A DNA stretch of 64,000 nt from a candidate division KSB1 bacterium (lineage in GTDB: Bacteria > Zhuqueibacterota > JdFR-76 > DREG01): NCBI GenBank assembly GCA_022566355.1, contig JADFJB010000001.1, positions 1-64,000 of the forward strand, in the 5' to 3' direction. Shown in pieces: positions 1-64,000 of this stretch. How positions within the stretch are numbered: position 1 is the stretch's first letter; the number at the start of each line of letters is the position of its first letter. Position numbers and translations under genes: made by a program. The notes under the pieces were generated by a model that made no database searches, had not been told where the DNA came from, and saw only the letters and a program-made list of their open reading frames with translations.

Positions 1-501
1 TAAGCGATTTTGGTGCCATGGCAGCAGTGAAACGAAGCCGTGCTCTGTTTGAGTGCCGTCGCGATGAGGTATCATAGGCGCGCTCCAGGTATCGCCGCCA
101 TCTTTTGAGAATGAAATGTTTACATCATAGGCATAGGTGTCCTTGCCACTTTTGGCCGGCCAGTGGGCGGCTAATACGCCATCATCCAAAACAGCAATAG
201 AAGGGAAATCAGCCCAATTGACAAACCAGTTGTCACCTTCAGCTATTGTTTTAGGTTTAGTCCATTGGTTTCCCTCCAGGATACTAAATCGTAATGCGTG
301 GCCGTTTTCAATCTTTTCACTCCAACTCATGTAAATTCGGCCATCATTGGCAGTGAACAAATTGGGTGTCTGGCTGCCAGGTAAAGCGGGGGATTCGATT
401 GTTTGAATTTGATCGGCTGAAAAGGTTGCGGATTTTTCACAACCGAAAAATAATCCGATAATGATTATTAGCAGCCAGTACATCAATTTAGAATTCTTCA
501 T
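1..501 (-). CDS. BNR/Asp-box (sialidase-like) repeat lipoprotein, 3' end cut by window
   Basis: An open frame runs from an ATG at 501 to the window edge (167 codons seen, no stop). The N-terminus is a lipoprotein signal: a hydrophobic stretch ending FFGC, so Cys is the likely lipidated residue. A typical Asp-box, SKDGGDTW, lies near residue 130, as in BNR-repeat beta-propellers such as exo-sialidases. The start has a good AGGAG site 6 nt upstream. The protein is probably exported and anchored in the outer membrane or periplasm. Enzyme activity cannot be judged because the propeller is incomplete; many relatives are non-catalytic binding proteins. Confidence 0.75.
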   Translation of the reverse strand, partial: MKNSKLMYWLLIIIIGLFFGCEKSATFSADQIQTIESPALPGSQTPNLFTANDGRIYMSWSEKIENGHALRFSILEGNQWTKPKTIAEGDNWFVNWADFPSIAVLDDGVLAAHWPAKSGKDTYAYDVNISFSKDGGDTWSAPMIPHRDGTQTEHGFVSLLPWHQNRL

Positions 502-833
502 TTGGTTCTCCTAAGTTTAATTGAATTTCAAAAATAGTTTAATGTGGGTTTATAGTCAAGTTTAAAGTGCACTACGACTGGGAAAAATCTCGATGAAACC
601 ATTTACATAGACATTAAAAAAATCGAAAAGAATGTAAGAAAAGACCCTATGATATTAATATTTAATAAGGTTAATATAATATTGAGTTTAAGGTTAAGAA
701 AAAATTGATTGAGGTTGAGATAAAAAAAATGAAAAGGTTGTGATAGTATTCTTACTTGTATCTAAAGAATAAAATTAGTCTAAAAACCTTATGAGCTAAA
801 TCTTAATCTTAACCTCAGCCTGAATCTCAATAG
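502..833. other. Intergenic stretch without a recognisable gene
   Basis: Very AT-rich spacer between the lipoprotein gene and the spermidine-synthase-like gene, both on the minus strand. Short purine-rich words such as GTTTAAGGTTAAG and, on the other strand, related words near 800-830 recur imperfectly. No convincing open frame, RNA or terminator was seen. It may hold the promoter of the lipoprotein gene. Confidence 0.4.
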
Positions 834-1622
834 TTAAAGCACCCCGCTTCCAACTGGATTATCTATACATAACCGTTCAAGAAACTCTTCGAACCGCAAG
901 CCCCACTTTTGTTGCAGATAAGGGACACGGGCTTTTATTTTTTCAATATCACCATATCGAGGGTGTTCATTAAAAGCAAATACCATAGTGTTTTGACTAC
1001 CTGGGGCCGTAAGACAAACCGTTCGCTGTTCAAATACTTGACGGATATTCCATAAACAGTCCATAAACGTGTTTTCATCATAGATTAATAGATTAAACAC
1101 CACCACCCCTTTAAGGGCCAGATGCCTCTTGAAATGCATAAGATAAATCCTATTCGATATCCAGGCTGGCGCTCGATTATCCTCAGATATATCAACTAAA
1201 ATCATTTCATATTCACAGTTTGTAGTCTTTAAATAATCTCTGGCATCTGAATTAATGACCTCCCAGCCTTTACCCTCATCAGGGAAATCAAAAAATTTAC
1301 GTGCAATATCTACAACGGTCGCTGACCATTCGATTACGTCTCCTTTAATATTGACATCTCGATTATGAAAATATCGAGCAATAGAACCGCCGCCCATTCC
1401 TATTAATAAAACACTCAGTGGTGTCTCAACAAACATTAACGAAGCAAGCATTGCCCGGCTAAATGGCGCTGGAAGCTGACCGGGTTCATCTAAGTCAATA
1501 ATAGACTGCACCTCCTTACCAAAAGTCATCCAGCGGTGTCTTCCTATTTCCCACACTTCTATATTTTCATTTTTGGAATAGTGCGTATAAATTTTTTTAG
1601 CTTTAGTAATCTTAGTAAACAT
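834..1622 (-). CDS. Spermidine synthase-like SAM-fold protein
   Basis: 262 residues with the Rossmann core of the spermidine synthase/methyltransferase superfamily. The glycine-rich loop LLIGMGGGSIARYF lies near residue 72, an acidic strand end (DVIEWS) near 97, and a D-A-R motif (NSDARDYL) near 124, followed by ILVDIS. These match the nucleotide-binding and product-binding strands of polyamine aminopropyltransferases. The N-terminal part is short compared with true SpeE, so a stand-alone orphan aminopropyltransferase or methyltransferase-like protein is more likely than housekeeping spermidine synthase. The ribosome binding site is weak. The next gene downstream of it in transcription is the lipoprotein; upstream is another methyltransferase. 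Confidence 0.7.
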   Translation of the reverse strand: MFTKITKAKKIYTHYSKNENIEVWEIGRHRWMTFGKEVQSIIDLDEPGQLPAPFSRAMLASLMFVETPLSVLLIGMGGGSIARYFHNRDVNIKGDVIEWSATVVDIARKFFDFPDEGKGWEVINSDARDYLKTTNCEYEMILVDISEDNRAPAWISNRIYLMHFKRHLALKGVVVFNLLIYDENTFMDCLWNIRQVFEQRTVCLTAPGSQNTMVFAFNEHPRYGDIEKIKARVPYLQQKWGLRFEEFLERLCIDNPVGSGVL

Positions 1623-1734
1623 TGAACCTATTTCTATGCCATTTAATTCTCAACAAAATATTAAAAACTCAATATCAGCTCCACAACCGCCACTTAATAT
1701 CGTTAGGTAAACCGATAGCCATTTGCGTCTAAGG

Positions 1735-2391
1735 TTAATCTGCTCGATAATACGAAAGAGTGCCAACAATCGTCGTCATCTGATTTGTAACACGCACGTC
1801 TTTAAAAGTTGATGCGCGTAACAGTTCAGGCAATAAACCCGCAACGTTATCCGCTGTTGTTTCAAAACCATCCAACATCTGTACCAGGTAGAATGCAGCC
1901 CGCATCAGGAAATTCTTAGGTTTGCCCCAATCCACCAGATGCAGTTCACCGGTAGGTTTGAGCACTCGCTTGATTTCAGCCATAGTACGGAGTTTGTTCT
2001 CTCGCGTCAAGTGATGAAAAAATAGGCTCGAAACGACTGTGTCAAATTTATTATCTGTATAAGGTAAGTTGAACGACATACCTTGATTTAACTGAATGGC
2101 AATATTTGCTTTCACAGCTTTGGCACTGGCGATTTTAAGAACGTTGGGGTCACCATCCAGTCCAAAGACATTAGCTTCAGGACAAGCGTTTTTAATTTTC
2201 AGGGTGAGTGTAGCTGTACCACAGCCGAGATCGAGAACTTTATGGCCGGGTAAAATGTTAGTTTGCTCAAGTAGCTTACGCTTGAATTTCTCCCCCCGGA
2301 TTGTCCAACGAATGAGCGGATCATATATCGAAGTGAGCCAATTGAATCTTAAGGCAGAGATATAATTTGAATTTCTGGAGGGGGACTTCAT
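1735..2391 (-). CDS. Class I SAM-dependent methyltransferase (UbiE-like)
   Basis: 218 residues. Motif I VLDLGCGTATLTL is near residue 52 and a following acidic strand end (FGLDGDPNVL) binds SAM. FDTVVSSLFFHHL near 115 and the KRVLKPTGELHLVDWG segment are typical of the Methyltransf_11/UbiE group. The likely role is methyl transfer to a small molecule, but the substrate cannot be read from sequence. No clear Shine-Dalgarno precedes the ATG at 2391. It lies 112 nt upstream of the spermidine-synthase-like gene on the same strand, so the two could be co-transcribed. Confidence 0.8.
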   Translation of the reverse strand: MKSPSRNSNYISALRFNWLTSIYDPLIRWTIRGEKFKRKLLEQTNILPGHKVLDLGCGTATLTLKIKNACPEANVFGLDGDPNVLKIASAKAVKANIAIQLNQGMSFNLPYTDNKFDTVVSSLFFHHLTRENKLRTMAEIKRVLKPTGELHLVDWGKPKNFLMRAAFYLVQMLDGFETTADNVAGLLPELLRASTFKDVRVTNQMTTIVGTLSYYRAD

Positions 2392-2680
2392 AAAAATATA
2401 GGATGTTATTATAATTGATTTGAAATTAATTTTTCTTATCTACCAACAAACTGATCTCGCTTGAAAAGTTATCTGCAAACCGACAACCCTTTGGCCTGCA
2501 GTTGATTGTGCGTAATATCTGTGATTATCGTAAATGCTGCGAAAAAACATAGAAAGTTTAATAAAATAAATTGTACCATCTTTTTTCGATCAGCGTTCTA
2601 CCAGTTATCTCGCTTATTTGCTCTTTTTTTGAAATTACAAAATCCTTTCTCAGAAATGATTAATGATTAATTATTAACCT

Positions 2681-2816
2681 GATCAATTCATAAACTATGT
2701 CACTGGTTTATAATACTGTCATTCCCGAATGCTCTTATCGGGAATCTTGTTACACAGGCCTATAGACCCCCGATAAAAGCACTCGGGGATGACAGTTTGG
2801 TTGTTCTCGGACACCC
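2681..2816. repeat. Dispersed intergenic repeat, copy A
   Basis: About 136 bp sharing long stretches with 48781-48925: the words ATTCATAAACT, GTCACTGGTTTATAA, ATCGGGAATCTTGTTACACA, CCCCGATAAAAGCACTCGGG and TTCTCGGACACCC occur in the same order. The core starts CTGTCATTCCCG and ends GGGGATGACAG, so it can fold as a long hairpin. It sits inside a 588-bp gene-free gap (2392-2979) that otherwise shows nothing recognisable. It resembles a small non-autonomous repeat or REP-like element. A diverged relative lies at 19205-19313. Confidence 0.75.
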
Positions 2817-2979
2817 TGCCAATTATACCAGTGGTCTTCATCGCACAGAAACCAGCCACCGCCGTTTTACCGAAAAAAACTACTATTCATTGAGATTAAC
2901 TATTATCATCCCAATTGAGTATAGTTCTAAACTCGTATAGACAAGAAATGGCTTAATTGTTCTCTCTTAAAACGTTTTA

Positions 2980-3624
2980 CTATTTATGCTTATGTTCTTC
3001 TTCCTCCTCGAGTTCATGCTCAGCTCTAACGTATTTAAACCGTAGGTTATTTCTTTTGTCGCCTATTTTTAGACTCACCACAGCATCAAAAGAGTCTACA
3101 CCTTTTAAATTCACCTCGGCCTGGAAATAGGAAACCTTCTCTTTGTCTCCCTCATGTATTTTTCCTTTTTCATGCTCTCCTTCTCCAGCGTGTTGCTTTC
3201 CTTCGCCTTCTTTATGCATCCCTTCCTTTTTATGCTCTTCTTCCCCAGCGTGATGTTCTCCCTTGCCTTCTTTATGCATCTCCTCCTCATGCTCGGCTTC
3301 CTCGCCATGATGCGACTTCAGTTCCTCAGTGCTAGCAGCTAGCTTCAAAGTCTGCTTCGACTTATCCGGTAGGGTTAAATAGACCACACCTTCTACCTTA
3401 TCGACTGATACCGGTTTGAGATTTGCGTCCAGAAGGTAAACGACGATGTTGCCTTTGTTATTTTCTCCCTCTACGACCAGGAACTCAACATGATGATCTC
3501 CCATAGAGCGTACCTGGCCGCCATGAGGAGACTCATGGGCATGCTGTGCCCAGGCCTTGCCTGAGAACAATGCCAGACTCACAAAAATTAAAGAGCCCAC
3601 AGCTAAAGTTGTTGTTGTTTTCAT
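2980..3624 (-). CDS. His/Glu-rich periplasmic protein of the metal efflux operon
   Basis: 214 residues with a Sec signal peptide (about 1-26, ending GKAWA). The middle, about residues 100-165, is a run of near-repeats combining HHAGEEEH, MHKEGKGE and similar blocks, extremely rich in His, Glu and Lys. Such stretches bind divalent metals. The flanking parts (HHVEFLVVEGENNKGNIVVYLLD; NLRFKYVRAEHEL) look like a small beta domain. It follows the RND permease gene on the same strand, after 170 nt, and has a GGAG site 8 nt before the ATG. A periplasmic metal buffer or chaperone for the efflux pump is the natural guess. I know no named family with certainty. Confidence 0.7.
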   Translation of the reverse strand: MKTTTTLAVGSLIFVSLALFSGKAWAQHAHESPHGGQVRSMGDHHVEFLVVEGENNKGNIVVYLLDANLKPVSVDKVEGVVYLTLPDKSKQTLKLAASTEELKSHHGEEAEHEEEMHKEGKGEHHAGEEEHKKEGMHKEGEGKQHAGEGEHEKGKIHEGDKEKVSYFQAEVNLKGVDSFDAVVSLKIGDKRNNLRFKYVRAEHELEEEEEHKHK

Positions 3625-3648
3625 TTTTAATTCTCCTTCTTTTTAAGG

Positions 3649-3729
3649 TTACAAATAAACAGTTTCAAAAACCACTTCCATCATGGTGCGTTTGTGAAAT
3701 GCCGATACTGATGGCATTTCAGTGTGCAT
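3649..3729 (-). CDS. Possible 26-residue leader or small protein
   Basis: Between the RND permease and the His-rich gene, a very strong ribosome binding site (AAAGGAGGTGAT, at 3737-3748 on the minus strand) precedes an ATG at 3729 that opens a 26-codon frame ending in TAA. An 8-bp inverted repeat, GAAATGCC-N9-GGCATTTC (3697-3721), lies inside the frame. A start site this strong without a known gene suggests a leader peptide or small protein in the metal operon. It could also be the remnant of a gene start. The product has no recognisable domain. Confidence 0.3.
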   Translation of the reverse strand: MHTEMPSVSAFHKRTMMEVVFETVYL

Positions 3730-3797
3730 CCGTGGTATCACCTCCTTTCACTACTTTATATAAGGCATGTCGCCCACATTAGATTAGCGCACTAGCG

Positions 3798-6700
3798 CTA
3801 AACAACTGCCAACCTTTTTTGTTCACTTTTTCTTTCCACCAGATAGTAAAAGACCGGCAAGGCCAGTAAGGTCAGGATTGTTGATGTGACCATGCCACCC
3901 ACGATGACAATGGCAAGCGGTTTTTGCAGCTCAGCCCCGGAACCAGTGCTCAAAGCCAGTGGTAAGAGTCCCAAACCGGTGGTCAGTGCCGTCATCAAAA
4001 CCGGGCTGATCCGGTCGCCGGCTCCTTCCAGAATGGCCTCCAACAGCCCTTTGCCTTCTTGAAAACGAAGATCGTTAATATGGGTCACCAATATAATTCC
4101 GTTTCGGACAGCGATGCCAAGCAGCAAAATAAACCCCACCAAAGAGGAAACACTCAAGACGCCGCCGGAAATAAAGATGCTGAAGACGCCGCCCACCAAG
4201 GCCAGGGGCAGATTCAACACGACCAGACCGGCCAATTTCCAGGTGCCTATGCTCATCTGCAGTAAAATGAATATAGCAGCGATTACGAAAACAGTTTCAA
4301 TAAGCAGGAGTCGGGTCGCGCGCTGTTGACTCTCAAACTGCCCGCCGTAAGTGATGAAGTAGCCCTCCGGAAAAGATATCTGCTGGGCTACTCGATCTTG
4401 AACCTCTTCCACAAAACTACCCAGGTCTCTGTCCTGCACGTTGCACTGCACCACGATGCGGCGGGAGACGTTTTCCCTGTTGATGGTATTGGGTCCCATG
4501 CCGATTGTGATGTCCGCCACCCGCTTCAGGGGAACTTTTGGGCCGGTTGGCGTGGAAATCCTCAGGTTCTCAAGCCGATCTATCTTGTTGCGATTCTCAT
4601 CGTCTATCATCACTACCAAATCATACTGCCTTTGTCCAAGAACCACCTGGCTCACCACTTCACCATTGAAAGCCGTTTCTATAAAATGGGAAATATCTTG
4701 CACCGCCAGCCCGTACCGAGCGGCTTCCTTTCGGTTTATTTCAATTTTTAATTGGGGAATATCAATAAGTACTTGCGGTTCTACCTGCAGATCGGCCACA
4801 CCTCGGACTTCTCTGACCACGCTGGCCACCTCCTGGGCTTTCTGCCGTAGAATGTTCAGGTCAGGGCCAAAGATTTTTATGGCGACCTGTGCCGTGACCC
4901 CTGACAGTAGGTGGTCGATGCGGTGCTGGATGGGCTGCCCGATACTGATTGCCACACCTGGAAACTGCCCCAGTATCTCTCGCATGTCTGCTAGCAGCTC
5001 CTCCCGGTTCTTCTCCCGCTCCTCCACCGGCAGAACGTTTACCAACATTTCGCCGTAGGAAACTCCTTCCGCGTGCTCATCCTGCTCAGCCCGACCTATG
5101 CGGTTGCTTGTAGAAGTTACTTCTGGGATCGTATGAAGCGCTTCCTCCATTAGATAACCAATCCGCTGAGACTCTTCCAGGGAGGTACCCGGAGGTGATA
5201 TCGAATTAACGACAAAAGTGCCTTCATCCAAAATAGGGAGAAACTCTCTACCCATAAATGGAATCAGAAGAAGTGCAATCATGATTAGGGAAACTGATCC
5301 CAGAAGGACAAACTTGTTCCACTTCATCATAAAATTCAAAATGGGTCTGTAGGCAGCCTTAACCCAACGGACTACAGGGCTTTCTTTGGTTTTGAGTTGC
5401 TTACCCCGGGTTAACATCAGGTCACACAATACCGGGACTACCGTCAATGCTACCAACAGAGAAGCTGCCATGGCTACCACTACTGCCAGACCCAAGGGGG
5501 AAAATAACCGACCTTCTATTCCGGTCAAGGTGAAAAGAGGAATAAAAACCAGGACAATAATCAAGGTAGCAAAAACAATGGAGGCCCGAATCTCATTGGA
5601 CGCCCTCAGCACGACTTCGGTAGGGGTTTCCTTGGTTGGCTTGGCAAAATACTCCCGCAGTCGCCGGAAGATGTTCTCCACATCGATGATGCCGTCGTCC
5701 ACGACCATGCCGATAGCAATAGCCAGTCCGGCCAGGGTCATGGTGTTCAATGTAAGTCCTTGCCAGTAAAGTACAATCACCGCTAAAATGAGAGACAGCG
5801 GAATGGCGGTTAAGGAAACGATTGAAGTCCGGATATTGAATAAGAAGATCACCAAAATTAGAGTAACCAGTACAGCGCCCTCCATGAGGGCATCCTTGAC
5901 CGTATTCACGGCTCGCTCTATCAAATCTGCTTGCACATATTCAGATTTTATCTTGACACCCTCGGGAAGCGAGAGCTCCAATTCCTCGAAGACATCTTTT
6001 ATTTTCTTCGTTAGCTTAAAAGTATTAGTATTCGGCTGCTTGATCACCTTACCAAGTACCGTCTCAACGCCATTCAAAGATCCTGAACCCCGGCGGGCGA
6101 TGGGACCGTGAATCCTCACATCAGCTACATCCTTGATGAGAATGGGAACACCGTTGTCCCGGGTATCGATGACAATATTTTCAATATCGGTCACGGTTCG
6201 AACCCGTCCCAGTCCTCGAATTAGAAATTCCTCCCGACGGTTCAAGAAAAAGCCGCCGGGTGTGTTCAGGTTATCCTTCTCCAGGGCTTCACGCACATCC
6301 GACAGACTTAAATCATAGGCCAAGAGGCGTCCCGGGTGCACCAGCACCTGGTACTGCTTGACGAACCCTCCCTGATTAATTACATTTGCGATGCCACCGG
6401 CGGCTTTCAGGCGAAATTGCACGATCCAATCCGCAATATCTCGCAGCTCCAGGGAGGAGAGTTTGCCGCTTTCATCCACCATGGCATATTCAACTATTTC
6501 ACCGAGACGGGAGATAATAGGAGCCATAAAGGGCGCCTCCACTCCGTCGGGCAGTGTAGGAACTACCATCTGCAGTCTCTCGGTAACCATCTGGCGGGCG
6601 CGATAGATGTCGGTGCCCCACTCGAATTCCACAAATATTACAGATATCCCAACACCGGAAGAGGAACGCACCCGATTTACTAAAGGAACACCGTTGAATG

Positions 6701-6914
6701 CGCTCTCCAGAGGAAAAGTGACCAGAGTCTCTACCTCCTCCGGGGCAAAACCCGGTGCCTCGGTCAGGATGGTCACCCTAGGGTCGTTGATATCCGGGTA
6801 GACATCAATGGGCAACTCTTGAAACACCTGGTATCCCAGGATCAACACGGTAAATGCACTGGCGAGGATCAGCATTTTGTTTTTTAATGAAAAGGATATG
6901 ATTTTAGACCACAT
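3798..6914 (-). CDS. Heavy-metal RND efflux permease (CzcA/CusA family)
   Basis: 1038 residues, the usual size for HME-RND inner-membrane pumps, with two halves each of six membrane segments and a large periplasmic loop. The TM4 signature GMVVDDGIIDVEN carries the charged residues of the proton relay. The loop segments that in CusA carry copper-binding methionines read FVVNSISPPG and RIDHLLSGV here, without Met, so Zn/Co/Cd/Ni-type substrates fit better than Cu/Ag (comparison from memory). A TTG at 6938 is possible, but the ATG at 6914 has a GGAG site 10 nt upstream and is preferred. Operon order on the minus strand is small secreted protein, TolC, adaptor, this gene, His-rich protein. Confidence 0.92.
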   Translation of the reverse strand: MWSKIISFSLKNKMLILASAFTVLILGYQVFQELPIDVYPDINDPRVTILTEAPGFAPEEVETLVTFPLESAFNGVPLVNRVRSSSGVGISVIFVEFEWGTDIYRARQMVTERLQMVVPTLPDGVEAPFMAPIISRLGEIVEYAMVDESGKLSSLELRDIADWIVQFRLKAAGGIANVINQGGFVKQYQVLVHPGRLLAYDLSLSDVREALEKDNLNTPGGFFLNRREEFLIRGLGRVRTVTDIENIVIDTRDNGVPILIKDVADVRIHGPIARRGSGSLNGVETVLGKVIKQPNTNTFKLTKKIKDVFEELELSLPEGVKIKSEYVQADLIERAVNTVKDALMEGAVLVTLILVIFLFNIRTSIVSLTAIPLSLILAVIVLYWQGLTLNTMTLAGLAIAIGMVVDDGIIDVENIFRRLREYFAKPTKETPTEVVLRASNEIRASIVFATLIIVLVFIPLFTLTGIEGRLFSPLGLAVVVAMAASLLVALTVVPVLCDLMLTRGKQLKTKESPVVRWVKAAYRPILNFMMKWNKFVLLGSVSLIMIALLLIPFMGREFLPILDEGTFVVNSISPPGTSLEESQRIGYLMEEALHTIPEVTSTSNRIGRAEQDEHAEGVSYGEMLVNVLPVEEREKNREELLADMREILGQFPGVAISIGQPIQHRIDHLLSGVTAQVAIKIFGPDLNILRQKAQEVASVVREVRGVADLQVEPQVLIDIPQLKIEINRKEAARYGLAVQDISHFIETAFNGEVVSQVVLGQRQYDLVVMIDDENRNKIDRLENLRISTPTGPKVPLKRVADITIGMGPNTINRENVSRRIVVQCNVQDRDLGSFVEEVQDRVAQQISFPEGYFITYGGQFESQQRATRLLLIETVFVIAAIFILLQMSIGTWKLAGLVVLNLPLALVGGVFSIFISGGVLSVSSLVGFILLLGIAVRNGIILVTHINDLRFQEGKGLLEAILEGAGDRISPVLMTALTTGLGLLPLALSTGSGAELQKPLAIVIVGGMVTSTILTLLALPVFYYLVERKSEQKRLAVV

Positions 6915-6958
6915 TTTTATGTGTCTCCTTTCGTTCAATCGAATTTAACAAACATATC

Positions 6959-7990
6959 TTAGTGGGCGTGGGGCTTACTCTCATCTTGTACCCCGCCCGC
7001 TTGAGGCCTTGTAACCACAGCTAAAAGCTGGTGGTTACCCTGGGTTACGACCGCATCTCCGGGAAACAGTCCATCTATAATCTCCACGTACAAATCATCA
7101 CGAAATCCAGTCACCACATCCACTTTCTGGTAAATTTCACCGTTCTCTACAAAAACAAACTTATCAGGGCCGACCTCAATCACCGCATCCACCGGCACCG
7201 CAATAGCTTCGGGATTGGATCCCACCACGATGGTCACTTCGCCAAACATCTCGGGCTTGAGCTTGCCATGCTTATTGTCCACATGCACCCATATCTGAGC
7301 TGCCCGTATATCCGGATCGAGGACTGAACTAATAAAAATGATTTTACCTTCAAATATCTCATCCGGATAAGCATTTAGATGGATGCGCACCCGCTGCCCC
7401 ATATTTAATAAAGGCACATAGTCCTCAAACACCTCACCTTCCACGATAACCATTGCAAGATCCATGATCTCAAAAAGCGGAGTAGAAGGATCTACGGAAG
7501 CTCCCATGGAAACCTTGCGCTGCACGATTGTGCCGGATATCGGGGCTGAAATGGATACCAGGGGAATGGGATTGCCGTAGCGGCGACTCTGTACTTCGGC
7601 TAACACCTGGCCCTTGGTTACTCGATCTCCCATATTGGCCAGTAAGTTTTCGACCCGGCCCTCGATGCGTGTGTTCACAAAGGCCACACGATTGGGATGT
7701 GGCCGTACGGTGCCAGGTACGCGAACAACTTGCTCTATATTTCGCAAATCGGCCACAACAATCTCAAGACCGATATTAATTTTTGCCTGTTCCGTTAAGC
7801 TTATGGTACCGGGATCTACTGCGTCATGGGCTTCCAGATTCGCCGAATTATCCCCGTTACTTTGAGCCGGGTTACTGCCAGCGCCGACTTTCATACCCAT
7901 ATAAAATGCAGCAGCCAGCAAAACAGGCACCAAAATAAGGGCCCAAACAGGCATACGAGCTTTCTCCGGATTTTCAAAAGTTTCTGTCAT
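6959..7990 (-). CDS. RND efflux periplasmic adaptor (CusB/CzcB type)
   Basis: 343 residues. An N-terminal membrane anchor or signal (WALILVPVLLAAAFYMGMKVG) is followed by barrel-sandwich/lipoyl halves (RVENLLANMGDRVTKGQVLAE and ISAPISGTIVQRKVSMGASV) and a beta-barrel with DAVIEVGPDKFVFVENG. This is the membrane-fusion subunit that joins the RND permease to the TolC channel. No helical hairpin of length separates the two lipoyl halves, as in some short metal adaptors. It ends with a His-containing tail (KPHAH). GGAGG lies 8 nt before the ATG at 7990; an in-frame ATG at 8005 contains the ribosome binding site and is less likely. Gaps to both neighbours are under 50 nt. Confidence 0.9.
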   Translation of the reverse strand: MTETFENPEKARMPVWALILVPVLLAAAFYMGMKVGAGSNPAQSNGDNSANLEAHDAVDPGTISLTEQAKINIGLEIVVADLRNIEQVVRVPGTVRPHPNRVAFVNTRIEGRVENLLANMGDRVTKGQVLAEVQSRRYGNPIPLVSISAPISGTIVQRKVSMGASVDPSTPLFEIMDLAMVIVEGEVFEDYVPLLNMGQRVRIHLNAYPDEIFEGKIIFISSVLDPDIRAAQIWVHVDNKHGKLKPEMFGEVTIVVGSNPEAIAVPVDAVIEVGPDKFVFVENGEIYQKVDVVTGFRDDLYVEIIDGLFPGDAVVTQGNHQLLAVVTRPQAGGVQDESKPHAH

Positions 7991-8034
7991 CGTATTGACC
8001 TCCATTAAAAATTATGCTAAAATGTACTTTCAAT

Positions 8035-9315
8035 CTATTCTCGAATATCAACCAGATTCCCACCAAGGACTTTATCCAGGTTGACGACCGCCAGGTTGAA
8101 ACTATACAGGGCTTCCAGATAGGCTGTCTGAATATCAACCAAATTCCTCTGGGCTGTGATGACCTCGATAATTTCCGCCTCTCCCCGCTGGTAGGCTTCT
8201 TGAACCAAATCCATATTTTGTTCAGCCGTTTCCAGCATACCTTCTTCCAGAAGCTGCACCTCTTTAGAGGCCAGGAGCACTTCGGAATAAGCTGAGGCAA
8301 CCTCCTTTTCAATCAGAAATTTCAGAAAAGAATATCTTGCTTCGGCTGTTCTTTCGCTAGCTAAAGACATTGCAATATCGCCCTGGTTCCTGTTGAATAG
8401 CTTGATAGGGAGGGAAATCATCGCGCCAAAATTGTTTTTGTCAAACTCCTTATTATATAAAACTGAAAATCTCAGGTTGGGAATTTTCAGAGAACGCGCC
8501 AAATTGATCTCGCTCTGCGCCGCCTCCTGCTCGAATTGCAGGGACTTCAGATCACGCCGATTTATTACAGCATAGGCTTTCAATCTTGCTACATCCACCT
8601 CAACAGGCTGGTAGGCCAATTCTTCTGAAGACGTGAACTCAGTCTCCCAGGGGCGCCCCATTAAGTTGTTTAATCTATACTTTGCGATCTTGAGTTGGTT
8701 TATCACCCTGGCCTTCTCACGGAGAGTTCTTTGTAGCTCAAGTTTGGCGAAGTTTACCTCAAATTGCGGAGCGTACCCGGCATTAAATTTGTCACTTGTT
8801 CGGTTTACCAGATCTTCGGTAAGTGAAATCACCCGATGTGCCAGATCCAATTTCTCTTGTTGCAGGAGAACCTGGTAGAAAGTCTCGCGGACATCTCCCA
8901 CTAACATCCATTGTGCCCGACCTATCTCCGCCTCGACCTTCTCAATTGTGGATTGTGCTACCTGTTTACGGTGTCCTCGTTGACCACCAATCTCAAATTC
9001 TTGCGACACACTCAAGGAATACTCCGAAGTTTTTCCGACACGTTCCGATGGATTCGCATTAAAATAGGTGATCTCAAGTTCTGGATTGCTAGGAAATATC
9101 TTGGCCCCGGTTAACTGTCCTAAAGCAATCCCCAGACCTTCTCGTAAGGTTTTCAACTCCAGGTTATTTTTAACAGCTAGAGCGATAACCTGCTTAACTG
9201 AAAGCTGACTTACATTACCAACTGTACCTAATCTTTCCTGTGCCTGTGCAGGAATGTAAAGTGGTAACAATAGAGTCAAAAATAATTTCCAAAGGATCGT
9301 GCTTTTTATTTTCAT
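8035..9315 (-). CDS. TolC-family outer membrane efflux protein (CusC/CzcC type)
   Basis: 426 residues with a signal peptide ending near PAQA and the duplicated long alpha-helical pattern of the outer membrane efflux family (for example LGQLTGAKIFPSNPELEITYF and the second-half LRFSVLYNKEFDKNNFGAMISLPI). It forms the outer-membrane exit duct. The ATG at 9315 has AGGA-type sequence just upstream; a TTG at 9327 is the alternative. It is the second gene of the metal operon, 45 nt before the adaptor and 223 nt after the small secreted protein gene. Confidence 0.9.
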   Translation of the reverse strand: MKIKSTILWKLFLTLLLPLYIPAQAQERLGTVGNVSQLSVKQVIALAVKNNLELKTLREGLGIALGQLTGAKIFPSNPELEITYFNANPSERVGKTSEYSLSVSQEFEIGGQRGHRKQVAQSTIEKVEAEIGRAQWMLVGDVRETFYQVLLQQEKLDLAHRVISLTEDLVNRTSDKFNAGYAPQFEVNFAKLELQRTLREKARVINQLKIAKYRLNNLMGRPWETEFTSSEELAYQPVEVDVARLKAYAVINRRDLKSLQFEQEAAQSEINLARSLKIPNLRFSVLYNKEFDKNNFGAMISLPIKLFNRNQGDIAMSLASERTAEARYSFLKFLIEKEVASAYSEVLLASKEVQLLEEGMLETAEQNMDLVQEAYQRGEAEIIEVITAQRNLVDIQTAYLEALYSFNLAVVNLDKVLGGNLVDIRE

Positions 9316-9538
9316 TTTCTTCCTCAAATTTTTAATCTCATCTCCTTTTGTTGACGAGTCCGAAATGTTCCGCCCGTAAATTGTTCTTGTAAAAAGTTTT
9401 TTTATCGAAAATTTTTATAGATGTAGCATTTAACCTTGGTCGCCAGATATAAACTAACTTACAAAATTCTAACAAATACAAAGCATGCACTTGTATAAAC
9501 TACTGAACCGGCAACAGAAAAATGCGAATGAGAGATAT

Positions 9539-9961
9539 CTAAACTAGGGGAGGTGCATGTATTAGGTAGGAGAGGGCGTACTTGTCCCTTGTACGTAATC
9601 GAATTATTTTAAAAAGACCATTGAAATGGAAATTTGGGGTTGATTCTATTGTTTCTAACCCACCTTTCGAAACCACACTTGATGAAAGAAAATGCTCAGT
9701 TTGTATGAGAGTGGGCAAATAAGAACTTCTGACAAACAAAGTTAAGATCGTATTACAGCAAATATCTGCTTCCTGCCGTTGGTCATCATGATTATGCGGT
9801 GGTGTTCCATTTTCATGCTCATTATGTTCAGTGCTATGATGATCTTGAGGGGTTAACTCCATTGCTAAAGCAATGCCTTGCTCAAGCAGACAAGCTTGGG
9901 AACTTAGCAATAATATAAAAACTAAAAAAAAGAAAATTAATTTTGAGCGGGTTTTTTGCAT
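9539..9961 (-). CDS. Small secreted His-rich protein heading the metal operon
   Basis: 140 residues with an N-terminal hydrophobic signal (FFFLVFILLLSSQACLL, possibly a lipobox at SQAC). A His-rich patch (DHHSTEHNEHENG and PPHNHDD, about residues 40-62) precedes a CC pair (ADICCN) and a C-terminal PP. The layout resembles small Cys/His proteins found beside metal RND genes in Bacteroidetes, such as the HYC_CC_PP group, but the match is weak. It is the first gene of the operon and has no clear Shine-Dalgarno. A periplasmic metal sensor or chaperone role is inferred from position and composition only. A similar small gene starts the second metal operon. Confidence 0.55.
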   Translation of the reverse strand: MQKTRSKLIFFFLVFILLLSSQACLLEQGIALAMELTPQDHHSTEHNEHENGTPPHNHDDQRQEADICCNTILTLFVRSSYLPTLIQTEHFLSSSVVSKGGLETIESTPNFHFNGLFKIIRLRTRDKYALSYLIHAPPLV

Positions 9962-10263
9962 AATCTATAGTTATTTGCTAACCACTATTTTGTAGGCTGA
10001 AGTTAATCATTCTGTTAGAAAAAATCAAGCTAACCTTCACTTCATAAATTCCAAATTTCGAGATATTGTCGTATAGTTTTACTTTTGGCCTGAAAGAATT
10101 TCTCTATAATGCCAATACGGACGATAGCCAGTCTTTTAACCGCAGTGGCAAAGTCACGGCAAACCATAACAGAAACTCAATCGATATCGTTGTTTGAGTA
10201 GTTTCGTTTCATGTTACCTTCTATAAGTCGTGTATCCAATTTCGCTTTAAAAGAGATCGTGGT
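9962..10263. other. Gap containing the likely promoter of the first metal operon
   Basis: 302 bp between the DUF2231 gene end and the small secreted protein start, both minus strand. It must hold the metal operon promoter if the operon is independently transcribed. I saw no clear operator palindrome, RNA or reading frame. Confidence 0.35.
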
Positions 10264-11334
10264 TCAGAGTAAAGATTGGACACTCATTTTACCCAAGAAT
10301 AGTGTGCCAATCCCATGCACTCTTATCCCAACACGGCCTGGCGGTAGGGCATTTGCATGGCCATGGGTGACCCGTTCTTTATTGTTGATATAGCCGCGAA
10401 AATGTCGTCCGTCACCAACTACCCGAAGAGAAATCCAGCCATTTGCTTCTGTTTTCCCTTTATCAAAAACCTTAGTCTTTCCAGCACTGACCCTGCCAAG
10501 TTGGACAATTCCATTTTGTAAAGAGAAAAAATCATAATTAGAGTCGTCCTGAACATGATGCAGCAGCATTATCGATCCGGAAAAATCGTCTACGTTTAAC
10601 AACATATCCACCTGAACGCTTTCGAGTGAATCTCCGGCGACAAATAAAAGAGGTTGTCCGGTTGGCCTGAGTGAAAGAAAATCCCCTCGAATTGAATCGG
10701 AAATAACTTCTGCACTTAAATTTTCAAAAGCGCCGGTTAACCAGTGGAATTGCTCTGCAAGAACTTTTTTAGCGCCCGGGCCGGGATGCCAACTCCATGA
10801 GCCGTTTTCGGAGAAGTCCAATTTTTGTGCCTCAACTTCTTCGCTTGCTATTTCATCTTTAGCCGCCTCATTGGATTGCAAGGCTTGCACCCCTACGCCA
10901 TACTTAAAAACCAATTCCGCGCCATGCTCGCCAGTTTCAAATAACAAATATAGGCCTGAAGCGCCACTAAGCAATAAAATCCATGAAACTATTTTTTTTG
11001 TATGCAATTTCTTAAGGATTAGAAATGTCCTGGCGATCGCATAAATCCCGAAATACAACATCGTCCACAATGCCAAATCCGAATGTTCATTTAAGGTCGG
11101 GTTTGCTAACGCTGGCAGCGTAACGATGTCACTTGCCTGTTTGCCGCTAAAGTAAGTGAAAACAGCGCTGATCGCGCCAACCACAAATAGAAAATCGGCA
11201 ATTTCTCTCAGCCGGACTTGCTTTTTAAATAAAACGCCAAGCAGATCAAAAAGAACAGCAGTGAACAACAGGGCTAACGGAAAATGAACCAACATGGGAT
11301 GAATATTTGGCGCCCAATCCGGTAATGTTGGCAT
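10264..11334 (-). CDS. DUF2231 membrane protein with C-terminal beta-sandwich domain
   Basis: 356 residues. The N-terminal half begins NIHPMLVHFPLALLFTAVLFD, the hallmark of the DUF2231 family, and has four membrane segments with conserved His. The C-terminal half (about 190-356) is soluble and looks like a concanavalin/DUF1080-type jelly roll: FLSLRPTGQPLLFVAGDS, NYDFFSLQNGIVQLGRVSAGK and GRVGIRVHG fit the pattern of such carbohydrate-binding or glycosidase-like domains. The fusion is uncommon. The ATG at 11334 has TCTGGAG 5 nt upstream; a TTG at 11358 is less likely. The function is unknown; DUF2231 proteins have been linked by position to redox and copper proteins. Confidence 0.7.
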   Translation of the reverse strand: MPTLPDWAPNIHPMLVHFPLALLFTAVLFDLLGVLFKKQVRLREIADFLFVVGAISAVFTYFSGKQASDIVTLPALANPTLNEHSDLALWTMLYFGIYAIARTFLILKKLHTKKIVSWILLLSGASGLYLLFETGEHGAELVFKYGVGVQALQSNEAAKDEIASEEVEAQKLDFSENGSWSWHPGPGAKKVLAEQFHWLTGAFENLSAEVISDSIRGDFLSLRPTGQPLLFVAGDSLESVQVDMLLNVDDFSGSIMLLHHVQDDSNYDFFSLQNGIVQLGRVSAGKTKVFDKGKTEANGWISLRVVGDGRHFRGYINNKERVTHGHANALPPGRVGIRVHGIGTLFLGKMSVQSLL

Positions 11335-11464
11335 AAATACTCCAGAGTTAATTGACAAAATTTATGATTTATTTAACAACAGGGTTAACAGAGAATATAG
11401 AGTGTTTTGACTTTCTTTAGTTTCCTGGCGACCTCTGCACTCTCAGCTTTGCAATCAATATTAG

Positions 11465-11938
11465 TCAGGGTTTCTTCTTTGGAATTCTTGATGTGTGCAT
11501 ATGTTGAATTTTCCAATTTTCATTCATTTTAATTAATATTGCTGTCGCCAGGTTTTCACCATCGAAATTTCGAGTTTCCATTTTCACCGCAATTGATGTT
11601 TCGAAAATAGCATAAGCTGCGTTTCCGTACACTTTGACTTTAATATCACTGAAACTGTATTTTATTTCCAGAAATTGTTTGAGTTCCGGGCCGATATGAT
11701 TATCGCGGTAATCTTGCCAACCCCAATTGATATGGCTCCCTTCAAATATTGTAAAGGCATCTGTAGTAACTACATATTTCTCTATTTCGCTCATATTCTT
11801 ACTTTGGACGGCTGCGGCATAATTGACCAGAGTCTGTTTAACTGCCTCTGCTTCATCGGAGAAAGATTGGTTAGAAATAACCGGAGCCGATGAAAACGCC
11901 AAAATGATGAGTACAAATAACCAATTTTTTAGTCTCAT
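11465..11938 (-). CDS. Exported SnoaL/DUF4440-like (NTF2-fold) protein
   Basis: 157 residues with a signal peptide (about 1-22) followed by one NTF2-like cone domain: helices EAEAVKQTLVNYAAAVQSKN, then DAFTIFEGSHINWGWQDYRDNHIGPEL, and strands ending ENWKIQHMHTSRI. This order is typical of SnoaL/DUF4440 proteins. The terminal W-x-I-x-H-x-H-x-S segment is the family end motif. AAAGGA precedes the ATG at 11938. Its substrate, if any, is unknown. It lies 130 nt upstream of the DUF2231 gene on the same strand. Confidence 0.7.
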   Translation of the reverse strand: MRLKNWLFVLIILAFSSAPVISNQSFSDEAEAVKQTLVNYAAAVQSKNMSEIEKYVVTTDAFTIFEGSHINWGWQDYRDNHIGPELKQFLEIKYSFSDIKVKVYGNAAYAIFETSIAVKMETRNFDGENLATAILIKMNENWKIQHMHTSRIPKKKP

Positions 11939-12007
11939 TTTTTTCCTTTCAAATAAAATATGATTTGTTAAATTTGAGCGCATGTATAAAAAAAAATATA
12001 AAGAAGT

Positions 12008-12442
12008 TTAAAAAATTTCAAACAGCCCAAGAATAAAAACATACCTCATAAAACGTAAAGTAAAACTAACCCCAATAAATAAGCCTAAATTGATTTTTAT
12101 GACGCCAGCCAAAATTGTAATTGGGTCGCCAATCACCGGCAGCCAAGATAATAACAATGCCCATTTTCCCCAGCGTTTGGTAATGGAATAGGCTTTGGCA
12201 ACGGCCTTTTTTTGTAAGTGACGCTGTAGAAATTTCTCTTCGCCTTTGTAACCCAGCCAATAATTAAAAAGAACTGCCGAACAATTGCCGATAGTTGCAA
12301 ACAGCAACACTGGCACTGGCTGCATATCCAAAGCAAGTGCGCTTGCAACTGCAGTCTCGGAACTTACGGGAATTATTGTAGCGGCCATAAAGCTGAATAA
12401 TAATAATCCAATGTAACCAAAGTTGAAGATGTATTCGGTCAT
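12008..12442 (-). CDS. YqaA/DedA-like small membrane protein
   Basis: 144 residues and about four membrane segments. The motif FMAATIIPVSSETAVASAL near residue 20 and GDPITILAGVIKI near 105 match the YqaA branch of the DedA/SNARE-associated family, thought to move lipids or support membrane homeostasis. It is shorter than classic DedA proteins but of normal length for YqaA. No Shine-Dalgarno is visible before the ATG. It lies 70 nt upstream of the SnoaL-like gene. Confidence 0.75.
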   Translation of the reverse strand: MTEYIFNFGYIGLLLFSFMAATIIPVSSETAVASALALDMQPVPVLLFATIGNCSAVLFNYWLGYKGEEKFLQRHLQKKAVAKAYSITKRWGKWALLLSWLPVIGDPITILAGVIKINLGLFIGVSFTLRFMRYVFILGLFEIF

Positions 12443-12524
12443 GGCTGTATGTTAATGCTTTGTTTGAATTAATAAGCGCAGAGACCGCCGAGATCACAGC
12501 GCAGCCTTGGGCCGCAACCAAATT

Positions 12525-12695
12525 ATTTAGCCACGGATTTACACTGATTGACACGGATAAAATCCGTTTAGAATAAAAAAATAAAAATCATTACATTCAA
12601 TTTGAAATTGGTGGAAATGTTTTAGGTTCAAATAGTGAAATTTAAAGCTCCATTTATTAAATCCGTGTTTTATCCGCGCGAATCCGTGGCTAAAT
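12525..12695. repeat. Long imperfect inverted repeat built on AGCCACGGAT
   Basis: The 15-bp left arm ATTTAGCCACGGATT (12525-12539) is exactly repeated in inverse at 12681-12695. Further inside, ACACGGATAAAA on the left has a related inverted GGATAAAACACGGAT on the right. The ~140-bp interior has no gene. The whole looks like a small palindromic intergenic element of MITE or REP type. It sits in the 446-bp gap (12443-12888) between the copper ATPase and the YqaA gene, which has no other recognisable content. Confidence 0.65.
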
Positions 12696-12888
12696 TATTG
12701 TTTTTATTTAAAAGCCGTATTTGTTTGTTGATCTGTGTGTATTATCTTGGCCAACCAAAACTTTGCTAAAAAAACACGATGTTGCCGGCTTAAAGTACAG
12801 AGAAAACAAACAAGGTAACGTGTTCTCCTTAGTTGACTAAATCGAAAATTCCGCGTGCTTTGTGCACTCTGCGTTATGAGCTTTTTAA

Positions 12889-15342
12889 TTATAATACCAA
12901 TTTTCTAAGTCTCAGTGCATTGACGATTACGGAAATAGAGCTAAAACTCATGGCTGCTGCAGCAATCATCGGGCTAAGTAATATTCCGAAGAACGGATAG
13001 AGAATACCGGCTGCAAGGGGCACACCCAAAGAGTTATAAATAAATGCCCAAAAGAGATTTTGACGAATGTTGCGCATCGTTCCGCGACTGAGTCGCCGAG
13101 CCCTTGCGATTCCTCTCAGATCGCCCTTCACGAGAGTTAATCCAGCGCTTTCGATAGCTACATCTGTGCCAGACCCCATGGCAATGCCCACATGTGCCTG
13201 GGCTAGTGCTGGCGCATCATTAATACCATCACCAGCCATTGCAACAATTCGTCCTTCGGATTGCAGTTGTTTAACCGTTTCATTTTTCATTTGCGGAAGC
13301 ACTTCAGCTTCGACTTCATCAATTCCCAGAGTTTTTGCCACAAATTCTGCAGTCGTACGATTGTCGCCTGTCAACATGACGATTTTAATTCCCTCTTTGC
13401 GTAATAACTGAATTGCCTCCGGTGTGGATGGTTTTATCGGATCCGAAACACCCAACAAGCCGGCCGGTTTGTTATCGATTGCCACGAACATGACGGTTTC
13501 ACCTTTTCGACGCATTTCCTCAGCCCTGTCGGTCAAATCGCCAAGTTGGATTTCCATTTCTTCAAAAAGTCTGCGATTACCCACAGCGACACTTCGGCCA
13601 TCGATAGTACCGATAACGCCTTTGCCGGTGATGGAATCGAAATTTTCAACCGGTTTCAATTCTTGACCTCGTTTCCGTGCGCCGGTTACAATTGCTTCGG
13701 CTAATGGATGTTCGCTCGCTAGTTCCAGGCAAGCTGCCAATCGTAAGACCTCATCATCTCCATAGTCTTGCAAGCTTTCAATGCTGGTAAGCTTTGGCTT
13801 TCCTTCAGTAAGCGTGCCGGTTTTATCCACTACCAGAGTGTCCACCTTTTCCATAGTCTCCAAAACTTCCGCATTTTTGATGAGGACGCCTGCCATTGCA
13901 CCTCGCCCAGTGCCAACCATGATGGACATTGGCGTTGCCAGGCCCAATGCGCAAGGGCAGGCAATTATTAATACAGCAACTGCGTTTACCAGGGCGTAAG
14001 CCATACGCGGTTCCGGGCCCAATAATGACCATATAATTGCAGTTAGGACACTAATAATTACTACTGCCGGCACGAAGTATGAAGCAACCTTATCTGCTAA
14101 GCCCTGAATGGGGGCGCGGCTTCGTTGCGCTTCACTGACCATATGCACGATTTGTGCCAATAGGGTATCATTACCGATTCGTTGTGCTTCCATCACGAAG
14201 CTCCCTGTCCCGTTGACCGTCCCACCAATCACATTCTGTCCGGATTCCTTTTGCACTGGAATGGATTCACCGGTTACCATGGATTCATCAACGGAACTGG
14301 TTCCATCGACTACAATCCCATCAACCGGAATTTTCTCACCGGGCCGAACGCGCAGTTTGTCGCCGCGTTGAACATGCTCCAGGGGAATGTCCTCTTCAAC
14401 ACCGTTATCCCGAACAATTCTCGCAGTATTGGGCGCCAGCCCCAGCAAGGCTTTTATTGCACTGTTGGTACGGCTTCTGGCCTTCAATTCCAAAACCTGG
14501 CCGAGAAGAACCAGTGTTGTGATTACAGCAGCCGCTTCAAAATAGACCGCTACTTCCCCTTCAGCGCCGCGGAAAGCGGCAGGGAAGATAGCCGGGAATA
14601 GCGTTGCTACCACGCTATAGATGTAGGCTACTCCAGTACCAATTGCGATTAGGGTAAACATATTAAGACTAAAATTAACAACAGAAGCCCAACCGCGTTG
14701 AAAAAAAGGCCAGCCTCCCCAGAGGACCACCGGCGATGCTAATATGAATTGAATCCAAATTAGAAGGTTTGCAGAGAATGCGTTTTGCACCGGCTTGCCA
14801 GGTATCACTTCGGACATAGCCAGAAAAAGCACGGGGATCGAAAGCCCAAAGCTTGCCCAGAATCGTCGGCTCATATCCTTTAGCTCCGGATTTTCCTCTT
14901 CATCCAAAACCACGGTTTTGAGTTCTAAAGCCATCCCGCAAATCGGACAGATGCCGGGCTTGGATTGTACCACCTCCGGGTGCATGGGGCACGTATATCC
15001 TATTCTAGTTTGCTGTGTTACGGGTATTGCGGGTTCGAGGGACATGCCACATTTTGGACAAGATCCGGGTTCATTCTGTTCCACCTCAGGATCCATAGGG
15101 CAGGTATAAGTGACGCCTTTCATTGCTTTTTGAGTGTCTTGATGATGTTCATGCTCCACCTGTTCATGTTGCTCAACTTTGGTTGTGGTGAATGCTTCCG
15201 GATCCGATTTGAATTTTTCCAGGCAGTTTTGAGAGCAAAAATAGATGGATTCACCTTGGTAAGGAATGAAACCTGCGGCGGATGCGGGAGAAACTTCCAT
15301 GCCGCAAACCGGATCTAATGTTTTAACTTTTAAGAATTGCAT
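12889..15342 (-). CDS. copA: Copper-translocating P1B-type ATPase with YHS and two heavy-metal-binding domains
   Basis: 817 residues. The N-terminus has a YHS domain (residues ~8-50, [10 protein letters not shown] ... [11 protein letters not shown]), a His-rich linker (60-70), then two CPM-x12-CPxCGM heavy-metal-binding domains at about 78-103 and 116-141, in place of the usual HMA domains. The catalytic core has the CPC motif ([12 protein letters not shown]), the phosphorylation site [17 protein letters not shown] of the P1B HP motif, and [13 protein letters not shown]. These features and the C-terminal N and MxxSS residues point to Cu+ or Ag+ export across the inner membrane. It is the last gene of the copper operon, 48 nt after DUF302. 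No Shine-Dalgarno is evident before the ATG. Confidence 0.92.
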
Positions 15343-15390
15343 TTGTTAACTTAAAATTATGGCTTTTTGTCCTAATCCTGTGTGATGCTC

Positions 15391-15777
15391 TTATAGATTC
15401 GCAATTATAGATTTCAATAAATCTCGAACCTCTTCTACGATCTCACCTAATTTAGAATTTTCCACCGCCTGCATAGAAGCCATTGGATCGATAGCAGTAA
15501 CATCGACTTTGCCATCTTCAAACTCCTGTACGATTACGTTACAGGGAAGCATGGTGCCGATTTTATTTTCTATCTGAAGCGCTTCGTAGGCAAACTGTGG
15601 GTTGCAGGCGCCTAATATGCGGTATTTGTAGAAGTCCACATCCAGCTTCTTTTTTAAGGTCTCCGTAACGTCAATCTCTGTGAGAATCCCGAAACCCTTT
15701 TCTTGTAAGGCAGCTGTAACATTTTCTATTGCTTCATCGAAGCTCTGATTCACTGTTTTTGAAAAATAGTAACTCAT
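15391..15777 (-). CDS. DUF302 domain protein
   Basis: 128 residues forming a single DUF302 domain: SFDEAIENVTAALQEKGFGI, LGACNPQFAYEAL and GTMLPCNVIVQEF are the family landmarks, including the Cys residues near 74 and 95. DUF302 genes often travel with copper and heavy-metal resistance genes. Here it sits between the CusA-like permease and CopA. A good GGAG lies 8 nt before the ATG. The biochemical role is unknown; metal binding through the conserved Cys residues is a guess. Confidence 0.85.
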   Translation of the reverse strand: MSYYFSKTVNQSFDEAIENVTAALQEKGFGILTEIDVTETLKKKLDVDFYKYRILGACNPQFAYEALQIENKIGTMLPCNVIVQEFEDGKVDVTAIDPMASMQAVENSKLGEIVEEVRDLLKSIIANL

Positions 15778-15956
15778 TTTTTGTTCTCCTTATTTTCGTT
15801 TTGGCTTAATTTGTATCTTTTGTAAAATATAACCAAAGGCAACATTGAATCATCAATGAAACTAAAAAACTTGATACTTATCTGTAGAGGAATGACGGAT
15901 AACAAACGTGATCAAAAGTATTTTGTATCAAAAAACAACTCTCTCTATTGTACTCT

Positions 15957-18900
15957 TTAACTTGACTTCAAAACAGCAGAATCTGCCTGATCGATTTGAT
16001 CTTCAATATTTTTGTTTAATCCGCGACTTCGCCACAAAAAATAAATAGTAGGAATTACTAATAAACATAATATTGTCGTAGAAAATAGCCCTCCAACCAT
16101 AGGGGCGGCGATTCGTTTCATCACCTGGGAACCGGCGCCATGGCCCCACATGATTGGTAGCAACCCAAGAATGGTTGTTGAAACAGTCATAACAATTGGC
16201 CGAATTCGCATAGCAGTTGCCTTCAGTATGACTTCTTTAAGATCTTGAAGGGAATGCAATTTGCCTTTCCGGTCATTGTAAGCATGATCCAGGTAGGTTA
16301 GCATGATAATGCCAATTTCCGCCGAGAGGCCGGCAAGCGCTATAAATCCAACTCCAACAGCAACGCTCAGGTTATAGTCGAGCAGATATATAAACCAAAT
16401 ACCACCGACGAGAGAAAACGGCAGCGACAACATGACAATAAAGCTTTCTTGTATATTTTTAAAGTTGAGATAAAGCAGCAAAAAAATAATCAACAGGGTT
16501 ACAGGGAGTACGATACGTAAGCGCTGTTGAGCTCGCACCATGTATTCATATTGTCCGCTCCAAACCAGGCTGTAGCCTTCAGGGAAATCTACCTCTTCTT
16601 CCACGACAATTTTAGCATTTTTCACATAAGTTCCCACATCAATATCGCGAATATCAATATACAGCCAGGCGGTACGTCGGGCGTTCTCACTTTTGATTAC
16701 CGACGGACCTTTCTTGAATTCAATGTCTGCAACGTAATTGATTGGGATCTGGGCGCCTGTGGGTGTGGCAATAAGCACCCGGCGCAGATCATCCAGATTA
16801 TCTCTCAACTCCCGGCTGTAGCGCACATTTACCGGGTAACGCTCCAGACCTTCAACCGTCCACGTCACATTCATGCCGCCAATGGCCGACATTATCACAT
16901 CCTGAATTGCACCTACTGTTAGGCCATATCTTGCAGCTTCCTCCCGATTAATGGTAAAATCCAGGTAATTTCCGCCCACAGTCTTGTCGGCAAAAACGCT
17001 GAGCGTTCCGGGGACATTTTTTACTACGGTAGCCACCCTTTGCGCCAGATCTGACAATACTTTAAGATCCGAACCCATAAGCTTAATACCCACCGGCGTC
17101 TTGATCCCCGTTGCCAGCATATCGATTCGTGTCTTGATCGGCATGGTCCATGCGTTTGTTAATCCAGGAAACTGGATGGATTGGTCCAGTTCTTCGATCA
17201 GTTTTTCAATCGTCATTCCCTCTCGCCACTCATTCTCCGGCTTCAGCGTAATAGTTGTTTCGATCATCGAGAGCGGCGCTGGATCTGTGGCGGTCTCGGC
17301 GCGTCCGATTTTACCAAAGACATGGTGCACTTCCGGAAAGCTTTTGATGATTTTATCTGTCTGCTGCAAAAGCTCTTTTGCCTTGGTAATGCTGATACCT
17401 GGATCTGTAGTGGGCATGTAGAGCAAGTCTCCTTCATTTAGCGGCGGCATGAATTCCGATCCGATTCGCTGGAATGGTAAAATCGAAACAACCATGACTA
17501 CAATTGCGACAATAATCGTCGACCACTTGAAGCGTAACACGAAATTGATCAAAGGTCGGTAGATTCGTATGAGAAACCGATTGATGGGGTTGACGTCCTC
17601 TGGTTTGATCCGGCCTTTGATCCAAAAACCCATTAATACCGGTACAACGGTGATAGCTAACAAGGCAGACGCCGCCATAGCGTAGGTTTTTGTGAATGCA
17701 AGGGGGCTAAATAACCTTCCCTCCTGGGCCTGTAAAGTAAAGACTGGCAGAAAGGAAAGTGTTATGATCAACAAAGAATAAAACAGCGCCGGCCCAACTT
17801 CCTTAGCGGCATCGATGATAATAAGCCAATGATCTTTCTTGCCGCCGTCTCTTTCGATATGTTTATGCGCATTCTCGATCATCACGATTGCCGCATCAAC
17901 CATAACACCGATGGCTATGGCAATTCCGCCAAGAGACATGATGTTTGCAGTAATACCCTGGTAGGACATTATAATAAAAGCGATCAAAATTCCCATTGGC
18001 AGTGTAAATATGGCTACAAAAGCGCTGCGGAAATGTAACAGAAAGATGATACATACCAGGGCGACGATAATAATTTCCTCGATCAGTTTGCGAGTAAGGT
18101 TATCGATTGCTTTATTGATCAACACAGATCGATCATATGCTGCTTTGATGGTAACTCCGGGCGGCAGACCTTTCTTTAATTCTTCCATTTTTTCTTTTAC
18201 AAGATCAATGGTTGCCAATGCATTTCCGCCAAACCGCATTACGATGATGCCGCCGACAACTTCCCCCTCGCCATTCCAATCTGCTAAGCCGCGCCTTAAT
18301 TCCGGACCAATGGAAACATTGGCAATGTTTTTGATGAGTATCGGGGTGCCATGATTATCCACGCCCAATGGAATATTTTCCAAATCCTGTATAGACTTAA
18401 TATATCCCAGTCCGCGCACCATAAATTCTGTTTCCCCGAATTCGACAAGGCGGCCGCCAACATCGTTATTACTGCTCTTGATCGCCATTCGAACTTTGCT
18501 GATAGAAATATTATATGCTGCGAGTTTGTTGGGATCGACTTCGACCTGGTATTGTTTTACATAGCCGCCGATACTTGCTACTTCAGCAACTCCCGGTACG
18601 CTCATCAATTCATAACGCAGATACCAGTCCTGGATCGAACGCAGCTGCTGCAGATCATACTGGTTGCCGCCATCCAACACGTATTCATAGATCCAACCTA
18701 CGCCGGTTGCATCGGGTCCAAGTGTTGGATTTACTCCCTGTGGTAGACGGCTGGAAACGAAATTCAAATATTCTAAAACCCGGCTGCGCGCCCAGTATAG
18801 ATCAGTGCCATCCTCAAATATGATATAGACAAATGAAAGGCCAAAGAAAGAATACCCCCGTACAGCCTTGGCAAAAGGCACCGCCAACATAGCGCTGGTA

Positions 18901-19106
18901 AGTGGATAGGTCACCTGGTCTTCCACCAACTGCGGCGCCTGTCCTGGATATTCCGTAAGAATGATTACCTGGACGTCGCTTAAATCCGGTATTGCGTCCA
19001 CTGGCGTGTTGAGCAATTTATAAATACCGCCGAGAGCGATCATTATTGTGAAAATAATAACTAAAAAACGATTTTTTACTGAAGCTTCTATGATTCGTTC
19101 TATCAT
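15957..19106 (-). CDS. cusA: Copper/silver-type RND efflux permease (CusA-like)
   Basis: 1049 residues, full length. The TM4 motif IGVMVDAAIVMIENAHK is the CusA form. The periplasmic segments LLYMPTTDPGIS and RIDMLATGIKTP keep two of the three methionines that bind Cu+/Ag+ in E. coli CusA; the third position (ARYGL) has Leu, judged from memory of the E. coli sequence. The pump takes periplasmic or cytosolic Cu/Ag to the TolC-type channel. GGAG lies 9 nt before the ATG at 19106. It follows the adaptor gene after a 295-bp gap that contains a repeat element, and precedes DUF302 and copA. Confidence 0.92.
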   Translation of the reverse strand: MIERIIEASVKNRFLVIIFTIMIALGGIYKLLNTPVDAIPDLSDVQVIILTEYPGQAPQLVEDQVTYPLTSAMLAVPFAKAVRGYSFFGLSFVYIIFEDGTDLYWARSRVLEYLNFVSSRLPQGVNPTLGPDATGVGWIYEYVLDGGNQYDLQQLRSIQDWYLRYELMSVPGVAEVASIGGYVKQYQVEVDPNKLAAYNISISKVRMAIKSSNNDVGGRLVEFGETEFMVRGLGYIKSIQDLENIPLGVDNHGTPILIKNIANVSIGPELRRGLADWNGEGEVVGGIIVMRFGGNALATIDLVKEKMEELKKGLPPGVTIKAAYDRSVLINKAIDNLTRKLIEEIIIVALVCIIFLLHFRSAFVAIFTLPMGILIAFIIMSYQGITANIMSLGGIAIAIGVMVDAAIVMIENAHKHIERDGGKKDHWLIIIDAAKEVGPALFYSLLIITLSFLPVFTLQAQEGRLFSPLAFTKTYAMAASALLAITVVPVLMGFWIKGRIKPEDVNPINRFLIRIYRPLINFVLRFKWSTIIVAIVVMVVSILPFQRIGSEFMPPLNEGDLLYMPTTDPGISITKAKELLQQTDKIIKSFPEVHHVFGKIGRAETATDPAPLSMIETTITLKPENEWREGMTIEKLIEELDQSIQFPGLTNAWTMPIKTRIDMLATGIKTPVGIKLMGSDLKVLSDLAQRVATVVKNVPGTLSVFADKTVGGNYLDFTINREEAARYGLTVGAIQDVIMSAIGGMNVTWTVEGLERYPVNVRYSRELRDNLDDLRRVLIATPTGAQIPINYVADIEFKKGPSVIKSENARRTAWLYIDIRDIDVGTYVKNAKIVVEEEVDFPEGYSLVWSGQYEYMVRAQQRLRIVLPVTLLIIFLLLYLNFKNIQESFIVMLSLPFSLVGGIWFIYLLDYNLSVAVGVGFIALAGLSAEIGIIMLTYLDHAYNDRKGKLHSLQDLKEVILKATAMRIRPIVMTVSTTILGLLPIMWGHGAGSQVMKRIAAPMVGGLFSTTILCLLVIPTIYFLWRSRGLNKNIEDQIDQADSAVLKSS

Positions 19107-19204
19107 GTTAGATTTCTCCGTGTGTCCATTGTACTGAAAGATTCCATTTCTTCGAGAGACTGTGTGAAAATGGGAATAATTTTTATTACGATTCTAAAAG
19201 AACG

Positions 19205-19313
19205 CATGTCATTCCATAGGCTGCGTCCTGAGTGAAGTCGAAGGAAATCTTGTTATGGTTTGTGTAAGGTGTTGTTTTTTAACAAAGATCCAGTCACACG
19301 ACGGGATGACATG
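19205..19313. repeat. Intergenic repeat inside the copper efflux operon (diverged relative of copies A and C)
   Basis: Terminal inverted repeats CATGTCATTCC (19205-19215) and GGGATGACATG (19303-19313) bound a ~109-bp element between the adaptor and permease genes. It contains GTCCTGAGTGAAGTCGAAGG, a word common in short intergenic repeats of many environmental genomes, and AAATCTTGTTA, also seen in the elements at 2681 and 48781. The shared GTCATTCC/GGATGAC ends suggest one family. Being transcribed within the operon, its hairpin could affect mRNA stability between cusB and cusA. Confidence 0.6.
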
Positions 19314-19401
19314 TGTCGGACTTTTTAAATTATGTGATGATTCCATTAAACTTCGTGGTTAAAATAGTTTTCACACAGTAATCAGCGATAGAATAGCTGT
19401 T

Positions 19402-20922
19402 TCAGTGATTATGTTCTTTCGATTCCATGTTCTGCATGTTTTCCATCTCTTTCTTTTCTTTTGTTGCGCTATCTTGCGTATCCATTGGCTGTGTTTTTTT
19501 CTGTTTCTCAGCTAACAATTTTTGAATAACTTCTTGTAAGCGGCTTTCACTGTCAAGTAGAAACTGCGCTGAAATAACAACTTCTTCATTTCCAATGAGG
19601 CCGGAGATCACGCGGATTTTTCCGTTATCTCCTTCTTCTCCTAGTTTTACCTGCCGTGGTTCAAATTTTCCTTCACCCCGAACAACAAAAATCACATTTC
19701 GAGTGCCAGACCGTATGACCGCTTCGGATGGTATGATTACAGCATCTTTTATGGTAGGAGTCTGGATTTCTATATTCGCATACATACCAATCTTTAGCTC
19801 CAGAACCGGATTGGAAAAATCAAGGCGGACATGAGCAGTCCGTGATTTCTCGCGAAGATATGGGTAGATATAAGCGACTCTACCATGGAAAATCTTTCCA
19901 GGCAGGTAAGAAAGCTCCATTTTTGCTTCCGCCCCTTCCCGAATCCATGGCAATTCATAGTCATAAATACTTGCGTGAACCCAGATACTGGACAAATCTG
20001 CAATTTCATATAAATTTGTACCCGCCTTAACATGAAGGCCTTCAACAGCATTCTTTTGCACCACCATTCCACTTGCCGGCGATTCCAGCCTGATTGTTTT
20101 CTTTACTTCGCCGGTCTTTTCTAATCGATCAATTTCTGATTTAGGAACATCCCAGTAGAGAAGACGTTGTCGGCTTGATTCAAAAAGTGACTCCGAGTTT
20201 CTTGTAATCGAATCAAAAGTGCTCTTGGCTAGTTTCTTCCGGTTCTCAAGAGCCAACAAGAATTCTTGCTGGGTGATCACTAGCTCCGGTGAATAAATTT
20301 CGAGGAGAGGCTCTCCTTTACGAACCATCTCTCCTACGTAATTCACAAATAGCTTTTCGATCCAACCGGAAATTTTGGTGGTTACAATATATAGTTTTTC
20401 TTCATTGTACTGGATCTTTCCCACCGTTCGGATGGAACGGGTAAAATCTCCGCGTTCAACCATGGTGGTTCGAACACCCATGTTTTGTACAGTTACCGGG
20501 TCAATTTTTATATAACCACCAGCGCCAAGAGTTGTCTGGTCTTCATAGACTGGGATCAAGTCCATTCCCATCTTCGATTTCCCTGACTCGTCGTATATTT
20601 CAGTTGGATCCATGGGAGCTTGCCAATACAATACTTTGCGCTCACCTTTCGATTGTGTATCTTGAATTTCAGATTCCCCAGAAGTAATCCTTACCGGAAC
20701 AAGATCCATCTTGCATATAGGACATTGACCGGGTTCATGCAACAGAACTTCCGGATGCATTCCGCATGTCCATAACTGGCTCTCTTCCTGATGTTCCATC
20801 GCTGCCATTTCTGTGGTTTTTTCCTCTGAACCACAACTGGATAAGCTTACAATTAACCCGAAAAGAAGTGGAATGGAAAGAAAGGTTAATGCCCTTACTG
20901 ATAAGTTTGATTTATTTTTCAT
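19402..20922 (-). CDS. cusB: CusB-like efflux adaptor with N-terminal heavy-metal-binding domain
   Basis: 506 residues. A lipoprotein signal ends LIVSLSSC. A CGMHPEVLLHEPGQCPICKM heavy-metal-binding domain follows at about residues 45-70, then a degenerate second one (WQAPMDPTEIYDESGKSKMGM). After this come the lipoyl/barrel-sandwich, helical and beta-barrel parts of membrane-fusion proteins (ISGWIEKLFVNYVGEMVRKG; PASGMVVQKNAVEG; DAVIIPSEAVIRSG). The C-terminus is Met/His-rich (KEMENMQNMESKEHNH), fitting Cu+ capture. The ATG at 20922 has GGAG 6 nt upstream; an ATG at 20949 overlaps the stop of the TolC gene (ATGA) and is the alternative. Confidence 0.88.
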   Translation of the reverse strand: MKNKSNLSVRALTFLSIPLLFGLIVSLSSCGSEEKTTEMAAMEHQEESQLWTCGMHPEVLLHEPGQCPICKMDLVPVRITSGESEIQDTQSKGERKVLYWQAPMDPTEIYDESGKSKMGMDLIPVYEDQTTLGAGGYIKIDPVTVQNMGVRTTMVERGDFTRSIRTVGKIQYNEEKLYIVTTKISGWIEKLFVNYVGEMVRKGEPLLEIYSPELVITQQEFLLALENRKKLAKSTFDSITRNSESLFESSRQRLLYWDVPKSEIDRLEKTGEVKKTIRLESPASGMVVQKNAVEGLHVKAGTNLYEIADLSSIWVHASIYDYELPWIREGAEAKMELSYLPGKIFHGRVAYIYPYLREKSRTAHVRLDFSNPVLELKIGMYANIEIQTPTIKDAVIIPSEAVIRSGTRNVIFVVRGEGKFEPRQVKLGEEGDNGKIRVISGLIGNEEVVISAQFLLDSESRLQEVIQKLLAEKQKKTQPMDTQDSATKEKKEMENMQNMESKEHNH

Positions 20923-20945
20923 TCTGTACTCCATTAATTTGATTG

Positions 20946-22244
20946 TCATTTTCCCATTGCAAAATCACCGCCAACCGCACGTTCAAGCGCTGCCACTTGT
21001 TTGCAATAGTTGGCTTGTTCATTGGTATATGCCAATCGAAGTTGTAGAAGCATACGTTCTGCATCCAGTAAATTGAGAAAATCCAGTTTGCCGGTTTGGT
21101 ACGCAGCAATGGCTGATTGCAAACTGCTCTCCGCTTGCGTAAGTAAACCCTGTTCGTACAAATCCAAAATTTCTGCCAGTGTTTTTATTTGAAAAATTAG
21201 GTCTGCAACCTCAGCTTGAACATGATTCATCAAGTTCTCATAGCTTAAATTCTGTGCCAGGATATTCTCTTCGGCCTGGTTCACACCAGCTTTTCTACCG
21301 CCTAACCATATAGGCAGGTTAATACCAACCAAGATACCGAAAGGATCTTTACCTGAATCCGAAAATGAATTGTTTACCTTAGGAATTGTAATGTAAGTGG
21401 CTTGAATATTGAAATCCGGGTAGTAATTTTTTTTCGCCAATCTTTTGGCGAACTCAGCCTTTCGGATCATCGATTGATTGGCAAGCAGTTCTTGGCGCTG
21501 TGCAAGAGCCCGCTGCAATAATTGATTTTCATTGAGTTGAATCCTGCATGAATCGATCACCACAACGAGTCCAATGGGCGCATTCACTGGTTGATCCAAC
21601 AAGGCATTCATTCTTGTTACCACGCCTGTTCGCATTTTATCAAAGTTGAGTTGTTTAACGATGATGTTTGAAATTTCCACATGGGCTTTTAGTACTTGCG
21701 CCTGGATGCCTTGTCCGGTACTGTATCTTGTTGTAGCTACCTGGGCGAAATCACGGAGTAGATCAAGATATTGGTCGAGTATTTGTTTTGAACGGTCAAC
21801 TTTGTAAAGATTGAAATAAGTAGTCTTTACTTTGAAAATCACATCACGGCGAACTGCACTCAGGTGATATTGGGCCGCTTCAGCATCCTGGTTGGCAATC
21901 TCACCTTTAAGACCAAGTTTGCCTGGAAACGGAATGCGCTGTGTCAGCATGAATACATTTTCTTGCGGTCCAACTCGTGTTTCCACATTCTCTATCCACC
22001 TGGTATAACTTAACATTGGATCTGGCAGGGTAGAGACCTGGCTCGGAATATTGAGAAAAGCCAAGTAGCGTTTCTCAGCTGCTTGAATGGCAGGATTGTT
22101 CTGTGCAGCCTCTTGAATCAAATAGTTTAAGGATACCGGGGCCTTGGTTTTCAAGTCACTTGCACCCGTTTTTCCCTGGGCACTAATTTGCCAGGGAATC
22201 CAAATCCCTGAAATCAAAAATAAATAGAAATAAACTCGAAGCAT
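20946..22244 (-). CDS. TolC-family outer membrane protein of the copper efflux operon
   Basis: 432 residues with a signal peptide (ending QISAQG) and the two-fold helical repeat of outer membrane efflux proteins: NPAIQAAEKRYLAFLNIPSQ with LPDPMLSYT in the first half, PFGILVGINLPIWLGGRKAG in the second. The DPM-x-S/Y segment is common in CusC-like members of metal operons. GGAG lies 5 nt before the ATG. Its stop overlaps the alternative start of the adaptor gene, so the two are translationally linked or nearly so. Confidence 0.88.
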   Translation of the reverse strand: MLRVYFYLFLISGIWIPWQISAQGKTGASDLKTKAPVSLNYLIQEAAQNNPAIQAAEKRYLAFLNIPSQVSTLPDPMLSYTRWIENVETRVGPQENVFMLTQRIPFPGKLGLKGEIANQDAEAAQYHLSAVRRDVIFKVKTTYFNLYKVDRSKQILDQYLDLLRDFAQVATTRYSTGQGIQAQVLKAHVEISNIIVKQLNFDKMRTGVVTRMNALLDQPVNAPIGLVVVIDSCRIQLNENQLLQRALAQRQELLANQSMIRKAEFAKRLAKKNYYPDFNIQATYITIPKVNNSFSDSGKDPFGILVGINLPIWLGGRKAGVNQAEENILAQNLSYENLMNHVQAEVADLIFQIKTLAEILDLYEQGLLTQAESSLQSAIAAYQTGKLDFLNLLDAERMLLQLRLAYTNEQANYCKQVAALERAVGGDFAMGK

Positions 22245-22382
22245 TTTTTCTCCTTCGATTTAACTTCATTAACTAAAATAATGAGATGAGTAACCACACA
22301 AACAATATGTGCATGGTCACGATAAATTTATGTTTTGAAAAAAATCAGATAAAAAAGGATGTAGTACACCCCGGGGAGAGTT

Positions 22383-22769
22383 TCAATTCAAAAAGGAGCA
22401 GAAGTAGAGGAAAAGGTGATCTTCAGTTAAAAAATTCAAGAAATGCTGATCATAACGAAAATTGAGAATATTTGGGTTATGAGAAGTTAATTGTGGATCA
22501 TTGTGAAGACAAATAATTAGCTTTTGATTGAATGTCTTAATTACAGCTTTCTGAATAGGAAGTTGTTGATCCTGGGCGCTTTTTGACTCAATATTGCAAC
22601 ATTCTTTATGACATTCAGATTGCTGGGCACAGCAACTATGACTTTTTGCTGTTTGGAAATTTAAGAAACCTGCAAAGCAATTTAATGGAATAAAGAAGAG
22701 TAGATTAGTTGCGATTAAAAAGGCTGCAATTAATTTACAATTGAGAGATTTTTGGTTTTGTTTTGGCAT
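22383..22769 (-). CDS. Small secreted Cys-rich protein heading the copper operon
   Basis: 128 residues. A hydrophobic segment (LIAAFLIATNLLFFIPLNCFAG, about 13-34) acts as signal peptide. Directly after it comes a Cys/His cluster, HSCCAQQSECHKECCN, with two CC pairs; the remainder is unremarkable and ends in an aromatic-rich tail. This composition suggests Cu+ or other soft-metal binding in the periplasm. It is the first gene of the copper operon, 138 nt before the TolC gene. No family is recognised. It parallels the small gene at 9539-9961 at the head of the other metal operon. Confidence 0.5.
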   Translation of the reverse strand: MPKQNQKSLNCKLIAAFLIATNLLFFIPLNCFAGFLNFQTAKSHSCCAQQSECHKECCNIESKSAQDQQLPIQKAVIKTFNQKLIICLHNDPQLTSHNPNILNFRYDQHFLNFLTEDHLFLYFCSFLN

Positions 22770-22938
22770 TCTTAATTTAGTTTGAACAGAAAAGTTGTCT
22801 TTATTATTTCATTGTTTCAATCTATTGTGTGAAAAACGGATTTTCAAATGATTTTAAGTTTTTGAATTTACTTTGTGTTTGAAAATAAGAGATTGATGAA
22901 AAATAAAGCCCGGGGGTCTTAAAGATATCCAGGATATG

Positions 22939-22960
22939 CCACCAAAATATTTTTGGTTGG
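22939..22960. promoter_or_regulatory. Near-palindrome upstream of the copper operon
   Basis: A 22-bp near-perfect dyad, CCACCAAAATATT followed by TTTGGTTGG, lies about 170 bp upstream of the first gene of the copper operon. It could be an operator for a metal-responsive regulator or just a hairpin. No regulator gene lies next to it. Confidence 0.3.
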
Positions 22961-23096
22961 ATAGCTTTGATGAGAGGGTTATGTTAATAAGACAGCATCA
23001 ATATTTACTTATTTTGTTTTATAGGGTAGCATTCAGTATAAATTTGAGACTAACTTGTCCTCAAAATATTTAATTTGTAAACTACTTCAAAGTCCC

Positions 23097-23175
23097 CTGT
23101 TGAGAGGCTGTTGTAGAATACACATATCTGGCGAAATGTCATTTTTGGATACATTTTGCAACAGCCTGTTGAGAG
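23097..23175. mobile_element. Miniature inverted-repeat element with 10-bp target duplication
   Basis: A 59-bp body (23107-23165) begins GCTGTTG and ends CAACAGC. It is flanked on both sides by the identical 10-bp direct repeat CTGTTGAGAG (23097-23106 and 23166-23175), as expected for a target site duplication; with the flank the ends read AGGCTGTTG/CAACAGCCT. Many transposon ends start GGCTGTTGCA, so this may be a non-autonomous derivative of such an insertion sequence. It lies in the 667-bp gap 22770-23436. Confidence 0.55.
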
Positions 23176-23341
23176 AGGGATTTAGGAGTGTTTCGTGAAA
23201 AAATTCATATAAAATTAGGAGTTTCTTAGATCCTGAGGCTTAAAAGACGGATACCAGATCCAGATGCCGGATAATATCATTTATACTCTACTACTATCGT
23301 CCGTTGTCTATCGTCTATCGTTAAAAGTCTATATTTTGAAT

Positions 23342-23369
23342 CCGGCATCCGGCATCCGGCATCCGACAT
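23342..23369. repeat. Tandem 7-bp repeat CCGGCAT x4
   Basis: Three perfect CCGGCAT units and a fourth with one change (CCGACAT). Related words (CCGGATAA, CCGGTACC, CAGCATCC) are scattered around 23240-23425, so the whole 3' flank of the DUF2207 gene is built of such words. It is gene-free; no function is evident. Confidence 0.7.
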
Positions 23370-23436
23370 CTGGGTGGAGCGGGTGTGAGTTCTGGTATCC
23401 GGTACCTGTCATACAGCATCCAGCATCTGATATTCC

Positions 23437-25260
23437 TTAACCTGCCCCTCCACCACCCCCACCGGCGCCTCCGCCCCCACCGGCTGATGCACCGCCACCG
23501 GTTCCTGTGGCTGAACTAAAGCTGCTGCTTGCCACGGTAACCATAGAAGAAACTGCAGTCCCAAATGCTGTTCCAAAGCTGTCACCCGAGTACTCACCAT
23601 GATAGATGTACCATGGGAAAATGGTGCTGTGCATTTTGTCAGGTACCAGGTTAATCAGTTGTTTAATTCGCTTGGACGTTAATCCAAGAATCATGCCGTA
23701 AATCAAATAACGATCCATCATCGTGGTTATTTCGCTTCGATCTGTTTGGGTAAATTTGTACCTGCGCAGGTATCGCCCTAAAGCTTTCCATTGCGCATAT
23801 TGGTCAATGTATTCCCTTGAAATCCGGTAAGTGGCTACTGTGATAATAAACAATACCAAGCCTACCACACATGGGATAATTGCGCCGGGACCCGTAATAG
23901 GTATGGACACAAACCCTACCAGAATAAGACCTAGGGATGGGATCAAACCTTTCATCATTTTTCGTCTACTGTCTAAATCGTAAAACCCCTTTTCTTTTGC
24001 CAGGTCTGCAATTTCTTTTCTCCATTTGGAAAACCATTTTGTCGTCTTACTTCTGGATTTTGCTATTTCTTTCATTGAAATTGAATGGCCATCCTTTGAT
24101 AACTCCTCAAATAGATAATCGATGAGTTTATTTTCAAATGGTTGCAGGTCTCCAAATTTCTCTTCCAGATGATCCTTTTCTAATTTTATCGAGAATTCCG
24201 TTTTTTCTTTTTTACCAAAGATCGAATTGACGCTGACCTTCTCTTCCGAAATCTTAAGAAAACCTCTCCTGGCTAAATCAAAAAGAGTGGCAACCATTGC
24301 ACTGCCTGTAACAGATCGATACTTGACAAAATATCCCATAAGTGCAGGAGGCAAGTCATTGGGAATATCGGAATAATATTGGCTGCGAAATTTCGAAGGG
24401 TAAGGTCGGCCATGTTGATTGAAGATTGGCAGCCAAATTAGAAAACCTGCTATTGCTAAAACTGACAATACGATTGCACCTGTTTTCCAGCGCTTATTTC
24501 TTTCTGCCAATTCCTGTTGAGCCCTGATCCTTGCTTCATTGGCTTCCCGGGCCCATCGGGTCTCTTCCGCGATGATATTGTCCAACATACTCGTCGATGC
24601 CGATAACGGTAAATTTGAAACTAATCGTGCAGGGAATAAAATCCTGCCTTCCCAGAATCTATATCTTGGCAGATCCACAATATCCAGGTGGATTGTGGTT
24701 TCATCCATTATTGTTACATTTCCCCATAACGGACCGTGCGCCCAGGCTCGCACTTCATCCAGTGCAGCGCCATATGGCAATTTTACGATTACATTGACTT
24801 CCCTGGTTCCGTGATCCCACTCACCGCCGACAAATTGGTAATTGAGTTCAGCGACATCCGGATAAATATTCAGAATGTTTGTAAGCTTGTAGGAAAGGAT
24901 AAAAGTCTTGCTTTCATTTCTTGCGCTATAAAACCACTTCACATAAAATTCATCATTGCTATAACTAACCTGGTAGGTTCCCTTTTCTTTACCTGAACTA
25001 CTGTGGTAAATAAAGTTTTCATCCCTTAATACAAAATTCTCAATTGAATCAAAACCTTTGACAGACTTTCGATAATCAGCCCAGCGAAATCTACCTTTGA
25101 ACTTATAAGTCCTGAATTCCTGAATATCGATGCTGCCATCCAGGTTTACCGTGGCAATAATTTCAATTTTGATAATTTTGTAAGATTTGGCATATAGGGA
25201 TAAAACATTCAATAAAGCTAATAGAAAAATGGTCATGCAAATAATTGAAATTCGTCTCAT
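23437..25260 (-). CDS. DUF2207 membrane protein with Gly-rich tail
   Basis: 607 residues. A signal peptide (1-25) is followed by the extracytoplasmic DUF2207 domain (about 30-190, INLDG-type strands, RFRWADYRKSV, FYSARNESKTFILSYKL). A membrane segment lies near 260 (TGAIVLSVLAIAGFLIWLPI), then a cytosolic region and a second pair of membrane segments near 430-470. The tail is SSFSSATGTGGGASAGGGG and more glycine, a low-complexity end common in this family. DUF2207 proteins are widespread membrane proteins of unknown role. GGAG lies 8 nt before the ATG. Confidence 0.85.
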   Translation of the reverse strand: MRRISIICMTIFLLALLNVLSLYAKSYKIIKIEIIATVNLDGSIDIQEFRTYKFKGRFRWADYRKSVKGFDSIENFVLRDENFIYHSSSGKEKGTYQVSYSNDEFYVKWFYSARNESKTFILSYKLTNILNIYPDVAELNYQFVGGEWDHGTREVNVIVKLPYGAALDEVRAWAHGPLWGNVTIMDETTIHLDIVDLPRYRFWEGRILFPARLVSNLPLSASTSMLDNIIAEETRWAREANEARIRAQQELAERNKRWKTGAIVLSVLAIAGFLIWLPIFNQHGRPYPSKFRSQYYSDIPNDLPPALMGYFVKYRSVTGSAMVATLFDLARRGFLKISEEKVSVNSIFGKKEKTEFSIKLEKDHLEEKFGDLQPFENKLIDYLFEELSKDGHSISMKEIAKSRSKTTKWFSKWRKEIADLAKEKGFYDLDSRRKMMKGLIPSLGLILVGFVSIPITGPGAIIPCVVGLVLFIITVATYRISREYIDQYAQWKALGRYLRRYKFTQTDRSEITTMMDRYLIYGMILGLTSKRIKQLINLVPDKMHSTIFPWYIYHGEYSGDSFGTAFGTAVSSMVTVASSSFSSATGTGGGASAGGGGGAGGGGGGAG

Positions 25261-25381
25261 TGTTGTAGCTCCTTGCTTTAAATAAAACTTGCGATGTTAC
25301 CCAAATAAATAGGGTTTATTCAATAGACAAGTTTTATTGCATCAATATCCCGCAAGAATTATCCTCGTTGATAATTGGTCA

Positions 25382-27592
25382 TTAATCAAGCATCATACTC
25401 AAGCTCACCCGCCCCCTTTCCAAATCCACTTTCAGCACCCGAATTTCTATCACATCTCCCACGGCTACCACATCCAATGGATTGCGTCCTTTTTTACCCA
25501 TCTCACTGCGGTGAACCAGCCCGTCTTGTTTTACGCCGATGTCCACAAAGGCGCCGAAATCCACCACATTTCTTACGGTTCCTTTGAGAATCATGCCTTC
25601 ACGCAGATCTTCCATTTTTAGTACGTCGCTGCGAAAAATGGGTTTGGGCATATCAGCGCGAGGATCGCGGCCGGGCTTTTCCAAATTTTCGATGATGTCT
25701 TCAAGAGTCGGCTCACCGATTCCAACATCAGCTGCTAAATCTGCCAAACTTTGTTTATTCTCCTGAATCCGTTCACGCAGAAGCTCGCTTCGCAGTGTAA
25801 TAGTAGCCAGATCGAGGCCTAGTTTTTTTAATAATTTTTCGGTGGCTCCGTAAGATTCCGGGTGAATGGCAGTCCGCTCCAATAAATTTTTGCTTTCGGG
25901 AATGCGAAGAAAACCTGCACATTGCTCATATGCTTTTGGCCCCATTCCACTGACCTTGGTTAGCTGTTCCCGATTTGTAAAACTGCCTTGTTGATCACGA
26001 TGAGAAAGAATATTCTTGGCCGTGCGGGAATTTAAACCGGAGACAAATTGCAGGAGGGCTGCGGAAGCCGTGTTTAAATCAACGCCTACATAATTGACCA
26101 CGGATTCCACAACGATGTCTAATGATTCACTTAATTTTTTCTGATTGATATCATGCTGGTATAAACCGACGCCAATTGATTTCGGATCGATCTTAACCAA
26201 TTCGGATAACGGATCGAGTAAGCGTCTGGCGATTGAAATATTGCCCCGCATGCTGGCGTCCAATTTCGGGAATTCTTCCCGGGCGATTTCCGACGCTGAA
26301 TAAACCGAGGCGCCGGCTTCGTTAACGATTACATATACCACGTCATTCAACTGCTCCCGGATAAGATCTGCCACTAACTGCTCGGTTTCCCGCGAGGCTG
26401 TACCATTTCCGATAGCGATGACATTTACAAAATGTTTATTGGTAAAATCAAATAGAGTGCGTTTTGCTTCGTCATAATTATTTTGCGGAGGATGGGGAAA
26501 AATGGTTGTCCCCTCCAAATATTTACCGGTTTCGTCGATAACGGCAATCTTACAGCCGGAACGAAAACCGGGATCAATGCCCATAATTCGCTTTCCCCTG
26601 ATCGGGGGTTGCAGCAATAGATTGCGCAGGTTTTTTGTGAAAATGTTAATCGCATGCAAATCGGCTTTTTCCGTAAGCTGGTTTCGAATTTCCCGTTCGA
26701 TAGAAGGTTCGATTAAACGTTTGTAAGCATCCAGAATCGACTCTTCAAAATGACTCGTGAAGATAGACATCGGTTCGGTGATTAACATTTGCTCTGTCAA
26801 TTTAATGATTTTATCCTGTTCAACTTCGATGTTTACTTTCAGGATACCTTCTTTTTCACCACGATTCATCGCCAGGATCCGGTGGGGCGGGATTTGCTTT
26901 ACCGGTTCATTGTAATCGTAGTACATCTCAAAATCAGACCGGCTTTCCTTATCCTTAGCTTCACTTTCAACTACTCCATTGCGAGTCGTGTATTCTCGTG
27001 TAAACTGGCGAATATCGGCGCGATCCGATACCATCTCGGCTACAATATCACAAGCGCCCTGGAGTGCATCTGCCACGGTCGGGATTTCTTTCTCCGCATC
27101 GACAAACGGTTGTGCCAACTCTTCCGGTGTTCCATCCAGCGTTTCTTGCTGCCAGATCAACATGGCAAGGGGTTCCAATCCCCGCGCCTTCGCCACCGTT
27201 CCCCGGGTTTTCCGTTTTGGTTTATATGGTAAATAAAGATCTTCAACTTCCTGCAATTTCCTGGTTTGGCAAATCCGGGATCGCAATTCGTCCGTTAGTT
27301 TTTCTTGCTCAGCGATGGTTTTAAGGACGGTTTGCTTTCTTTCTTCCAAATTGCGTAAATACTTGATGTGCGTTTGAACATTGCGAATTTGTTCTTCATC
27401 CAGCTTGCCGGTTACTTCTTTTCTGTAGCGAGCGATAAACGGAATGGTATTGTCCTGGTCCAATAATTCGACTGTACTCTTAACCTGGTTGACTCTCAAC
27501 TCCAAATCATCGGCAATGATCTCAATCATCCTGTCTTGTGACATGCAGGTGTACTGATTGGTAGCTTTTTCGCTATTTGCTTGCTCGGGCAT
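25382..27592 (-). CDS. tex: Tex-family transcription accessory protein (S1 RNA-binding)
   Basis: 736 residues, typical of Tex. The order is N-terminal helical region (IPFIARYRKEVTGKLDEEQI), the YqgF/RNase H-like core (MGIDPGFRSGCKIAVID), helix-hairpin-helix (GVDLNTASAALLQFVSGLN; VSGMGPKAYEQCAGFLRI) and a C-terminal S1 domain (EGMILKGTVRNVVDFGAFVDIGVKQDGLVH). Tex binds nucleic acid and acts on transcription elongation and RNA turnover in the cytosol. An AAAGGAG site supports the ATG at 27592; a TTG at 27625 is the alternative. It stands alone on the minus strand. Confidence 0.95.
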   Translation of the reverse strand: MPEQANSEKATNQYTCMSQDRMIEIIADDLELRVNQVKSTVELLDQDNTIPFIARYRKEVTGKLDEEQIRNVQTHIKYLRNLEERKQTVLKTIAEQEKLTDELRSRICQTRKLQEVEDLYLPYKPKRKTRGTVAKARGLEPLAMLIWQQETLDGTPEELAQPFVDAEKEIPTVADALQGACDIVAEMVSDRADIRQFTREYTTRNGVVESEAKDKESRSDFEMYYDYNEPVKQIPPHRILAMNRGEKEGILKVNIEVEQDKIIKLTEQMLITEPMSIFTSHFEESILDAYKRLIEPSIEREIRNQLTEKADLHAINIFTKNLRNLLLQPPIRGKRIMGIDPGFRSGCKIAVIDETGKYLEGTTIFPHPPQNNYDEAKRTLFDFTNKHFVNVIAIGNGTASRETEQLVADLIREQLNDVVYVIVNEAGASVYSASEIAREEFPKLDASMRGNISIARRLLDPLSELVKIDPKSIGVGLYQHDINQKKLSESLDIVVESVVNYVGVDLNTASAALLQFVSGLNSRTAKNILSHRDQQGSFTNREQLTKVSGMGPKAYEQCAGFLRIPESKNLLERTAIHPESYGATEKLLKKLGLDLATITLRSELLRERIQENKQSLADLAADVGIGEPTLEDIIENLEKPGRDPRADMPKPIFRSDVLKMEDLREGMILKGTVRNVVDFGAFVDIGVKQDGLVHRSEMGKKGRNPLDVVAVGDVIEIRVLKVDLERGRVSLSMMLD

Positions 27593-27847
27593 GTTTGGTT
27601 GAACTCCTTTTGAATATTGGAACAATTAGAATATAGTCTATCTTATATAATAACTATAACCTGTATTTCACAAGAAAAAAAGCTTAAATTTTAAAGCGGA
27701 AATTAATGGGAGGTCTTTTTTGTATTTGGATCATCTATTTTTTTAAGCTACCCCGTGGTTAGATATAAAATGTAAGTTGCAATTATTACAAAGCCTAGCA
27801 GTTCGAATGAAGCAAGCAACATAAGCATTCTTAGTCTTGATAATATT

Positions 27848-28224
27848 TCAATCCTTTATCATTTTAATTGCATCTTCCATACTTGATGCAATATCGAATC
27901 CTTTTAAAGCGGGAAGGCCAATCATTGTCAGGCTGTCCATATATTCTTCAGGGAAATTGACACAAACTAAATGACCATTATCATTGTTGCTTACTTCTTG
28001 CCAAAGATTGAAAAGTGCTCTAACAACATTCTTGTCAGCAAATTTTTCTTCAATTTTGATAATACAGGAAGTTGTTTTTGAATCCTCTACTTGTTTTTGA
28101 TACTGGTTAATTATTTTTCATTGATTATTTAAAGAATTCCCCTTATTAAAAGCAGTTCCTCATCGTATTTTAAAGTTAGAACAGGGATTCCTTCTTTAAT
28201 CTTTCCATTAACCTTGACTCCCAT
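27848..28224 (-). pseudogene. Decayed STAS-like gene, copy 1
   Basis: The ATG at 28224 opens a frame resembling the N-terminus of copy 2 (VNGKIKEGIPVLTLKY, EELLLI) that stops after 31 codons. The rest of the domain continues in the -1 frame (IINQYQ, TTSCIIKIEEKFA, VVRALFNLWQEV, YMDSLTMIGLPALKGF) to a TGA at 27848-27850. That second frame has its own in-frame TGA upstream of IINQYQ, so no single slip restores it. Protein similarity to copy 2 (29144-29529) is high over the whole length, with identical spacing across the break. This looks like a dead paralogue of an anti-sigma-antagonist-like (STAS) domain gene. Confidence 0.65.
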
Positions 28225-28291
28225 TATCTGGCCCAATAATTAATTATTCTTAATAATGATCTGTATATTTTATATTAGGAATGTTCCTTTA

Positions 28292-29029
28292 CTAAAGTCT
28301 AGTAAGACTGGAAGTTAGATATAATTCAAGTTTCCACATGCGAAATGCCATTTGTCGTAAGCTTAGACTCACCAAAAGGCTAATAATTGTGAAAACAAGA
28401 AATTTCAAAAGTTGTGGCGAAAAATAAATCCAGGATTGGTTGGGAAATTGCTGAAAAACTTCAATATACATCAATATTATGAGTTGAATTGACAAAAGCA
28501 GGATAGCACAACTAACCCCCATGCTAAACCGAAATCTCCTGTGTACCCTTTGAGCTTGTTTAAGTACAGCCGGACACCTTTCGCCAAATTTATCAGCGAT
28601 AAATGTACGGTAAATCACCAGTCGATTCCAGGGGCTTGCAATTTGTAATGTTTCAATTATTCCAGATAACTGTTCCAACTCATTTTCAATATCAGAATTA
28701 GCATCAACTGTCAAATGATCGATTGTAGGAGATGCAAATTTATAAATAATAATGTTAACTCGATCCAATATTTTTTGTCTAAAGTTTTTGCCTCTTTTTA
28801 GTTTTGCATGTGAATACCGGTAAAGTGCAACGTCGATATAAGAATTAATGATCAGACCAAATGTATAAGTTAAAATGAATCCCAGAAGAATAACAATAAC
28901 CTTCTGATTCCAAAAACCTGATTTAAAATCAGGCCAATGCCATAGACCTACAGAAAAGAGTATAACTACTCCAGGACAAACATAGGTGAAAAACTCAAAA
29001 AGGTCGATCTTGTCCAGTATATCCTTCAT
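28292..29029 (-). CDS. Four-TM membrane protein of unknown function
   Basis: 245 residues. Two membrane segments lie near the N-terminus (FFTYVCPGVVILFSVGLW, VIVILLGFILTYTFGLII) and two near the C-terminus (FSMGVSCAILLLSIQLIILM, LLKFLVFTIISLLVSL), with a ~100-residue cytosolic helical loop between. No known domain is recognised. It is flanked on both sides, same strand, by STAS-like gene copies, so a membrane partner of a STAS regulator or anti-sigma system is possible. No clear ribosome binding site is seen. Confidence 0.6.
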   Translation of the reverse strand: MKDILDKIDLFEFFTYVCPGVVILFSVGLWHWPDFKSGFWNQKVIVILLGFILTYTFGLIINSYIDVALYRYSHAKLKRGKNFRQKILDRVNIIIYKFASPTIDHLTVDANSDIENELEQLSGIIETLQIASPWNRLVIYRTFIADKFGERCPAVLKQAQRVHRRFRFSMGVSCAILLLSIQLIILMYIEVFQQFPNQSWIYFSPQLLKFLVFTIISLLVSLSLRQMAFRMWKLELYLTSSLTRL

Positions 29030-29143
29030 AGAACTAGATTTTACTTATTTGTTTACAATTTCATCTTAATTTATTTAATCTTATATATGAAAAACTGGGA
29101 GCCATATGATGTTTTTCTAATCCTAATTTAACAAACACTGTAT

Positions 29144-29529
29144 TCAACTTTTTATCTTTTTAATTGCGTCTTCCTCACTTGCAAGATAAAATCCTTTTAA
29201 TACGGGCAAGCCAATTGATGTCAGGCTGTCCATATAATCTTCAGGATAATTGACGCAGACTAAAATACCATTATTATTGTCGGTTACTTCTTTCCAAAGA
29301 TCAAAAAGTGCTCTAACAACAGCACTTCCAGCAAATTTAGCTTCAATTTTGATAATACAGGAAGTGGTTTCTGAGGCATCTTGTAGACTTTGGTACTGGT
29401 TAATTATTTCTTTACTAATTATTTTATCAACCCCCTTTTTAAAAGCAGTTCCTTATCCATATAATTTAAAGTGAGAACTATGATGCCATCTTCCATCTGG
29501 CCAGTAACTTTGATATCTTCTTTTTTCAT
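29144..29529 (-). pseudogene. STAS-like gene, copy 2: split by a -1 frameshift at a slippery U UUA AAA site
   Basis: From the ATG at 29529 (MKKEDIKVTGQMEDG) the frame reaches CTT TTA AAA AGG and stops 6 codons later. A -1 slip at the in-frame heptamer T TTA AAA (in the run around 29435-29446) gives one uninterrupted 128-residue STAS-like protein: KKGVDKIISKEIINQYQ, SCIIKIEAKFAGSAVVRALF, LVCVNYPEDYMDSL, LKGFYLASEEDAIKKI. The downstream part has no usable ATG of its own until late. The gene may be a pseudogene with one indel, or use programmed frameshifting. STAS proteins usually bind anti-sigma kinases or act inside transporters and stressosomes. The membrane gene follows 115 nt later. Confidence 0.55.
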
Positions 29530-29871
29530 TATTATACCTTAAAATTATTTTTAGTAATGATTTTTATATTTTAAAGTGCGATTATTATAAGTAGGTACCC
29601 ACAATACTATTAACATAAATTAAATTTTCAGATCTTTATTTTTTTCTTAGCCGGGACAACATCTTTGCTAAATATCATTTTCATGGTTCGCCCTAATTCT
29701 GACACTTCAATCTTACTAATTAATTAGGAATATCACTTGTCTTTTGAATTTTAGCTGCATCTACATTTTTATTTTGCTACTAATTCTTCCTCTTTACTTG
29801 GAATATATTCGTTCATAGTTTTATATTTTGAGTCTTAGAGGCTTCGAGGCTGAATAGTTACAGATAGTGTA
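29530..29871. other. Gap with a possible gene remnant
   Basis: 342 bp between the divergent STAS-like copy 2 and the plus-strand gene at 29872. On the minus strand near 29635-29715 a short open stretch reads VSELGRTMKMIFSKDVVPAK and ends at a stop, with further stops just upstream; it may be the tail of a lost gene. Promoters for both flanking units should lie here; none could be assigned confidently. Confidence 0.3.
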
Positions 29872-30402
29872 ATGAATAAGACAAAAAAAAGTTGTAAAGA
29901 AATTCGAGAGCAGGTGGTTCTTTTTCTTTTGTTCATCACTTCAGAAGATTGTTTGCAGGCATATGAAAACTCAATTTCACAAGAAAAACTTGCTTTTGAG
30001 TTGAGCCGGATCTGGTTCGACGAGATTTATATTCCGGGAATGATTTACCTCGTCGATGGTTTGAAGGGTAACTTTAGTGAAAATAATGCCCGGGAATTTG
30101 AGAAATGTTTCACAGAGAAAGAATTCAAATCATTAGAACGATTCCATCGATTTTTTGAATTACGAATGGATATGCTTTCTAAAGACATGAAAAAGAAGGG
30201 AACCATCCCGCAAAACGACTCATGGCAGCATCTAAAAAAACATGCGTCCTATCTGGCTGATGAACTGGAACCGAATGCGGATGAAAAAAGAAAACATCTG
30301 GAGAGGATGGTTAAAGATGGATTGTTGGATGATGGAAAGTTGCTGAAAGGCAGCATCCGGGATAAATGGGTGTTGCCGTTAACAACAACGATGGATAAAT
30401 AA
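29872..30402 (+). CDS. Hypothetical protein, all-helical
   Basis: 176 residues, charged, no signal peptide or membrane segment. It looks mostly helical (EIREQVVLFLLFITSEDCL, ELSRIWFDEIYIPGMIYLVDG, FEKCFTEKEFKSLERFHRFFELRMDML). No family recognised. It is the only plus-strand gene in a long minus-strand stretch. The downstream end shows AAAGATG..GATTG-rich sequence but no clear terminator. Codon use looks coding throughout and the length is well above chance. Confidence 0.55.
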   Translation: MNKTKKSCKEIREQVVLFLLFITSEDCLQAYENSISQEKLAFELSRIWFDEIYIPGMIYLVDGLKGNFSENNAREFEKCFTEKEFKSLERFHRFFELRMDMLSKDMKKKGTIPQNDSWQHLKKHASYLADELEPNADEKRKHLERMVKDGLLDDGKLLKGSIRDKWVLPLTTTMDK

Positions 30403-30512
30403 AAAGGATCATGAATAATCCTCAGAATTAGATTTCCAATTTGGAATAATCATTTGTGCCATTCATGGGGCGTTGAACAAATCCAGGGAACCCATTTATG
30501 GTTTCCGGAATC

Positions 30513-31016
30513 TCACATATATTTCAATCCCAATCCAATGTAAATAACCATAGCTGCGAACCCTATATTTACCATCAAAAGAAAGAAAATTTTTCGGCGA
30601 ATTTTTTTATAGGATTCCGGAAACGATTCTAACTTTTGATCATAGCTTCTAGCCATGGAGATTAACCTTGGACCGTACACCGAATTTTGTATTCCCTGGC
30701 TAACAATAATCAGTGTCACTAGAATTAGTTTAAAAACTAAAAAATTGATGTAATTTGAACTAAAGTTAAAATTACGCATATAGCTGACATTAATTAAATT
30801 GAAGATCCCAGTCAAAATAATCACTCCAATTGCTTCCCATTGAACCGTCTTAAACCGGTTATTTATTTTTATTAAGACTTCAGCAAATTCTCTGGTTGAA
30901 GCAAAGTGATTCTTTAAGACCGGACTTATAACCAACACAAAACAAATAGTGCCACCTACCCAGACGATGACAGCCAGGATGTGCAGCCACAGGATAAAAG
31001 TGCCGAATGTAAACAT
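30513..31016 (-). CDS. CopD-like/DUF2214-type small membrane protein
   Basis: 167 residues with four membrane segments. The start LWLHILAVIVWVGGTICFVLVI, with HILA-x-IVWVGG, matches the CopD copper-resistance domain family and relatives, in which the His lies in TM1. FETVQWEAIGVIILTGIFNLI forms TM2, and the last two segments follow the same order as in that group. The protein may handle copper or haem in the inner membrane, but many members have no known substrate. No good ribosome binding site is visible before the ATG. Confidence 0.6.
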   Translation of the reverse strand: MFTFGTFILWLHILAVIVWVGGTICFVLVISPVLKNHFASTREFAEVLIKINNRFKTVQWEAIGVIILTGIFNLINVSYMRNFNFSSNYINFLVFKLILVTLIIVSQGIQNSVYGPRLISMARSYDQKLESFPESYKKIRRKIFFLLMVNIGFAAMVIYIGLGLKYM

Positions 31017-31030
31017 TATATGATTCTAGG

Positions 31031-31161
31031 GGCTAGAGGTGAGAGGCTTGAGACTAGGAAACTAGGGGCTAGAGATTGGACGCTAGAAACTAGAACTTTA
31101 ACCAATTTTTAGTAGAAATAAAAGCATTTCCTATCTAGCCTCTAGTCTCTCACCTCTAGCC
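31031..31161. repeat. Intergenic inverted repeat rich in CTAG
   Basis: The 15-bp arms GGCTAGAGGTGAGAG (31031-31045) and CTCTCACCTCTAGCC (31147-31161) are perfect inverse copies about 100 bp apart. The interior has more CTAG words (GACTAGG, GGGGCTAGAG, GACGCTAGAAACTAG) in both directions. It fills the gap between the CopD-like gene start and the PCP-red gene end and can form a long hairpin. CTAG is usually rare in bacterial DNA, which makes the cluster notable. Confidence 0.7.
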
Positions 31162-31173
31162 TCCAATTTCATC

Positions 31174-31686
31174 CTACATCCCCATCTGCTCTCTAACTTC
31201 TTCCAAGACCGTAGCATTGATTTCCTTAAAACCATTCTCCATTGCATGCTGCTCAATTCTTTTTTTAATCATGGAGCGAACAAAAGAAGGGATTCTATCC
31301 ATTCGTTCTTTGGCTTCATCCGTCCAAATAAGCTCACTATCGGATTCATATGCTTCTTCAACCATTCCGGTAAATGGACATTTTGAAGTGGGACTTGAAT
31401 TTTCAGGTGCTTGCTCAACATCTTGGTTTTCGGTTGATAGCTCAGTATCTTCTTTTTGATAAGTCAATGAGCTTCTAATTTTTTCCATTGGCTCGGCTGG
31501 TACAGACCTGCCGCCAATTTTTACATCGAGGGATCGTACCATCTGGGTTTCCATCTGGTTTGTTAGCATAGCGATGTCTTTGCCGCATTTCGGGCAATGA
31601 AAGATAACCGTCATCGAGCCGTTTTCAGGGCCTGAGGTCTCTTTCAGCTTCATTGCCTCATCGCATTCAACACATAAAAATTTCAT
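31174..31686 (-). CDS. Zinc-ribbon protein with C-terminal PCP-reductase-like domain
   Basis: 170 residues. The N-terminus carries a zinc ribbon (C5-x2-C8 and C31-x2-C34). An acidic linker follows, then a C-terminal domain LIWTDEAKERMDRIPSFVRSM with KKRIEQHAMENGFKEI and VLEEVREQMGM (about 117-170), the PCP_red fold known from the end of protochlorophyllide reductase subunit ChlB/BchB. It is co-expressed with the Mrp ATPase: the Mrp stop TGA directly precedes this ATG and the GGAG site lies in the last Mrp codons. With no chlorophyll genes present, a role in Fe-S or redox protein handling with Mrp is inferred. Confidence 0.75.
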   Translation of the reverse strand: MKFLCVECDEAMKLKETSGPENGSMTVIFHCPKCGKDIAMLTNQMETQMVRSLDVKIGGRSVPAEPMEKIRSSLTYQKEDTELSTENQDVEQAPENSSPTSKCPFTGMVEEAYESDSELIWTDEAKERMDRIPSFVRSMIKKRIEQHAMENGFKEINATVLEEVREQMGM

Positions 31687-32595
31687 TCAATTCTCCAAGT
31701 TTAAAGTTTTTTCATATAAACTAACTTTAATTTTATCGGCTATTTGACGAATCGATTTTCCTGCCGGTCGGTCTGAATATTTCTGTAGAAAAAAATCTCC
31801 CTCATCTGCACAAACTGCGATCCTGGGGTCGAACGGGATATTCCCTAAATATGAGATGCCATGTTTTATTGCAAATTCCTCAACATTACCGGCTGGGAAT
31901 AATTCTTCCTCGTGACCACAGTTGGCACAAACATGGTTAGACATATTTTCTATAATTCCAATAACCGGCGTTTTTAATATTTCATTTGCCATTTTTATAG
32001 ATTTGCCAACCACAAATTGTGAAACCGCCGAGGGAATTGTGACAATAATAGTTCCTGTTATTTGGGGTAGTACATCAGCCAGGTTGGCTAATTTATCGGT
32101 GCCGGGAGGTAAGTCGATAAAAAGAGTATCCAATTTACCCCAATTCGTATCAGAGAGAAATTCTCGCAGTGCTGCCGCTTCCATCATTCCGCGCCAGGTA
32201 TAGGAGTCTTTTTGGGTCGGGGCGTCCCATAGAACGGGAGAGCTGTCATCAGGCAAGAATAGATCCATCGACATAATTTTCATATTTAATTGGCTTAATA
32301 CAGGCAGGGTGCCCGATTTTTCATATTTGAGTTTTTGGTTTCGAACACCTGTCATTTTAGCGATAGATGGTCCATTGATGTCCGCATCTAAAATCCCCAC
32401 TTTATTTCCTGCCAGTGCAAAAGTAGATGCCAAATTTACCGCAATAGAACTCTTACCAACTCCGCCTTTACCGCTCATCACAGTGATAATATTGTGAATG
32501 GAAGCCATTCTGGCTTGCATGCGATCTATTTGTTCGCCAACCTGAGCCACAATGTTTGAGCCACCGTCGCCTTTTATGTCGTGATACTTTTTCAA
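31687..32595 (-). CDS. mrp: Mrp/NBP35-family ATP-binding Fe-S carrier protein
   Basis: 302 residues. The deviant Walker A MSGKGGVGKSSIAVNLAS near residue 41, the A-prime segment VGILDADINGPSIAKMTG, and IDLPPGTDK near 165 define the Mrp branch of the MinD/ParA ATPases. A C-terminal C-x2-C (VCANCGHEEELF) is the Fe-S cluster-binding pair of dimeric Mrp proteins. The role is assembly or transfer of Fe-S clusters in the cytosol. The TTG at 32595 is a poor start with no clear ribosome binding site; an internal ATG about 25 codons later is possible. Its stop is fused to the start of the PCP-red gene. Confidence 0.9.
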   Translation of the reverse strand: MKKYHDIKGDGGSNIVAQVGEQIDRMQARMASIHNIITVMSGKGGVGKSSIAVNLASTFALAGNKVGILDADINGPSIAKMTGVRNQKLKYEKSGTLPVLSQLNMKIMSMDLFLPDDSSPVLWDAPTQKDSYTWRGMMEAAALREFLSDTNWGKLDTLFIDLPPGTDKLANLADVLPQITGTIIVTIPSAVSQFVVGKSIKMANEILKTPVIGIIENMSNHVCANCGHEEELFPAGNVEEFAIKHGISYLGNIPFDPRIAVCADEGDFFLQKYSDRPAGKSIRQIADKIKVSLYEKTLNLEN

Positions 32596-32708
32596 GATTT
32601 AATGACTCTTTTTCATAAATGAAACTCAATGAATATTGAAAATGAATGGGGGAATGGGTGAAAGGGAGAATGTGTGATTTTCATGTTTTAATTATCCATT
32701 TATCAGCT

Positions 32709-33053
32709 TTAATCGATCATGAGTACTATCTGAGATAATATACGATTATAACCTTCGTCAAATTTTAATGTTGCATCATCATCAATATACTTGCATCGAT
32801 TAGATAGTTCTATTAGAACTTGTGTTTCACATGCCTCAGTTTCTGCATCGCTTAATTTTGCGATGAAAGCTGCTCTATATCTTCGTTTTCTCCATGCTTC
32901 TGCTAGATTAGTACAAACAGATCTTCATGAACGTCTTATTTGATCAACTAATGAAAATTTCTCTTCGTTTGGAAAACTTTTAGTAATTTTAAAAATTTTC
33001 ATCGCTAGCTCAATTTCATTCTGATAAACTCTTAACTCTTTATAACTTTTTAT
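32709..33053 (-). pseudogene. Broken four-helix bundle protein (23S rRNA IVS family)
   Basis: One frame of 115 codons reads as a full-length four-helix bundle protein: SYKELRVYQNEIELAMKIFK, ITKSFPNEEKFSLVDQIRRS, then an in-frame TGA at 32925-32927, then RSVCTNLAEAWRKRRYRAAF, IAKLSDAETEACETQVLIEL, ending at TAA 32709-32711. Family members read RRSSRSV at the break, so a single TCA-to-TGA change explains it. The expected start is ATA instead of ATG, and the first 14 nt overlap the end of the stress protein gene. Both defects point to a dead gene. Such genes often sit inside rRNA intervening sequences or near mobile regions. Confidence 0.85.
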
Positions 33054-35100
33054 TCTTGGCGCCATTCTCTATATCTCCCCGACTCTTATTAGAATCATTC
33101 TCCCCTTCGCCCATTCTCCCGTTCTCCGATTCAGTTAACTTCTGCCCCTTCTGGTTTTCGTTCCCTGATTCTGTTGAATTATCTTTATCAATATTTTTCA
33201 TCATCTCCTCCATCATTATCCGCCCTTCAGCGATGCCTTCTTCTGCGATTTCGAGTGTGATTAACTCAACTTTTATCTTATTGGCAAAATCCACAATTCT
33301 TTCTTTGGTTTTATCACGCATAAAGCCTTCCGGAACGCGATTAAGGCGTGCAACGGCTGAAGAAGTCCAGGAGAACTCGCCGTCTTTGATGATTTCTGTG
33401 GCCGGACCGCTTGCACTGTAAGGTGTCTTCTTAAGCTTCCCTCGCTCTTCGAGATTTTTCGTTTCCTCGATAACATCTCCGGCAACTTCATAAACCTGAA
33501 GTTTGGTTATGATCGGAATTTTCTTTACCCGGGCGGATTTCTCGATCTGCGCTTTCGTTCGTCGTCTTTGATATCCTGACGGAACCTCATGTAAAGCCTG
33601 CTTTGCATCGCTGGTCCATTTCAGTTTAATATTGTCAAAGGTTAACTCTTCGGAGATAGCACCTTCCAGGGGTGCAAGGTTTTCGATGGCTTGTTTGTCC
33701 AGTTTTTGGAATTGATCGGTTTTCGATTTACATATAGGGCAAATGACCGGTTTAATATCTTTAGCCGCATAGCCACATTCTTTACAGATATAAGTTTCGG
33801 ACTCCAGCAGGTTGCCTTTGTCGATCGCCACCTCTTCCGCGATAATGCCCATCGCTTGCATGGCCTTTGGCGGCAAAATTGTTGACAGCGATTTTTCGAT
33901 AATTTTTATATTGATAACCGAATGTCCTCTTTCCATGGCCCAACGATGTATAGTGGTCCGTGCAATCCCACGTACACCTGCAGGCGCCGTATTTAACAAC
34001 TTGGTGGCGTCCTCGGTCCAGATCATAGATTCTTCTGCCCGAATATCGATAGCTGGCACAAACCTTTTACTGGATAACAGGACATTACAGGGCGCCATTC
34101 TGAGAAGGTTCTCGGTATTGCTGCCTATATCCATTTCTTCATCACTGTGTACACCAATTCGACCCATTACCAGCAGCCAGGGTCTTTCTCGACGAACGTA
34201 TTGAAGGATCTTTTCAAACGCTTTACCATCGATTAAAGTAATTTTTAATTCAATGCCTTGTTCGCTTGCTATCCTGCGGGAGACTTCAAGATGCGATTGA
34301 TAGATCTTGGCCAGACCAGTATCGATTACATCCTCATGAAGTTGTTCCTGCTCTTTAAATTTGAAAACCTTGGTCGCTTTTTCGGTTAGAACATGTACAA
34401 GACTGTTGAAAAGGGTGTAATGTAAATAAGGATCATAAACGGAAATTGCTTCGACTTCTTTATTCAAAGCTTTTCCCAATTCAAGCGCAGTCTTTAAACC
34501 TGCAAACGACTCCGGACTGCCGTCAACACAAACAACGATATTACCGCCGTTGCCCAGTTCATGCTTAACTTCTCCGTTGCCGCTCCCATCGAGTTGTTCT
34601 TCAAGGGGTGACGTGTTCTTGACGATCAAGGTGTCGGTTTTGATTCTACGAACCACACGATCTGTAACACTACCGATCACGCTATCTCTCACAGCGCCAA
34701 GCCCCAAAGCTCCCATAATCACCAGGTCGTAATCACTTTCGTTGATATCATCAACGAGGACTTTATAATTCTTGCCATCGATCATTTTAGGTTCGAAAGG
34801 GATTTTCGCCGCCTGGCAGTATTTGTTCATCACTTCCAGATATGAGTCTGAAATAAGTTCCAGTCCCATGGTGATCAGGGTGTCGTGGATGCTTCGTTGC
34901 TTCTCTAATTCTTCCTCAACTTGATACTCTTCCGGTAGGGTGAATTCCATCTGTTTAAACCGTATGTCATGCATCTTGGCTGCATAGGCATGACAACCAA
35001 CCAGCTTTGATTCGAACCGTTTTGAAAAGTCAACTGCAAACTCGATGCTCGATAAGGAATGATCTGAATTATCCACGGGAACATAAATCTTTTTAAACAT
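33040..35100 (-). CDS. Fusion of two universal stress domains, a zinc ribbon and three PCP-reductase-like domains
   Basis: 686 residues. UspA domain 1 spans about 1-155 with the nucleotide-binding motif GALGLGAVRDSVIGSVTDR. UspA domain 2 spans about 180-345 with GRIGVHSDEEMDIGSNTENL. Then three WT-starting PCP_red-like units follow, near 365 (IWTEDATKLLNTAPAGVRG), 485 (LKWTSDAKQALHEVPSGYQR) and 580 (FSWTSSAVARLNRVPEGFMR). A rubredoxin-like ribbon YICKECGYAAKD with ICPICKSK lies between units 1 and 2. The C-terminus is charged and low-complexity. AAAGGAG 4 nt before the ATG at 35100 settles the start. It sits upstream of the Mrp/PCP-red pair, suggesting a shared stress or redox role. I know of no characterised member with this order. 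Confidence 0.8.
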   Translation of the reverse strand: MFKKIYVPVDNSDHSLSSIEFAVDFSKRFESKLVGCHAYAAKMHDIRFKQMEFTLPEEYQVEEELEKQRSIHDTLITMGLELISDSYLEVMNKYCQAAKIPFEPKMIDGKNYKVLVDDINESDYDLVIMGALGLGAVRDSVIGSVTDRVVRRIKTDTLIVKNTSPLEEQLDGSGNGEVKHELGNGGNIVVCVDGSPESFAGLKTALELGKALNKEVEAISVYDPYLHYTLFNSLVHVLTEKATKVFKFKEQEQLHEDVIDTGLAKIYQSHLEVSRRIASEQGIELKITLIDGKAFEKILQYVRRERPWLLVMGRIGVHSDEEMDIGSNTENLLRMAPCNVLLSSKRFVPAIDIRAEESMIWTEDATKLLNTAPAGVRGIARTTIHRWAMERGHSVINIKIIEKSLSTILPPKAMQAMGIIAEEVAIDKGNLLESETYICKECGYAAKDIKPVICPICKSKTDQFQKLDKQAIENLAPLEGAISEELTFDNIKLKWTSDAKQALHEVPSGYQRRRTKAQIEKSARVKKIPIITKLQVYEVAGDVIEETKNLEERGKLKKTPYSASGPATEIIKDGEFSWTSSAVARLNRVPEGFMRDKTKERIVDFANKIKVELITLEIAEEGIAEGRIMMEEMMKNIDKDNSTESGNENQKGQKLTESENGRMGEGENDSNKSRGDIENGAKNKKL

Positions 35101-35471
35101 AATTCTCCTTTCGAAGGCCTTTAGCAAGGATTGTAATTTGTTGGAAGGTCATTTCTTCAATAGTTACATTTATTTTGAATCGCTAATATATGACTTTTCA
35201 ATTTTAAAGTCAACATGTTTCAGGTTTTCTTATATATGTTATAATATCCACTTTTTTCAAAAAAGCCTTGTTTTATTTCGTTCCGCTGATCTTATTAATA
35301 ATAGCTCAACAAATAATAATGAGTCAGTGTTTTTTTCAACAATTGATCAATTTAGAACCGGAAAGCAAACAAATAAAAATATTTAGTGTCTGTGAAATTA
35401 TCTGTCCTGATGCCGGTGTATTTTGAAAAAGCTTAATAAGGGTTTGTGGTTTTGTCTGTGTAAGTCAGTGG
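35101..35471. other. AT-rich gap upstream of the stress-protein fusion gene
   Basis: 371 bp that should hold the promoter of the minus-strand stress protein. No RNA, repeat or palindrome of note. A plus-strand frame of 82 codons here has no ribosome binding site and a biased composition and is not taken as a gene. Confidence 0.35.
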
Positions 35472-35840
35472 CTAATAAACAAACCCGATTCGATTATACA
35501 CATAATTTAACCTGGTGAGAATGTAATTCAAGGTTTGATTTGCTTTCTGATCCTGGTTTGACTCCCCTAAAGAAATAGACATAATCGCGTTGCGTAAGTG
35601 ATCCGTACTGGAATCCGGAAGTGGTCCATGTTTTGTTTCTTTAACACAATTAACAAAGTTTTTAAGCTCAAACCTGGCTTTAACAAGGGAATTATAAAAA
35701 TCCGTTTCTGGTGTGAATTGGTTTGTGAGTTTACTGATCCTGCTAATCTCAAGTTGAATGATTGCAGGCCCCATCTGTTGGAATTCCTTCCAACTGAGGA
35801 ATTCGAGTTCATTCCAATCTTTTTTTTTAAGGGTAGACAT
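35472..35840 (-). CDS. Hypothetical helical protein
   Basis: 122 residues, no signal peptide or membrane segment. The sequence is amphipathic helical (WKEFQQMGPAIIQLEISRIS, FYNSLVKARFELKNFVNCVK, QTLNYILTRLNYVYNRIGF). No family recognised. It has no visible Shine-Dalgarno before the ATG. Same strand as its neighbours, 121 nt after the 199-residue gene. Confidence 0.5.
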   Translation of the reverse strand: MSTLKKKDWNELEFLSWKEFQQMGPAIIQLEISRISKLTNQFTPETDFYNSLVKARFELKNFVNCVKETKHGPLPDSSTDHLRNAIMSISLGESNQDQKANQTLNYILTRLNYVYNRIGFVY

Positions 35841-35961
35841 TTTTAGTTTATGGTGAATGGTTAATTTATCTTCCGCGTGATCACTTCATGATTTGATTCG
35901 CTTAAATTTAGTTATTCAAAAATTTGTTCCAAAAAAGTCAACTCTCTCGCGCAGTAAAATG

Positions 35962-36561
35962 CTAGGGGGGCTGATGTTTTGCTCCGGTATTAACAGCCCG
36001 CCACATTTGCAGCAGTCCTTTGAATTTTCTGCGAAATTCTGCAGAATCCTGTTGGATGGTCTCCCGTGTAAATTGAGGCAATAGATTTACCAGAAGCGAT
36101 TCCATTTTTTCGATGGAAATCCAACCATGTTGCAGATAAGCCAGGGTAAGATGATAGTCCGGTTCATCTCCACGAGCGATGAAACGAAAGGCGACACTAT
36201 AAGGATCGAAGTGCAAGAGTTTTAATTTATCCTGTTTAAAATTGCCATTATTGGAATAGATAGTATTTTCTGCTCGAATAGCTCGCTCTCGATATCCATC
36301 CGGTAATGGGATGTAATCACCTGGAGATTCATCGATCACCTCCACTATGAATTGATCCTGCGTTCGTTTTAACGCTTCTGAAAAAGCTGGTTTATGTTCG
36401 GGATTAATTTCAGATGCAATCTCAATTCGTTCAATCCAATTGCGCCAGCCTTCGAATAAAAGACTGGTCTCGCCAACAAGATAGAGGTTACCGGCCTTGT
36501 TGTAATTAACACTTAGTTTTGATAGAAACTCCAATAGGGTTTGGCCTTGAATTAGGTTCAT
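35962..36561 (-). CDS. Hypothetical protein, possible nucleotidyltransferase-like fold
   Basis: 199 residues. The N-terminal part LLEFLSKLSVNYNKAGNLYL with VGETSLLFEGWRNWIERIEI resembles the start of small nucleotidyltransferase or DUF6036-type antitoxin folds (a strand-turn-helix with V-G-E-T-S in place of G-G). The C-terminal half is mixed (FDPYSVAFRFIARGDEPDYH). It is just upstream in the map of a MazEF-like pair and could be part of the same defence or toxin neighbourhood. That is inference; the catalytic residues of nucleotidyltransferases are not clearly present. Confidence 0.45.
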   Translation of the reverse strand: MNLIQGQTLLEFLSKLSVNYNKAGNLYLVGETSLLFEGWRNWIERIEIASEINPEHKPAFSEALKRTQDQFIVEVIDESPGDYIPLPDGYRERAIRAENTIYSNNGNFKQDKLKLLHFDPYSVAFRFIARGDEPDYHLTLAYLQHGWISIEKMESLLVNLLPQFTRETIQQDSAEFRRKFKGLLQMWRAVNTGAKHQPP

Positions 36562-36599
36562 AATAGATTACTATTGGTTAAATTTTGAATGATTATTTT

Positions 36600-36929
36600 T
36601 TAGTCTCTTATTTCAAGAGCTATTTTTAAAGTTTGATTTAATTCATTTAGTTTTAATGGGGATAACCTGCAAATGAAGTTTTTCAATATAATTTTAGAAA
36701 GGCTTACAAGCTCATCACAATGAATACTACTGTCATGTTTAAGTCCTTCAGCAATTCCAACTAATACCTGAGTGGATAAACCATCATGACTCGAATAAAG
36801 TGGTGCACAAATGACTGTAGAAAATTGTGAATCTATTAATAGTTGCCGACTAACTACTACAAATATTCTCGACTTTTTTGGATCCTTAGAGGAGGGCTTT
36901 TTAACTTTATATAAATCGCCACGTCTCAC
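36600..36929 (-). CDS. MazF/PemK-type toxin endoribonuclease
   Basis: 109 residues. [11 protein letters not shown] at the N-terminus, [24 protein letters not shown], and [12 protein letters not shown] near 70 follow the MazF/PemK fold order, and the small beta-barrel size fits. MazF proteins cut mRNA in the cytosol and are held inactive by the antitoxin. The start is GTG at 36929, whose last two bases form the antitoxin stop (GTGA overlap), so translation is coupled. The family's N-terminal G-D-(L/I) and conserved R and T/S are present except that T is replaced by S near position 37. Confidence 0.82.
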
Positions 36930-37156
36930 ACGGGAACCTGGTAATCTAATACATCACTAGCTTCGTTATTGAGACGATCAGAATTGTTATTTATGATTTC
37001 AAGATCACAGCGATCCTGTACCTCTTTCAAATATATCTCTATATAAATCCACAAAGCTTTTTCAATAAAATCTGATCGACTTTTATTTTGCCCTGATTTT
37101 TCATCAATAGCATTCAATAATTCTTCAGACAATGTAACTGATGTTTTGATTTTCAT
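36926..37156 (-). CDS. Ribbon-helix-helix antitoxin partner of the MazF-like toxin
   Basis: 76 residues. The N-terminal strand-helix-helix [20 protein letters not shown] then [18 protein letters not shown] is a ribbon-helix-helix DNA-binding domain. The acidic C-terminal tail should wrap the toxin. Antitoxins of this type repress their own promoter, which would lie at 37157-37286. The 4-nt GTGA overlap with the toxin gene is typical of such modules. Confidence 0.8.
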
Positions 37157-37286
37157 ACTACCAATATACCACCTATGTTTTTTTAATGCAATAAATTTTG
37201 TTTATTTTTTTGGAAAACTGCTAAGTTGACAAAATTAATCATTAAACCGAATGTTTTAAAATCACCTCTTTTCTTGGCTAACAAGA

Positions 37287-37931
37287 TTAGTTCAACACAA
37301 CATACCTTTCCAACCTGGAAACCTCCTTTTCGTCCACGTACTTACCAATTTCACGACGAAATTGCTTTAGGTTTCTATATGGGCGGTACTCTTTAAATTC
37401 ATGAAGCATCCGTTTACCAACTCCGGGAATACTCAGGATGTCTTCGTCACTTGCCGTATTCAGATTGATTGGGACAAAAACATACTGTTCCAGGCGCGCC
37501 AATTCCTTATCGTTCACATATTTTCCGATCTCTCTTCGGAATTGCGCCAGGGCCTTATAGGGACGATACTCCTCGAACTCATGGGCCATACGTTTACCTA
37601 CACCGGGAACCAGCCAAACTTCTTTTCGGGAAGCTGTGTTGAGGTTAATTGGGATAAATAATGTAACATACAATTTGGACAATGAGTCTTTGTGTACTGA
37701 CTGACTGAGTAATGTGTCCAATTCGGTCATTCTCAAAAAAGGCCGGTTTTCCAAAATATCCTTTACAAGCTTTTTATTGAGTTGAGGAAGTGAAAGCAGC
37801 TCCTTTTCCCCTGCCCGATTCGGATTTAGAACATTTTTGTTGTTGCCAACCTGACTAAATGCGGCACATACAGTAATAATTACAAAAATGAAAACCATCA
37901 TTATTGTAAATAAAGATTTATTTGAAGTCAT
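37287..37931 (-). CDS. Secreted protein with three helix-hairpin-helix (ComEA-like) units
   Basis: 214 residues. A signal peptide (about 1-27) is followed by three repeats that begin with N-x-A/N: NPNRAGEKELLSLPQLNKKL, NLNTASRKEVWLVPGVGKRM and NLNTASDEDILSIPGVGKRM. The last two also share E-YRPY-LxQFRREIGKYV and are near copies, so a recent internal duplication is likely. ComEA-like HhH domains bind DNA outside the cell membrane during uptake, but the added FRREIGKYV block is not part of ComEA. GGAG lies 7 nt before the ATG, and the gene overlaps the upstream membrane protein gene by 14 nt. Confidence 0.75.
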   Translation of the reverse strand: MTSNKSLFTIMMVFIFVIITVCAAFSQVGNNKNVLNPNRAGEKELLSLPQLNKKLVKDILENRPFLRMTELDTLLSQSVHKDSLSKLYVTLFIPINLNTASRKEVWLVPGVGKRMAHEFEEYRPYKALAQFRREIGKYVNDKELARLEQYVFVPINLNTASDEDILSIPGVGKRMLHEFKEYRPYRNLKQFRREIGKYVDEKEVSRLERYVVLN

Positions 37932-38448
37932 CTAAATTCTCCCGTTTTAATTTGGATTCTTTTTGGTTTATTCGAAAAACCGGATGTCTAAAAGTGTAAA
38001 CCGATCCCAGCAGACCAAGCTGGATCATTATGCCTGGAGCCAAAAAAGGTGTTGCACCTTTGATCGATTTCCAGAAAAGTTCTAATCCGGATAAAGAAGG
38101 ATACATCTCTAACTCGAATTCTACATTAACTCGATAATGTAAGATAACGCCAACACAGCCACTAATCATAAATAATATCATCACTATCTGAAGCACTCGC
38201 AAAACCATAGAAACACGTTTGAAAGCAAACCAGCCTAGAACTACCAGACTACCGCAAATAAGAATAAGAGGCACAAATTGCCAGTAGACTTCAAAATGTT
38301 CTAGTAGCAGAAGTTCCACACCAGCGCCCAGTAAACCGGCAACAAATATGAGTAAAAGAAGATTTCGAATAATCTTACCAGTTGTGAAATTGCTGTGTTT
38401 GTCAGATGAGGTATTGTTCATTAGATAATGTACATAATACATTTTCAA
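37918..38448 (-). CDS. Hypothetical membrane protein
   Basis: 176 residues with about four membrane segments (LLLLIFVAGLLGAGVELLLL, FVPLILICGSLVVLGWFAF, VLQIVMILFMISGCVGVILH, and a last one near LAPGIMIQLGLLGSVYTF). No family recognised. Its 3' end overlaps the start of the helix-hairpin-helix gene, so the two are co-expressed. The promoter should lie in the 200-bp gap shared with the divergent tetR gene. Confidence 0.55.
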   Translation of the reverse strand: MKMYYVHYLMNNTSSDKHSNFTTGKIIRNLLLLIFVAGLLGAGVELLLLEHFEVYWQFVPLILICGSLVVLGWFAFKRVSMVLRVLQIVMILFMISGCVGVILHYRVNVEFELEMYPSLSGLELFWKSIKGATPFLAPGIMIQLGLLGSVYTFRHPVFRINQKESKLKRENLDDFK

Positions 38449-38526
38449 TAAGCATCACAATTTTTTTATTTTGTTTTTCTAAGATAAAAAGCTGGAACTC
38501 ATGACAATTTCCATCGTAGATTCATT

Positions 38527-38594
38527 CATTCGTTTGATTAAAGCATTCGTTTGATTAAAGCATTCGTTTGATTAAAGCATACGTTTGATTAAAT
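38527..38594. repeat. Four tandem 17-bp repeats in the tetR/membrane-protein promoter region
   Basis: CATTCGTTTGATTAAAG occurs at 38527-38543, 38544-38560 and 38561-38577 without change, then as CATACGTTTGATTAAAT at 38578-38594. The array lies 57 bp before the tetR start in the divergent intergenic region. Phased copies of this size could be operator sites or a slippage-prone promoter element; equally it may be neutral. Confidence 0.85.
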
Positions 38595-38650
38595 TTTGGT
38601 AATGAGTATGAAATCACAAATTTTTTTTCTACTTTTATTGCAGGAATATC

Positions 38651-39298
38651 ATGGAGCAACTTGACACGAGAACGAGACTGTTAGATGTGGCCGAAGAATT
38701 ATTTGCAGAGAAGGGAATCGGATCAACTTCCCTGCGAAAAATTATTGCTGAAGCAGGCGTCAACCTCGCATCTATTCATTACCATTTTGGCTCCAAGGAA
38801 GCCCTTGCCTGGGAGGTTTTTGCCCGGCGTATTAAACCCGTTAATGCGGAACGGCTACAGCGACTCGACAGAATTGAGGAAAGATCCGGTGAGACACCTC
38901 CAAACCTTGAAGAATTGATCAGGGCATTCATCGAACCGGCAATCCGGATTAAGTTTGATGAACCTGAACGCACCAAACTTATTCTTAGGCTGGTTGCTCA
39001 ATTACAATCGGATTCCGGGAATTTAGGTGACCATTTTGTTGATCTATTTGAAGAAGTAGCAACGCGATTCATAGCTGCATTTCAAGCCGCTCTTTCCCAG
39101 CATTCCCATGCAGAACTTTATTGGCGTTTTAAATTTATGCTCGGCGTCATGCATATGATCATGGCACAGCCTCCGGTGCAGGAAAGTAAAATATTTTCAC
39201 CCCCGGAATTGGATCTGGAGAGTATTTTAGCCCACGTAATTCCGTTCCTGGTAGCAGGTTTTAAAACACCTACTTTAAATGTCTTAAAACAGGAATAA
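38651..39298 (+). CDS. TetR/AcrR-family regulator of the drug efflux operon
   Basis: 215 residues. The N-terminal helix-turn-helix (TRLLDVAEELFAEKGIGSTS, LRKIIAEAGVNLASIHYHFG, SKEALAWEVFARRI) is the TetR DNA-binding domain; the C-terminal region (ERTKLILRLVAQ, ELYWRFKFMLGVMHMIM) fits the CerR/YbiH-type ligand domain. It is the first gene of a four-gene plus-strand operon ending in an RND pump, with its stop 4 nt before the next gene, so it most likely represses the operon and is relieved by a pump substrate. AGGA lies 5 nt before the ATG. Confidence 0.92.
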   Translation: MEQLDTRTRLLDVAEELFAEKGIGSTSLRKIIAEAGVNLASIHYHFGSKEALAWEVFARRIKPVNAERLQRLDRIEERSGETPPNLEELIRAFIEPAIRIKFDEPERTKLILRLVAQLQSDSGNLGDHFVDLFEEVATRFIAAFQAALSQHSHAELYWRFKFMLGVMHMIMAQPPVQESKIFSPPELDLESILAHVIPFLVAGFKTPTLNVLKQE

Positions 39299-39302
39299 AA
39301 CT

Positions 39303-40742
39303 ATGGTAAGAAAATTATTTGTTTTACTGCTGACACTTTTATTCATCTCATGCGCTTCGGCGCCGTCAAAACAAGATATAGAAACTGGGGTAACTGCTCC
39401 GACTAGCTGGCAATATTCTTCAACCATTGCTGCTGAAATCGATTCTGCATGGTGGACTGAATTTAACGATCCTCAACTGAACCAGGTTTTGGATGAAGCC
39501 TTCAATAAAAATTACGATCTAACCATTGCTGCTGCTAATTTTCATTCTGCAGCTGCCCAGGCAAGGATCGCCGGCGCTCCACTTTACCCACAAGCGAATC
39601 TTTCCTTTAACGGCGCCAGAAACAAACAAAATTTTATTGGATTTCCTATCCCTGGCGCCGGAGGCAACGTCTTAAGCAGCACAACGACTTCATTCGGTGT
39701 CTCGATGAATGTAAGCTGGGAGCTCGATTTATGGGGACGATTGCGATCGGATAAGGCAGCGGCTGTAGCTCAACTTCAAGCAACTCACGCTGATTTTATT
39801 GGCGCGAGGCTTTCTTTAGCTGCCCAGGCCAGCAAAAGCTGGTTTGCTGCCATTGAAGCAAAACGACAGATGGAATTATCGCAGGCTACGGCTGATAGCT
39901 GGCTCACATCTTATGAACGAGTTCAAAGACGCTACGAAAATGGCTTGACCAGTTCCCTGGATCTTCGTTTGTCTCGAGCCAATCTGTCTATTGCAGAAGC
40001 CAACCTCAGCGCCAGAAAATCCCAGTATGAAAATGTGTTACGGCAACTTGAAATACTCTTGCGACGATATCCTTCGGCAAGTATGGAAATAAACCGTGAA
40101 CTTCCGGAAACATCAAGAGAAGTTCCAACTGGATTGCCAGCCGACCTGGTTTCACGCCGACCTGACCTGGCGGCTGCGGAACGACGTTTAGCTGCATCTT
40201 ATGCCGGCGTTTCAGGCGCTAAAGCTGCACTGCTGCCGCAAATCAGTCTTACAAGCTCCGGAGGAACTTCCAGCAATCAGCTTAACGATTTATTAAATGG
40301 AAATTTTAGTGTTTGGAGTATTGCCGGTAGTTTGTTGCAACCTATCTTTCAAGGCGGGAGATTGCGTGCGAATGTCGATCTCGCTAAAACCAAAACTGAG
40401 ATTGCCCTGGCACAATACCAACGTGCCCTTCTGAATGCCTTTGCTGAGGTTGAGAATGCCCTGGCTAACGAGAAGTACTTAAATGAACGGCAGGTTGCTT
40501 TAAAAGAAGCAACGCGACAATCTACAGCGGCCCAGGCTCTGGCAGAGTCACAGTACAATCGGGGCTTAATCAATTTCGTAACCATGCTGGAAACCCAGCG
40601 AGCAGCCTATGACAATGAACGGCAATTGCTTACCGTCCGCCGGCAGCGCCTTGATGCAAGAATCGATCTGTACCTGGCGCTGGGTGGTGGTTTTACAGTC
40701 AACAAAGACAAACAGATTCAAGATCAGGAGAATCCGTTATGA
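39303..40742 (+). CDS. NodT/OprM-type outer membrane efflux lipoprotein
   Basis: 479 residues. The lipoprotein signal LLTLLFISCAS gives a lipidated Cys near 18. The body has the NodT landmarks: WWTEFNDPQLNQVLDEAF, LTIAAANFHSAAAQARIAGA, SWELDLWGRLRSDKAAAVAQ, and GLPADLVSRRPDLAAAERRL. It forms the outer membrane channel of the tripartite pump. The ribosome binding site AGGA lies within the end of tetR. Its stop overlaps the start of the adaptor (ATGA). Confidence 0.92.
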   Translation: MVRKLFVLLLTLLFISCASAPSKQDIETGVTAPTSWQYSSTIAAEIDSAWWTEFNDPQLNQVLDEAFNKNYDLTIAAANFHSAAAQARIAGAPLYPQANLSFNGARNKQNFIGFPIPGAGGNVLSSTTTSFGVSMNVSWELDLWGRLRSDKAAAVAQLQATHADFIGARLSLAAQASKSWFAAIEAKRQMELSQATADSWLTSYERVQRRYENGLTSSLDLRLSRANLSIAEANLSARKSQYENVLRQLEILLRRYPSASMEINRELPETSREVPTGLPADLVSRRPDLAAAERRLAASYAGVSGAKAALLPQISLTSSGGTSSNQLNDLLNGNFSVWSIAGSLLQPIFQGGRLRANVDLAKTKTEIALAQYQRALLNAFAEVENALANEKYLNERQVALKEATRQSTAAQALAESQYNRGLINFVTMLETQRAAYDNERQLLTVRRQRLDARIDLYLALGGGFTVNKDKQIQDQENPL

Positions 40743-41944
40743 AGGAAAAGAAGAAATTTGTTCTACCTATATTGGTGATTTTTGTTAGCATCCTGGGTGC
40801 AATCGTGATTGTTGCATCCAGACCTGAAGTTAAGCCCTTACCTCCTGAGGTCTCAAGAAAAATAATTCGAGCGCAGAAAGTGTACAAACAAAGCGTTCAA
40901 ATGGTAGTCAAATCGCAAGGAACTGTAGTACCTCGAACAGAAAGTGTACTGGTTTCCCAGGCGGCAGGGCTTATCATTGCCGTCTCGCCATCATTCGTTG
41001 TAGGTGGATTCTTTGAGAAAGGAGATGTTCTGGTTTCTCTCGATCCACGCGATTATGAATTTGCCCTGACACAGGTAAAACATCAAGTTGCCCAAACCGA
41101 GTTATCTTTGGAAATTGAAGGACAGGAAGCCAAGATTGCAAAAGAAGAATGGCATCGTTTAAATGATGGCCAAGCGCCTCCGTTGGTTGCCAGGGAGCCG
41201 CAGGTGAACCAGGCTCGCGCAGCGTTGGAAGCTGCTAAGGCAGGTATGTTGCAGGCCCAGCTCAATCTTGAACGAACCCAAATTCGAGCGCCGTTTTCAG
41301 GGCGGGTACGCAATAAGCATGTAGACGTTGGCCAGTACGTTACTCCCGGTTTGGCGGTAGCTAAGATTTATGCTGTTGATTATGTAGAAGTTCGTCTCCC
41401 CATACCCGATGAAGAACTTGCTTATGTTGACATTCCTTTGGATTTTCGTGGTGCAAAAACGAACCACAAAGGGCCAATAGTAATTCTGAAGACGCGCTTC
41501 GCAGGTGAAGAACATGAATGGCAGGGCTATATCACCCGGATTGAAGGAGAGATCGATGCACGCAGCAGAATGATTCATGCGGTCGTCCGGGTTGAAAATC
41601 CCTATAGCAAAAAACCCAACTCAATTAGGCCTCCATTAACAGTCGGGATGTTTGTGTATGCGGAAATCGAAGGGAAATATGTAGATGATTTGTATGCGAT
41701 CCCGCGTGCTGCTCTTCGAGATAATGGCCAGGTCCTGATTGTGGATGCTGATGAGCGCTTACGATTTCGCAACGTTGAGCCATTTCGTTTCGATTCTGAA
41801 ATTGTATATATTCGTTCAGGGCTGGAAGACGGAGAGCAAATTTGCATTTCGACACTTCAGGCAGTCGTCGATGGTATGCCGGTTAGTGTACTAGAAGAAA
41901 AAGTTTATGTAGGTAAAGAAACAAAATTAGAGGAGACCAAATGA
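40739..41944 (+). CDS. RND efflux periplasmic adaptor (AcrA/MexE type)
   Basis: 401 residues with an N-terminal membrane anchor (FVLPILVIFVSILGAIVIVA). It has lipoyl halves (LIIAVSPSFVVGGFFEKGDVL; TQIRAPFSGRVRNKHVDVGQ), a short helical hairpin with coiled-coil heptads between them, and a beta-barrel (YAIPRAALRDNGQVLIVDAD). It bridges the inner membrane pump and the outer membrane channel. Both ends overlap neighbours by ATGA, so the operon is tightly coupled. Confidence 0.92.
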   Translation: MKEKKKFVLPILVIFVSILGAIVIVASRPEVKPLPPEVSRKIIRAQKVYKQSVQMVVKSQGTVVPRTESVLVSQAAGLIIAVSPSFVVGGFFEKGDVLVSLDPRDYEFALTQVKHQVAQTELSLEIEGQEAKIAKEEWHRLNDGQAPPLVAREPQVNQARAALEAAKAGMLQAQLNLERTQIRAPFSGRVRNKHVDVGQYVTPGLAVAKIYAVDYVEVRLPIPDEELAYVDIPLDFRGAKTNHKGPIVILKTRFAGEEHEWQGYITRIEGEIDARSRMIHAVVRVENPYSKKPNSIRPPLTVGMFVYAEIEGKYVDDLYAIPRAALRDNGQVLIVDADERLRFRNVEPFRFDSEIVYIRSGLEDGEQICISTLQAVVDGMPVSVLEEKVYVGKETKLEETK

Positions 41945-44900
41945 ATCGTGCCATAGAGTGGTTTGCTCATAACCGGGTAACGGCAAATCTTCTAATGATT
42001 GCCATTATTGTGGCTGGTGTTATATCTCTGTCACAAATAAAATTGGAAGTTTTCCCGGAGTTTTCTGCAGATTTGATTAGGGTCTCGGTAGCCTACTTAG
42101 GCGCTGCTCCGGAGGAAGTGGAGGAAGGTGTCTGCGTCCGAGTGGAAGAAGCGATTCAAGACCTTGAAGGAATTAAGAAAATCACTGCAACAGCATCGGA
42201 GAATATAGGTACTGTTGTGATAGAAGTTGAAACCGGTTATGATATTAGGAAATTGTTGGATGACATCAAATCCCGTGTAGATGCCATTACTACTTTCCCA
42301 AGGGAAACCGAAAAACCAGTGGTCCAGGAAATACTGAACCGCCGACAGGTTATCAACGTAGCCATTTCGGGCCAGGCGGATGAGAAAAGCCTTAAATTTC
42401 TCGGGGAGCGAATCAGGGATGAAATTAGCGACTTGCCGGAGATTAGTCAAGTGGAATTAACCGCTGCCCGGCCTTATGAAATTGCCATCGAAGTATCTGA
42501 AGAAGCATTGCGCCGCTATGGACTCACTTTCGATGAAGTGGCCCAGGCAGTTCGATTGTCTTCTTTGGATCTACCTGGTGGTTCGATTAAAACCAGTAGC
42601 GGTGAAATATCATTACGGACTAAAGGGCAGGCTTATCGCGGTCAAGAATTCGAAAATTTGATCTTGCGTACTTCAGCGGATGGAACGCGACTGAAACTGG
42701 GAGATGTTGCAACTATTGTCGATGGTTTTGCAGAAAGCGATCAATTTTCCAGGTTTAATAACGAACCTACGGTTCTGGTTCAAATTTTCAGAGTAGGAGA
42801 AGAAAATGCCCTAACAGTAGCCAATGCTGTAAAAGAGTATATCGCAGAAGCGCAATTGCGAATGCCGGAAGGAATCCACCTCACCACCTGGCAAGACGAC
42901 TCGCTGCTGCTAAAAGATCGACTCAATTTACTTCTGCGTAACGGGCGCAACGGTTTTATATTGGTCTTTCTGGCTCTTGCATTATTTTTAAGATTAAGGC
43001 TGGCATGGTGGGTGACGGTAGGGATGATCATCTCGTTTTTTGGCGCATTTTGGGTGATGCCCAATTTTGATGTCTCCATCAATATGATCTCATTGTTTGC
43101 CTTCATACTGGTACTCGGTATCATCGTTGATGACGCAATTATAGTGGGAGAAAATGTTTATACACACCTGGAACAAGGTAAAAGTAGTTTAAGAGCGGCC
43201 ATTGAAGGAGCACAAGGGGTCGCAGTTCCTGTGACCTTTGCCGTATTGACTACAGTAGCTGCATTTTCGCCTTTGCTTTCCGTTGCTGGTTTCATGGGAA
43301 AAATTATGAGAGTTATTCCCATTATTGTTATTGCTACACTGTTATTTTCCCTGGTTGAATCGTTGCTAATTTTGCCGGCCCACTTGTCTCATCTTCATCT
43401 CAAGAATAAAAAAAAACCAAGCTGGGGTTTAGCAAAATGGTGGGATAAATTTCAGGAGGGATTTGCCGTAAAATTACGCTACTTCATTAATGTACATTAC
43501 CGCAATATTCTGGACCTGGCTTTGCGCTGGCGCTATCTTTCCATTTCCCTGGGTGTCGGGATGCTCATTCTTACCATTGGCCTGGTTGCCGGAGGCAGGA
43601 TAAAATTTACTTTCATGCCCCAGGTTGAGGCTGACAATGTCGTAGCCCTCTTAACCATGCCCCAGGGAACATCCGCTGATGTTACCGCCCAGGCGGTTAA
43701 GGTCCTGGAAGAAAACGCCCTAAAACTGAAAAACGAATTTAAAGATGGAGACAGCACGCCAATTCAGCACATTCTGGCTTCGGTTGGCTCCCAACCGTTT
43801 CTTACTCGACAAATGAATCCTGGCGGTCCCAGCACAAGTACATTTAGTGGTTCCCATCTTGGTGAAGTAAACCTCCAGTTGTTTTCCTCTGAAATCCGTG
43901 ATGTAACCAGCCCGGAATTAGCGCAACGATGGCGTGAGTTAGTCGGTACTGTGCCGGATGCTGAAAAATTGATTTTCTCCTCGTCATTGTTCTCTGTGGG
44001 TGAAGCGATCAATTTTCAATTAGCGGGTGCAAACTACGAAGAGCTCCAGCTAGCCGCGAATGAACTCAAAGCCCGGATTGGTGAATACCCCGGAGTTTTT
44101 GATATTTCAGACTCGTTTCGGGGTGGGAAAAAAGAGATCAAACTCAAAATAAAACCCGAAGCTGAAGCACTCGGACTTTCTCTTTCCGATCTGGCGCGGC
44201 AAGTGCGCCAGGCATTTTACGGTGAGGAAGTACAGAGAATTCAACGCGGTCGTGACGATATTCGTGTCATGGTTAGATACCCGGAGAACCAGCGAAAATC
44301 TTTGGGTGATCTTGAGAATATGCGTATTCATATACCTGGCGGGGGAGAAGTTCCGTTCCATATCGCGGCAGAAGTCCAACAAGGCATCGGCTTTGCTTCC
44401 ATCAACCGCACTGACCGCAAAAGGACCATCAACATCACGGCAGATGTTGACTTAAGCAAAGCAAATGCCAACGAGATTGTCGCCGACATCAGCGCAAATG
44501 TGATGCCTTATCTGCTGGAAAAATACCCGGGCTTAAGTTATTCCCTTGAGGGTGAACAATCCGAACAGCAGAAGACCCTTGCCGGCTTGGGACGAGGATT
44601 TTTGTTTGCCTTGCTGATCATATATATTTTGCTTGCCATTCCTTTTCGCTCATATTCCCAACCTTTCATCGTGATGAGCGCTATTCCGTTTGGATTGATT
44701 GGTGCAATATGGGGTCATGTGTTTATGGGATTGAATTTAACCATCCTTTCCGGATTTGGCGTGGTTGCATTAACCGGTGTAGTGGTTAATGATAGCTTGT
44801 TGATGGTTGATTTCGTCAACCGGGCAAGGGCATCAGGACTGCCTCTTCATGAGGCCATCCGGGAGGCTGGGGGTTCTCGTTTTCGGCCGATCATGCTAAC

Positions 44901-45126
44901 CTCATTGACCACTTTCGCCGGACTTACACCACTGCTCCTGGAAAGAAGCCTGCAGGCACAATTCCTGATTCCAATGGCCATTTCGCTTGCTTTTGGTGTC
45001 ATGTTTGCGACTTTGATTACGCTGATATTAGTGCCTTGTATTTACCACATTCTGGAGGATGTGAAAGTAGGGTTGGCTAAGGGTTGGAGAAGAGTTCGAA
45101 CTGAACCGGAATTGGTTGAGGTATGA
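41941..45126 (+). CDS. RND multidrug efflux permease (AcrB/MdtB-like)
   Basis: 1061 residues, twelve membrane segments in two halves. The start AIEWFAHNRVTANLLMIAII and ILVLGIIVDDAIIVGENVY in TM4 hold the proton-relay Asp pair. GVVVNDSLLMVDFVNRAR in the second half is typical of HAE-type pumps of the Gram-negative inner membrane. The substrate range cannot be read from sequence. It is the last gene of the tetR operon. The first half of the pump domain is normal in length and no frameshift is seen. Confidence 0.92.
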   Translation: MNRAIEWFAHNRVTANLLMIAIIVAGVISLSQIKLEVFPEFSADLIRVSVAYLGAAPEEVEEGVCVRVEEAIQDLEGIKKITATASENIGTVVIEVETGYDIRKLLDDIKSRVDAITTFPRETEKPVVQEILNRRQVINVAISGQADEKSLKFLGERIRDEISDLPEISQVELTAARPYEIAIEVSEEALRRYGLTFDEVAQAVRLSSLDLPGGSIKTSSGEISLRTKGQAYRGQEFENLILRTSADGTRLKLGDVATIVDGFAESDQFSRFNNEPTVLVQIFRVGEENALTVANAVKEYIAEAQLRMPEGIHLTTWQDDSLLLKDRLNLLLRNGRNGFILVFLALALFLRLRLAWWVTVGMIISFFGAFWVMPNFDVSINMISLFAFILVLGIIVDDAIIVGENVYTHLEQGKSSLRAAIEGAQGVAVPVTFAVLTTVAAFSPLLSVAGFMGKIMRVIPIIVIATLLFSLVESLLILPAHLSHLHLKNKKKPSWGLAKWWDKFQEGFAVKLRYFINVHYRNILDLALRWRYLSISLGVGMLILTIGLVAGGRIKFTFMPQVEADNVVALLTMPQGTSADVTAQAVKVLEENALKLKNEFKDGDSTPIQHILASVGSQPFLTRQMNPGGPSTSTFSGSHLGEVNLQLFSSEIRDVTSPELAQRWRELVGTVPDAEKLIFSSSLFSVGEAINFQLAGANYEELQLAANELKARIGEYPGVFDISDSFRGGKKEIKLKIKPEAEALGLSLSDLARQVRQAFYGEEVQRIQRGRDDIRVMVRYPENQRKSLGDLENMRIHIPGGGEVPFHIAAEVQQGIGFASINRTDRKRTINITADVDLSKANANEIVADISANVMPYLLEKYPGLSYSLEGEQSEQQKTLAGLGRGFLFALLIIYILLAIPFRSYSQPFIVMSAIPFGLIGAIWGHVFMGLNLTILSGFGVVALTGVVVNDSLLMVDFVNRARASGLPLHEAIREAGGSRFRPIMLTSLTTFAGLTPLLLERSLQAQFLIPMAISLAFGVMFATLITLILVPCIYHILEDVKVGLAKGWRRVRTEPELVEV

Positions 45127-45196
45127 GGTTGATTGTTACAATAATTCTTTAGCAAGATTTCTTAGAATTACAACATCACTATTTTTCAGGCATTCC

Positions 45197-45602
45197 TTAG
45201 GTTATTATAGCAATCTGAATCAAAATTCCCAGGTAACTTGAAGCTTTTACCTGGTGTTCAGTCTCTTCAGGACCTTCCAAATTGTTATGTATTTCATGAG
45301 TGCTTTTTCCGATAAGGAATAGACCCCCAAAGATCAGAATTAAGTCCGTCCTGAGATGTCATTTGCAAAAATAGTAAAAAAAGGTTTGGTTAAGCCCATC
45401 ACCCAGGTCAATGAGAGGAGTAATAAAATTCGCGTAATCATCGCCAGGCTAAGTCCAATTATTCTGGCTTGATTTCTTTGGCTGGAGGGTAAACGTCCAA
45501 CTAGGATTGATATAAAAATGATATTATCGATGCCGAGGACAATCTCCAAAGCTGTAAGTGTTGTAAGGGCAATCCATGTTTGGGGTCAATTAACCAATCC
45601 AT
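45197..45602 (-). pseudogene. Decayed TerC-family membrane protein gene
   Basis: From the ATG at 45602 the frame reads MDWLID, then a missing base in a C run (expected D-P-Q-T) shifts it. WIALTTLTALEIVLGIDNII, ISILVGRLPSSQRNQARIIG and FANDISGR continue in the next frame until a second one-base loss. LILIFGGLFLIGKSTHEIHN and SSYLGILIQIAI follow in a third frame, after which the gene stops at TAA 45197-45199. TerC proteins are much longer (two repeats of three to four membrane segments), so the C-terminal half is missing. TerC proteins are integral membrane proteins with metal or redox links. This copy cannot be functional. Confidence 0.85.
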
Positions 45603-45703
45603 GTTTTACGCTCCTATTCTCAATTCTTTCTACAATCTGATTATTTCCTACCCCTAATCTTTGAAAAGAGTAACTTAGCGATTCCGTAATAGGGAAGAAT
45701 AAA

Positions 45704-45904
45704 TCATAATATTTGTCTCTTTTCAAAATTTAATTTGGAGATTATTCCGTCACAATGGTTACAAAAAAATGCGGTCCATGTATTTTCCTGAATACGCCCA
45801 TCAGTAATTGCCGGTTGCTGCCAGATTTCGATCAAATGTGGGTTAACTACATGACAATGGGGACAGGTACTCGAACGAGATGAAACAATTAATTTCATAG
45901 TCAT
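45704..45904 (-). CDS. Small zinc-ribbon-like protein
   Basis: 66 residues with two Cys pairs, STCPHCHVVNPHL near 12 and FFCNHCDGII near 48, as in small zinc ribbons. The spacing between pairs (about 30 residues) is normal for one. No other domain is present. The gene lies on the minus strand between the TerC remnant and a membrane protein gene. The start may be the first or the second ATG (MTM). Confidence 0.55.
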   Translation of the reverse strand: MTMKLIVSSRSSTCPHCHVVNPHLIEIWQQPAITDGRIQENTWTAFFCNHCDGIISKLNFEKRQIL

Positions 45905-45923
45905 TTCTAAAGAACCTTGTCAT

Positions 45924-46478
45924 TTATTTTTTTGAAGTAATATCTAATATTGAATCCGTAGATCGTTTTGCAATATGTTCAATCTCTATATAATGCTGAC
46001 AGGAACCCAGTAAATTGATATATTTCAAATCCAGTTCCTCCACCATCGTCTTTAATTCCTTTGAATCGGGAAACACGTAATCACAATCTGGTTTAATGGA
46101 TCGAGCTTGCTCGATTGTTAAATGAATGAGATTCAACACGGCGTTTAAATTCTCAAGCACTTCATCCTGTTGCAGCACATTCGCCCGACCTCTTTTTGTT
46201 TGCAATCCCGTAAAAAGACTTTTGATATCATCCCAATATTTTGCATAAGCTGAATCGACTACTTTCTCATCCAAAGCACGGGTATAAACCACATTCATGG
46301 CGATCTGGTTTAGCAATAATCGAATAACATTAATACCTATTAATAATTCGATTGTGATCGCGGTTATCTCCGCATGAAGAGGGGATTTTTTATGTAAGTT
46401 ACTTATTTTATGGATACAATAAAATAGTACTATTGACAGTGCAATTAAGTCAACAATCAATTCCGTAGTAGAAATCAA
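45924..46478 (-). CDS. Hypothetical membrane-anchored helical protein
   Basis: 184 residues with an N-terminal membrane segment (LIVDLIALSIVLFYCIHKI), then a long helical part (ITIELLIGINVIRLLLNQIA, ENLNAVLNLIHLTIEQARSI, MVEELDLKYINLLGSC). No family recognised. The best start is a TTG at 46478, since an in-frame stop lies four codons before it. It is only 19 nt upstream of the zinc-ribbon gene and probably co-transcribed. Confidence 0.5.
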   Translation of the reverse strand: MISTTELIVDLIALSIVLFYCIHKISNLHKKSPLHAEITAITIELLIGINVIRLLLNQIAMNVVYTRALDEKVVDSAYAKYWDDIKSLFTGLQTKRGRANVLQQDEVLENLNAVLNLIHLTIEQARSIKPDCDYVFPDSKELKTMVEELDLKYINLLGSCQHYIEIEHIAKRSTDSILDITSKK

Positions 46479-47008
46479 TTTATTCAGCTTTCATTATAAA
46501 TGTTTTCTTACAAAAAATCTATACCTAATAGTACCAAATAATGATCAAAAAAAAACCTAACCCAAGCAACGCATCCTTGCTTAGATCAGGCTTCCATGTA
46601 AACAACCTTTTTTGCTTCACTGCAAATGAATAAAAGAACAATTTGAGACACTAATTATAATGATCAGAATTAACAAAGTCAAGGGGAAAATGAATTTGAT
46701 AGGATTGGACTTTGTCAGTACCTTTCTTAATATGCTCAAATTTTATAGTTATCTCTCTATGATCTAGTGGAATGATTCCAAAAATAACGTGTGTTTCAGA
46801 ATAAACATAAATGAATTGTTAAATTCTGATTATAAAGTGTCATCAGCCACCCTGAGCGCAGTCGAAGGGTGACGAGTTTTTGTTGTCATTGAACTTAATG
46901 GCTATTAATGACAAAGTGTCTTAGACAGCAGCTTTAAGCATAATGGTTGTCATTGAATATTGCGATGATAATTAGGAATCGTTTAACTAGTATTGCCGTG
47001 GCAAAAAT
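46479..47008. other. Gene-free gap with short palindromic repeats
   Basis: 530 bp with no convincing gene. At 46848-46871 lies CACCCTGAGCGC with AGTCGAAGGGTG, a 24-bp hairpin of the CCTGAG-x-GAAGTCGAAGG type also seen in the element at 19205. The word GTTGTCATTGAA occurs twice (near 46882 and 46943), and TGTCATT/AATGACA near 46884-46913 forms another dyad. These look like intergenic repeats. The rest is AT-rich and unremarkable. Confidence 0.5.
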
Positions 47009-47470
47009 TCAGGTTAGTTGATATTCAGTAGTGATTTCAATCGCTTTATGCAAAGATTTATAAACCGGACAGTAATCTGCGTGCATACTATGAACGCGTT
47101 CGATCGTTTCTTTAGCCTCTTTTGTTGCAGATATCCTATAGAGTACATGAATACGCCGAATAACAAGGACATTGTCTTCTAATTCAACTTCTCCCCTGAC
47201 TTCCGCAGTAAGCTTCTTATTGCTAGCATCAACTTGACGCGCTTCCAGCGCGCTTCCAAAAGTTCCGGTGAGTCAGCCGCCGGTTGCTGCGATCACATAA
47301 TCTATGGTTGTTGCTTGTGGTTCGGAGATATCCGGACTGATCCCGTAATGCTTGGCGATATCACCGTGCACACCAAACTTAACCGTTTGGTTTACTGGCA
47401 GATAGGCTGTACGTAATGGCCCGTGATGGCGTTCGATTTGTATTTTTGAGACATAGACAACATCTGGCAT
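47009..47470 (-). CDS. OsmC-family protein with in-frame TGA at the first redox Cys (candidate selenoprotein)
   Basis: From the ATG at 47470 (GGAGG 5 nt upstream) the frame runs 153 sense codons, interrupted only by a TGA at 47273-47275 (codon 66). Around it the protein reads DYVIAATGG, stop, LTGTFGSALEARQ: exactly where OsmC-like proteins carry their first conserved Cys. The second redox Cys is intact (MHADYCPVYKSLHKAI), and everything downstream to TGA 47009-47011 is clean. Read as selenocysteine (U66), the product is a full-length OsmC/Ohr-fold peroxidase of normal size. A hairpin of SECIS type follows the TGA. Alternatively, it is a recent nonsense mutation. OsmC-like selenoproteins have been reported in surveys of marine bacteria. 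Confidence 0.75.
47232..47263 (-). promoter_or_regulatory. Candidate bacterial SECIS hairpin for UGA-66 of the OsmC-like gene
   Basis: Just after the TGA (mRNA sense) the upper stem GCGCGC (47253-47248) pairs with GCGCGU (47242-47237) around the loop UGGAA (47247-47243). A lower stem pairs parts of ACUUUUG with CAAGU. The loop begins 26 nt after the UGA and has G in its second position, matching the bacterial SECIS rules (loop 16-37 nt from UGA, G in the first two loop bases). Confidence 0.6.
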
Positions 47471-47650
47471 TTTGACCTCCGATTCATATTCGTGTTTATA
47501 AAATTTACTTTTTTGATAAAAACATCCTGAACTTTTTTATGGCGAAGTAAGCTAGCTAAAACCATCTAAACTGTCAAGTAATAAGTTAACAATTTAGAAG
47601 CCTCTTCGGTTAAGGCTTGATTATTGGTTCTTTGAATTTGTAATTTATTT

Positions 47651-47685
47651 GGTATTTGGTATTTGGTATTTGGTATTTGGTATTT
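47651..47685. repeat. Tandem GGTATTT x5 microsatellite
   Basis: Five perfect 7-bp units GGTATTT followed by a changed unit GGTTTTT, lying just after the stop of the D-2-hydroxyacid dehydrogenase gene (minus strand). It lies in a 234-bp gap otherwise empty except for the promoter of the OsmC-like gene. Slippage-prone; function unknown. Confidence 0.85.
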
Positions 47686-47704
47686 GGTTTTTGTCTTTTG
47701 TGAT

Positions 47705-48757
47705 TTAATAGAAATTATCCACATCAAACACATTCTTCATGGGTTTATTAGAAAGGAATCGGTTTAGATTATCGCAGAACAGATCGGTCAATCGGCGGTT
47801 CTCGCGATCACTGGTACTGGCGGAGTGGGGACTGATCAACACATTTGGCATTTCCCATAAGGGGCTATTTTCCGGTAGCGGTTCGTTCGCAAAAACATCG
47901 AGACAAGCACCACCCAACTGACCGGACCGTAATGCTTCAATTAAATCGGGTTCATCCACCAACGCACCCCGTCCGATATTAATAAAAATAGCGCCTCGGG
48001 GCATTAACGAAAATTCTTCCGCCCCCAGCATGGCATCGGTTTTATCCGTATGTGGTGCGCATAAAACCAGGTAGTCGGCCGATCTTAAAGCGGAGTGAAG
48101 TTCGTTGGGAGCATAAAGACGATCCATGTTGAGGGCAGAAGGATCGATGCCGGAAATTCTCCGCTTTACGCCAATCACATACATGCCTAGCGTTTTGGCA
48201 CAACGTGCGACTTCTGAACCAATTGCACCTGCGCCGATAATAAGCAGGGTTCTCTCAACCAGGTCGGTTCCGGCAAAGCGCTGCCAGTGTTTGCGCTTCT
48301 GGCCGTGAGCCATGGTAAAAAATCCCCGGCTGAATAGCGTCATAGCCATTACACAAAATTCGGTGAGTGGCTGTGCATGAATTCCAGTTGCCGTTGTTAT
48401 TACAGTGTGGGGCAAACGAATATGGTATTGCCAGCGTTTTACGAGCTGTCCGATTCCGGCACTAGTGGCTTGTATCCAGAGAACATGAGGGGCCAATTCA
48501 GGTAAGTCTTCAAGATGGGTGCGGTCAAAATCAAATAATATATCCGCTCTTTGTAAAAGTTTTTGCCAACGGTTTTCCTGGTCAGGTGTCCTTGTAAATG
48601 GATTGCCAATATGGTCAGCAGCATAACGAGGAGTGGGAAGCAACTCCGGTTCATATAGTACATTCAACCGTTTGCTGACAGATCGAATTCGATCCACATG
48701 CTCTTCTTCCAAGTAGCTGGCAATGACTAGATTCAATATGGATTTGTCTGAAAGCAT
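47705..48757 (-). CDS. D-2-hydroxyacid dehydrogenase (NAD-dependent)
   Basis: 350 residues. The Rossmann motif LLIIGAGAIGSEVARCAKTL is near residue 168. The catalytic Arg lies in FINIGRGALVDEPDLIEALR, Glu in LDVFANEPLPENSPLWEMP and His in VLISPHSAS, the full set of the family. It reduces or oxidises a 2-hydroxy acid using NAD(P); the KRRISG segment after the second strand suggests NADP preference. The substrate is unknown, glyoxylate or hydroxypyruvate type being common. No clear Shine-Dalgarno. Confidence 0.88.
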   Translation of the reverse strand: MLSDKSILNLVIASYLEEEHVDRIRSVSKRLNVLYEPELLPTPRYAADHIGNPFTRTPDQENRWQKLLQRADILFDFDRTHLEDLPELAPHVLWIQATSAGIGQLVKRWQYHIRLPHTVITTATGIHAQPLTEFCVMAMTLFSRGFFTMAHGQKRKHWQRFAGTDLVERTLLIIGAGAIGSEVARCAKTLGMYVIGVKRRISGIDPSALNMDRLYAPNELHSALRSADYLVLCAPHTDKTDAMLGAEEFSLMPRGAIFINIGRGALVDEPDLIEALRSGQLGGACLDVFANEPLPENSPLWEMPNVLISPHSASTSDRENRRLTDLFCDNLNRFLSNKPMKNVFDVDNFY

Positions 48758-48780
48758 TCGTTTATGGGGTTAATTAACTC

Positions 48781-48925
48781 GATCTATTCATAAACTTTGT
48801 CACTGGTTTATAAAACTGTCATTCCCGTCCCGCCTGGGCGGGATTATCGGGAATCTTGTTACACAGGCCCATAGACCCCCGATAAAAGCACTCGGGGGTG
48901 ACAATTTTGGGGTTCTCGGACACCC
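48781..48925. repeat. Dispersed intergenic repeat, copy C
   Basis: About 145 bp with the same ordered words as 2681-2816. It carries an additional short palindrome, CCCGCCTGGGCGGG, absent from copy A, so the copies differ by a small insertion in the loop. It lies between the dehydrogenase start and the S9 peptidase stop. GACGGGATGACATTGG at 48963-48978 nearby repeats the element end, perhaps a partial second copy. Confidence 0.75.
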
Positions 48926-49019
48926 CGAAAGTATTCGGGAACTACACTCTGTAGCATCCTGCGCGACGGGATGACATTGGATGTTTTAAGCTTAAACAGA
49001 TCGCAGTTTAAAATCAAAT

Positions 49020-51587
49020 CTACCTACTCTTTTTCTTTCCACTCATTTTCTTTTCACGGTTCATTTCAATGATGTCCACTGTGTAAGCATAATTTCCAAT
49101 CAAATGTTTGCAAAAATAATCCGATCTTAACCAGAAAAAATATTCGTTCATATCGCCATAACCATGTCTCTGTCCCGGAAATACAAAGAAATCAAAGCGT
49201 TTGTTTGCTTTGATTAAAGCATTCGCCAACCGAATTGTGCCGGCAGGATGAACGTTGTTATCGATATCGCCAGTGGTTATTAACAAACGTCCTTTTAAAT
49301 TTTTAGCAATTTCCGAATTCTTCTCGATATCGTATTCAAATTTGATGTTGCCGTCTTTGTCCGTAACCTCTTTGACGCCATGGTGTTTTTCACTCCACCA
49401 GCGATTATAGACATTATTTTCATGATTTCCTGATGAAGAAACGGCCACTTTAAAGAAATCCGGGTAAACAAGCATTGCGGCTGTTGACATAAAACCACCG
49501 CCCGAATGACCAAAGATCCCCACTTTGTCGATGTCGATAAATGGATACCGATCCGCTAGTTGTTCGATGGCTGCTTTTTTGTCTGCCAATCCATAATCAC
49601 GGAGATTGCCATATCCATAGTTGTGGTACCATTTTGAGCGGCTTGGATGACCGCCGCGGTTGCCCACAGTAATGACTATAAATCCAAACTGGGCCAGCCG
49701 ATCGGTTCTGTCCATCCGGGTAGAAAAAGATTTGCTGACCGACTCAGTTTGGGGACCGGGATATACATAGGCAATGATCGGGTATTTCCTGGTGGAATCG
49801 AAATCGAAAGGTTTATATATGACGCCGTACAAATCCGTAATACCATCATCTGCTTTCACTCGGTAGGGTTTCGGAAATTTGTAGCCGGCCTGCATCAATA
49901 ATGACAGATCTGCAGTCTCCAGGTCCACAATTTTGTTGCCGCGATTATCCCGCACTTCTGATTTTGGCGTTGTATCCACACTGGAATACGTATTGACAAA
50001 AAAGCGATTGGAGTCGCTGGGGCGAGCCGTGTGGTTATAGTTGCCAGGATTCAACAGCGTAAGTCCCGTACCGTTAAAATTTACTTTATATAAATGCCTG
50101 TAGTAAGGGTCTTCATTGGATTCGTGGGCATTCGCTGTAAAATAGAGAACCCGGTTTTCAGCATCGATCCCGGAGATGTTTTCACTGTGAAAAGGACCTG
50201 AAGTAATTTGATTCTTTAGATTACCGTTTCCATCATAAAGATAAAAATGAGCCCAACCATCCCGTTCAGACCAGTGGATCAATTCTTGGCCGTTGTTGAC
50301 AAGTCCAAGTCGGCGAGTTTCCACATAAGTGTTGAGCCTTTCCTCAATCAAAACTTTGACTTCGCCAGTGGCTGCATCCGCAACACAAATATCGATCCGG
50401 TGCAGGTCGCGACTGGTTCTGGTGAAGTAAACTTTATCCGGAGTTTCTGCTAACCAAAGACTGGGTCTATTGTCATCATCACGATTCTTCGCTAATCGCG
50501 CTGCGGTAATGATGGAAACCTGCTGATCTTTAAATTCATCTTCCTGGACAACTATCTTTTCTTCCGAGGATAAATCAAAAACCAGGAGCTCAACCTGGGA
50601 AGCTTCCGATTCACCTGGCATGTTATATTTATAGGTTTCCAATGTGGGCCTGGGATTTGCTACAGAATTGATAACCCATAAATCCTTAACCTCACGACTG
50701 TCGGAACGAGTCATTGCAAACTTTTTTGAATTGCGGGACCAGACGATCCGAACTGATTTTCGTTTATCTTTGTTCTTTACCTTGTCAACATTAGTCTCAC
50801 CTCGGCTCCGGCCCTGGTAGCTATAATACTCTTCACCATCAGTCGTCAAAGGGTGCTCCACTATTGTAGAATCCTCTTTTGTAGAATCCTCTTCGCTCTC
50901 GACGGCTTTCAGGTAATTCTCCATGTCCATCCAGAACAGGTTGTAGTTTTTGGAAAAGATAACAACTGAACTATCCGGAGCTATAGATGCCCAATCCGGT
51001 CTTTTCTTCGGTTTTTTATAATCTTCTACGATGGTTAGTTTTCCTGTGGAAAGCCTGTATTCAAAAAAGAAGATCTTTTTCTTGGGTTTTTTATTTTTTA
51101 CTTTTTTCTTGTCATCCTTTTTTTCTTCCTTTTTTTGATCTTCTTTTTTCTCTTCCTTTTCCTCTTTTTCTTCTTTCTTCTCATCTTGCGAACTTTCTAC
51201 TTCAAAGAAGATTGCCGTTTCATTCTTTATGAATTTGATTTTATCAATTGGAAGGTGTTTGGCATCATAAGGGTCTTTGGTTATCCGAGTCAGCATGGCA
51301 GCTATTTTAACATTATCGAAAATTGGGCGCTTCGTTCGTTTAACCGGATCAACTATGTAAAATGTCTTGCCTTCGCTAGTTTCGAAGGAGTACCAAAATC
51401 GGTTACTTAGCTTAAGCCAATGTGGATCCACGGATGTACTAAAAACCATTTTTTTCATCTTGTTTGGCGAAAACTTAGAAGCCAGCAGGTAGTTGGCTTT
51501 ATCGATGGGTTTATTTTGGCCTGATAAACTTGCAGATTGAAATACAAGGGCTGTCAACGCGATTACAATAATAATACTTCTTTTCAT
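49020..51587 (-). CDS. S9-family (prolyl oligopeptidase/DPP IV-like) secreted peptidase
   Basis: 855 residues with a signal peptide (about 1-23). A beta-propeller region is followed by an alpha/beta-hydrolase domain with GIFGHSGGGFMSTAAM (Ser nucleophile in G-x-S-x-G), the Asp near DIDNNVHPAGTIRLAN and the His in FFVFPGQRHGYGDMN. It should cut dipeptides after Pro or Ala in the periplasm or outside. An unusual insert of about 35 residues, almost only E, K and D, lies near residues 145-180 before the propeller blades. The ATG at 51587 has AGGA 7 nt upstream; a TTG at 51608 is less likely. Confidence 0.9.
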   Translation of the reverse strand: MKRSIIIVIALTALVFQSASLSGQNKPIDKANYLLASKFSPNKMKKMVFSTSVDPHWLKLSNRFWYSFETSEGKTFYIVDPVKRTKRPIFDNVKIAAMLTRITKDPYDAKHLPIDKIKFIKNETAIFFEVESSQDEKKEEKEEKEEKKEDQKKEEKKDDKKKVKNKKPKKKIFFFEYRLSTGKLTIVEDYKKPKKRPDWASIAPDSSVVIFSKNYNLFWMDMENYLKAVESEEDSTKEDSTIVEHPLTTDGEEYYSYQGRSRGETNVDKVKNKDKRKSVRIVWSRNSKKFAMTRSDSREVKDLWVINSVANPRPTLETYKYNMPGESEASQVELLVFDLSSEEKIVVQEDEFKDQQVSIITAARLAKNRDDDNRPSLWLAETPDKVYFTRTSRDLHRIDICVADAATGEVKVLIEERLNTYVETRRLGLVNNGQELIHWSERDGWAHFYLYDGNGNLKNQITSGPFHSENISGIDAENRVLYFTANAHESNEDPYYRHLYKVNFNGTGLTLLNPGNYNHTARPSDSNRFFVNTYSSVDTTPKSEVRDNRGNKIVDLETADLSLLMQAGYKFPKPYRVKADDGITDLYGVIYKPFDFDSTRKYPIIAYVYPGPQTESVSKSFSTRMDRTDRLAQFGFIVITVGNRGGHPSRSKWYHNYGYGNLRDYGLADKKAAIEQLADRYPFIDIDKVGIFGHSGGGFMSTAAMLVYPDFFKVAVSSSGNHENNVYNRWWSEKHHGVKEVTDKDGNIKFEYDIEKNSEIAKNLKGRLLITTGDIDNNVHPAGTIRLANALIKANKRFDFFVFPGQRHGYGDMNEYFFWLRSDYFCKHLIGNYAYTVDIIEMNREKKMSGKKKSR

Positions 51588-52285
51588 AGCATGTTCCTTC
51601 CTAATCAATTAATTAATTGTTCAGAATTCAGTAAGTAAGGGTGAATAATAGAGTGAGATTCTCATTCTCATTCGAAATTCAGATTACTTCTTAATAAGAA
51701 AAAATATCTACTAAAAAGTCAATGAATTAATATCAATAAATATGAATTCACCAAAAACTTGTGGGATTTGTTCATAAAAATAATTCAGAAAAGACTAGCT
51801 TTTAAAATTCGAAGAAATTTTGTTTTTGGGTTATGAACCACAAGGCTATTTTTGGAATTTAGTAACATAATTGTAACTGTTGAAAATTGGCGGATATTTA
51901 ATATACTGAAATCCTTTAAAAAACACCGGTAAAAATGAAACCTATTTTTCTGTAAAAGATGTTTCAAATTGAACCAATTATAATAAATCGTGCAATATTT
52001 CTTGGATATTGATTTAATTTGAAACAAATTATTTATCCTATCGCTTCAATTTAAAAAACAATCGAATCAACAATTTCATGCCTTTCTAACCTGCTGTGTG
52101 CACAAATATCGACCAACCCACAAATAGTTGCCGGATATTTCCCTATAAAAATAGAGAATTTGACCGGATTAGTCAGGTTCAAAGTAAAAAAACCCTTTAT
52201 TAGAATATTTATAAGATATTAAATAATAATAAGTTAAATCAACATTTATTTAACAAAAAATGTATGATTTTTACAATTTATCAAT
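51588..52285. other. Large divergent gap between the peptidase and the sigma54 cluster
   Basis: About 700 bp, very AT-rich. It contains the peptidase promoter and, at its right end, the sigma54-type promoter listed separately. Minus-strand frames of 80 codons in it have no ribosome binding site and low-complexity translations. GTAACATAATTGTAAC near 51863-51878 is a small repeat of GTAAC. No RNA or gene supported. Confidence 0.4.
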
Positions 52286-52303
52286 ATGGCATAATCCTTG
52301 CTG
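52286..52303 (+). promoter_or_regulatory. Sigma54-type promoter for the PATAN/ParA/FtsZ cluster
   Basis: TATGGCATAATCCTTGCT has GG at 52288-52289 and GC at 52300-52301 with exactly 10 nt between, and matches the consensus TGGCAY-N5-TTGCW closely. Transcription would begin near 52313, 42 nt before the ATG of the first gene. The activator is probably the NtrC-type protein at 61010-62356. Confidence 0.65.
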
Positions 52304-52354
52304 AGCATCTCGTAAAAGATGTTTTAGATTTAGTTAATAGTGGATAAAAGAACA

Positions 52355-52969
52355 ATGAATATGCCTGAACACAGAGTTCTGATTGTAGATGATGAAGAAG
52401 ATTTAACCTGGAGCATCACCAAGAGCTTAAAAAGGGAAAATCGAATTTCAGAGGTAAATTCTTTCAACTCAGGTAGCGAAGCGTTAGAAATTCTACAAAA
52501 TGAAAGAGTAGATCTATTGGTCACTGATCTGCGCATGCCGGGAATTAATGGTTTTGCACTTATTAAGTATATTCAAGAAAAGAAATTAAATACAAAAATC
52601 ATCATTATGACAGCCTATAGATCCGAAGAAATTCTAAATAAAGTTTTAATGGATGATAAGTGTAGTTTCATAGAAAAACCATTTGAGATGAGTAGTTTGA
52701 AGCAAAAGATCTATAAAATTCTTGAGCCTGTGCCATTAAAAGTTAAGAACGATGCAAGCAGGAAAATTCTTCATCTTTTAGATACAACAACGACCATCGA
52801 TGATCTTCGGGTTACTTTGGTCAGTGGGAGTAAGAAGGGTCGTTTATACATTTCCAAAGGGCAGATCTATCAGGCAGAATTAGGATATATGAATGGAAAA
52901 AATGCACTCGATGAAATGCTAAATTGGGATCATTGTAGATTAGAAGTTGAATCTCCTCAAAACCCATAA
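52355..52969 (+). CDS. Response regulator with PATAN (DUF4388) output domain
   Basis: 204 residues. The receiver domain (about 1-120) has the acidic pair in LIVDDEEDLTW, the phospho-Asp in LLVTDLRMPGINGF, T in IIIMTAYRS and K in FIEKPFE. The C-terminal ~75 residues (KGRLYISKGQIYQAELGYMN, GKNALDEMLNWDHCRLEVE) are a PATAN-like domain, as in PatA-type regulators, without DNA-binding motif. Output by protein contact is expected. It is the first gene of the cluster. A GTG at 52340 in frame is possible, but ATG at 52355 leaves a more normal leader from the sigma54 start. Confidence 0.85.
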   Translation: MNMPEHRVLIVDDEEDLTWSITKSLKRENRISEVNSFNSGSEALEILQNERVDLLVTDLRMPGINGFALIKYIQEKKLNTKIIIMTAYRSEEILNKVLMDDKCSFIEKPFEMSSLKQKIYKILEPVPLKVKNDASRKILHLLDTTTTIDDLRVTLVSGSKKGRLYISKGQIYQAELGYMNGKNALDEMLNWDHCRLEVESPQNP

Positions 52970-53094
52970 TTTTGTTGAAGAGTAGTTTGAAAACCCGATG
53001 AAAAATAATTTTAGATTTAAGGAAATCACTAATTGTTTCCGATAAATAGAATTAATAAACTAAAAATGTTTTATTGAATTCCAGGAGTAGTTGC

Positions 53095-53883
53095 ATGGGC
53101 GAAGTTGTTTCAATTGCAAGTCAAAAAGGTGGTGTTGGTAAAACCACAACAGCGGTAAATTTGGGTGCTGCATTTGCTCATCTTAATTATAGAACATTAA
53201 TAATAGATTTGGATCCGCAGGGAGGTATAGCCTCTAGTTTCGGGATGAGTCGCTATGATATAAAGGGTGGAATTCTACAACTATTCACAGAAAATATGCC
53301 TATTGAACAAACAATCCATTCTACCGAACTGAGTAATTTAGACTTAATTCCATGCAATGTTTGGTCCGATGACGATGAAAAAAGGAAACTAATCGGATCA
53401 TCCGCAGAATCAAAACTGAAAGCTTGCTTACGTTCCATTAAAGAGGATTATGATTATTTTCTTATCGACTGTCCCCCAGCTTTGGGGAATCTAACTTATA
53501 ATGGTTTGATTGCATCGGATTCGATAATTGTTCCAATTCAATGTGAATATTATGCTTTAAAGGCTTTAGGGCGTTTTTTAAAATTAACACGGACAATCAA
53601 AGAAGAATATAATCCATCATTGAAGTACCGTGGATTCTTACTAACCATGTATGATTCGAGGAATAATTTAACCAAACGGGTTGTCGAAAAAGTAAAATAT
53701 ACCCTAAAGGGGATGGTGTTTGAAACGGTTATTCCACGAAATGTCAGGCTGGCAGAAGTGCCTTATTATGGCCGGCCCGTTATGCTTTTTGATCAAAAGT
53801 GTAAAGGTAGTCAAAGTTATATGCAGTTGGCGGAGGAGATGGTTGCTTCAAATCAAATTCAAATCAAGAAAGAAGTTGCCTAA
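53095..53883 (+). CDS. ParA/Soj-family ATPase
   Basis: 262 residues. Deviant Walker A KGGVGKTTTAVNLGAAF, DLDPQGGIASSFGMSR and FLIDCPPALGNLTYNGLIAS define ParA. The family places chromosomes, plasmids or protein arrays by ATP-driven surface patterning. No parB or parS lies next to it, so cargo other than DNA (for example the FtsZ- and Hpt-like proteins) is likely. AGGAG lies 7 nt before the ATG at 53095; the frame opens earlier at TTG 53074. The next gene starts 18 nt after the stop. Confidence 0.92.
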   Translation: MGEVVSIASQKGGVGKTTTAVNLGAAFAHLNYRTLIIDLDPQGGIASSFGMSRYDIKGGILQLFTENMPIEQTIHSTELSNLDLIPCNVWSDDDEKRKLIGSSAESKLKACLRSIKEDYDYFLIDCPPALGNLTYNGLIASDSIIVPIQCEYYALKALGRFLKLTRTIKEEYNPSLKYRGFLLTMYDSRNNLTKRVVEKVKYTLKGMVFETVIPRNVRLAEVPYYGRPVMLFDQKCKGSQSYMQLAEEMVASNQIQIKKEVA

Positions 53884-53901
53884 AAATTGAAAGGTAAGCG
53901 A

Positions 53902-54588
53902 ATGGTCATACGATTTCTTAGACGTCTCACGGTTTTGGTCGTGGTGGCGGTAGCGGTGGCGTTGGGAATCAGTGCAATTGGGTTCACTTTACACCGAATT
54001 GAAACATTTCATTTTTTTACGTTTAACAACAGAATGGAGGGTTCAATAAAAGAAATTGAAGGCTCTATAAAAGTAGATCAACAACGACAAAATGTAACAA
54101 TTAGAATTATTAGTATCATTGATAAATATAATCCTACTATGTCAACTGAGTTAAAGCAAGTAATAGCAGATTTGATTTATAAAATGGAAGTTAAATATGA
54201 TAATCTGAACGTAGATCTAATCTGTGCAACAATTACGCATGAAAGTGCCCGGACATGGGATCCAAAAGTTATTTCACCGGTAGGTGCGATGGGTTTAATG
54301 CAAATAATGCCTAAGACCGGCCAATTTCTAGTTGAATATGAAAATTTAAAATGGACTTCAGCAGAAGAGATTCTCAATAATCCAATTTATAATGTTCGTA
54401 TGGGATGTCGATATCTTTCGATGTTAATTGATTTTTATGGCATCGAAGGAGCTCTAGCTGCTTATAATGGTGGAGAAAAACGAGCTGCAATGTGGCTTGC
54501 TAACAATAAAGCTGATGGGATTTTATGGGAAGAAACTCAGAATTATGTACCTGCTGTAATGAAATTATACCGTAAATTTCAGAATTAG
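53902..54588 (+). CDS. Membrane-anchored lytic transglycosylase (SLT domain)
   Basis: 228 residues. One N-terminal membrane segment (LTVLVVVAVAVALGISAIGF) is followed by a helical linker and the SLT domain (about 75-225). The catalytic Glu is in CATITHESARTWDPKVISPV, followed by GAMGLMQIMPKTG and AAYNGGEKRAAMW. It cuts peptidoglycan in the periplasm. The start ATG 53902 has AAGG 7 nt upstream. Presence between ParA and FtsZ-like genes suggests local opening of the wall at the site the system marks, for instance for an export apparatus. Confidence 0.9.
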   Translation: MVIRFLRRLTVLVVVAVAVALGISAIGFTLHRIETFHFFTFNNRMEGSIKEIEGSIKVDQQRQNVTIRIISIIDKYNPTMSTELKQVIADLIYKMEVKYDNLNVDLICATITHESARTWDPKVISPVGAMGLMQIMPKTGQFLVEYENLKWTSAEEILNNPIYNVRMGCRYLSMLIDFYGIEGALAAYNGGEKRAAMWLANNKADGILWEETQNYVPAVMKLYRKFQN

Positions 54589-54599
54589 GAGATACGTAT

Positions 54600-57500
54600 A
54601 TGTCGACAATTCAGACTTCTCCTGAACAAACTAATGAAGCAGGTTTCAACGAAACTTTATTGGAGCGCTTTTTCAACCCAAAAAGCTATTTCCTCCAAAA
54701 ATTTATGACTTCTCTTAATAAGAGTGATTCTTCTGTTCCTGAGACAGCGCATGCCGTTACTGTTGGTTTAATTATGGATGAAATCATCAATTCGGAAAAT
54801 AAACTAAGATTATTTAAACAGCTAGATCAGTTTGATGAATTTCGCAGGTATCATGAACAATTAGATTACGGTATCGATTGCTTAAAGAATTCCAGGTTAA
54901 CTACCCAGCAGATGATGGACATCGTAGGAGCCCTTGGGCAATCTCTTTCATCCACACTTCTGGATCTCTTATCTAAAGAGTCTACCAAATCCATGCTACT
55001 TGATATATTCGGATTAGAATCAACTAGTAATGGCAATGGTAATGATCATTCTTCAATGTCTAAAGATTCATTAAATGATGAGATAAAGAAAATCGACGAT
55101 GTCCTCTCTCTTGAATCATTGTCTTTTAATGATGAAGATGAAATTCCTCAACAAAGTGAATTAAGCTCGGAAACTGAAATTGTATTTTCTTCTAAACCAA
55201 AACCTGAATTTCCTGTTCTAAAAGTAGACGAGAAAGAAACAGGAGAATTAGGTGATGAAACAGAGAATTCACTTTTCCAAGATTCACAACCAGAAACACC
55301 CGTAACTAAAATTGAGGAACAAGGACCAGAGGAATTAAGCTCGGAAACTGAAATTGTATTTTCTTCTAAACCAAAACCTGAATTTCCTGTTCTAAAGGGA
55401 GACGAGAAAGAAACAGGAGAATTAGGTGATGAAACAGAGAATTCACTGTTCCAAGATTCACAACCAGAAACACCCGTAACTAAAATTGATGAGAAAGATT
55501 CGGTGAAATTAATCGATGAAATTGAAAAATCGATTTTTCATGAGTTAAAATCCGAACCGCTGGTTGATAAAGCAGAAGAATCAAAGTCGGAAAAATTAAC
55601 AATTGAATCTGATAATCTGTCATTCACCGAATCAAAGATTGAGCCACACGAACCTCATGTGGAACTGAAAACTGAGAATTTAAAACCGGTAAATGAACTA
55701 TTTAATCCTCAAGAATCTGACGGATTCCCTTTACATTCCGATCTTAACGAACCAACTGGATTTAAAGAAAAGCCAAAAGATCTAAATGGTAACGAGATTG
55801 TTCAACAATTTGCCAAGTTGGATGAGATTGAAAGTATCGAACCCAATCCAACCGATTTACAACCTTGGTCCTATTTCCAGGATGATGTAAGTAATAAATT
55901 AAGAAGCATACGGAAAAATATTGATAATTTCTGCCTGAATGCAAACGATTGGAAATCATTTAAAAAAATCAAAAATGATTTTAAAGATTTGCGCGATGGG
56001 GCGATGATCCAAGGTGATGAAGGAATTGAAGCGCTCTCATTCAAGGTATTGCTGTTATTTGAAACTGCATACATGAAAGGAATAGAAAAACGATCAATTC
56101 TTAAGAACATTCTCAACGACGCCTGGGAAGCCGTTGCTGTTGTCAACAGCTCCGGAAAAGGCAGCGAGAGATTGGATATCGTTAGATTGGTAGCACATCA
56201 AATTGATAAACAAAGAGAAGTTTACCCGGAAGAATTGTTCGTCCAAAATGGCAAAACAGAAAAAGCTGCTCCAATAATCGAGAAAGTTGATGTCAAAGAA
56301 AATTCAAATAATTTCTCCAAAAAGACAAACGAAGAACCAATTGTTATCCTGAATAAGCCTGAACTTGAAGAAATCTACGAGTTCAATGAACCCGAGCCTT
56401 CCATAAATGAAACAGAAATACACGATGAACATGTCGACACGGTAGAATTTAAATCAATTCGTGAATCCGAGCTTCTTACCGAACTTATGGAGGAACAACT
56501 AGAGGCTGAAGAAGATTCTGTAAATCGATCCCAATTATCTGAAAATCTAAGTCTTAAAGAACATCCGGATTCGAACTTAGATAGACAGATTGATTCTTTA
56601 AGCGATGTATCTAAAACAACAGGGGAATCAGATTTAATGGAATCAAGCGATTTACCATTGACAGAGCCAGAACCTTCTTCTTCTAAACAGCCACAACCTG
56701 TTGCAATAAATTTGCCAGGAGAAGCTGATGAAGATTTGCTCGAAATATTGGAAGATATTAAAAATGAAGAATCGCAGCTAAACTTAGTTGAACCGGCGAA
56801 TAGTGAATCTCAAAGTGAGCAAGTAGAAGATCAAAATGAATCCAACTTTGATTTTTACATAGAAAAGTTGCAGAAGGATTATGAAGCCAATCAAACTAAA
56901 CATCCGGAAAATAGCAAAAATGATCATAATGGCTCTTCACAACCTGACCCAGGAAACGGTGGGATTAAAGGGAACATAAAGTCGGGTGACACAGGGGATG
57001 GCTACGATTTTGTTTCGGAATCTGATATGTATTTTTCTTTTGCCCGAAAGTCTCTTCAAAACTTGATGAGAAATCCTTCTGATTCACAATCACTGGAAGA
57101 CATTGAGCTGGCATTTTACTCATTAAAAACTTTAGCCAAAAAACTTGGTTATAAAACCATTTATCAGTTGATGGCTTATGCGGAAAATTTGATAAGTAAC
57201 AAAAAGGAAAATGAATCTTCCATGACCGTAACCCAGGTTAATGGTCTATACACGGCAGTTTCCGAAATTGAACATGCTTGCAGAGAGAAAAGATTAAACG
57301 AGCCGGAAAGGCAATCCTGGATTAATCAGCAAATAAAAATCATTCAAGGATGGAGTGAAATTCCAGCCTCTTTAGAGAAAGAGGAAATCGATGTTTCACC
57401 TGTTCAACTTGAGAAGAAAGAAAATCCATCAGATGATCCGTTAGATTTTTTATTATTTGATGACACTTCAAAATTTTTTAAGCAGTTGTTAAGAGAGTAA
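54600..57500 (+). CDS. Large acidic scaffold-like protein with degenerate Hpt-like domains
   Basis: 966 residues, no signal or membrane segment. Helical modules at about 1-140, 417-545 and 806-915 are separated by acidic disordered linkers rich in E, S and P. The module at 417-545 (NDFKDLRDGAMIQGDEGIEA) and that at 806-915 (IELAFYSLKTLAKKLGYKTI) follow the Hpt pattern a-H-x-L-K-G-s-A-x-x-x-G-f, but lack the phospho-accepting His. This is pattern reading by eye. The first linker has a 58-residue tandem duplication. GGAG lies 8 nt before the ATG. It may organise the ParA/FtsZ assembly as a scaffold. No named family is known to me. Confidence 0.65.
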   Translation: MSTIQTSPEQTNEAGFNETLLERFFNPKSYFLQKFMTSLNKSDSSVPETAHAVTVGLIMDEIINSENKLRLFKQLDQFDEFRRYHEQLDYGIDCLKNSRLTTQQMMDIVGALGQSLSSTLLDLLSKESTKSMLLDIFGLESTSNGNGNDHSSMSKDSLNDEIKKIDDVLSLESLSFNDEDEIPQQSELSSETEIVFSSKPKPEFPVLKVDEKETGELGDETENSLFQDSQPETPVTKIEEQGPEELSSETEIVFSSKPKPEFPVLKGDEKETGELGDETENSLFQDSQPETPVTKIDEKDSVKLIDEIEKSIFHELKSEPLVDKAEESKSEKLTIESDNLSFTESKIEPHEPHVELKTENLKPVNELFNPQESDGFPLHSDLNEPTGFKEKPKDLNGNEIVQQFAKLDEIESIEPNPTDLQPWSYFQDDVSNKLRSIRKNIDNFCLNANDWKSFKKIKNDFKDLRDGAMIQGDEGIEALSFKVLLLFETAYMKGIEKRSILKNILNDAWEAVAVVNSSGKGSERLDIVRLVAHQIDKQREVYPEELFVQNGKTEKAAPIIEKVDVKENSNNFSKKTNEEPIVILNKPELEEIYEFNEPEPSINETEIHDEHVDTVEFKSIRESELLTELMEEQLEAEEDSVNRSQLSENLSLKEHPDSNLDRQIDSLSDVSKTTGESDLMESSDLPLTEPEPSSSKQPQPVAINLPGEADEDLLEILEDIKNEESQLNLVEPANSESQSEQVEDQNESNFDFYIEKLQKDYEANQTKHPENSKNDHNGSSQPDPGNGGIKGNIKSGDTGDGYDFVSESDMYFSFARKSLQNLMRNPSDSQSLEDIELAFYSLKTLAKKLGYKTIYQLMAYAENLISNKKENESSMTVTQVNGLYTAVSEIEHACREKRLNEPERQSWINQQIKIIQGWSEIPASLEKEEIDVSPVQLEKKENPSDDPLDFLLFDDTSKFFKQLLRE
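55158..55505. repeat. 174-bp tandem in-frame duplication inside the acidic protein gene
   Basis: Copy 1 (55158-55331) and copy 2 (55332-55505) differ at only about 3 of the first 158 bases, then diverge. The unit encodes 58 residues (ELSSETEIVFSSKPKPEF and GELGDETENSLFQDSQPETP). The near identity shows a recent duplication that keeps the frame and lengthens the acidic linker. Confidence 0.9.
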
Positions 57501-57561
57501 ACATTTTTAATAATAAATCACTTTCAAGGATCTATGAAATCAAATATCCAATAGGAATAAT

Positions 57562-59325
57562 ATGAAAGAGGACAAGAAAATTACATTTCAAAGTGATACT
57601 GACAAAGAGTTAGAAGCCCTGCTTAAATCGCATAAAACGGTGATCAAGGTCATTGGGACGGGGGGCGCTGGGAATAATACCATTTCCAGGCTATTAGAAG
57701 CAGGTATTGATGATGTTCAAACCTATGCCATTAATACCGATGCCCAGGATCTCCTTTTTACAAATGCTGATCATAAAATCCTGATTGGTAGAGAAATTAC
57801 TAGTGGCCTGGGTGCAGGGAGTGATCCTAAAGTGGGTGAAGATTCGGCGGTTGAAAATGAGAATGAAATAAAAGCAATTGTAAGTGATGCGGATTTAGTT
57901 TTTGTCACGTGTGGACTGGGTGGCGGTACTGGAACCGGTTCTGCACCGATTATAGCCGAATTGGCAAAAGAAGCAGGTGCATTAACCATATCTATAACAA
58001 CATTGCCATTTTCAGAAGAAGGGGTAATGAGAAGAAATAATGCTGAGTATGGGCTGGAGCGGTTAAAAAAGAATTCCGATACCCTTATTGTAATTGAAAA
58101 TGACAAATTGTTGGAGATTGATCCTGATGTGTCTTTGGATGAGGCGTTTCGTGTAGCTGACGATGTTTTAGTAAACGCTGTCAAAGGGATAACTGAATTG
58201 GTTACGCAAAAGGGCTTGGTTAATTTGGATTTTGCAGATATTCGAACAATAATGAAAGACGGTGGAACTGCATTAATCGGGATGGCTGAAAGTGAGTCAC
58301 CTGATAGGGCCATAGATGCTGTTGAAAAAGCAGTAGCAAATCCCTTGATTGATCTAAAAATTGACGGTGCAAAAAGTGCATTGCTCAATATAACCGGCGG
58401 CAGGGATATGACAATCAGAGATGCAAAAACAGCCATGCATACTTTGGCGCGAAAATTAGATAAATCTGCAAAGATCATCTGGGGGGCTCGTATAAGTCCG
58501 GACCTTGATAAAAAAGTTTACGTGATGGTTTTAGCCACAGGGTTGAGTAATGATATGATTCCTTCTAATGTAGAATTGGTTTCCTATGAGAGTAACTCTA
58601 AAAAATTGGTCAAAAAAACATCTTACGGAACAAAAACCTCTTCCCAGCTCCTTGATGAAGAAAACGATAATGAAAGTTCATCTACGAAGACCGAAGCGCA
58701 ATCTGTTGATGAAGAAAAACTAAACAGCTCTAAAAAGATTTTTTCTGAAATTATGGAAGAGGAGTCTGATGCAGATTTAAAGATTCTTTCTGATGTTATA
58801 ATGGAACTTCAAGAAAACATCACTGACAGTGATCAATGGGAAGAACTAAGGAAAGCAAGTTCTTCACTAGCTGGAACAGCACAAATGTTTGATTTCGATG
58901 ATATTTCCAAGACGATGAACTTGGCCGAAGATTTCTTGGCCAGTATTATTTATAAAGATTTATTCTTTGAACAAGTTCTCGAATTGTTTACGGATATCCC
59001 AAACCATCTGCAATTGATGATCCGGAATGAGGCGGATTCCATGAAATGGGCACAAGAATTTAAAGTTAAAGCTGATTTATTAGCGAAATCAATTCGCAGC
59101 AATGATATTTCTACAAAAGAAGATTTCGTAAAAGAGTTAGAGAAGATTAACAAAGATATGGATAAGCATTTGGTTGAATCCGGTTATGATACAGAATCGG
59201 GTCCAGCTTCAACAGGGGACTCAAAAATGGATAGTGAAAAAACCTCGAAAGATGTTTCGAATGTAAATGATGCAATGCAATATGTGAAAAGCTTATTGCG
59301 CAAAGACGAAAATCCGTCAAAATAA
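57562..59325 (+). CDS. FtsZ-family GTPase resembling archaeal FtsZ1, with C-terminal helical (Hpt-like) domain
   Basis: 587 residues. The FtsZ core (about 25-330) has GTGGAGNN at 32-39, NTDAQDLL, the G-box GGGTGTGSAP at 120-129, and the T7 loop NLDFADIRTIM at 221-231 with both catalytic Asp. Phrases such as VFVTCGLGGGTGTG, TLPFSEEG, DVLVNAVKGITELVTQKGL and AKIIWGARI read like archaeal FtsZ1, not the bacterial division FtsZ. After a low-complexity linker comes a ~180-residue helical domain (LRKASSSLAGTAQMFDFDDI near 429-448), Hpt-like but without the His. The usual FtsZ C-terminal peptide is missing. No dcw genes are near. AGGA lies 5 nt before the ATG. GTPase activity looks intact; a role apart from division is proposed. 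Confidence 0.85.
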   Translation: MKEDKKITFQSDTDKELEALLKSHKTVIKVIGTGGAGNNTISRLLEAGIDDVQTYAINTDAQDLLFTNADHKILIGREITSGLGAGSDPKVGEDSAVENENEIKAIVSDADLVFVTCGLGGGTGTGSAPIIAELAKEAGALTISITTLPFSEEGVMRRNNAEYGLERLKKNSDTLIVIENDKLLEIDPDVSLDEAFRVADDVLVNAVKGITELVTQKGLVNLDFADIRTIMKDGGTALIGMAESESPDRAIDAVEKAVANPLIDLKIDGAKSALLNITGGRDMTIRDAKTAMHTLARKLDKSAKIIWGARISPDLDKKVYVMVLATGLSNDMIPSNVELVSYESNSKKLVKKTSYGTKTSSQLLDEENDNESSSTKTEAQSVDEEKLNSSKKIFSEIMEEESDADLKILSDVIMELQENITDSDQWEELRKASSSLAGTAQMFDFDDISKTMNLAEDFLASIIYKDLFFEQVLELFTDIPNHLQLMIRNEADSMKWAQEFKVKADLLAKSIRSNDISTKEDFVKELEKINKDMDKHLVESGYDTESGPASTGDSKMDSEKTSKDVSNVNDAMQYVKSLLRKDENPSK

Positions 59326-59339
59326 TATTGAGTTTTATC

Positions 59340-60092
59340 ATGTCTGAGAAAAAAGAAACCGTAATTTCGGAACCAGCTTTGGAATTTGTTTCCTACTATC
59401 AAAAAGAAATGCGTCGAAACATAGCAGATATCCGTAAGTTGATTTCTGATGTTGAGAACCAGGAGGATACCGAAAATTTACTTCAAGAAATAAAAAAAAG
59501 TGGACTGGCCATGAGTGATCTGGCAATGGTCTACGGTTTTGAGAGTGAAGAAGTAATTGGACGAACGATCGTAATGATGGTGGATACGCACGATAAAGAA
59601 AATGATTCGGAAAAACTAATCTCAAATTTAATAGATTCTGTAAAAGCTGCGGAAGCCGTATTACTGGTCAGCGAGAAAGAAAAGGAAAAAGATGGGAATA
59701 AAATAATCAAATACAATGCCGAAGAAGATTCTGTAACGATTAGCAGCGAAGAAGTTGACGAAGGGGATGAGAATGGGCTTATATTTGATATTAAAGAAGA
59801 TGAGGGATTGATCTCTCTCATAAAAGGAGAATACTCGATAACAACGTCGACAATCAAATCTACAAATTTTGAAGATGGAGTTGCTGAGAATTCATTTTTG
59901 CCGAAAGATCAAAATCGATCTTTGAAATTTGATATTCCTGAAGAAGATGATTCCAGCTCTGAAATTCAGAGTTCTTTTACTGAGCTGGACGATGTTTTGG
60001 AGATTAATTTTGTCGAAAAGCCGGTAGTTACCCAAAAAGAACAAAAGAGTATTTTTAAGAAAATTACCGACTTATTTAGTTCAAAAAATTAA
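59340..60092 (+). CDS. Acidic protein with N-terminal degenerate Hpt-like helix bundle
   Basis: 250 residues, very acidic. The N-terminal ~95 residues are helical (FVSYYQKEMRRNIADIRKLI, LLQEIKKSGLAMSDLAMVYG, FESEEVIGRTI) and echo the Hpt pattern of its two upstream neighbours, again with no phospho-His. The rest is a disordered acidic stretch and ends in KSIFKKITDLFSSKN, an amphipathic basic helix that could touch the membrane. It begins 14 nt after the FtsZ-like gene; the frame has TTG at 59328 but ATG at 59340 is preferred. No family recognised. Confidence 0.6.
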   Translation: MSEKKETVISEPALEFVSYYQKEMRRNIADIRKLISDVENQEDTENLLQEIKKSGLAMSDLAMVYGFESEEVIGRTIVMMVDTHDKENDSEKLISNLIDSVKAAEAVLLVSEKEKEKDGNKIIKYNAEEDSVTISSEEVDEGDENGLIFDIKEDEGLISLIKGEYSITTSTIKSTNFEDGVAENSFLPKDQNRSLKFDIPEEDDSSSEIQSSFTELDDVLEINFVEKPVVTQKEQKSIFKKITDLFSSKN

Positions 60093-60237
60093 GAAGCCAG
60101 TAATTTATATCCTGCTTATTTGCCAACCTTATCCTTTCTTTTTGTCTCTTATTTCAAATTTATTCAAAACTTGCCGAATAATAAACTAAGGCTTCCGTTG
60201 GTTGCCATAAAACTAGTTCTGTACTGGAAAGAGGAAA

Positions 60238-61002
60238 GTGAAATCTAATTTAGAAAAACAGGATCTGGTTGTTGAAGATGAAATTCCGGGTCAAATAAAG
60301 AATAACCAAAAGCATTTTTTGCTGTTCAAAGAAAAAATGGCCAGTCTGGAACAACTTGCCGCAGGGATTGCTCACGAATTACGAAATCCTCTAAGCATCA
60401 TCGGGACTTCCGTTTATTATCTCAACAAAGTTCTGGAGAATCATCCGGAAGTGCGTGTCCACGAACATTTAACTATCATGCAGGTCGAAATCATACGATC
60501 ACAACGAATCATTAACAATTTGCTGGATTTTTCCCAGAGGACAAGTACGGAACGTGAAAGTGCCGACGTTAACAAAATTATTCGGCAAACCCTCTCATTG
60601 ATAGAGAAAAATCTATTGTACCAGGAAATAGAATTAGAATCAAATTTGGAGCATGGTCCTCTCTGTTTTATCAATGTTAGTGAGATAAAACAAGTTCTAC
60701 TCAATATATTTATGAATGCTATGGAGGCTATGCCAAGCGGTGGATGTTTGACAATCCACACTTATGTCAAAGAAAAAAATTACTTAGCTGTTGATATCAC
60801 CGACACAGGGATTGGCATCGAACAGGAAGATTTGAAAAAAATTTTTGAACCGTTTTTTTCATCAAAATTAGATCAAAATGGAATTGGTCTGGGGTTATCA
60901 CTGGTAGACGCAAGCATTTCCAGGAATCACGGCGAAATACATATTACATCAGAAATAGGAAAAGGTACAAAGGTATCCATAGTGTTACCTATTTCATCTT
61001 AA
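60238..61002 (+). CDS. Soluble sensor histidine kinase
   Basis: 254 residues, no membrane segment and only a short N-terminal part before the kinase core. H-box LAAGIAHELRNPLSIIGTSV (phospho-His near 45), N-box LLNIFMNAMEAMPSGG, G1 DITDTGIGIEQEDL, F-box FEPFFSS and G2 GIGLGLSLVDA are all present. With no sensory domain, its input likely comes from the Hpt-like or acidic partners. The GTG start has GAGG 4-8 nt upstream. The response regulator gene follows after 7 nt, so they form a pair. Confidence 0.9.
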   Translation: MKSNLEKQDLVVEDEIPGQIKNNQKHFLLFKEKMASLEQLAAGIAHELRNPLSIIGTSVYYLNKVLENHPEVRVHEHLTIMQVEIIRSQRIINNLLDFSQRTSTERESADVNKIIRQTLSLIEKNLLYQEIELESNLEHGPLCFINVSEIKQVLLNIFMNAMEAMPSGGCLTIHTYVKEKNYLAVDITDTGIGIEQEDLKKIFEPFFSSKLDQNGIGLGLSLVDASISRNHGEIHITSEIGKGTKVSIVLPISS

Positions 61003-61009
61003 ATTAAAT

Positions 61010-62356
61010 ATGAAATATCAAAAAGAAAAAATATTAATCGTTGATGATGAACCGAATTTTTTGCGGGCATTACGCGATACCCTTGAGTTGGAATCATTTG
61101 AGATTTTCACAAGCCTTTCTGCCCTGGAAGCTCTACCGATTTTACATGAAAATAGAATTGATGCTGTTATTACTGATTTACGTATGCCCAAAATGAGCGG
61201 AATTGAACTGCTGCGTGAAATAAAACAAAAATGGCCTGGCGTAATCGTATTCATATTAACCGGTTACGGTTCTATTCAACATGCTGTCGACTGCATGAAG
61301 CTTGGTGCGGAAAATTATATTTTGAAGCCGATCAACATCATGGATCTAATAAGCAATTTAAAAACAGCGCTGATGAAATCTTCTGAGACAGAGAAGAAAA
61401 ACGCAGGCAACACTGCTGATATGGACTTTCCATTCATTGGCCAGTCAAGTGCCACTATAGAGACAAGAGAATTGGTAAAGAAAATTGCGCATTCCGAACT
61501 TTCAGTAGTAATCAAAGGCGAAAGCGGAACAGGTAAAGAGCTGATCGCAAATGCTATTTATCAGTACAGTAATCGTAAGAATAAGCCATTTCTTAAAATT
61601 AATTGTGCCGCCCTGCCACTTCATTTATTAGAAAGTGAATTATTTGGCTATGAGCCAGGTGCTTTTACGGATGCAAAAAAACTAAAGCGTGGAAAGCTGG
61701 AAATCGCTCATCAAGGCACTTTGTTTTTAGATGAGATTGGCGATATGCCAATCGAAATGCAGGCAAAATTACTTCGTGTTTTGGAAGAGCACGTTGTGGA
61801 AAGGCTTGGTGGTAATCAATTGATTCAAACGGACTTTCGTCTGATTTCAGCGACCAATCAAAACCTGGAATTGTGTATCAAAAATGGTGAATTTCGCAAT
61901 GACCTTTATTTCCGATTAAATACAATGCAAATCAATTTAAAGCCTTTACGTGAGATTAGAGAAGATATTCAATTGATCAGTAATTATTTTGTCCAACGAT
62001 ATTCAATTGAGCAGAAAATTAATCAGCCATCAATACATTCAAAAACGATGGAAATTTTTTTATCTTACCATTGGCCTGGAAATGTGCGTGAGCTGAGGAA
62101 TGTGATCCAAAGATCGGTGGTACTATGCGATGGTAAAGATATTCTTCCGGAACACCTTCCTGATCACATGCATTGGCATGAGTATAATGACGTTGAAATT
62201 GACTCGACATCCCTTTTGTCTCTTGAAGATATGGAAAGGGAGCATATTCAAAAAGTTATGCAAATCGCTTCCGGTAACAAAAATCGAACCGCGGCCCTCT
62301 TAAAAATCCATCGTGATACACTTTATAGAAAATTGCGGAAATACGAATTGGATTAA
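61010..62356 (+). CDS. NtrC-family sigma54 activator response regulator
   Basis: 448 residues in the order receiver (1-120; LIVDDEPNFLRA, VITDLRMPKMSG, LTGYGS, LKPINIM), AAA+ domain (about 140-370; GESGTGKELIANAIYQYSNR, Walker B GTLFLDEIGDMPIEMQ) and Fis-type helix-turn-helix (GNKNRTAALLKIHRDTLYRK). The sigma54-contact loop reads GAFTDA instead of GAFTGA; this variant occurs in other members, so it should still work. It pairs with the kinase upstream and probably drives the two sigma54-type promoters at 52286 and 62639. Activation is by phosphorylation at the conserved Asp. Confidence 0.92.
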   Translation: MKYQKEKILIVDDEPNFLRALRDTLELESFEIFTSLSALEALPILHENRIDAVITDLRMPKMSGIELLREIKQKWPGVIVFILTGYGSIQHAVDCMKLGAENYILKPINIMDLISNLKTALMKSSETEKKNAGNTADMDFPFIGQSSATIETRELVKKIAHSELSVVIKGESGTGKELIANAIYQYSNRKNKPFLKINCAALPLHLLESELFGYEPGAFTDAKKLKRGKLEIAHQGTLFLDEIGDMPIEMQAKLLRVLEEHVVERLGGNQLIQTDFRLISATNQNLELCIKNGEFRNDLYFRLNTMQINLKPLREIREDIQLISNYFVQRYSIEQKINQPSIHSKTMEIFLSYHWPGNVRELRNVIQRSVVLCDGKDILPEHLPDHMHWHEYNDVEIDSTSLLSLEDMEREHIQKVMQIASGNKNRTAALLKIHRDTLYRKLRKYELD

Positions 62357-62472
62357 AACGCTAACCAAACACACCTCCATGAAATAAAATTCCATTCTAG
62401 ACTTTCATTATGTCGTGTTTTACATAATTTGAAGACGATATGTAGAAATAGTCTAAATCTAATAAAGTCAAA

Positions 62473-62515
62473 ATGTTATCTTCTTTATAACATGTCTATT
62501 GTCGTAATTTACGAC
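62473..62515. promoter_or_regulatory. Two palindromes upstream of the export promoter (candidate activator sites)
   Basis: ATGTTAT-N7-ATAACAT (62473-62493) and the 15-bp palindrome GTCGTAATTTACGAC (62501-62515) lie about 130-170 bp before the sigma54-type promoter, the usual enhancer distance for NtrC-type activators. A half-like copy, GTCGTGTTTTAC, is at 62412-62423. The Fis-type HTH of the regulator just upstream is the likely reader. The rest of this 365-bp gap (62357-62721) holds no gene. Confidence 0.5.
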
Positions 62516-62638
62516 TTCATACCGAATTCCTTTTTTTGTCATTTTCATTAAAACGCTACATCAATAAATCCCTATAAACTATTAAATAACAAGTGGTTAT
62601 TGCTATATTTATTCCGGTTCGATAAGCGATTAGTTTGT

Positions 62639-62656
62639 TTGGAACAAGACTTGCTA
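62639..62656 (+). promoter_or_regulatory. Sigma54-type promoter for the polysaccharide export genes
   Basis: TTGGAACAAGACTTGCTA has GG at 62641-62642 and GC at 62653-62654, exactly 10 nt apart, with the TTGCT of the -12 element intact and the -24 element differing from TGGCAC by one base. The expected transcript start is near 62666, about 56 nt before the Wza-like start codon. Confidence 0.6.
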
Positions 62657-62721
62657 AAATAGTTTCGAAACGAATTACGGTAAATCTTCAACTAGAACTT
62701 TAATAGGGAAGATAGAAAATT

Positions 62722-63462
62722 TTGGCAAAGAAATATACGGTAAAAATTTTATTAATTTTCTGCTTAATATCAAGTCTCCTGTTTGGATGTTCTAACAGAG
62801 TTGGAATTAAACAGCCGCAACAAAGTTATGGAAATGGATCTAGCAGTCAATCTGTTGAAAATCAACCAGTTGTTCCTGCGGAATATCTATTAGGTTTTGG
62901 TGATGAAATAGAAGTCAGATTTTTCAACAATGCACGATTCAATGAAACTATTACAGTACGGCCTGATGGTCGAATTACATTGGAAAAAGTTGGCGACATT
63001 TATGTATCTGGAATGACCCCTAGTGGCTTGGACAGTATAATTACAAAATCCTATTCAGATTTGTTAATCAACCCGGAAGTAACGATATTCGTTCGACAGT
63101 TCGGGGGGTATAATGTTTATCTACTAGGAGAAGTGAACGAACCAGGGGGTTATCCAATAACGCGCAATATGACAATTTTACAGGCAATTGCGCAAGCCGG
63201 TGGAGCCAAGGATAGCGCCAAGCTAAAGAGTGTAATGATATTGCGATTAGGTCAGGATGAGCAAATCGAAGCCATTAAAGTCAACTTAAAAGAACTATTA
63301 AAAGGTGCAAACATTCCAAACCAGTATTACTTGCGCCCACAAGATATTGTTTATGTTCCAAAAACATTTATTGCGGGAATTAGCTCATTTCTTAAACAAG
63401 TCTATGATGGAGCGTTTCCGCCTGTTGATATTTATTTGAGAGTATTATTCTGGACCAAATGA
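62722..63462 (+). CDS. Wza-like polysaccharide export outer membrane lipoprotein
   Basis: 246 residues. The lipoprotein signal LISSLLFGCSN gives a lipidated Cys near 23. A poly-export domain (AEYLLGFGDEIEVRFFNNAR, TVRPDGRITLEKVGDIYVSG) is followed by an SLBB domain (VYLLGEVNEPGGYPITRNMT, ILQAIAQAGGAKDSAK) and a C-terminal DIVYVPKTFIAGISSFLKQV. It exports polysaccharide through the outer membrane. The start is TTG at 62722 with GGGAAG 12 nt upstream. It is shorter than E. coli Wza. Confidence 0.9.
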   Translation: MAKKYTVKILLIFCLISSLLFGCSNRVGIKQPQQSYGNGSSSQSVENQPVVPAEYLLGFGDEIEVRFFNNARFNETITVRPDGRITLEKVGDIYVSGMTPSGLDSIITKSYSDLLINPEVTIFVRQFGGYNVYLLGEVNEPGGYPITRNMTILQAIAQAGGAKDSAKLKSVMILRLGQDEQIEAIKVNLKELLKGANIPNQYYLRPQDIVYVPKTFIAGISSFLKQVYDGAFPPVDIYLRVLFWTK

Positions 63463-63510
63463 AGCTTGTTTTACAAGATTCTTAAAGTCTGAACAAAACA
63501 TAATTCACAA

Positions 63511-63551
63511 CGCCAAGGAATCTCATTTTATAATTTGGGACTGACTTGGCG
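63511..63551. other. Short inverted repeat between the export and chain-length genes
   Basis: CGCCAAG (63511-63517) and CTTGGCG (63545-63551) form a 7-bp stem around a 27-nt loop within the 146-bp gap after the Wza-like gene. It could be a weak attenuator or RNA-processing hairpin between two genes of one operon. No T-run follows, so it is not a classic terminator. Confidence 0.3.
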
Positions 63552-63608
63552 GAGCTGTATTTAAATAAATTAAAACTAAATCAATAATTCCCGGAGTAAA
63601 AAAACTAA

Positions 63609-64000
63609 ATGTTTAGTGAATCAAAATACGAAAACTCATTTTCCTTAAGAAATTTATTCATGGTCATATTTAAACGAAAATTGACATTACTGGTCGTTTT
63701 TCTGTCTGTCGTTGCAATTGGATCTATTGTCAGTTATTTATTGCCAAGAATATACCAGGCAAAAGCAACAATTTTAATTAAAGATGATACCGAAGACGAA
63801 AAGGCCATTTTATTCAAAAATAGTGCTTATAGAGGAATCGGGCAATTTGATTGGGTAAATTCTGAGGTGGAAATTCTTAGAAGTTACCCAGTTGCAGAAC
63901 GTGTGGTTCAAGAACTGCAATTATCTCAGGTTTATTTTAAAAATCATTCAAATAAACCTAACATTGATAAAATTATTTTTGCTAAAACGGTAATAAGAGT
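63609..64000 (+). CDS. Wzz/GumC-type chain-length determinant, cut by window end
   Basis: The first 130 codons of a gene that continues beyond the window. The N-terminal Wzz domain shows SLRNLFMVIFKRKLTLLVVF, then the periplasmic start SYLLPRIYQAKATILIKDD and WVNSEVEILRSYPVAERVVQ. These are the landmarks of polysaccharide co-polymerases that control chain length and work with the Wza-type exporter directly upstream. GGAG lies about 12 nt before the ATG. If there is a C-terminal tyrosine kinase domain, it lies beyond the window. Confidence 0.88.
   Translation, partial: MFSESKYENSFSLRNLFMVIFKRKLTLLVVFLSVVAIGSIVSYLLPRIYQAKATILIKDDTEDEKAILFKNSAYRGIGQFDWVNSEVEILRSYPVAERVVQELQLSQVYFKNHSNKPNIDKIIFAKTVIR

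What the first reader, a model, noticed from the sequence alone, without database searches (positions are those of the whole stretch)
52286..62356. Undescribed-looking cluster: PATAN regulator, ParA, lytic transglycosylase, FtsZ1-like GTPase, degenerate Hpt proteins, histidine kinase and NtrC regulator
Eight plus-strand genes in a row join two cytoskeletal or positioning NTPases (ParA, FtsZ-like) with a wall-cutting enzyme, acidic scaffold-like proteins and a two-component pair, flanked on both sides by sigma54-type promoters and followed by Wza/Wzz export genes. There is no parB, no dcw cluster and no plasmid gene. I know no described system with this composition. A working model is that ParA places an FtsZ-type filament and scaffold at a cell site where the transglycosylase opens the wall for polysaccharide export, under control of the NtrC-type regulator. 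Each family assignment is firm; the joint function is inference.
Basis: partly seen in the sequence, partly recalled or inferred. Interest (0 to 1): 0.9.

Follow-up and report, generated by a model that had tools for sequence, protein, structure and literature searches.

The report
Archaeal-type FtsZ with dead-Hpt ParA module
Many species of one uncultured bacterial phylum carry, besides their ordinary division protein FtsZ, a second FtsZ that looks archaeal, is fused to a dead signalling domain, and sits in a conserved operon with a positioning ATPase, a wall-cutting enzyme and a scaffold, which points to an undescribed filament-guided cell-envelope machine.

Summary
The genes are there as described, and the cluster is real. 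The genome has a separate canonical ftsZ beside ftsA. The window FtsZ is a paralogue ("FtsZ2") found in 50 of 82 genomes of the phylum. The order PATAN-receiver, ParA, (receiver), lytic transglycosylase, acidic scaffold, FtsZ2, acidic partner recurs across families; the scaffold lies beside FtsZ2 in 31 of 31 genomes that have both.

(1) FtsZ2 is archaeal-like: 55-60% identical to DPANN FtsZ1, about 44% to bacterial FtsZ. Grouping it with its own phylum's FtsZ is rejected (AU p 3e-5); whether it nests inside archaeal FtsZ1 or on the stem is unresolved. (2) FtsZ2, scaffold and partner share one CheA-P1-type Hpt domain; all 97 copies lack the phospho-histidine. (3) A sigma54 element precedes the module in 14 of 19 loci.

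The window's own HK/NtrC pair and the polysaccharide link are not part of the conserved module. Best model: a sigma54-controlled, ParA-positioned second FtsZ filament, tied to membrane and scaffold by non-phosphorylatable Hpt domains that dock receivers, guiding local wall opening. Anatomy is solid; function is inferred.

The parts
52287..52302 (+). sigma54-type -24/-12 element TGGCATAATCCTTGCT ahead of the module
   Evidence: best site in the upstream region, reached in 1 of 200 shuffles or fewer; the matching element recurs upstream of the module in 14 of 19 loci
52361..52969 (+). receiver domain plus C-terminal PATAN (DUF4388) domain; phospho-Asp and Lys invariant in relatives
53095..53883 (+). 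orphan ParA-type ATPase, Walker A KGGVGKTT, no parB beside it
53887..54588 (+). SLT-type lytic transglycosylase with an N-terminal transmembrane stretch and the catalytic Glu motif (by inspection)
54600..57500 (+). acidic scaffold (966 aa, pI 4.4): new helical N-terminal domain, two pseudo-Hpt domains, conserved LPGEDDEELL motif
57562..59325 (+). FtsZ2: archaeal-like FtsZ GTPase core (residues ~11-330), disordered linker, pseudo-Hpt helical domain (~382-540), C-terminal helix
59340..60092 (+). acidic partner: N-terminal pseudo-Hpt domain, acidic stretch, short C-terminal basic amphipathic helix in many relatives (possible membrane anchor)
60238..61002 (+). histidine kinase core without sensor domain; probably belongs to the downstream exopolysaccharide unit, not to the module
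61010..62356 (+). NtrC-type regulator; not the orthologue of the NtrC found beside the module in other families
62640..62655 (+). second sigma54-type site TGGAACAAGACTTGCT, ahead of the Wza gene (separate unit)

Best explanation
The conserved unit is 52287-60092: a sigma54-controlled operon for a second FtsZ machine. FtsZ2 forms GTP-dependent filaments (inferred from an intact GTPase core and T7 loop) that are separate from the division ring. Its C-terminal CheA-P1-like domain, which has lost the phosphorylatable histidine, binds the same kind of domain in the scaffold and in the acidic partner; the partner's C-terminal amphipathic helix holds the assembly at the membrane, in place of FtsA or SepF. 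The orphan ParA places the scaffold in the cell. The PATAN receiver and, in many genomes, a lone receiver dock on the dead Hpt domains when phosphorylated and switch assembly. The membrane-bound transglycosylase opens or remodels peptidoglycan where the filament sits. The GTPase was most likely acquired from archaea (FtsZ1 type) by an ancestor of the phylum. Shown: gene content, order, co-occurrence, domain homology, loss of histidine, non-bacterial FtsZ affinity, conserved sigma54 element. Inferred: filament formation, domain pairing, membrane anchoring, receiver docking, direction of transfer, and the cell process.
For: Full-length FtsZ2 in 50 of 82 phylum genomes. Scaffold in 32 genomes; 31 of these have FtsZ2, always close by on the same contig, and the exception (G004) is an 82% complete assembly with the scaffold on another contig. 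Order conserved across seven families in the mapped loci. Canonical ftsZ-ftsA present separately. FtsZ2 vs archaeal FtsZ1: best PDB match M. jannaschii FtsZ1, 365 bits, against 286 for the best bacterial chain; 55-60% identity to DPANN FtsZ1, 41-46% to the phylum's own canonical FtsZ; bacterial FtsZ is a separate 100/100 clade; joining FtsZ2 to its own phylum's FtsZ is rejected, p 1e-4 and 3e-5. One pseudo-Hpt family in three proteins (hhalign E 1e-5 to 7e-19), CheA P1 match 2.4e-12, His in 0 of 97 copies at the phospho-site. Helical domain predicted at pLDDT about 93. sigma54 element in 14 of 19 loci. No SepF found in the genome.
Against: No experiment. No structure of a complex was predicted. 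A tree with FtsZ2 on the stem between archaea and bacteria is not rejected (p 0.25 and 0.34), nor is pairing with archaeal FtsZ2 (p 0.41), so transfer from archaea is the simplest reading and not proven. Five families keep FtsZ2 with only a receiver, and f16 keeps it alone, so ParA, transglycosylase and scaffold are not always required. The amphipathic helix is missing in some relatives.
Confidence: 0.5

Rival explanations
1. FtsZ2 is an auxiliary component of ordinary cell division: the module is a sigma54-switched regulator that adds FtsZ2 and the transglycosylase to the division ring, with ParA and scaffold choosing the division site as PomZ and PomX/Y do in Myxococcus.
For: ParA-type ATPase, scaffold and FtsZ are the ingredients of the Pom system (PMC7993993, PMC10307791, found); archaea use FtsZ1 and FtsZ2 together in one ring (PMC8178401); in several families FtsZ2 lies a few genes from a zapA-like gene (by inspection).
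Against: FtsZ2 lacks an FtsA-binding C-terminal peptide and is not in dcw; about 40% of the phylum's genomes, many over 95% complete, lack it.
Confidence: 0.25
2. One reading: the module places a wall opening for polysaccharide export and is regulated by the adjacent HK/NtrC pair.
For: The module is followed by HK, NtrC, Wza, Wzz, sugar transferase and flippase genes here; a Wzz gene follows the module in f4; in G035 FtsZ2 lies among polysaccharide genes.
Against: In most families the neighbours are housekeeping genes; close relative G002 lacks the link; the module's usual NtrC is a different protein.
Confidence: 0.12
3. The module serves a motility or surface-organelle machine (for example type IV pili), with PATAN receiver and CheA-like domains as relics of a chemosensory array and the transglycosylase clearing a path through the wall.
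For: The shared domain is nearest to CheA P1; from general knowledge, PATAN receivers and orphan ParA proteins occur with pili and chemosensory arrays.
Against: No pilus, Tad or chemotaxis gene was identified beside the module in the loci read.
Confidence: 0.13

Closest known systems
Archaeal FtsZ1 (M. jannaschii 1FSZ/2VAP; DPANN FtsZ1)
   Same: Closest GTPase core by sequence (54% to M. jannaschii, up to 60% to DPANN) and best predicted-structure matches.
   Different: In a bacterium; fused to a pseudo-Hpt domain; no GID motif seen in the last 45 residues and no SepF found in the genome; not beside Spt5 and ribosomal protein genes.
Canonical bacterial FtsZ of the same genome (contig C42, beside ftsA)
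   Same: FtsZ fold and GTPase motifs.
   Different: Only about 45% identical; separate clade; carries the FtsA-binding tail that FtsZ2 lacks.
PomX/PomY/PomZ of Myxococcus xanthus
   Same: A ParA/MinD-type ATPase plus large scaffold proteins acting on an FtsZ filament.
   Different: Pom acts on the only division FtsZ; no dedicated FtsZ paralogue, pseudo-Hpt domains, transglycosylase or sigma54 operon as here (general knowledge plus abstracts).
FtsZl-1 and FtsZl-2 families (Makarova and Koonin 2010, PMC2875224)
   Same: FtsZ-superfamily members outside the divisome with their own conserved neighbourhoods.
   Different: Those have vWA, GTPase and OmpA-family partners; this protein is a full FtsZ by TIGR00065 (411 bits, cut-off 295) with other partners.
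CheA P1 / Hpt domains
   Same: Profile match to CheA P1, 2.4e-12; helical bundle.
   Different: Phospho-histidine absent in all 97 copies; joined to FtsZ and scaffolds, not to a kinase.

Membership tests
Canonical bacterial division FtsZ | falls in the bacterial FtsZ clade with its own phylum's FtsZ | tested here: not met
   AU p 1e-4 and 3e-5; separate clades
Canonical bacterial division FtsZ | C-terminal FtsA/ZipA-binding peptide | tested here: not met
   tails listed; the C42 FtsZ has DVYDIPAYLRKRK
Canonical bacterial division FtsZ | intact GTP-binding (GGGTGTG) and T7 loop residues | tested here: met
   invariant columns of A2
Archaeal FtsZ1 | highest sequence similarity to FtsZ1 | tested here: met
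   10 of 12 FtsZ1-vs-FtsZ2 diagnostic columns
Archaeal FtsZ1 | nests inside the FtsZ1 clade | tested here: inconclusive
   best trees place it with DPANN FtsZ1 (96/80, 85/73) but stem placement is not rejected
Archaeal FtsZ1 | C-terminal GID motif that binds SepF | tested here: not met
   no GID in the last 45 residues of 30 proteins (by inspection); no SepF in G000
Hpt domain | Hpt/CheA-P1 sequence profile | tested here: met
Hpt domain | phosphorylatable histidine | tested here: not met
   0 of 97 copies
PATAN (DUF4388) response regulator | receiver plus DUF4388 | tested here: met
   receiver in 14 of 14, DUF4388 in 10 of 14 orthologues; the window copy itself is weak
ParABS partition system | parB next to parA | tested here: not met
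   only ParB found is on C17
PomXYZ | PomX/PomY homologues | not tested
   no PomX or PomY profile was run
PEP-CTERM/exosortase regulator PrsR (window NtrC) | TIGR02915 above cut-off | tested here: not met
   378 bits against 502.6

The most novel reading that the evidence does not exclude
A bacterial phylum took an archaeal FtsZ1 and built from it, with non-phosphorylatable Hpt domains as polymer-linking glue, a second positioned tubulin-type machine that works on the envelope independently of the divisome: a new class of bacterial cytoskeletal system and a clear archaea-to-bacteria transfer of ftsZ.
Probability: 0.4. Interest if true: 0.93.

Novelty: new variant of a known kind. Interest (0 to 1): 0.82.

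Why it matters
A 2023 survey of FtsZ evolution stated that no notable transfer of ftsZ between archaea and bacteria was detected (PMC9871819), and a 2021 study reported a clear separation of archaeal and bacterial FtsZ (PMC8178401). A phylum-wide archaeal-like FtsZ in bacteria that already own a normal FtsZ would be an exception to both. The module also offers a defined, testable set of parts for a second FtsZ filament with its own positioning ATPase, membrane linker and wall enzyme, and shows a signalling domain turned into a structural one.

Tried and rejected
The idea that the window HK/NtrC pair is the module's regulator was tested by orthology and dropped. A general polysaccharide link was tested by neighbourhoods and dropped. 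Grouping of FtsZ2 with its own phylum's FtsZ was rejected. AU tests meant to prove nesting inside archaea did not do so. The scaffold N-terminal domain (pLDDT 90) gave no convincing PDB match by Foldseek or VIA-align (best Z 4.0), so its fold relation is open. Scaffold and partner had no credible Pfam family. Full-text searches for this combination or for an archaeal-type FtsZ in bacteria found nothing.
Full report
Observation. A second ftsZ exists: contig C42 carries a canonical ftsZ next to ftsA with the usual DIPAYLRK-type tail. The neighbours do not scatter: the order recurs.

Distribution. A search of 82 genomes of the phylum with a 30-row FtsZ2 profile gave full-length FtsZ2 in 50, beside a canonical FtsZ in nearly all (for 44 genomes). 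Families f5, f18, f19 and a few others lack it although many of their genomes are 95% complete or more, so it is not required for division in the phylum. The scaffold's N-terminal domain was found in 32 genomes; 31 of them have FtsZ2, and in all 31 the two lie on the same contig a few kilobases apart. In the mapped loci the order PATAN receiver, ParA, small receiver, transglycosylase, scaffold, FtsZ2, acidic partner holds, with some losses, in f1, f4, f9, f10, f12, f14 and f20. In f6, f8, f11, f13 and f17 only a receiver and FtsZ2 remain beside HK-HK-NtrC; in f16 FtsZ2 is alone; in f7 a very divergent tubulin-fold protein and the transglycosylase occupy the same place. FtsZ2 lies on long contigs with housekeeping genes (in G015 on a 1.0 Mb contig), which argues against contamination.

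FtsZ2 is archaeal-like. Its best match among solved structures is M. jannaschii FtsZ1 (365 bits) and then Odinarchaeota FtsZ1 (357), against 286 for the best bacterial chain. Identity to DPANN FtsZ1 is 55-60%, to M. jannaschii FtsZ1 54%, to archaeal FtsZ2 about 43%, to bacterial FtsZ about 44%. The archaeal relative L073 is a true archaeal contig: ftsZ1 is followed by genes that read as Spt5, L11, L1 and L10 (by inspection). In two trees with different taxon sets all bacterial FtsZ form one 100/100 clade and FtsZ2 falls with DPANN FtsZ1 (support 96/80 and 85/73). Holding FtsZ2 with its own phylum's FtsZ is rejected (p 1.1e-4 and 3.2e-5). Holding it on the stem between archaea and bacteria is not rejected (p 0.25 and 0.34), nor with archaeal FtsZ2 (p 0.41). 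So FtsZ2 is not a duplicate of the phylum's division FtsZ; transfer from archaea is the simplest reading; an older origin stays possible. Published surveys report no such case.

One dead signalling domain in three proteins. Iterated profiles showed that the FtsZ2 tail, the acidic partner and two regions of the scaffold share one domain. Half of the FtsZ2 proteins match Pfam Hpt, and the profile of the FtsZ2 tail matches CheA P1 chains at 2.4e-12. In those alignments the CheA histidine falls on a column that is Ser, Lys, Tyr, Gln, Leu or other residues; none of 97 copies has His there. The receivers, by contrast, keep the invariant acidic pocket, phospho-Asp and Lys. This suggests phosphorylation-dependent docking of receivers on structural Hpt domains, which is inference. 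FtsZ2 is predicted as a well-defined GTPase core, a disordered linker, a helical domain and a C-terminal helix. The scaffold's N-terminal domain is predicted with confidence (pLDDT 90) and has no convincing structural match. The partner ends in a short basic amphipathic helix in many relatives, such as FFHKIGKLFGSKSEK, which could be a membrane anchor; no SepF was found in the genome.

Regulation. A -24/-12 element (roughly TGG[CT]A[TC][AG]N4TTGC) lies upstream of the module in 14 of 19 loci at shuffle p of 0.05 or less (some of the misses may reflect uncertain start positions). In most families HK-HK-NtrC lie directly upstream. The orthologue of that NtrC in this genome is on contig C40 behind gcvPB, a receiver and three kinase-type genes, without FtsZ2. 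A gcvPB gene precedes the same regulators in the FtsZ2 locus of f11 and in the f7 locus (by inspection), so the ancestral locus was probably split in this lineage. The window HK/NtrC pair is followed by its own sigma54-type site at 62640 and a Wza-Wzz-AAA-sugar transferase-flippase unit, and is best read as the regulator of that unit.

Mechanism. From the parts, the most likely machine is a second FtsZ filament, held to the membrane and to the scaffold by pseudo-Hpt contacts, placed by an orphan ParA, switched by receivers, and paired with a wall-cutting enzyme. It works like a Pom-type positioned FtsZ system; membership in that system was not tested. Which process it serves (envelope remodelling apart from division, a special division mode, or an organelle) cannot be told from sequence; polysaccharide export is the least supported of these.

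Noticed in passing
G000 C40:13523-22744 (L213:7524-16745): gcvPB, receiver, HK, PAS-kinase, receiver-PAS-HK and NtrC form a unit that in several other families sits directly beside FtsZ2; probable trans regulator of the window module.
   Followed up: partly
L046:8580-10109 (G009) and L047 (G017): A very divergent tubulin-fold protein (Tubulin 9.6e-24) lies beside the transglycosylase and HK-NtrC genes in family f7, in the place of FtsZ2.
   Followed up: partly
L073:1-4012 (QMVD01000034.1): Archaeal contig labelled Nanoarchaeota carries ftsZ1 followed by genes that read as Spt5, L11, L1 and L10; 60% identical to the window FtsZ2.
   Followed up: yes
62722-64000 and L048:13610-19863: Wza, Wzz/GNVR, AAA ATPase with a second AAA_31 region, sugar transferase and flippase: a Wzx/Wzy-type exopolysaccharide locus with its own sigma54-type site.
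   Followed up: partly
3798-9327 and 12889-22244: Two RND-type metal efflux gene sets and a P-type metal ATPase, minus strand; look ordinary.
   Followed up: no
L070 (G035 C40): FtsZ2 of 782 residues alone among polysaccharide and cytochrome/TPR genes.
   Followed up: partly
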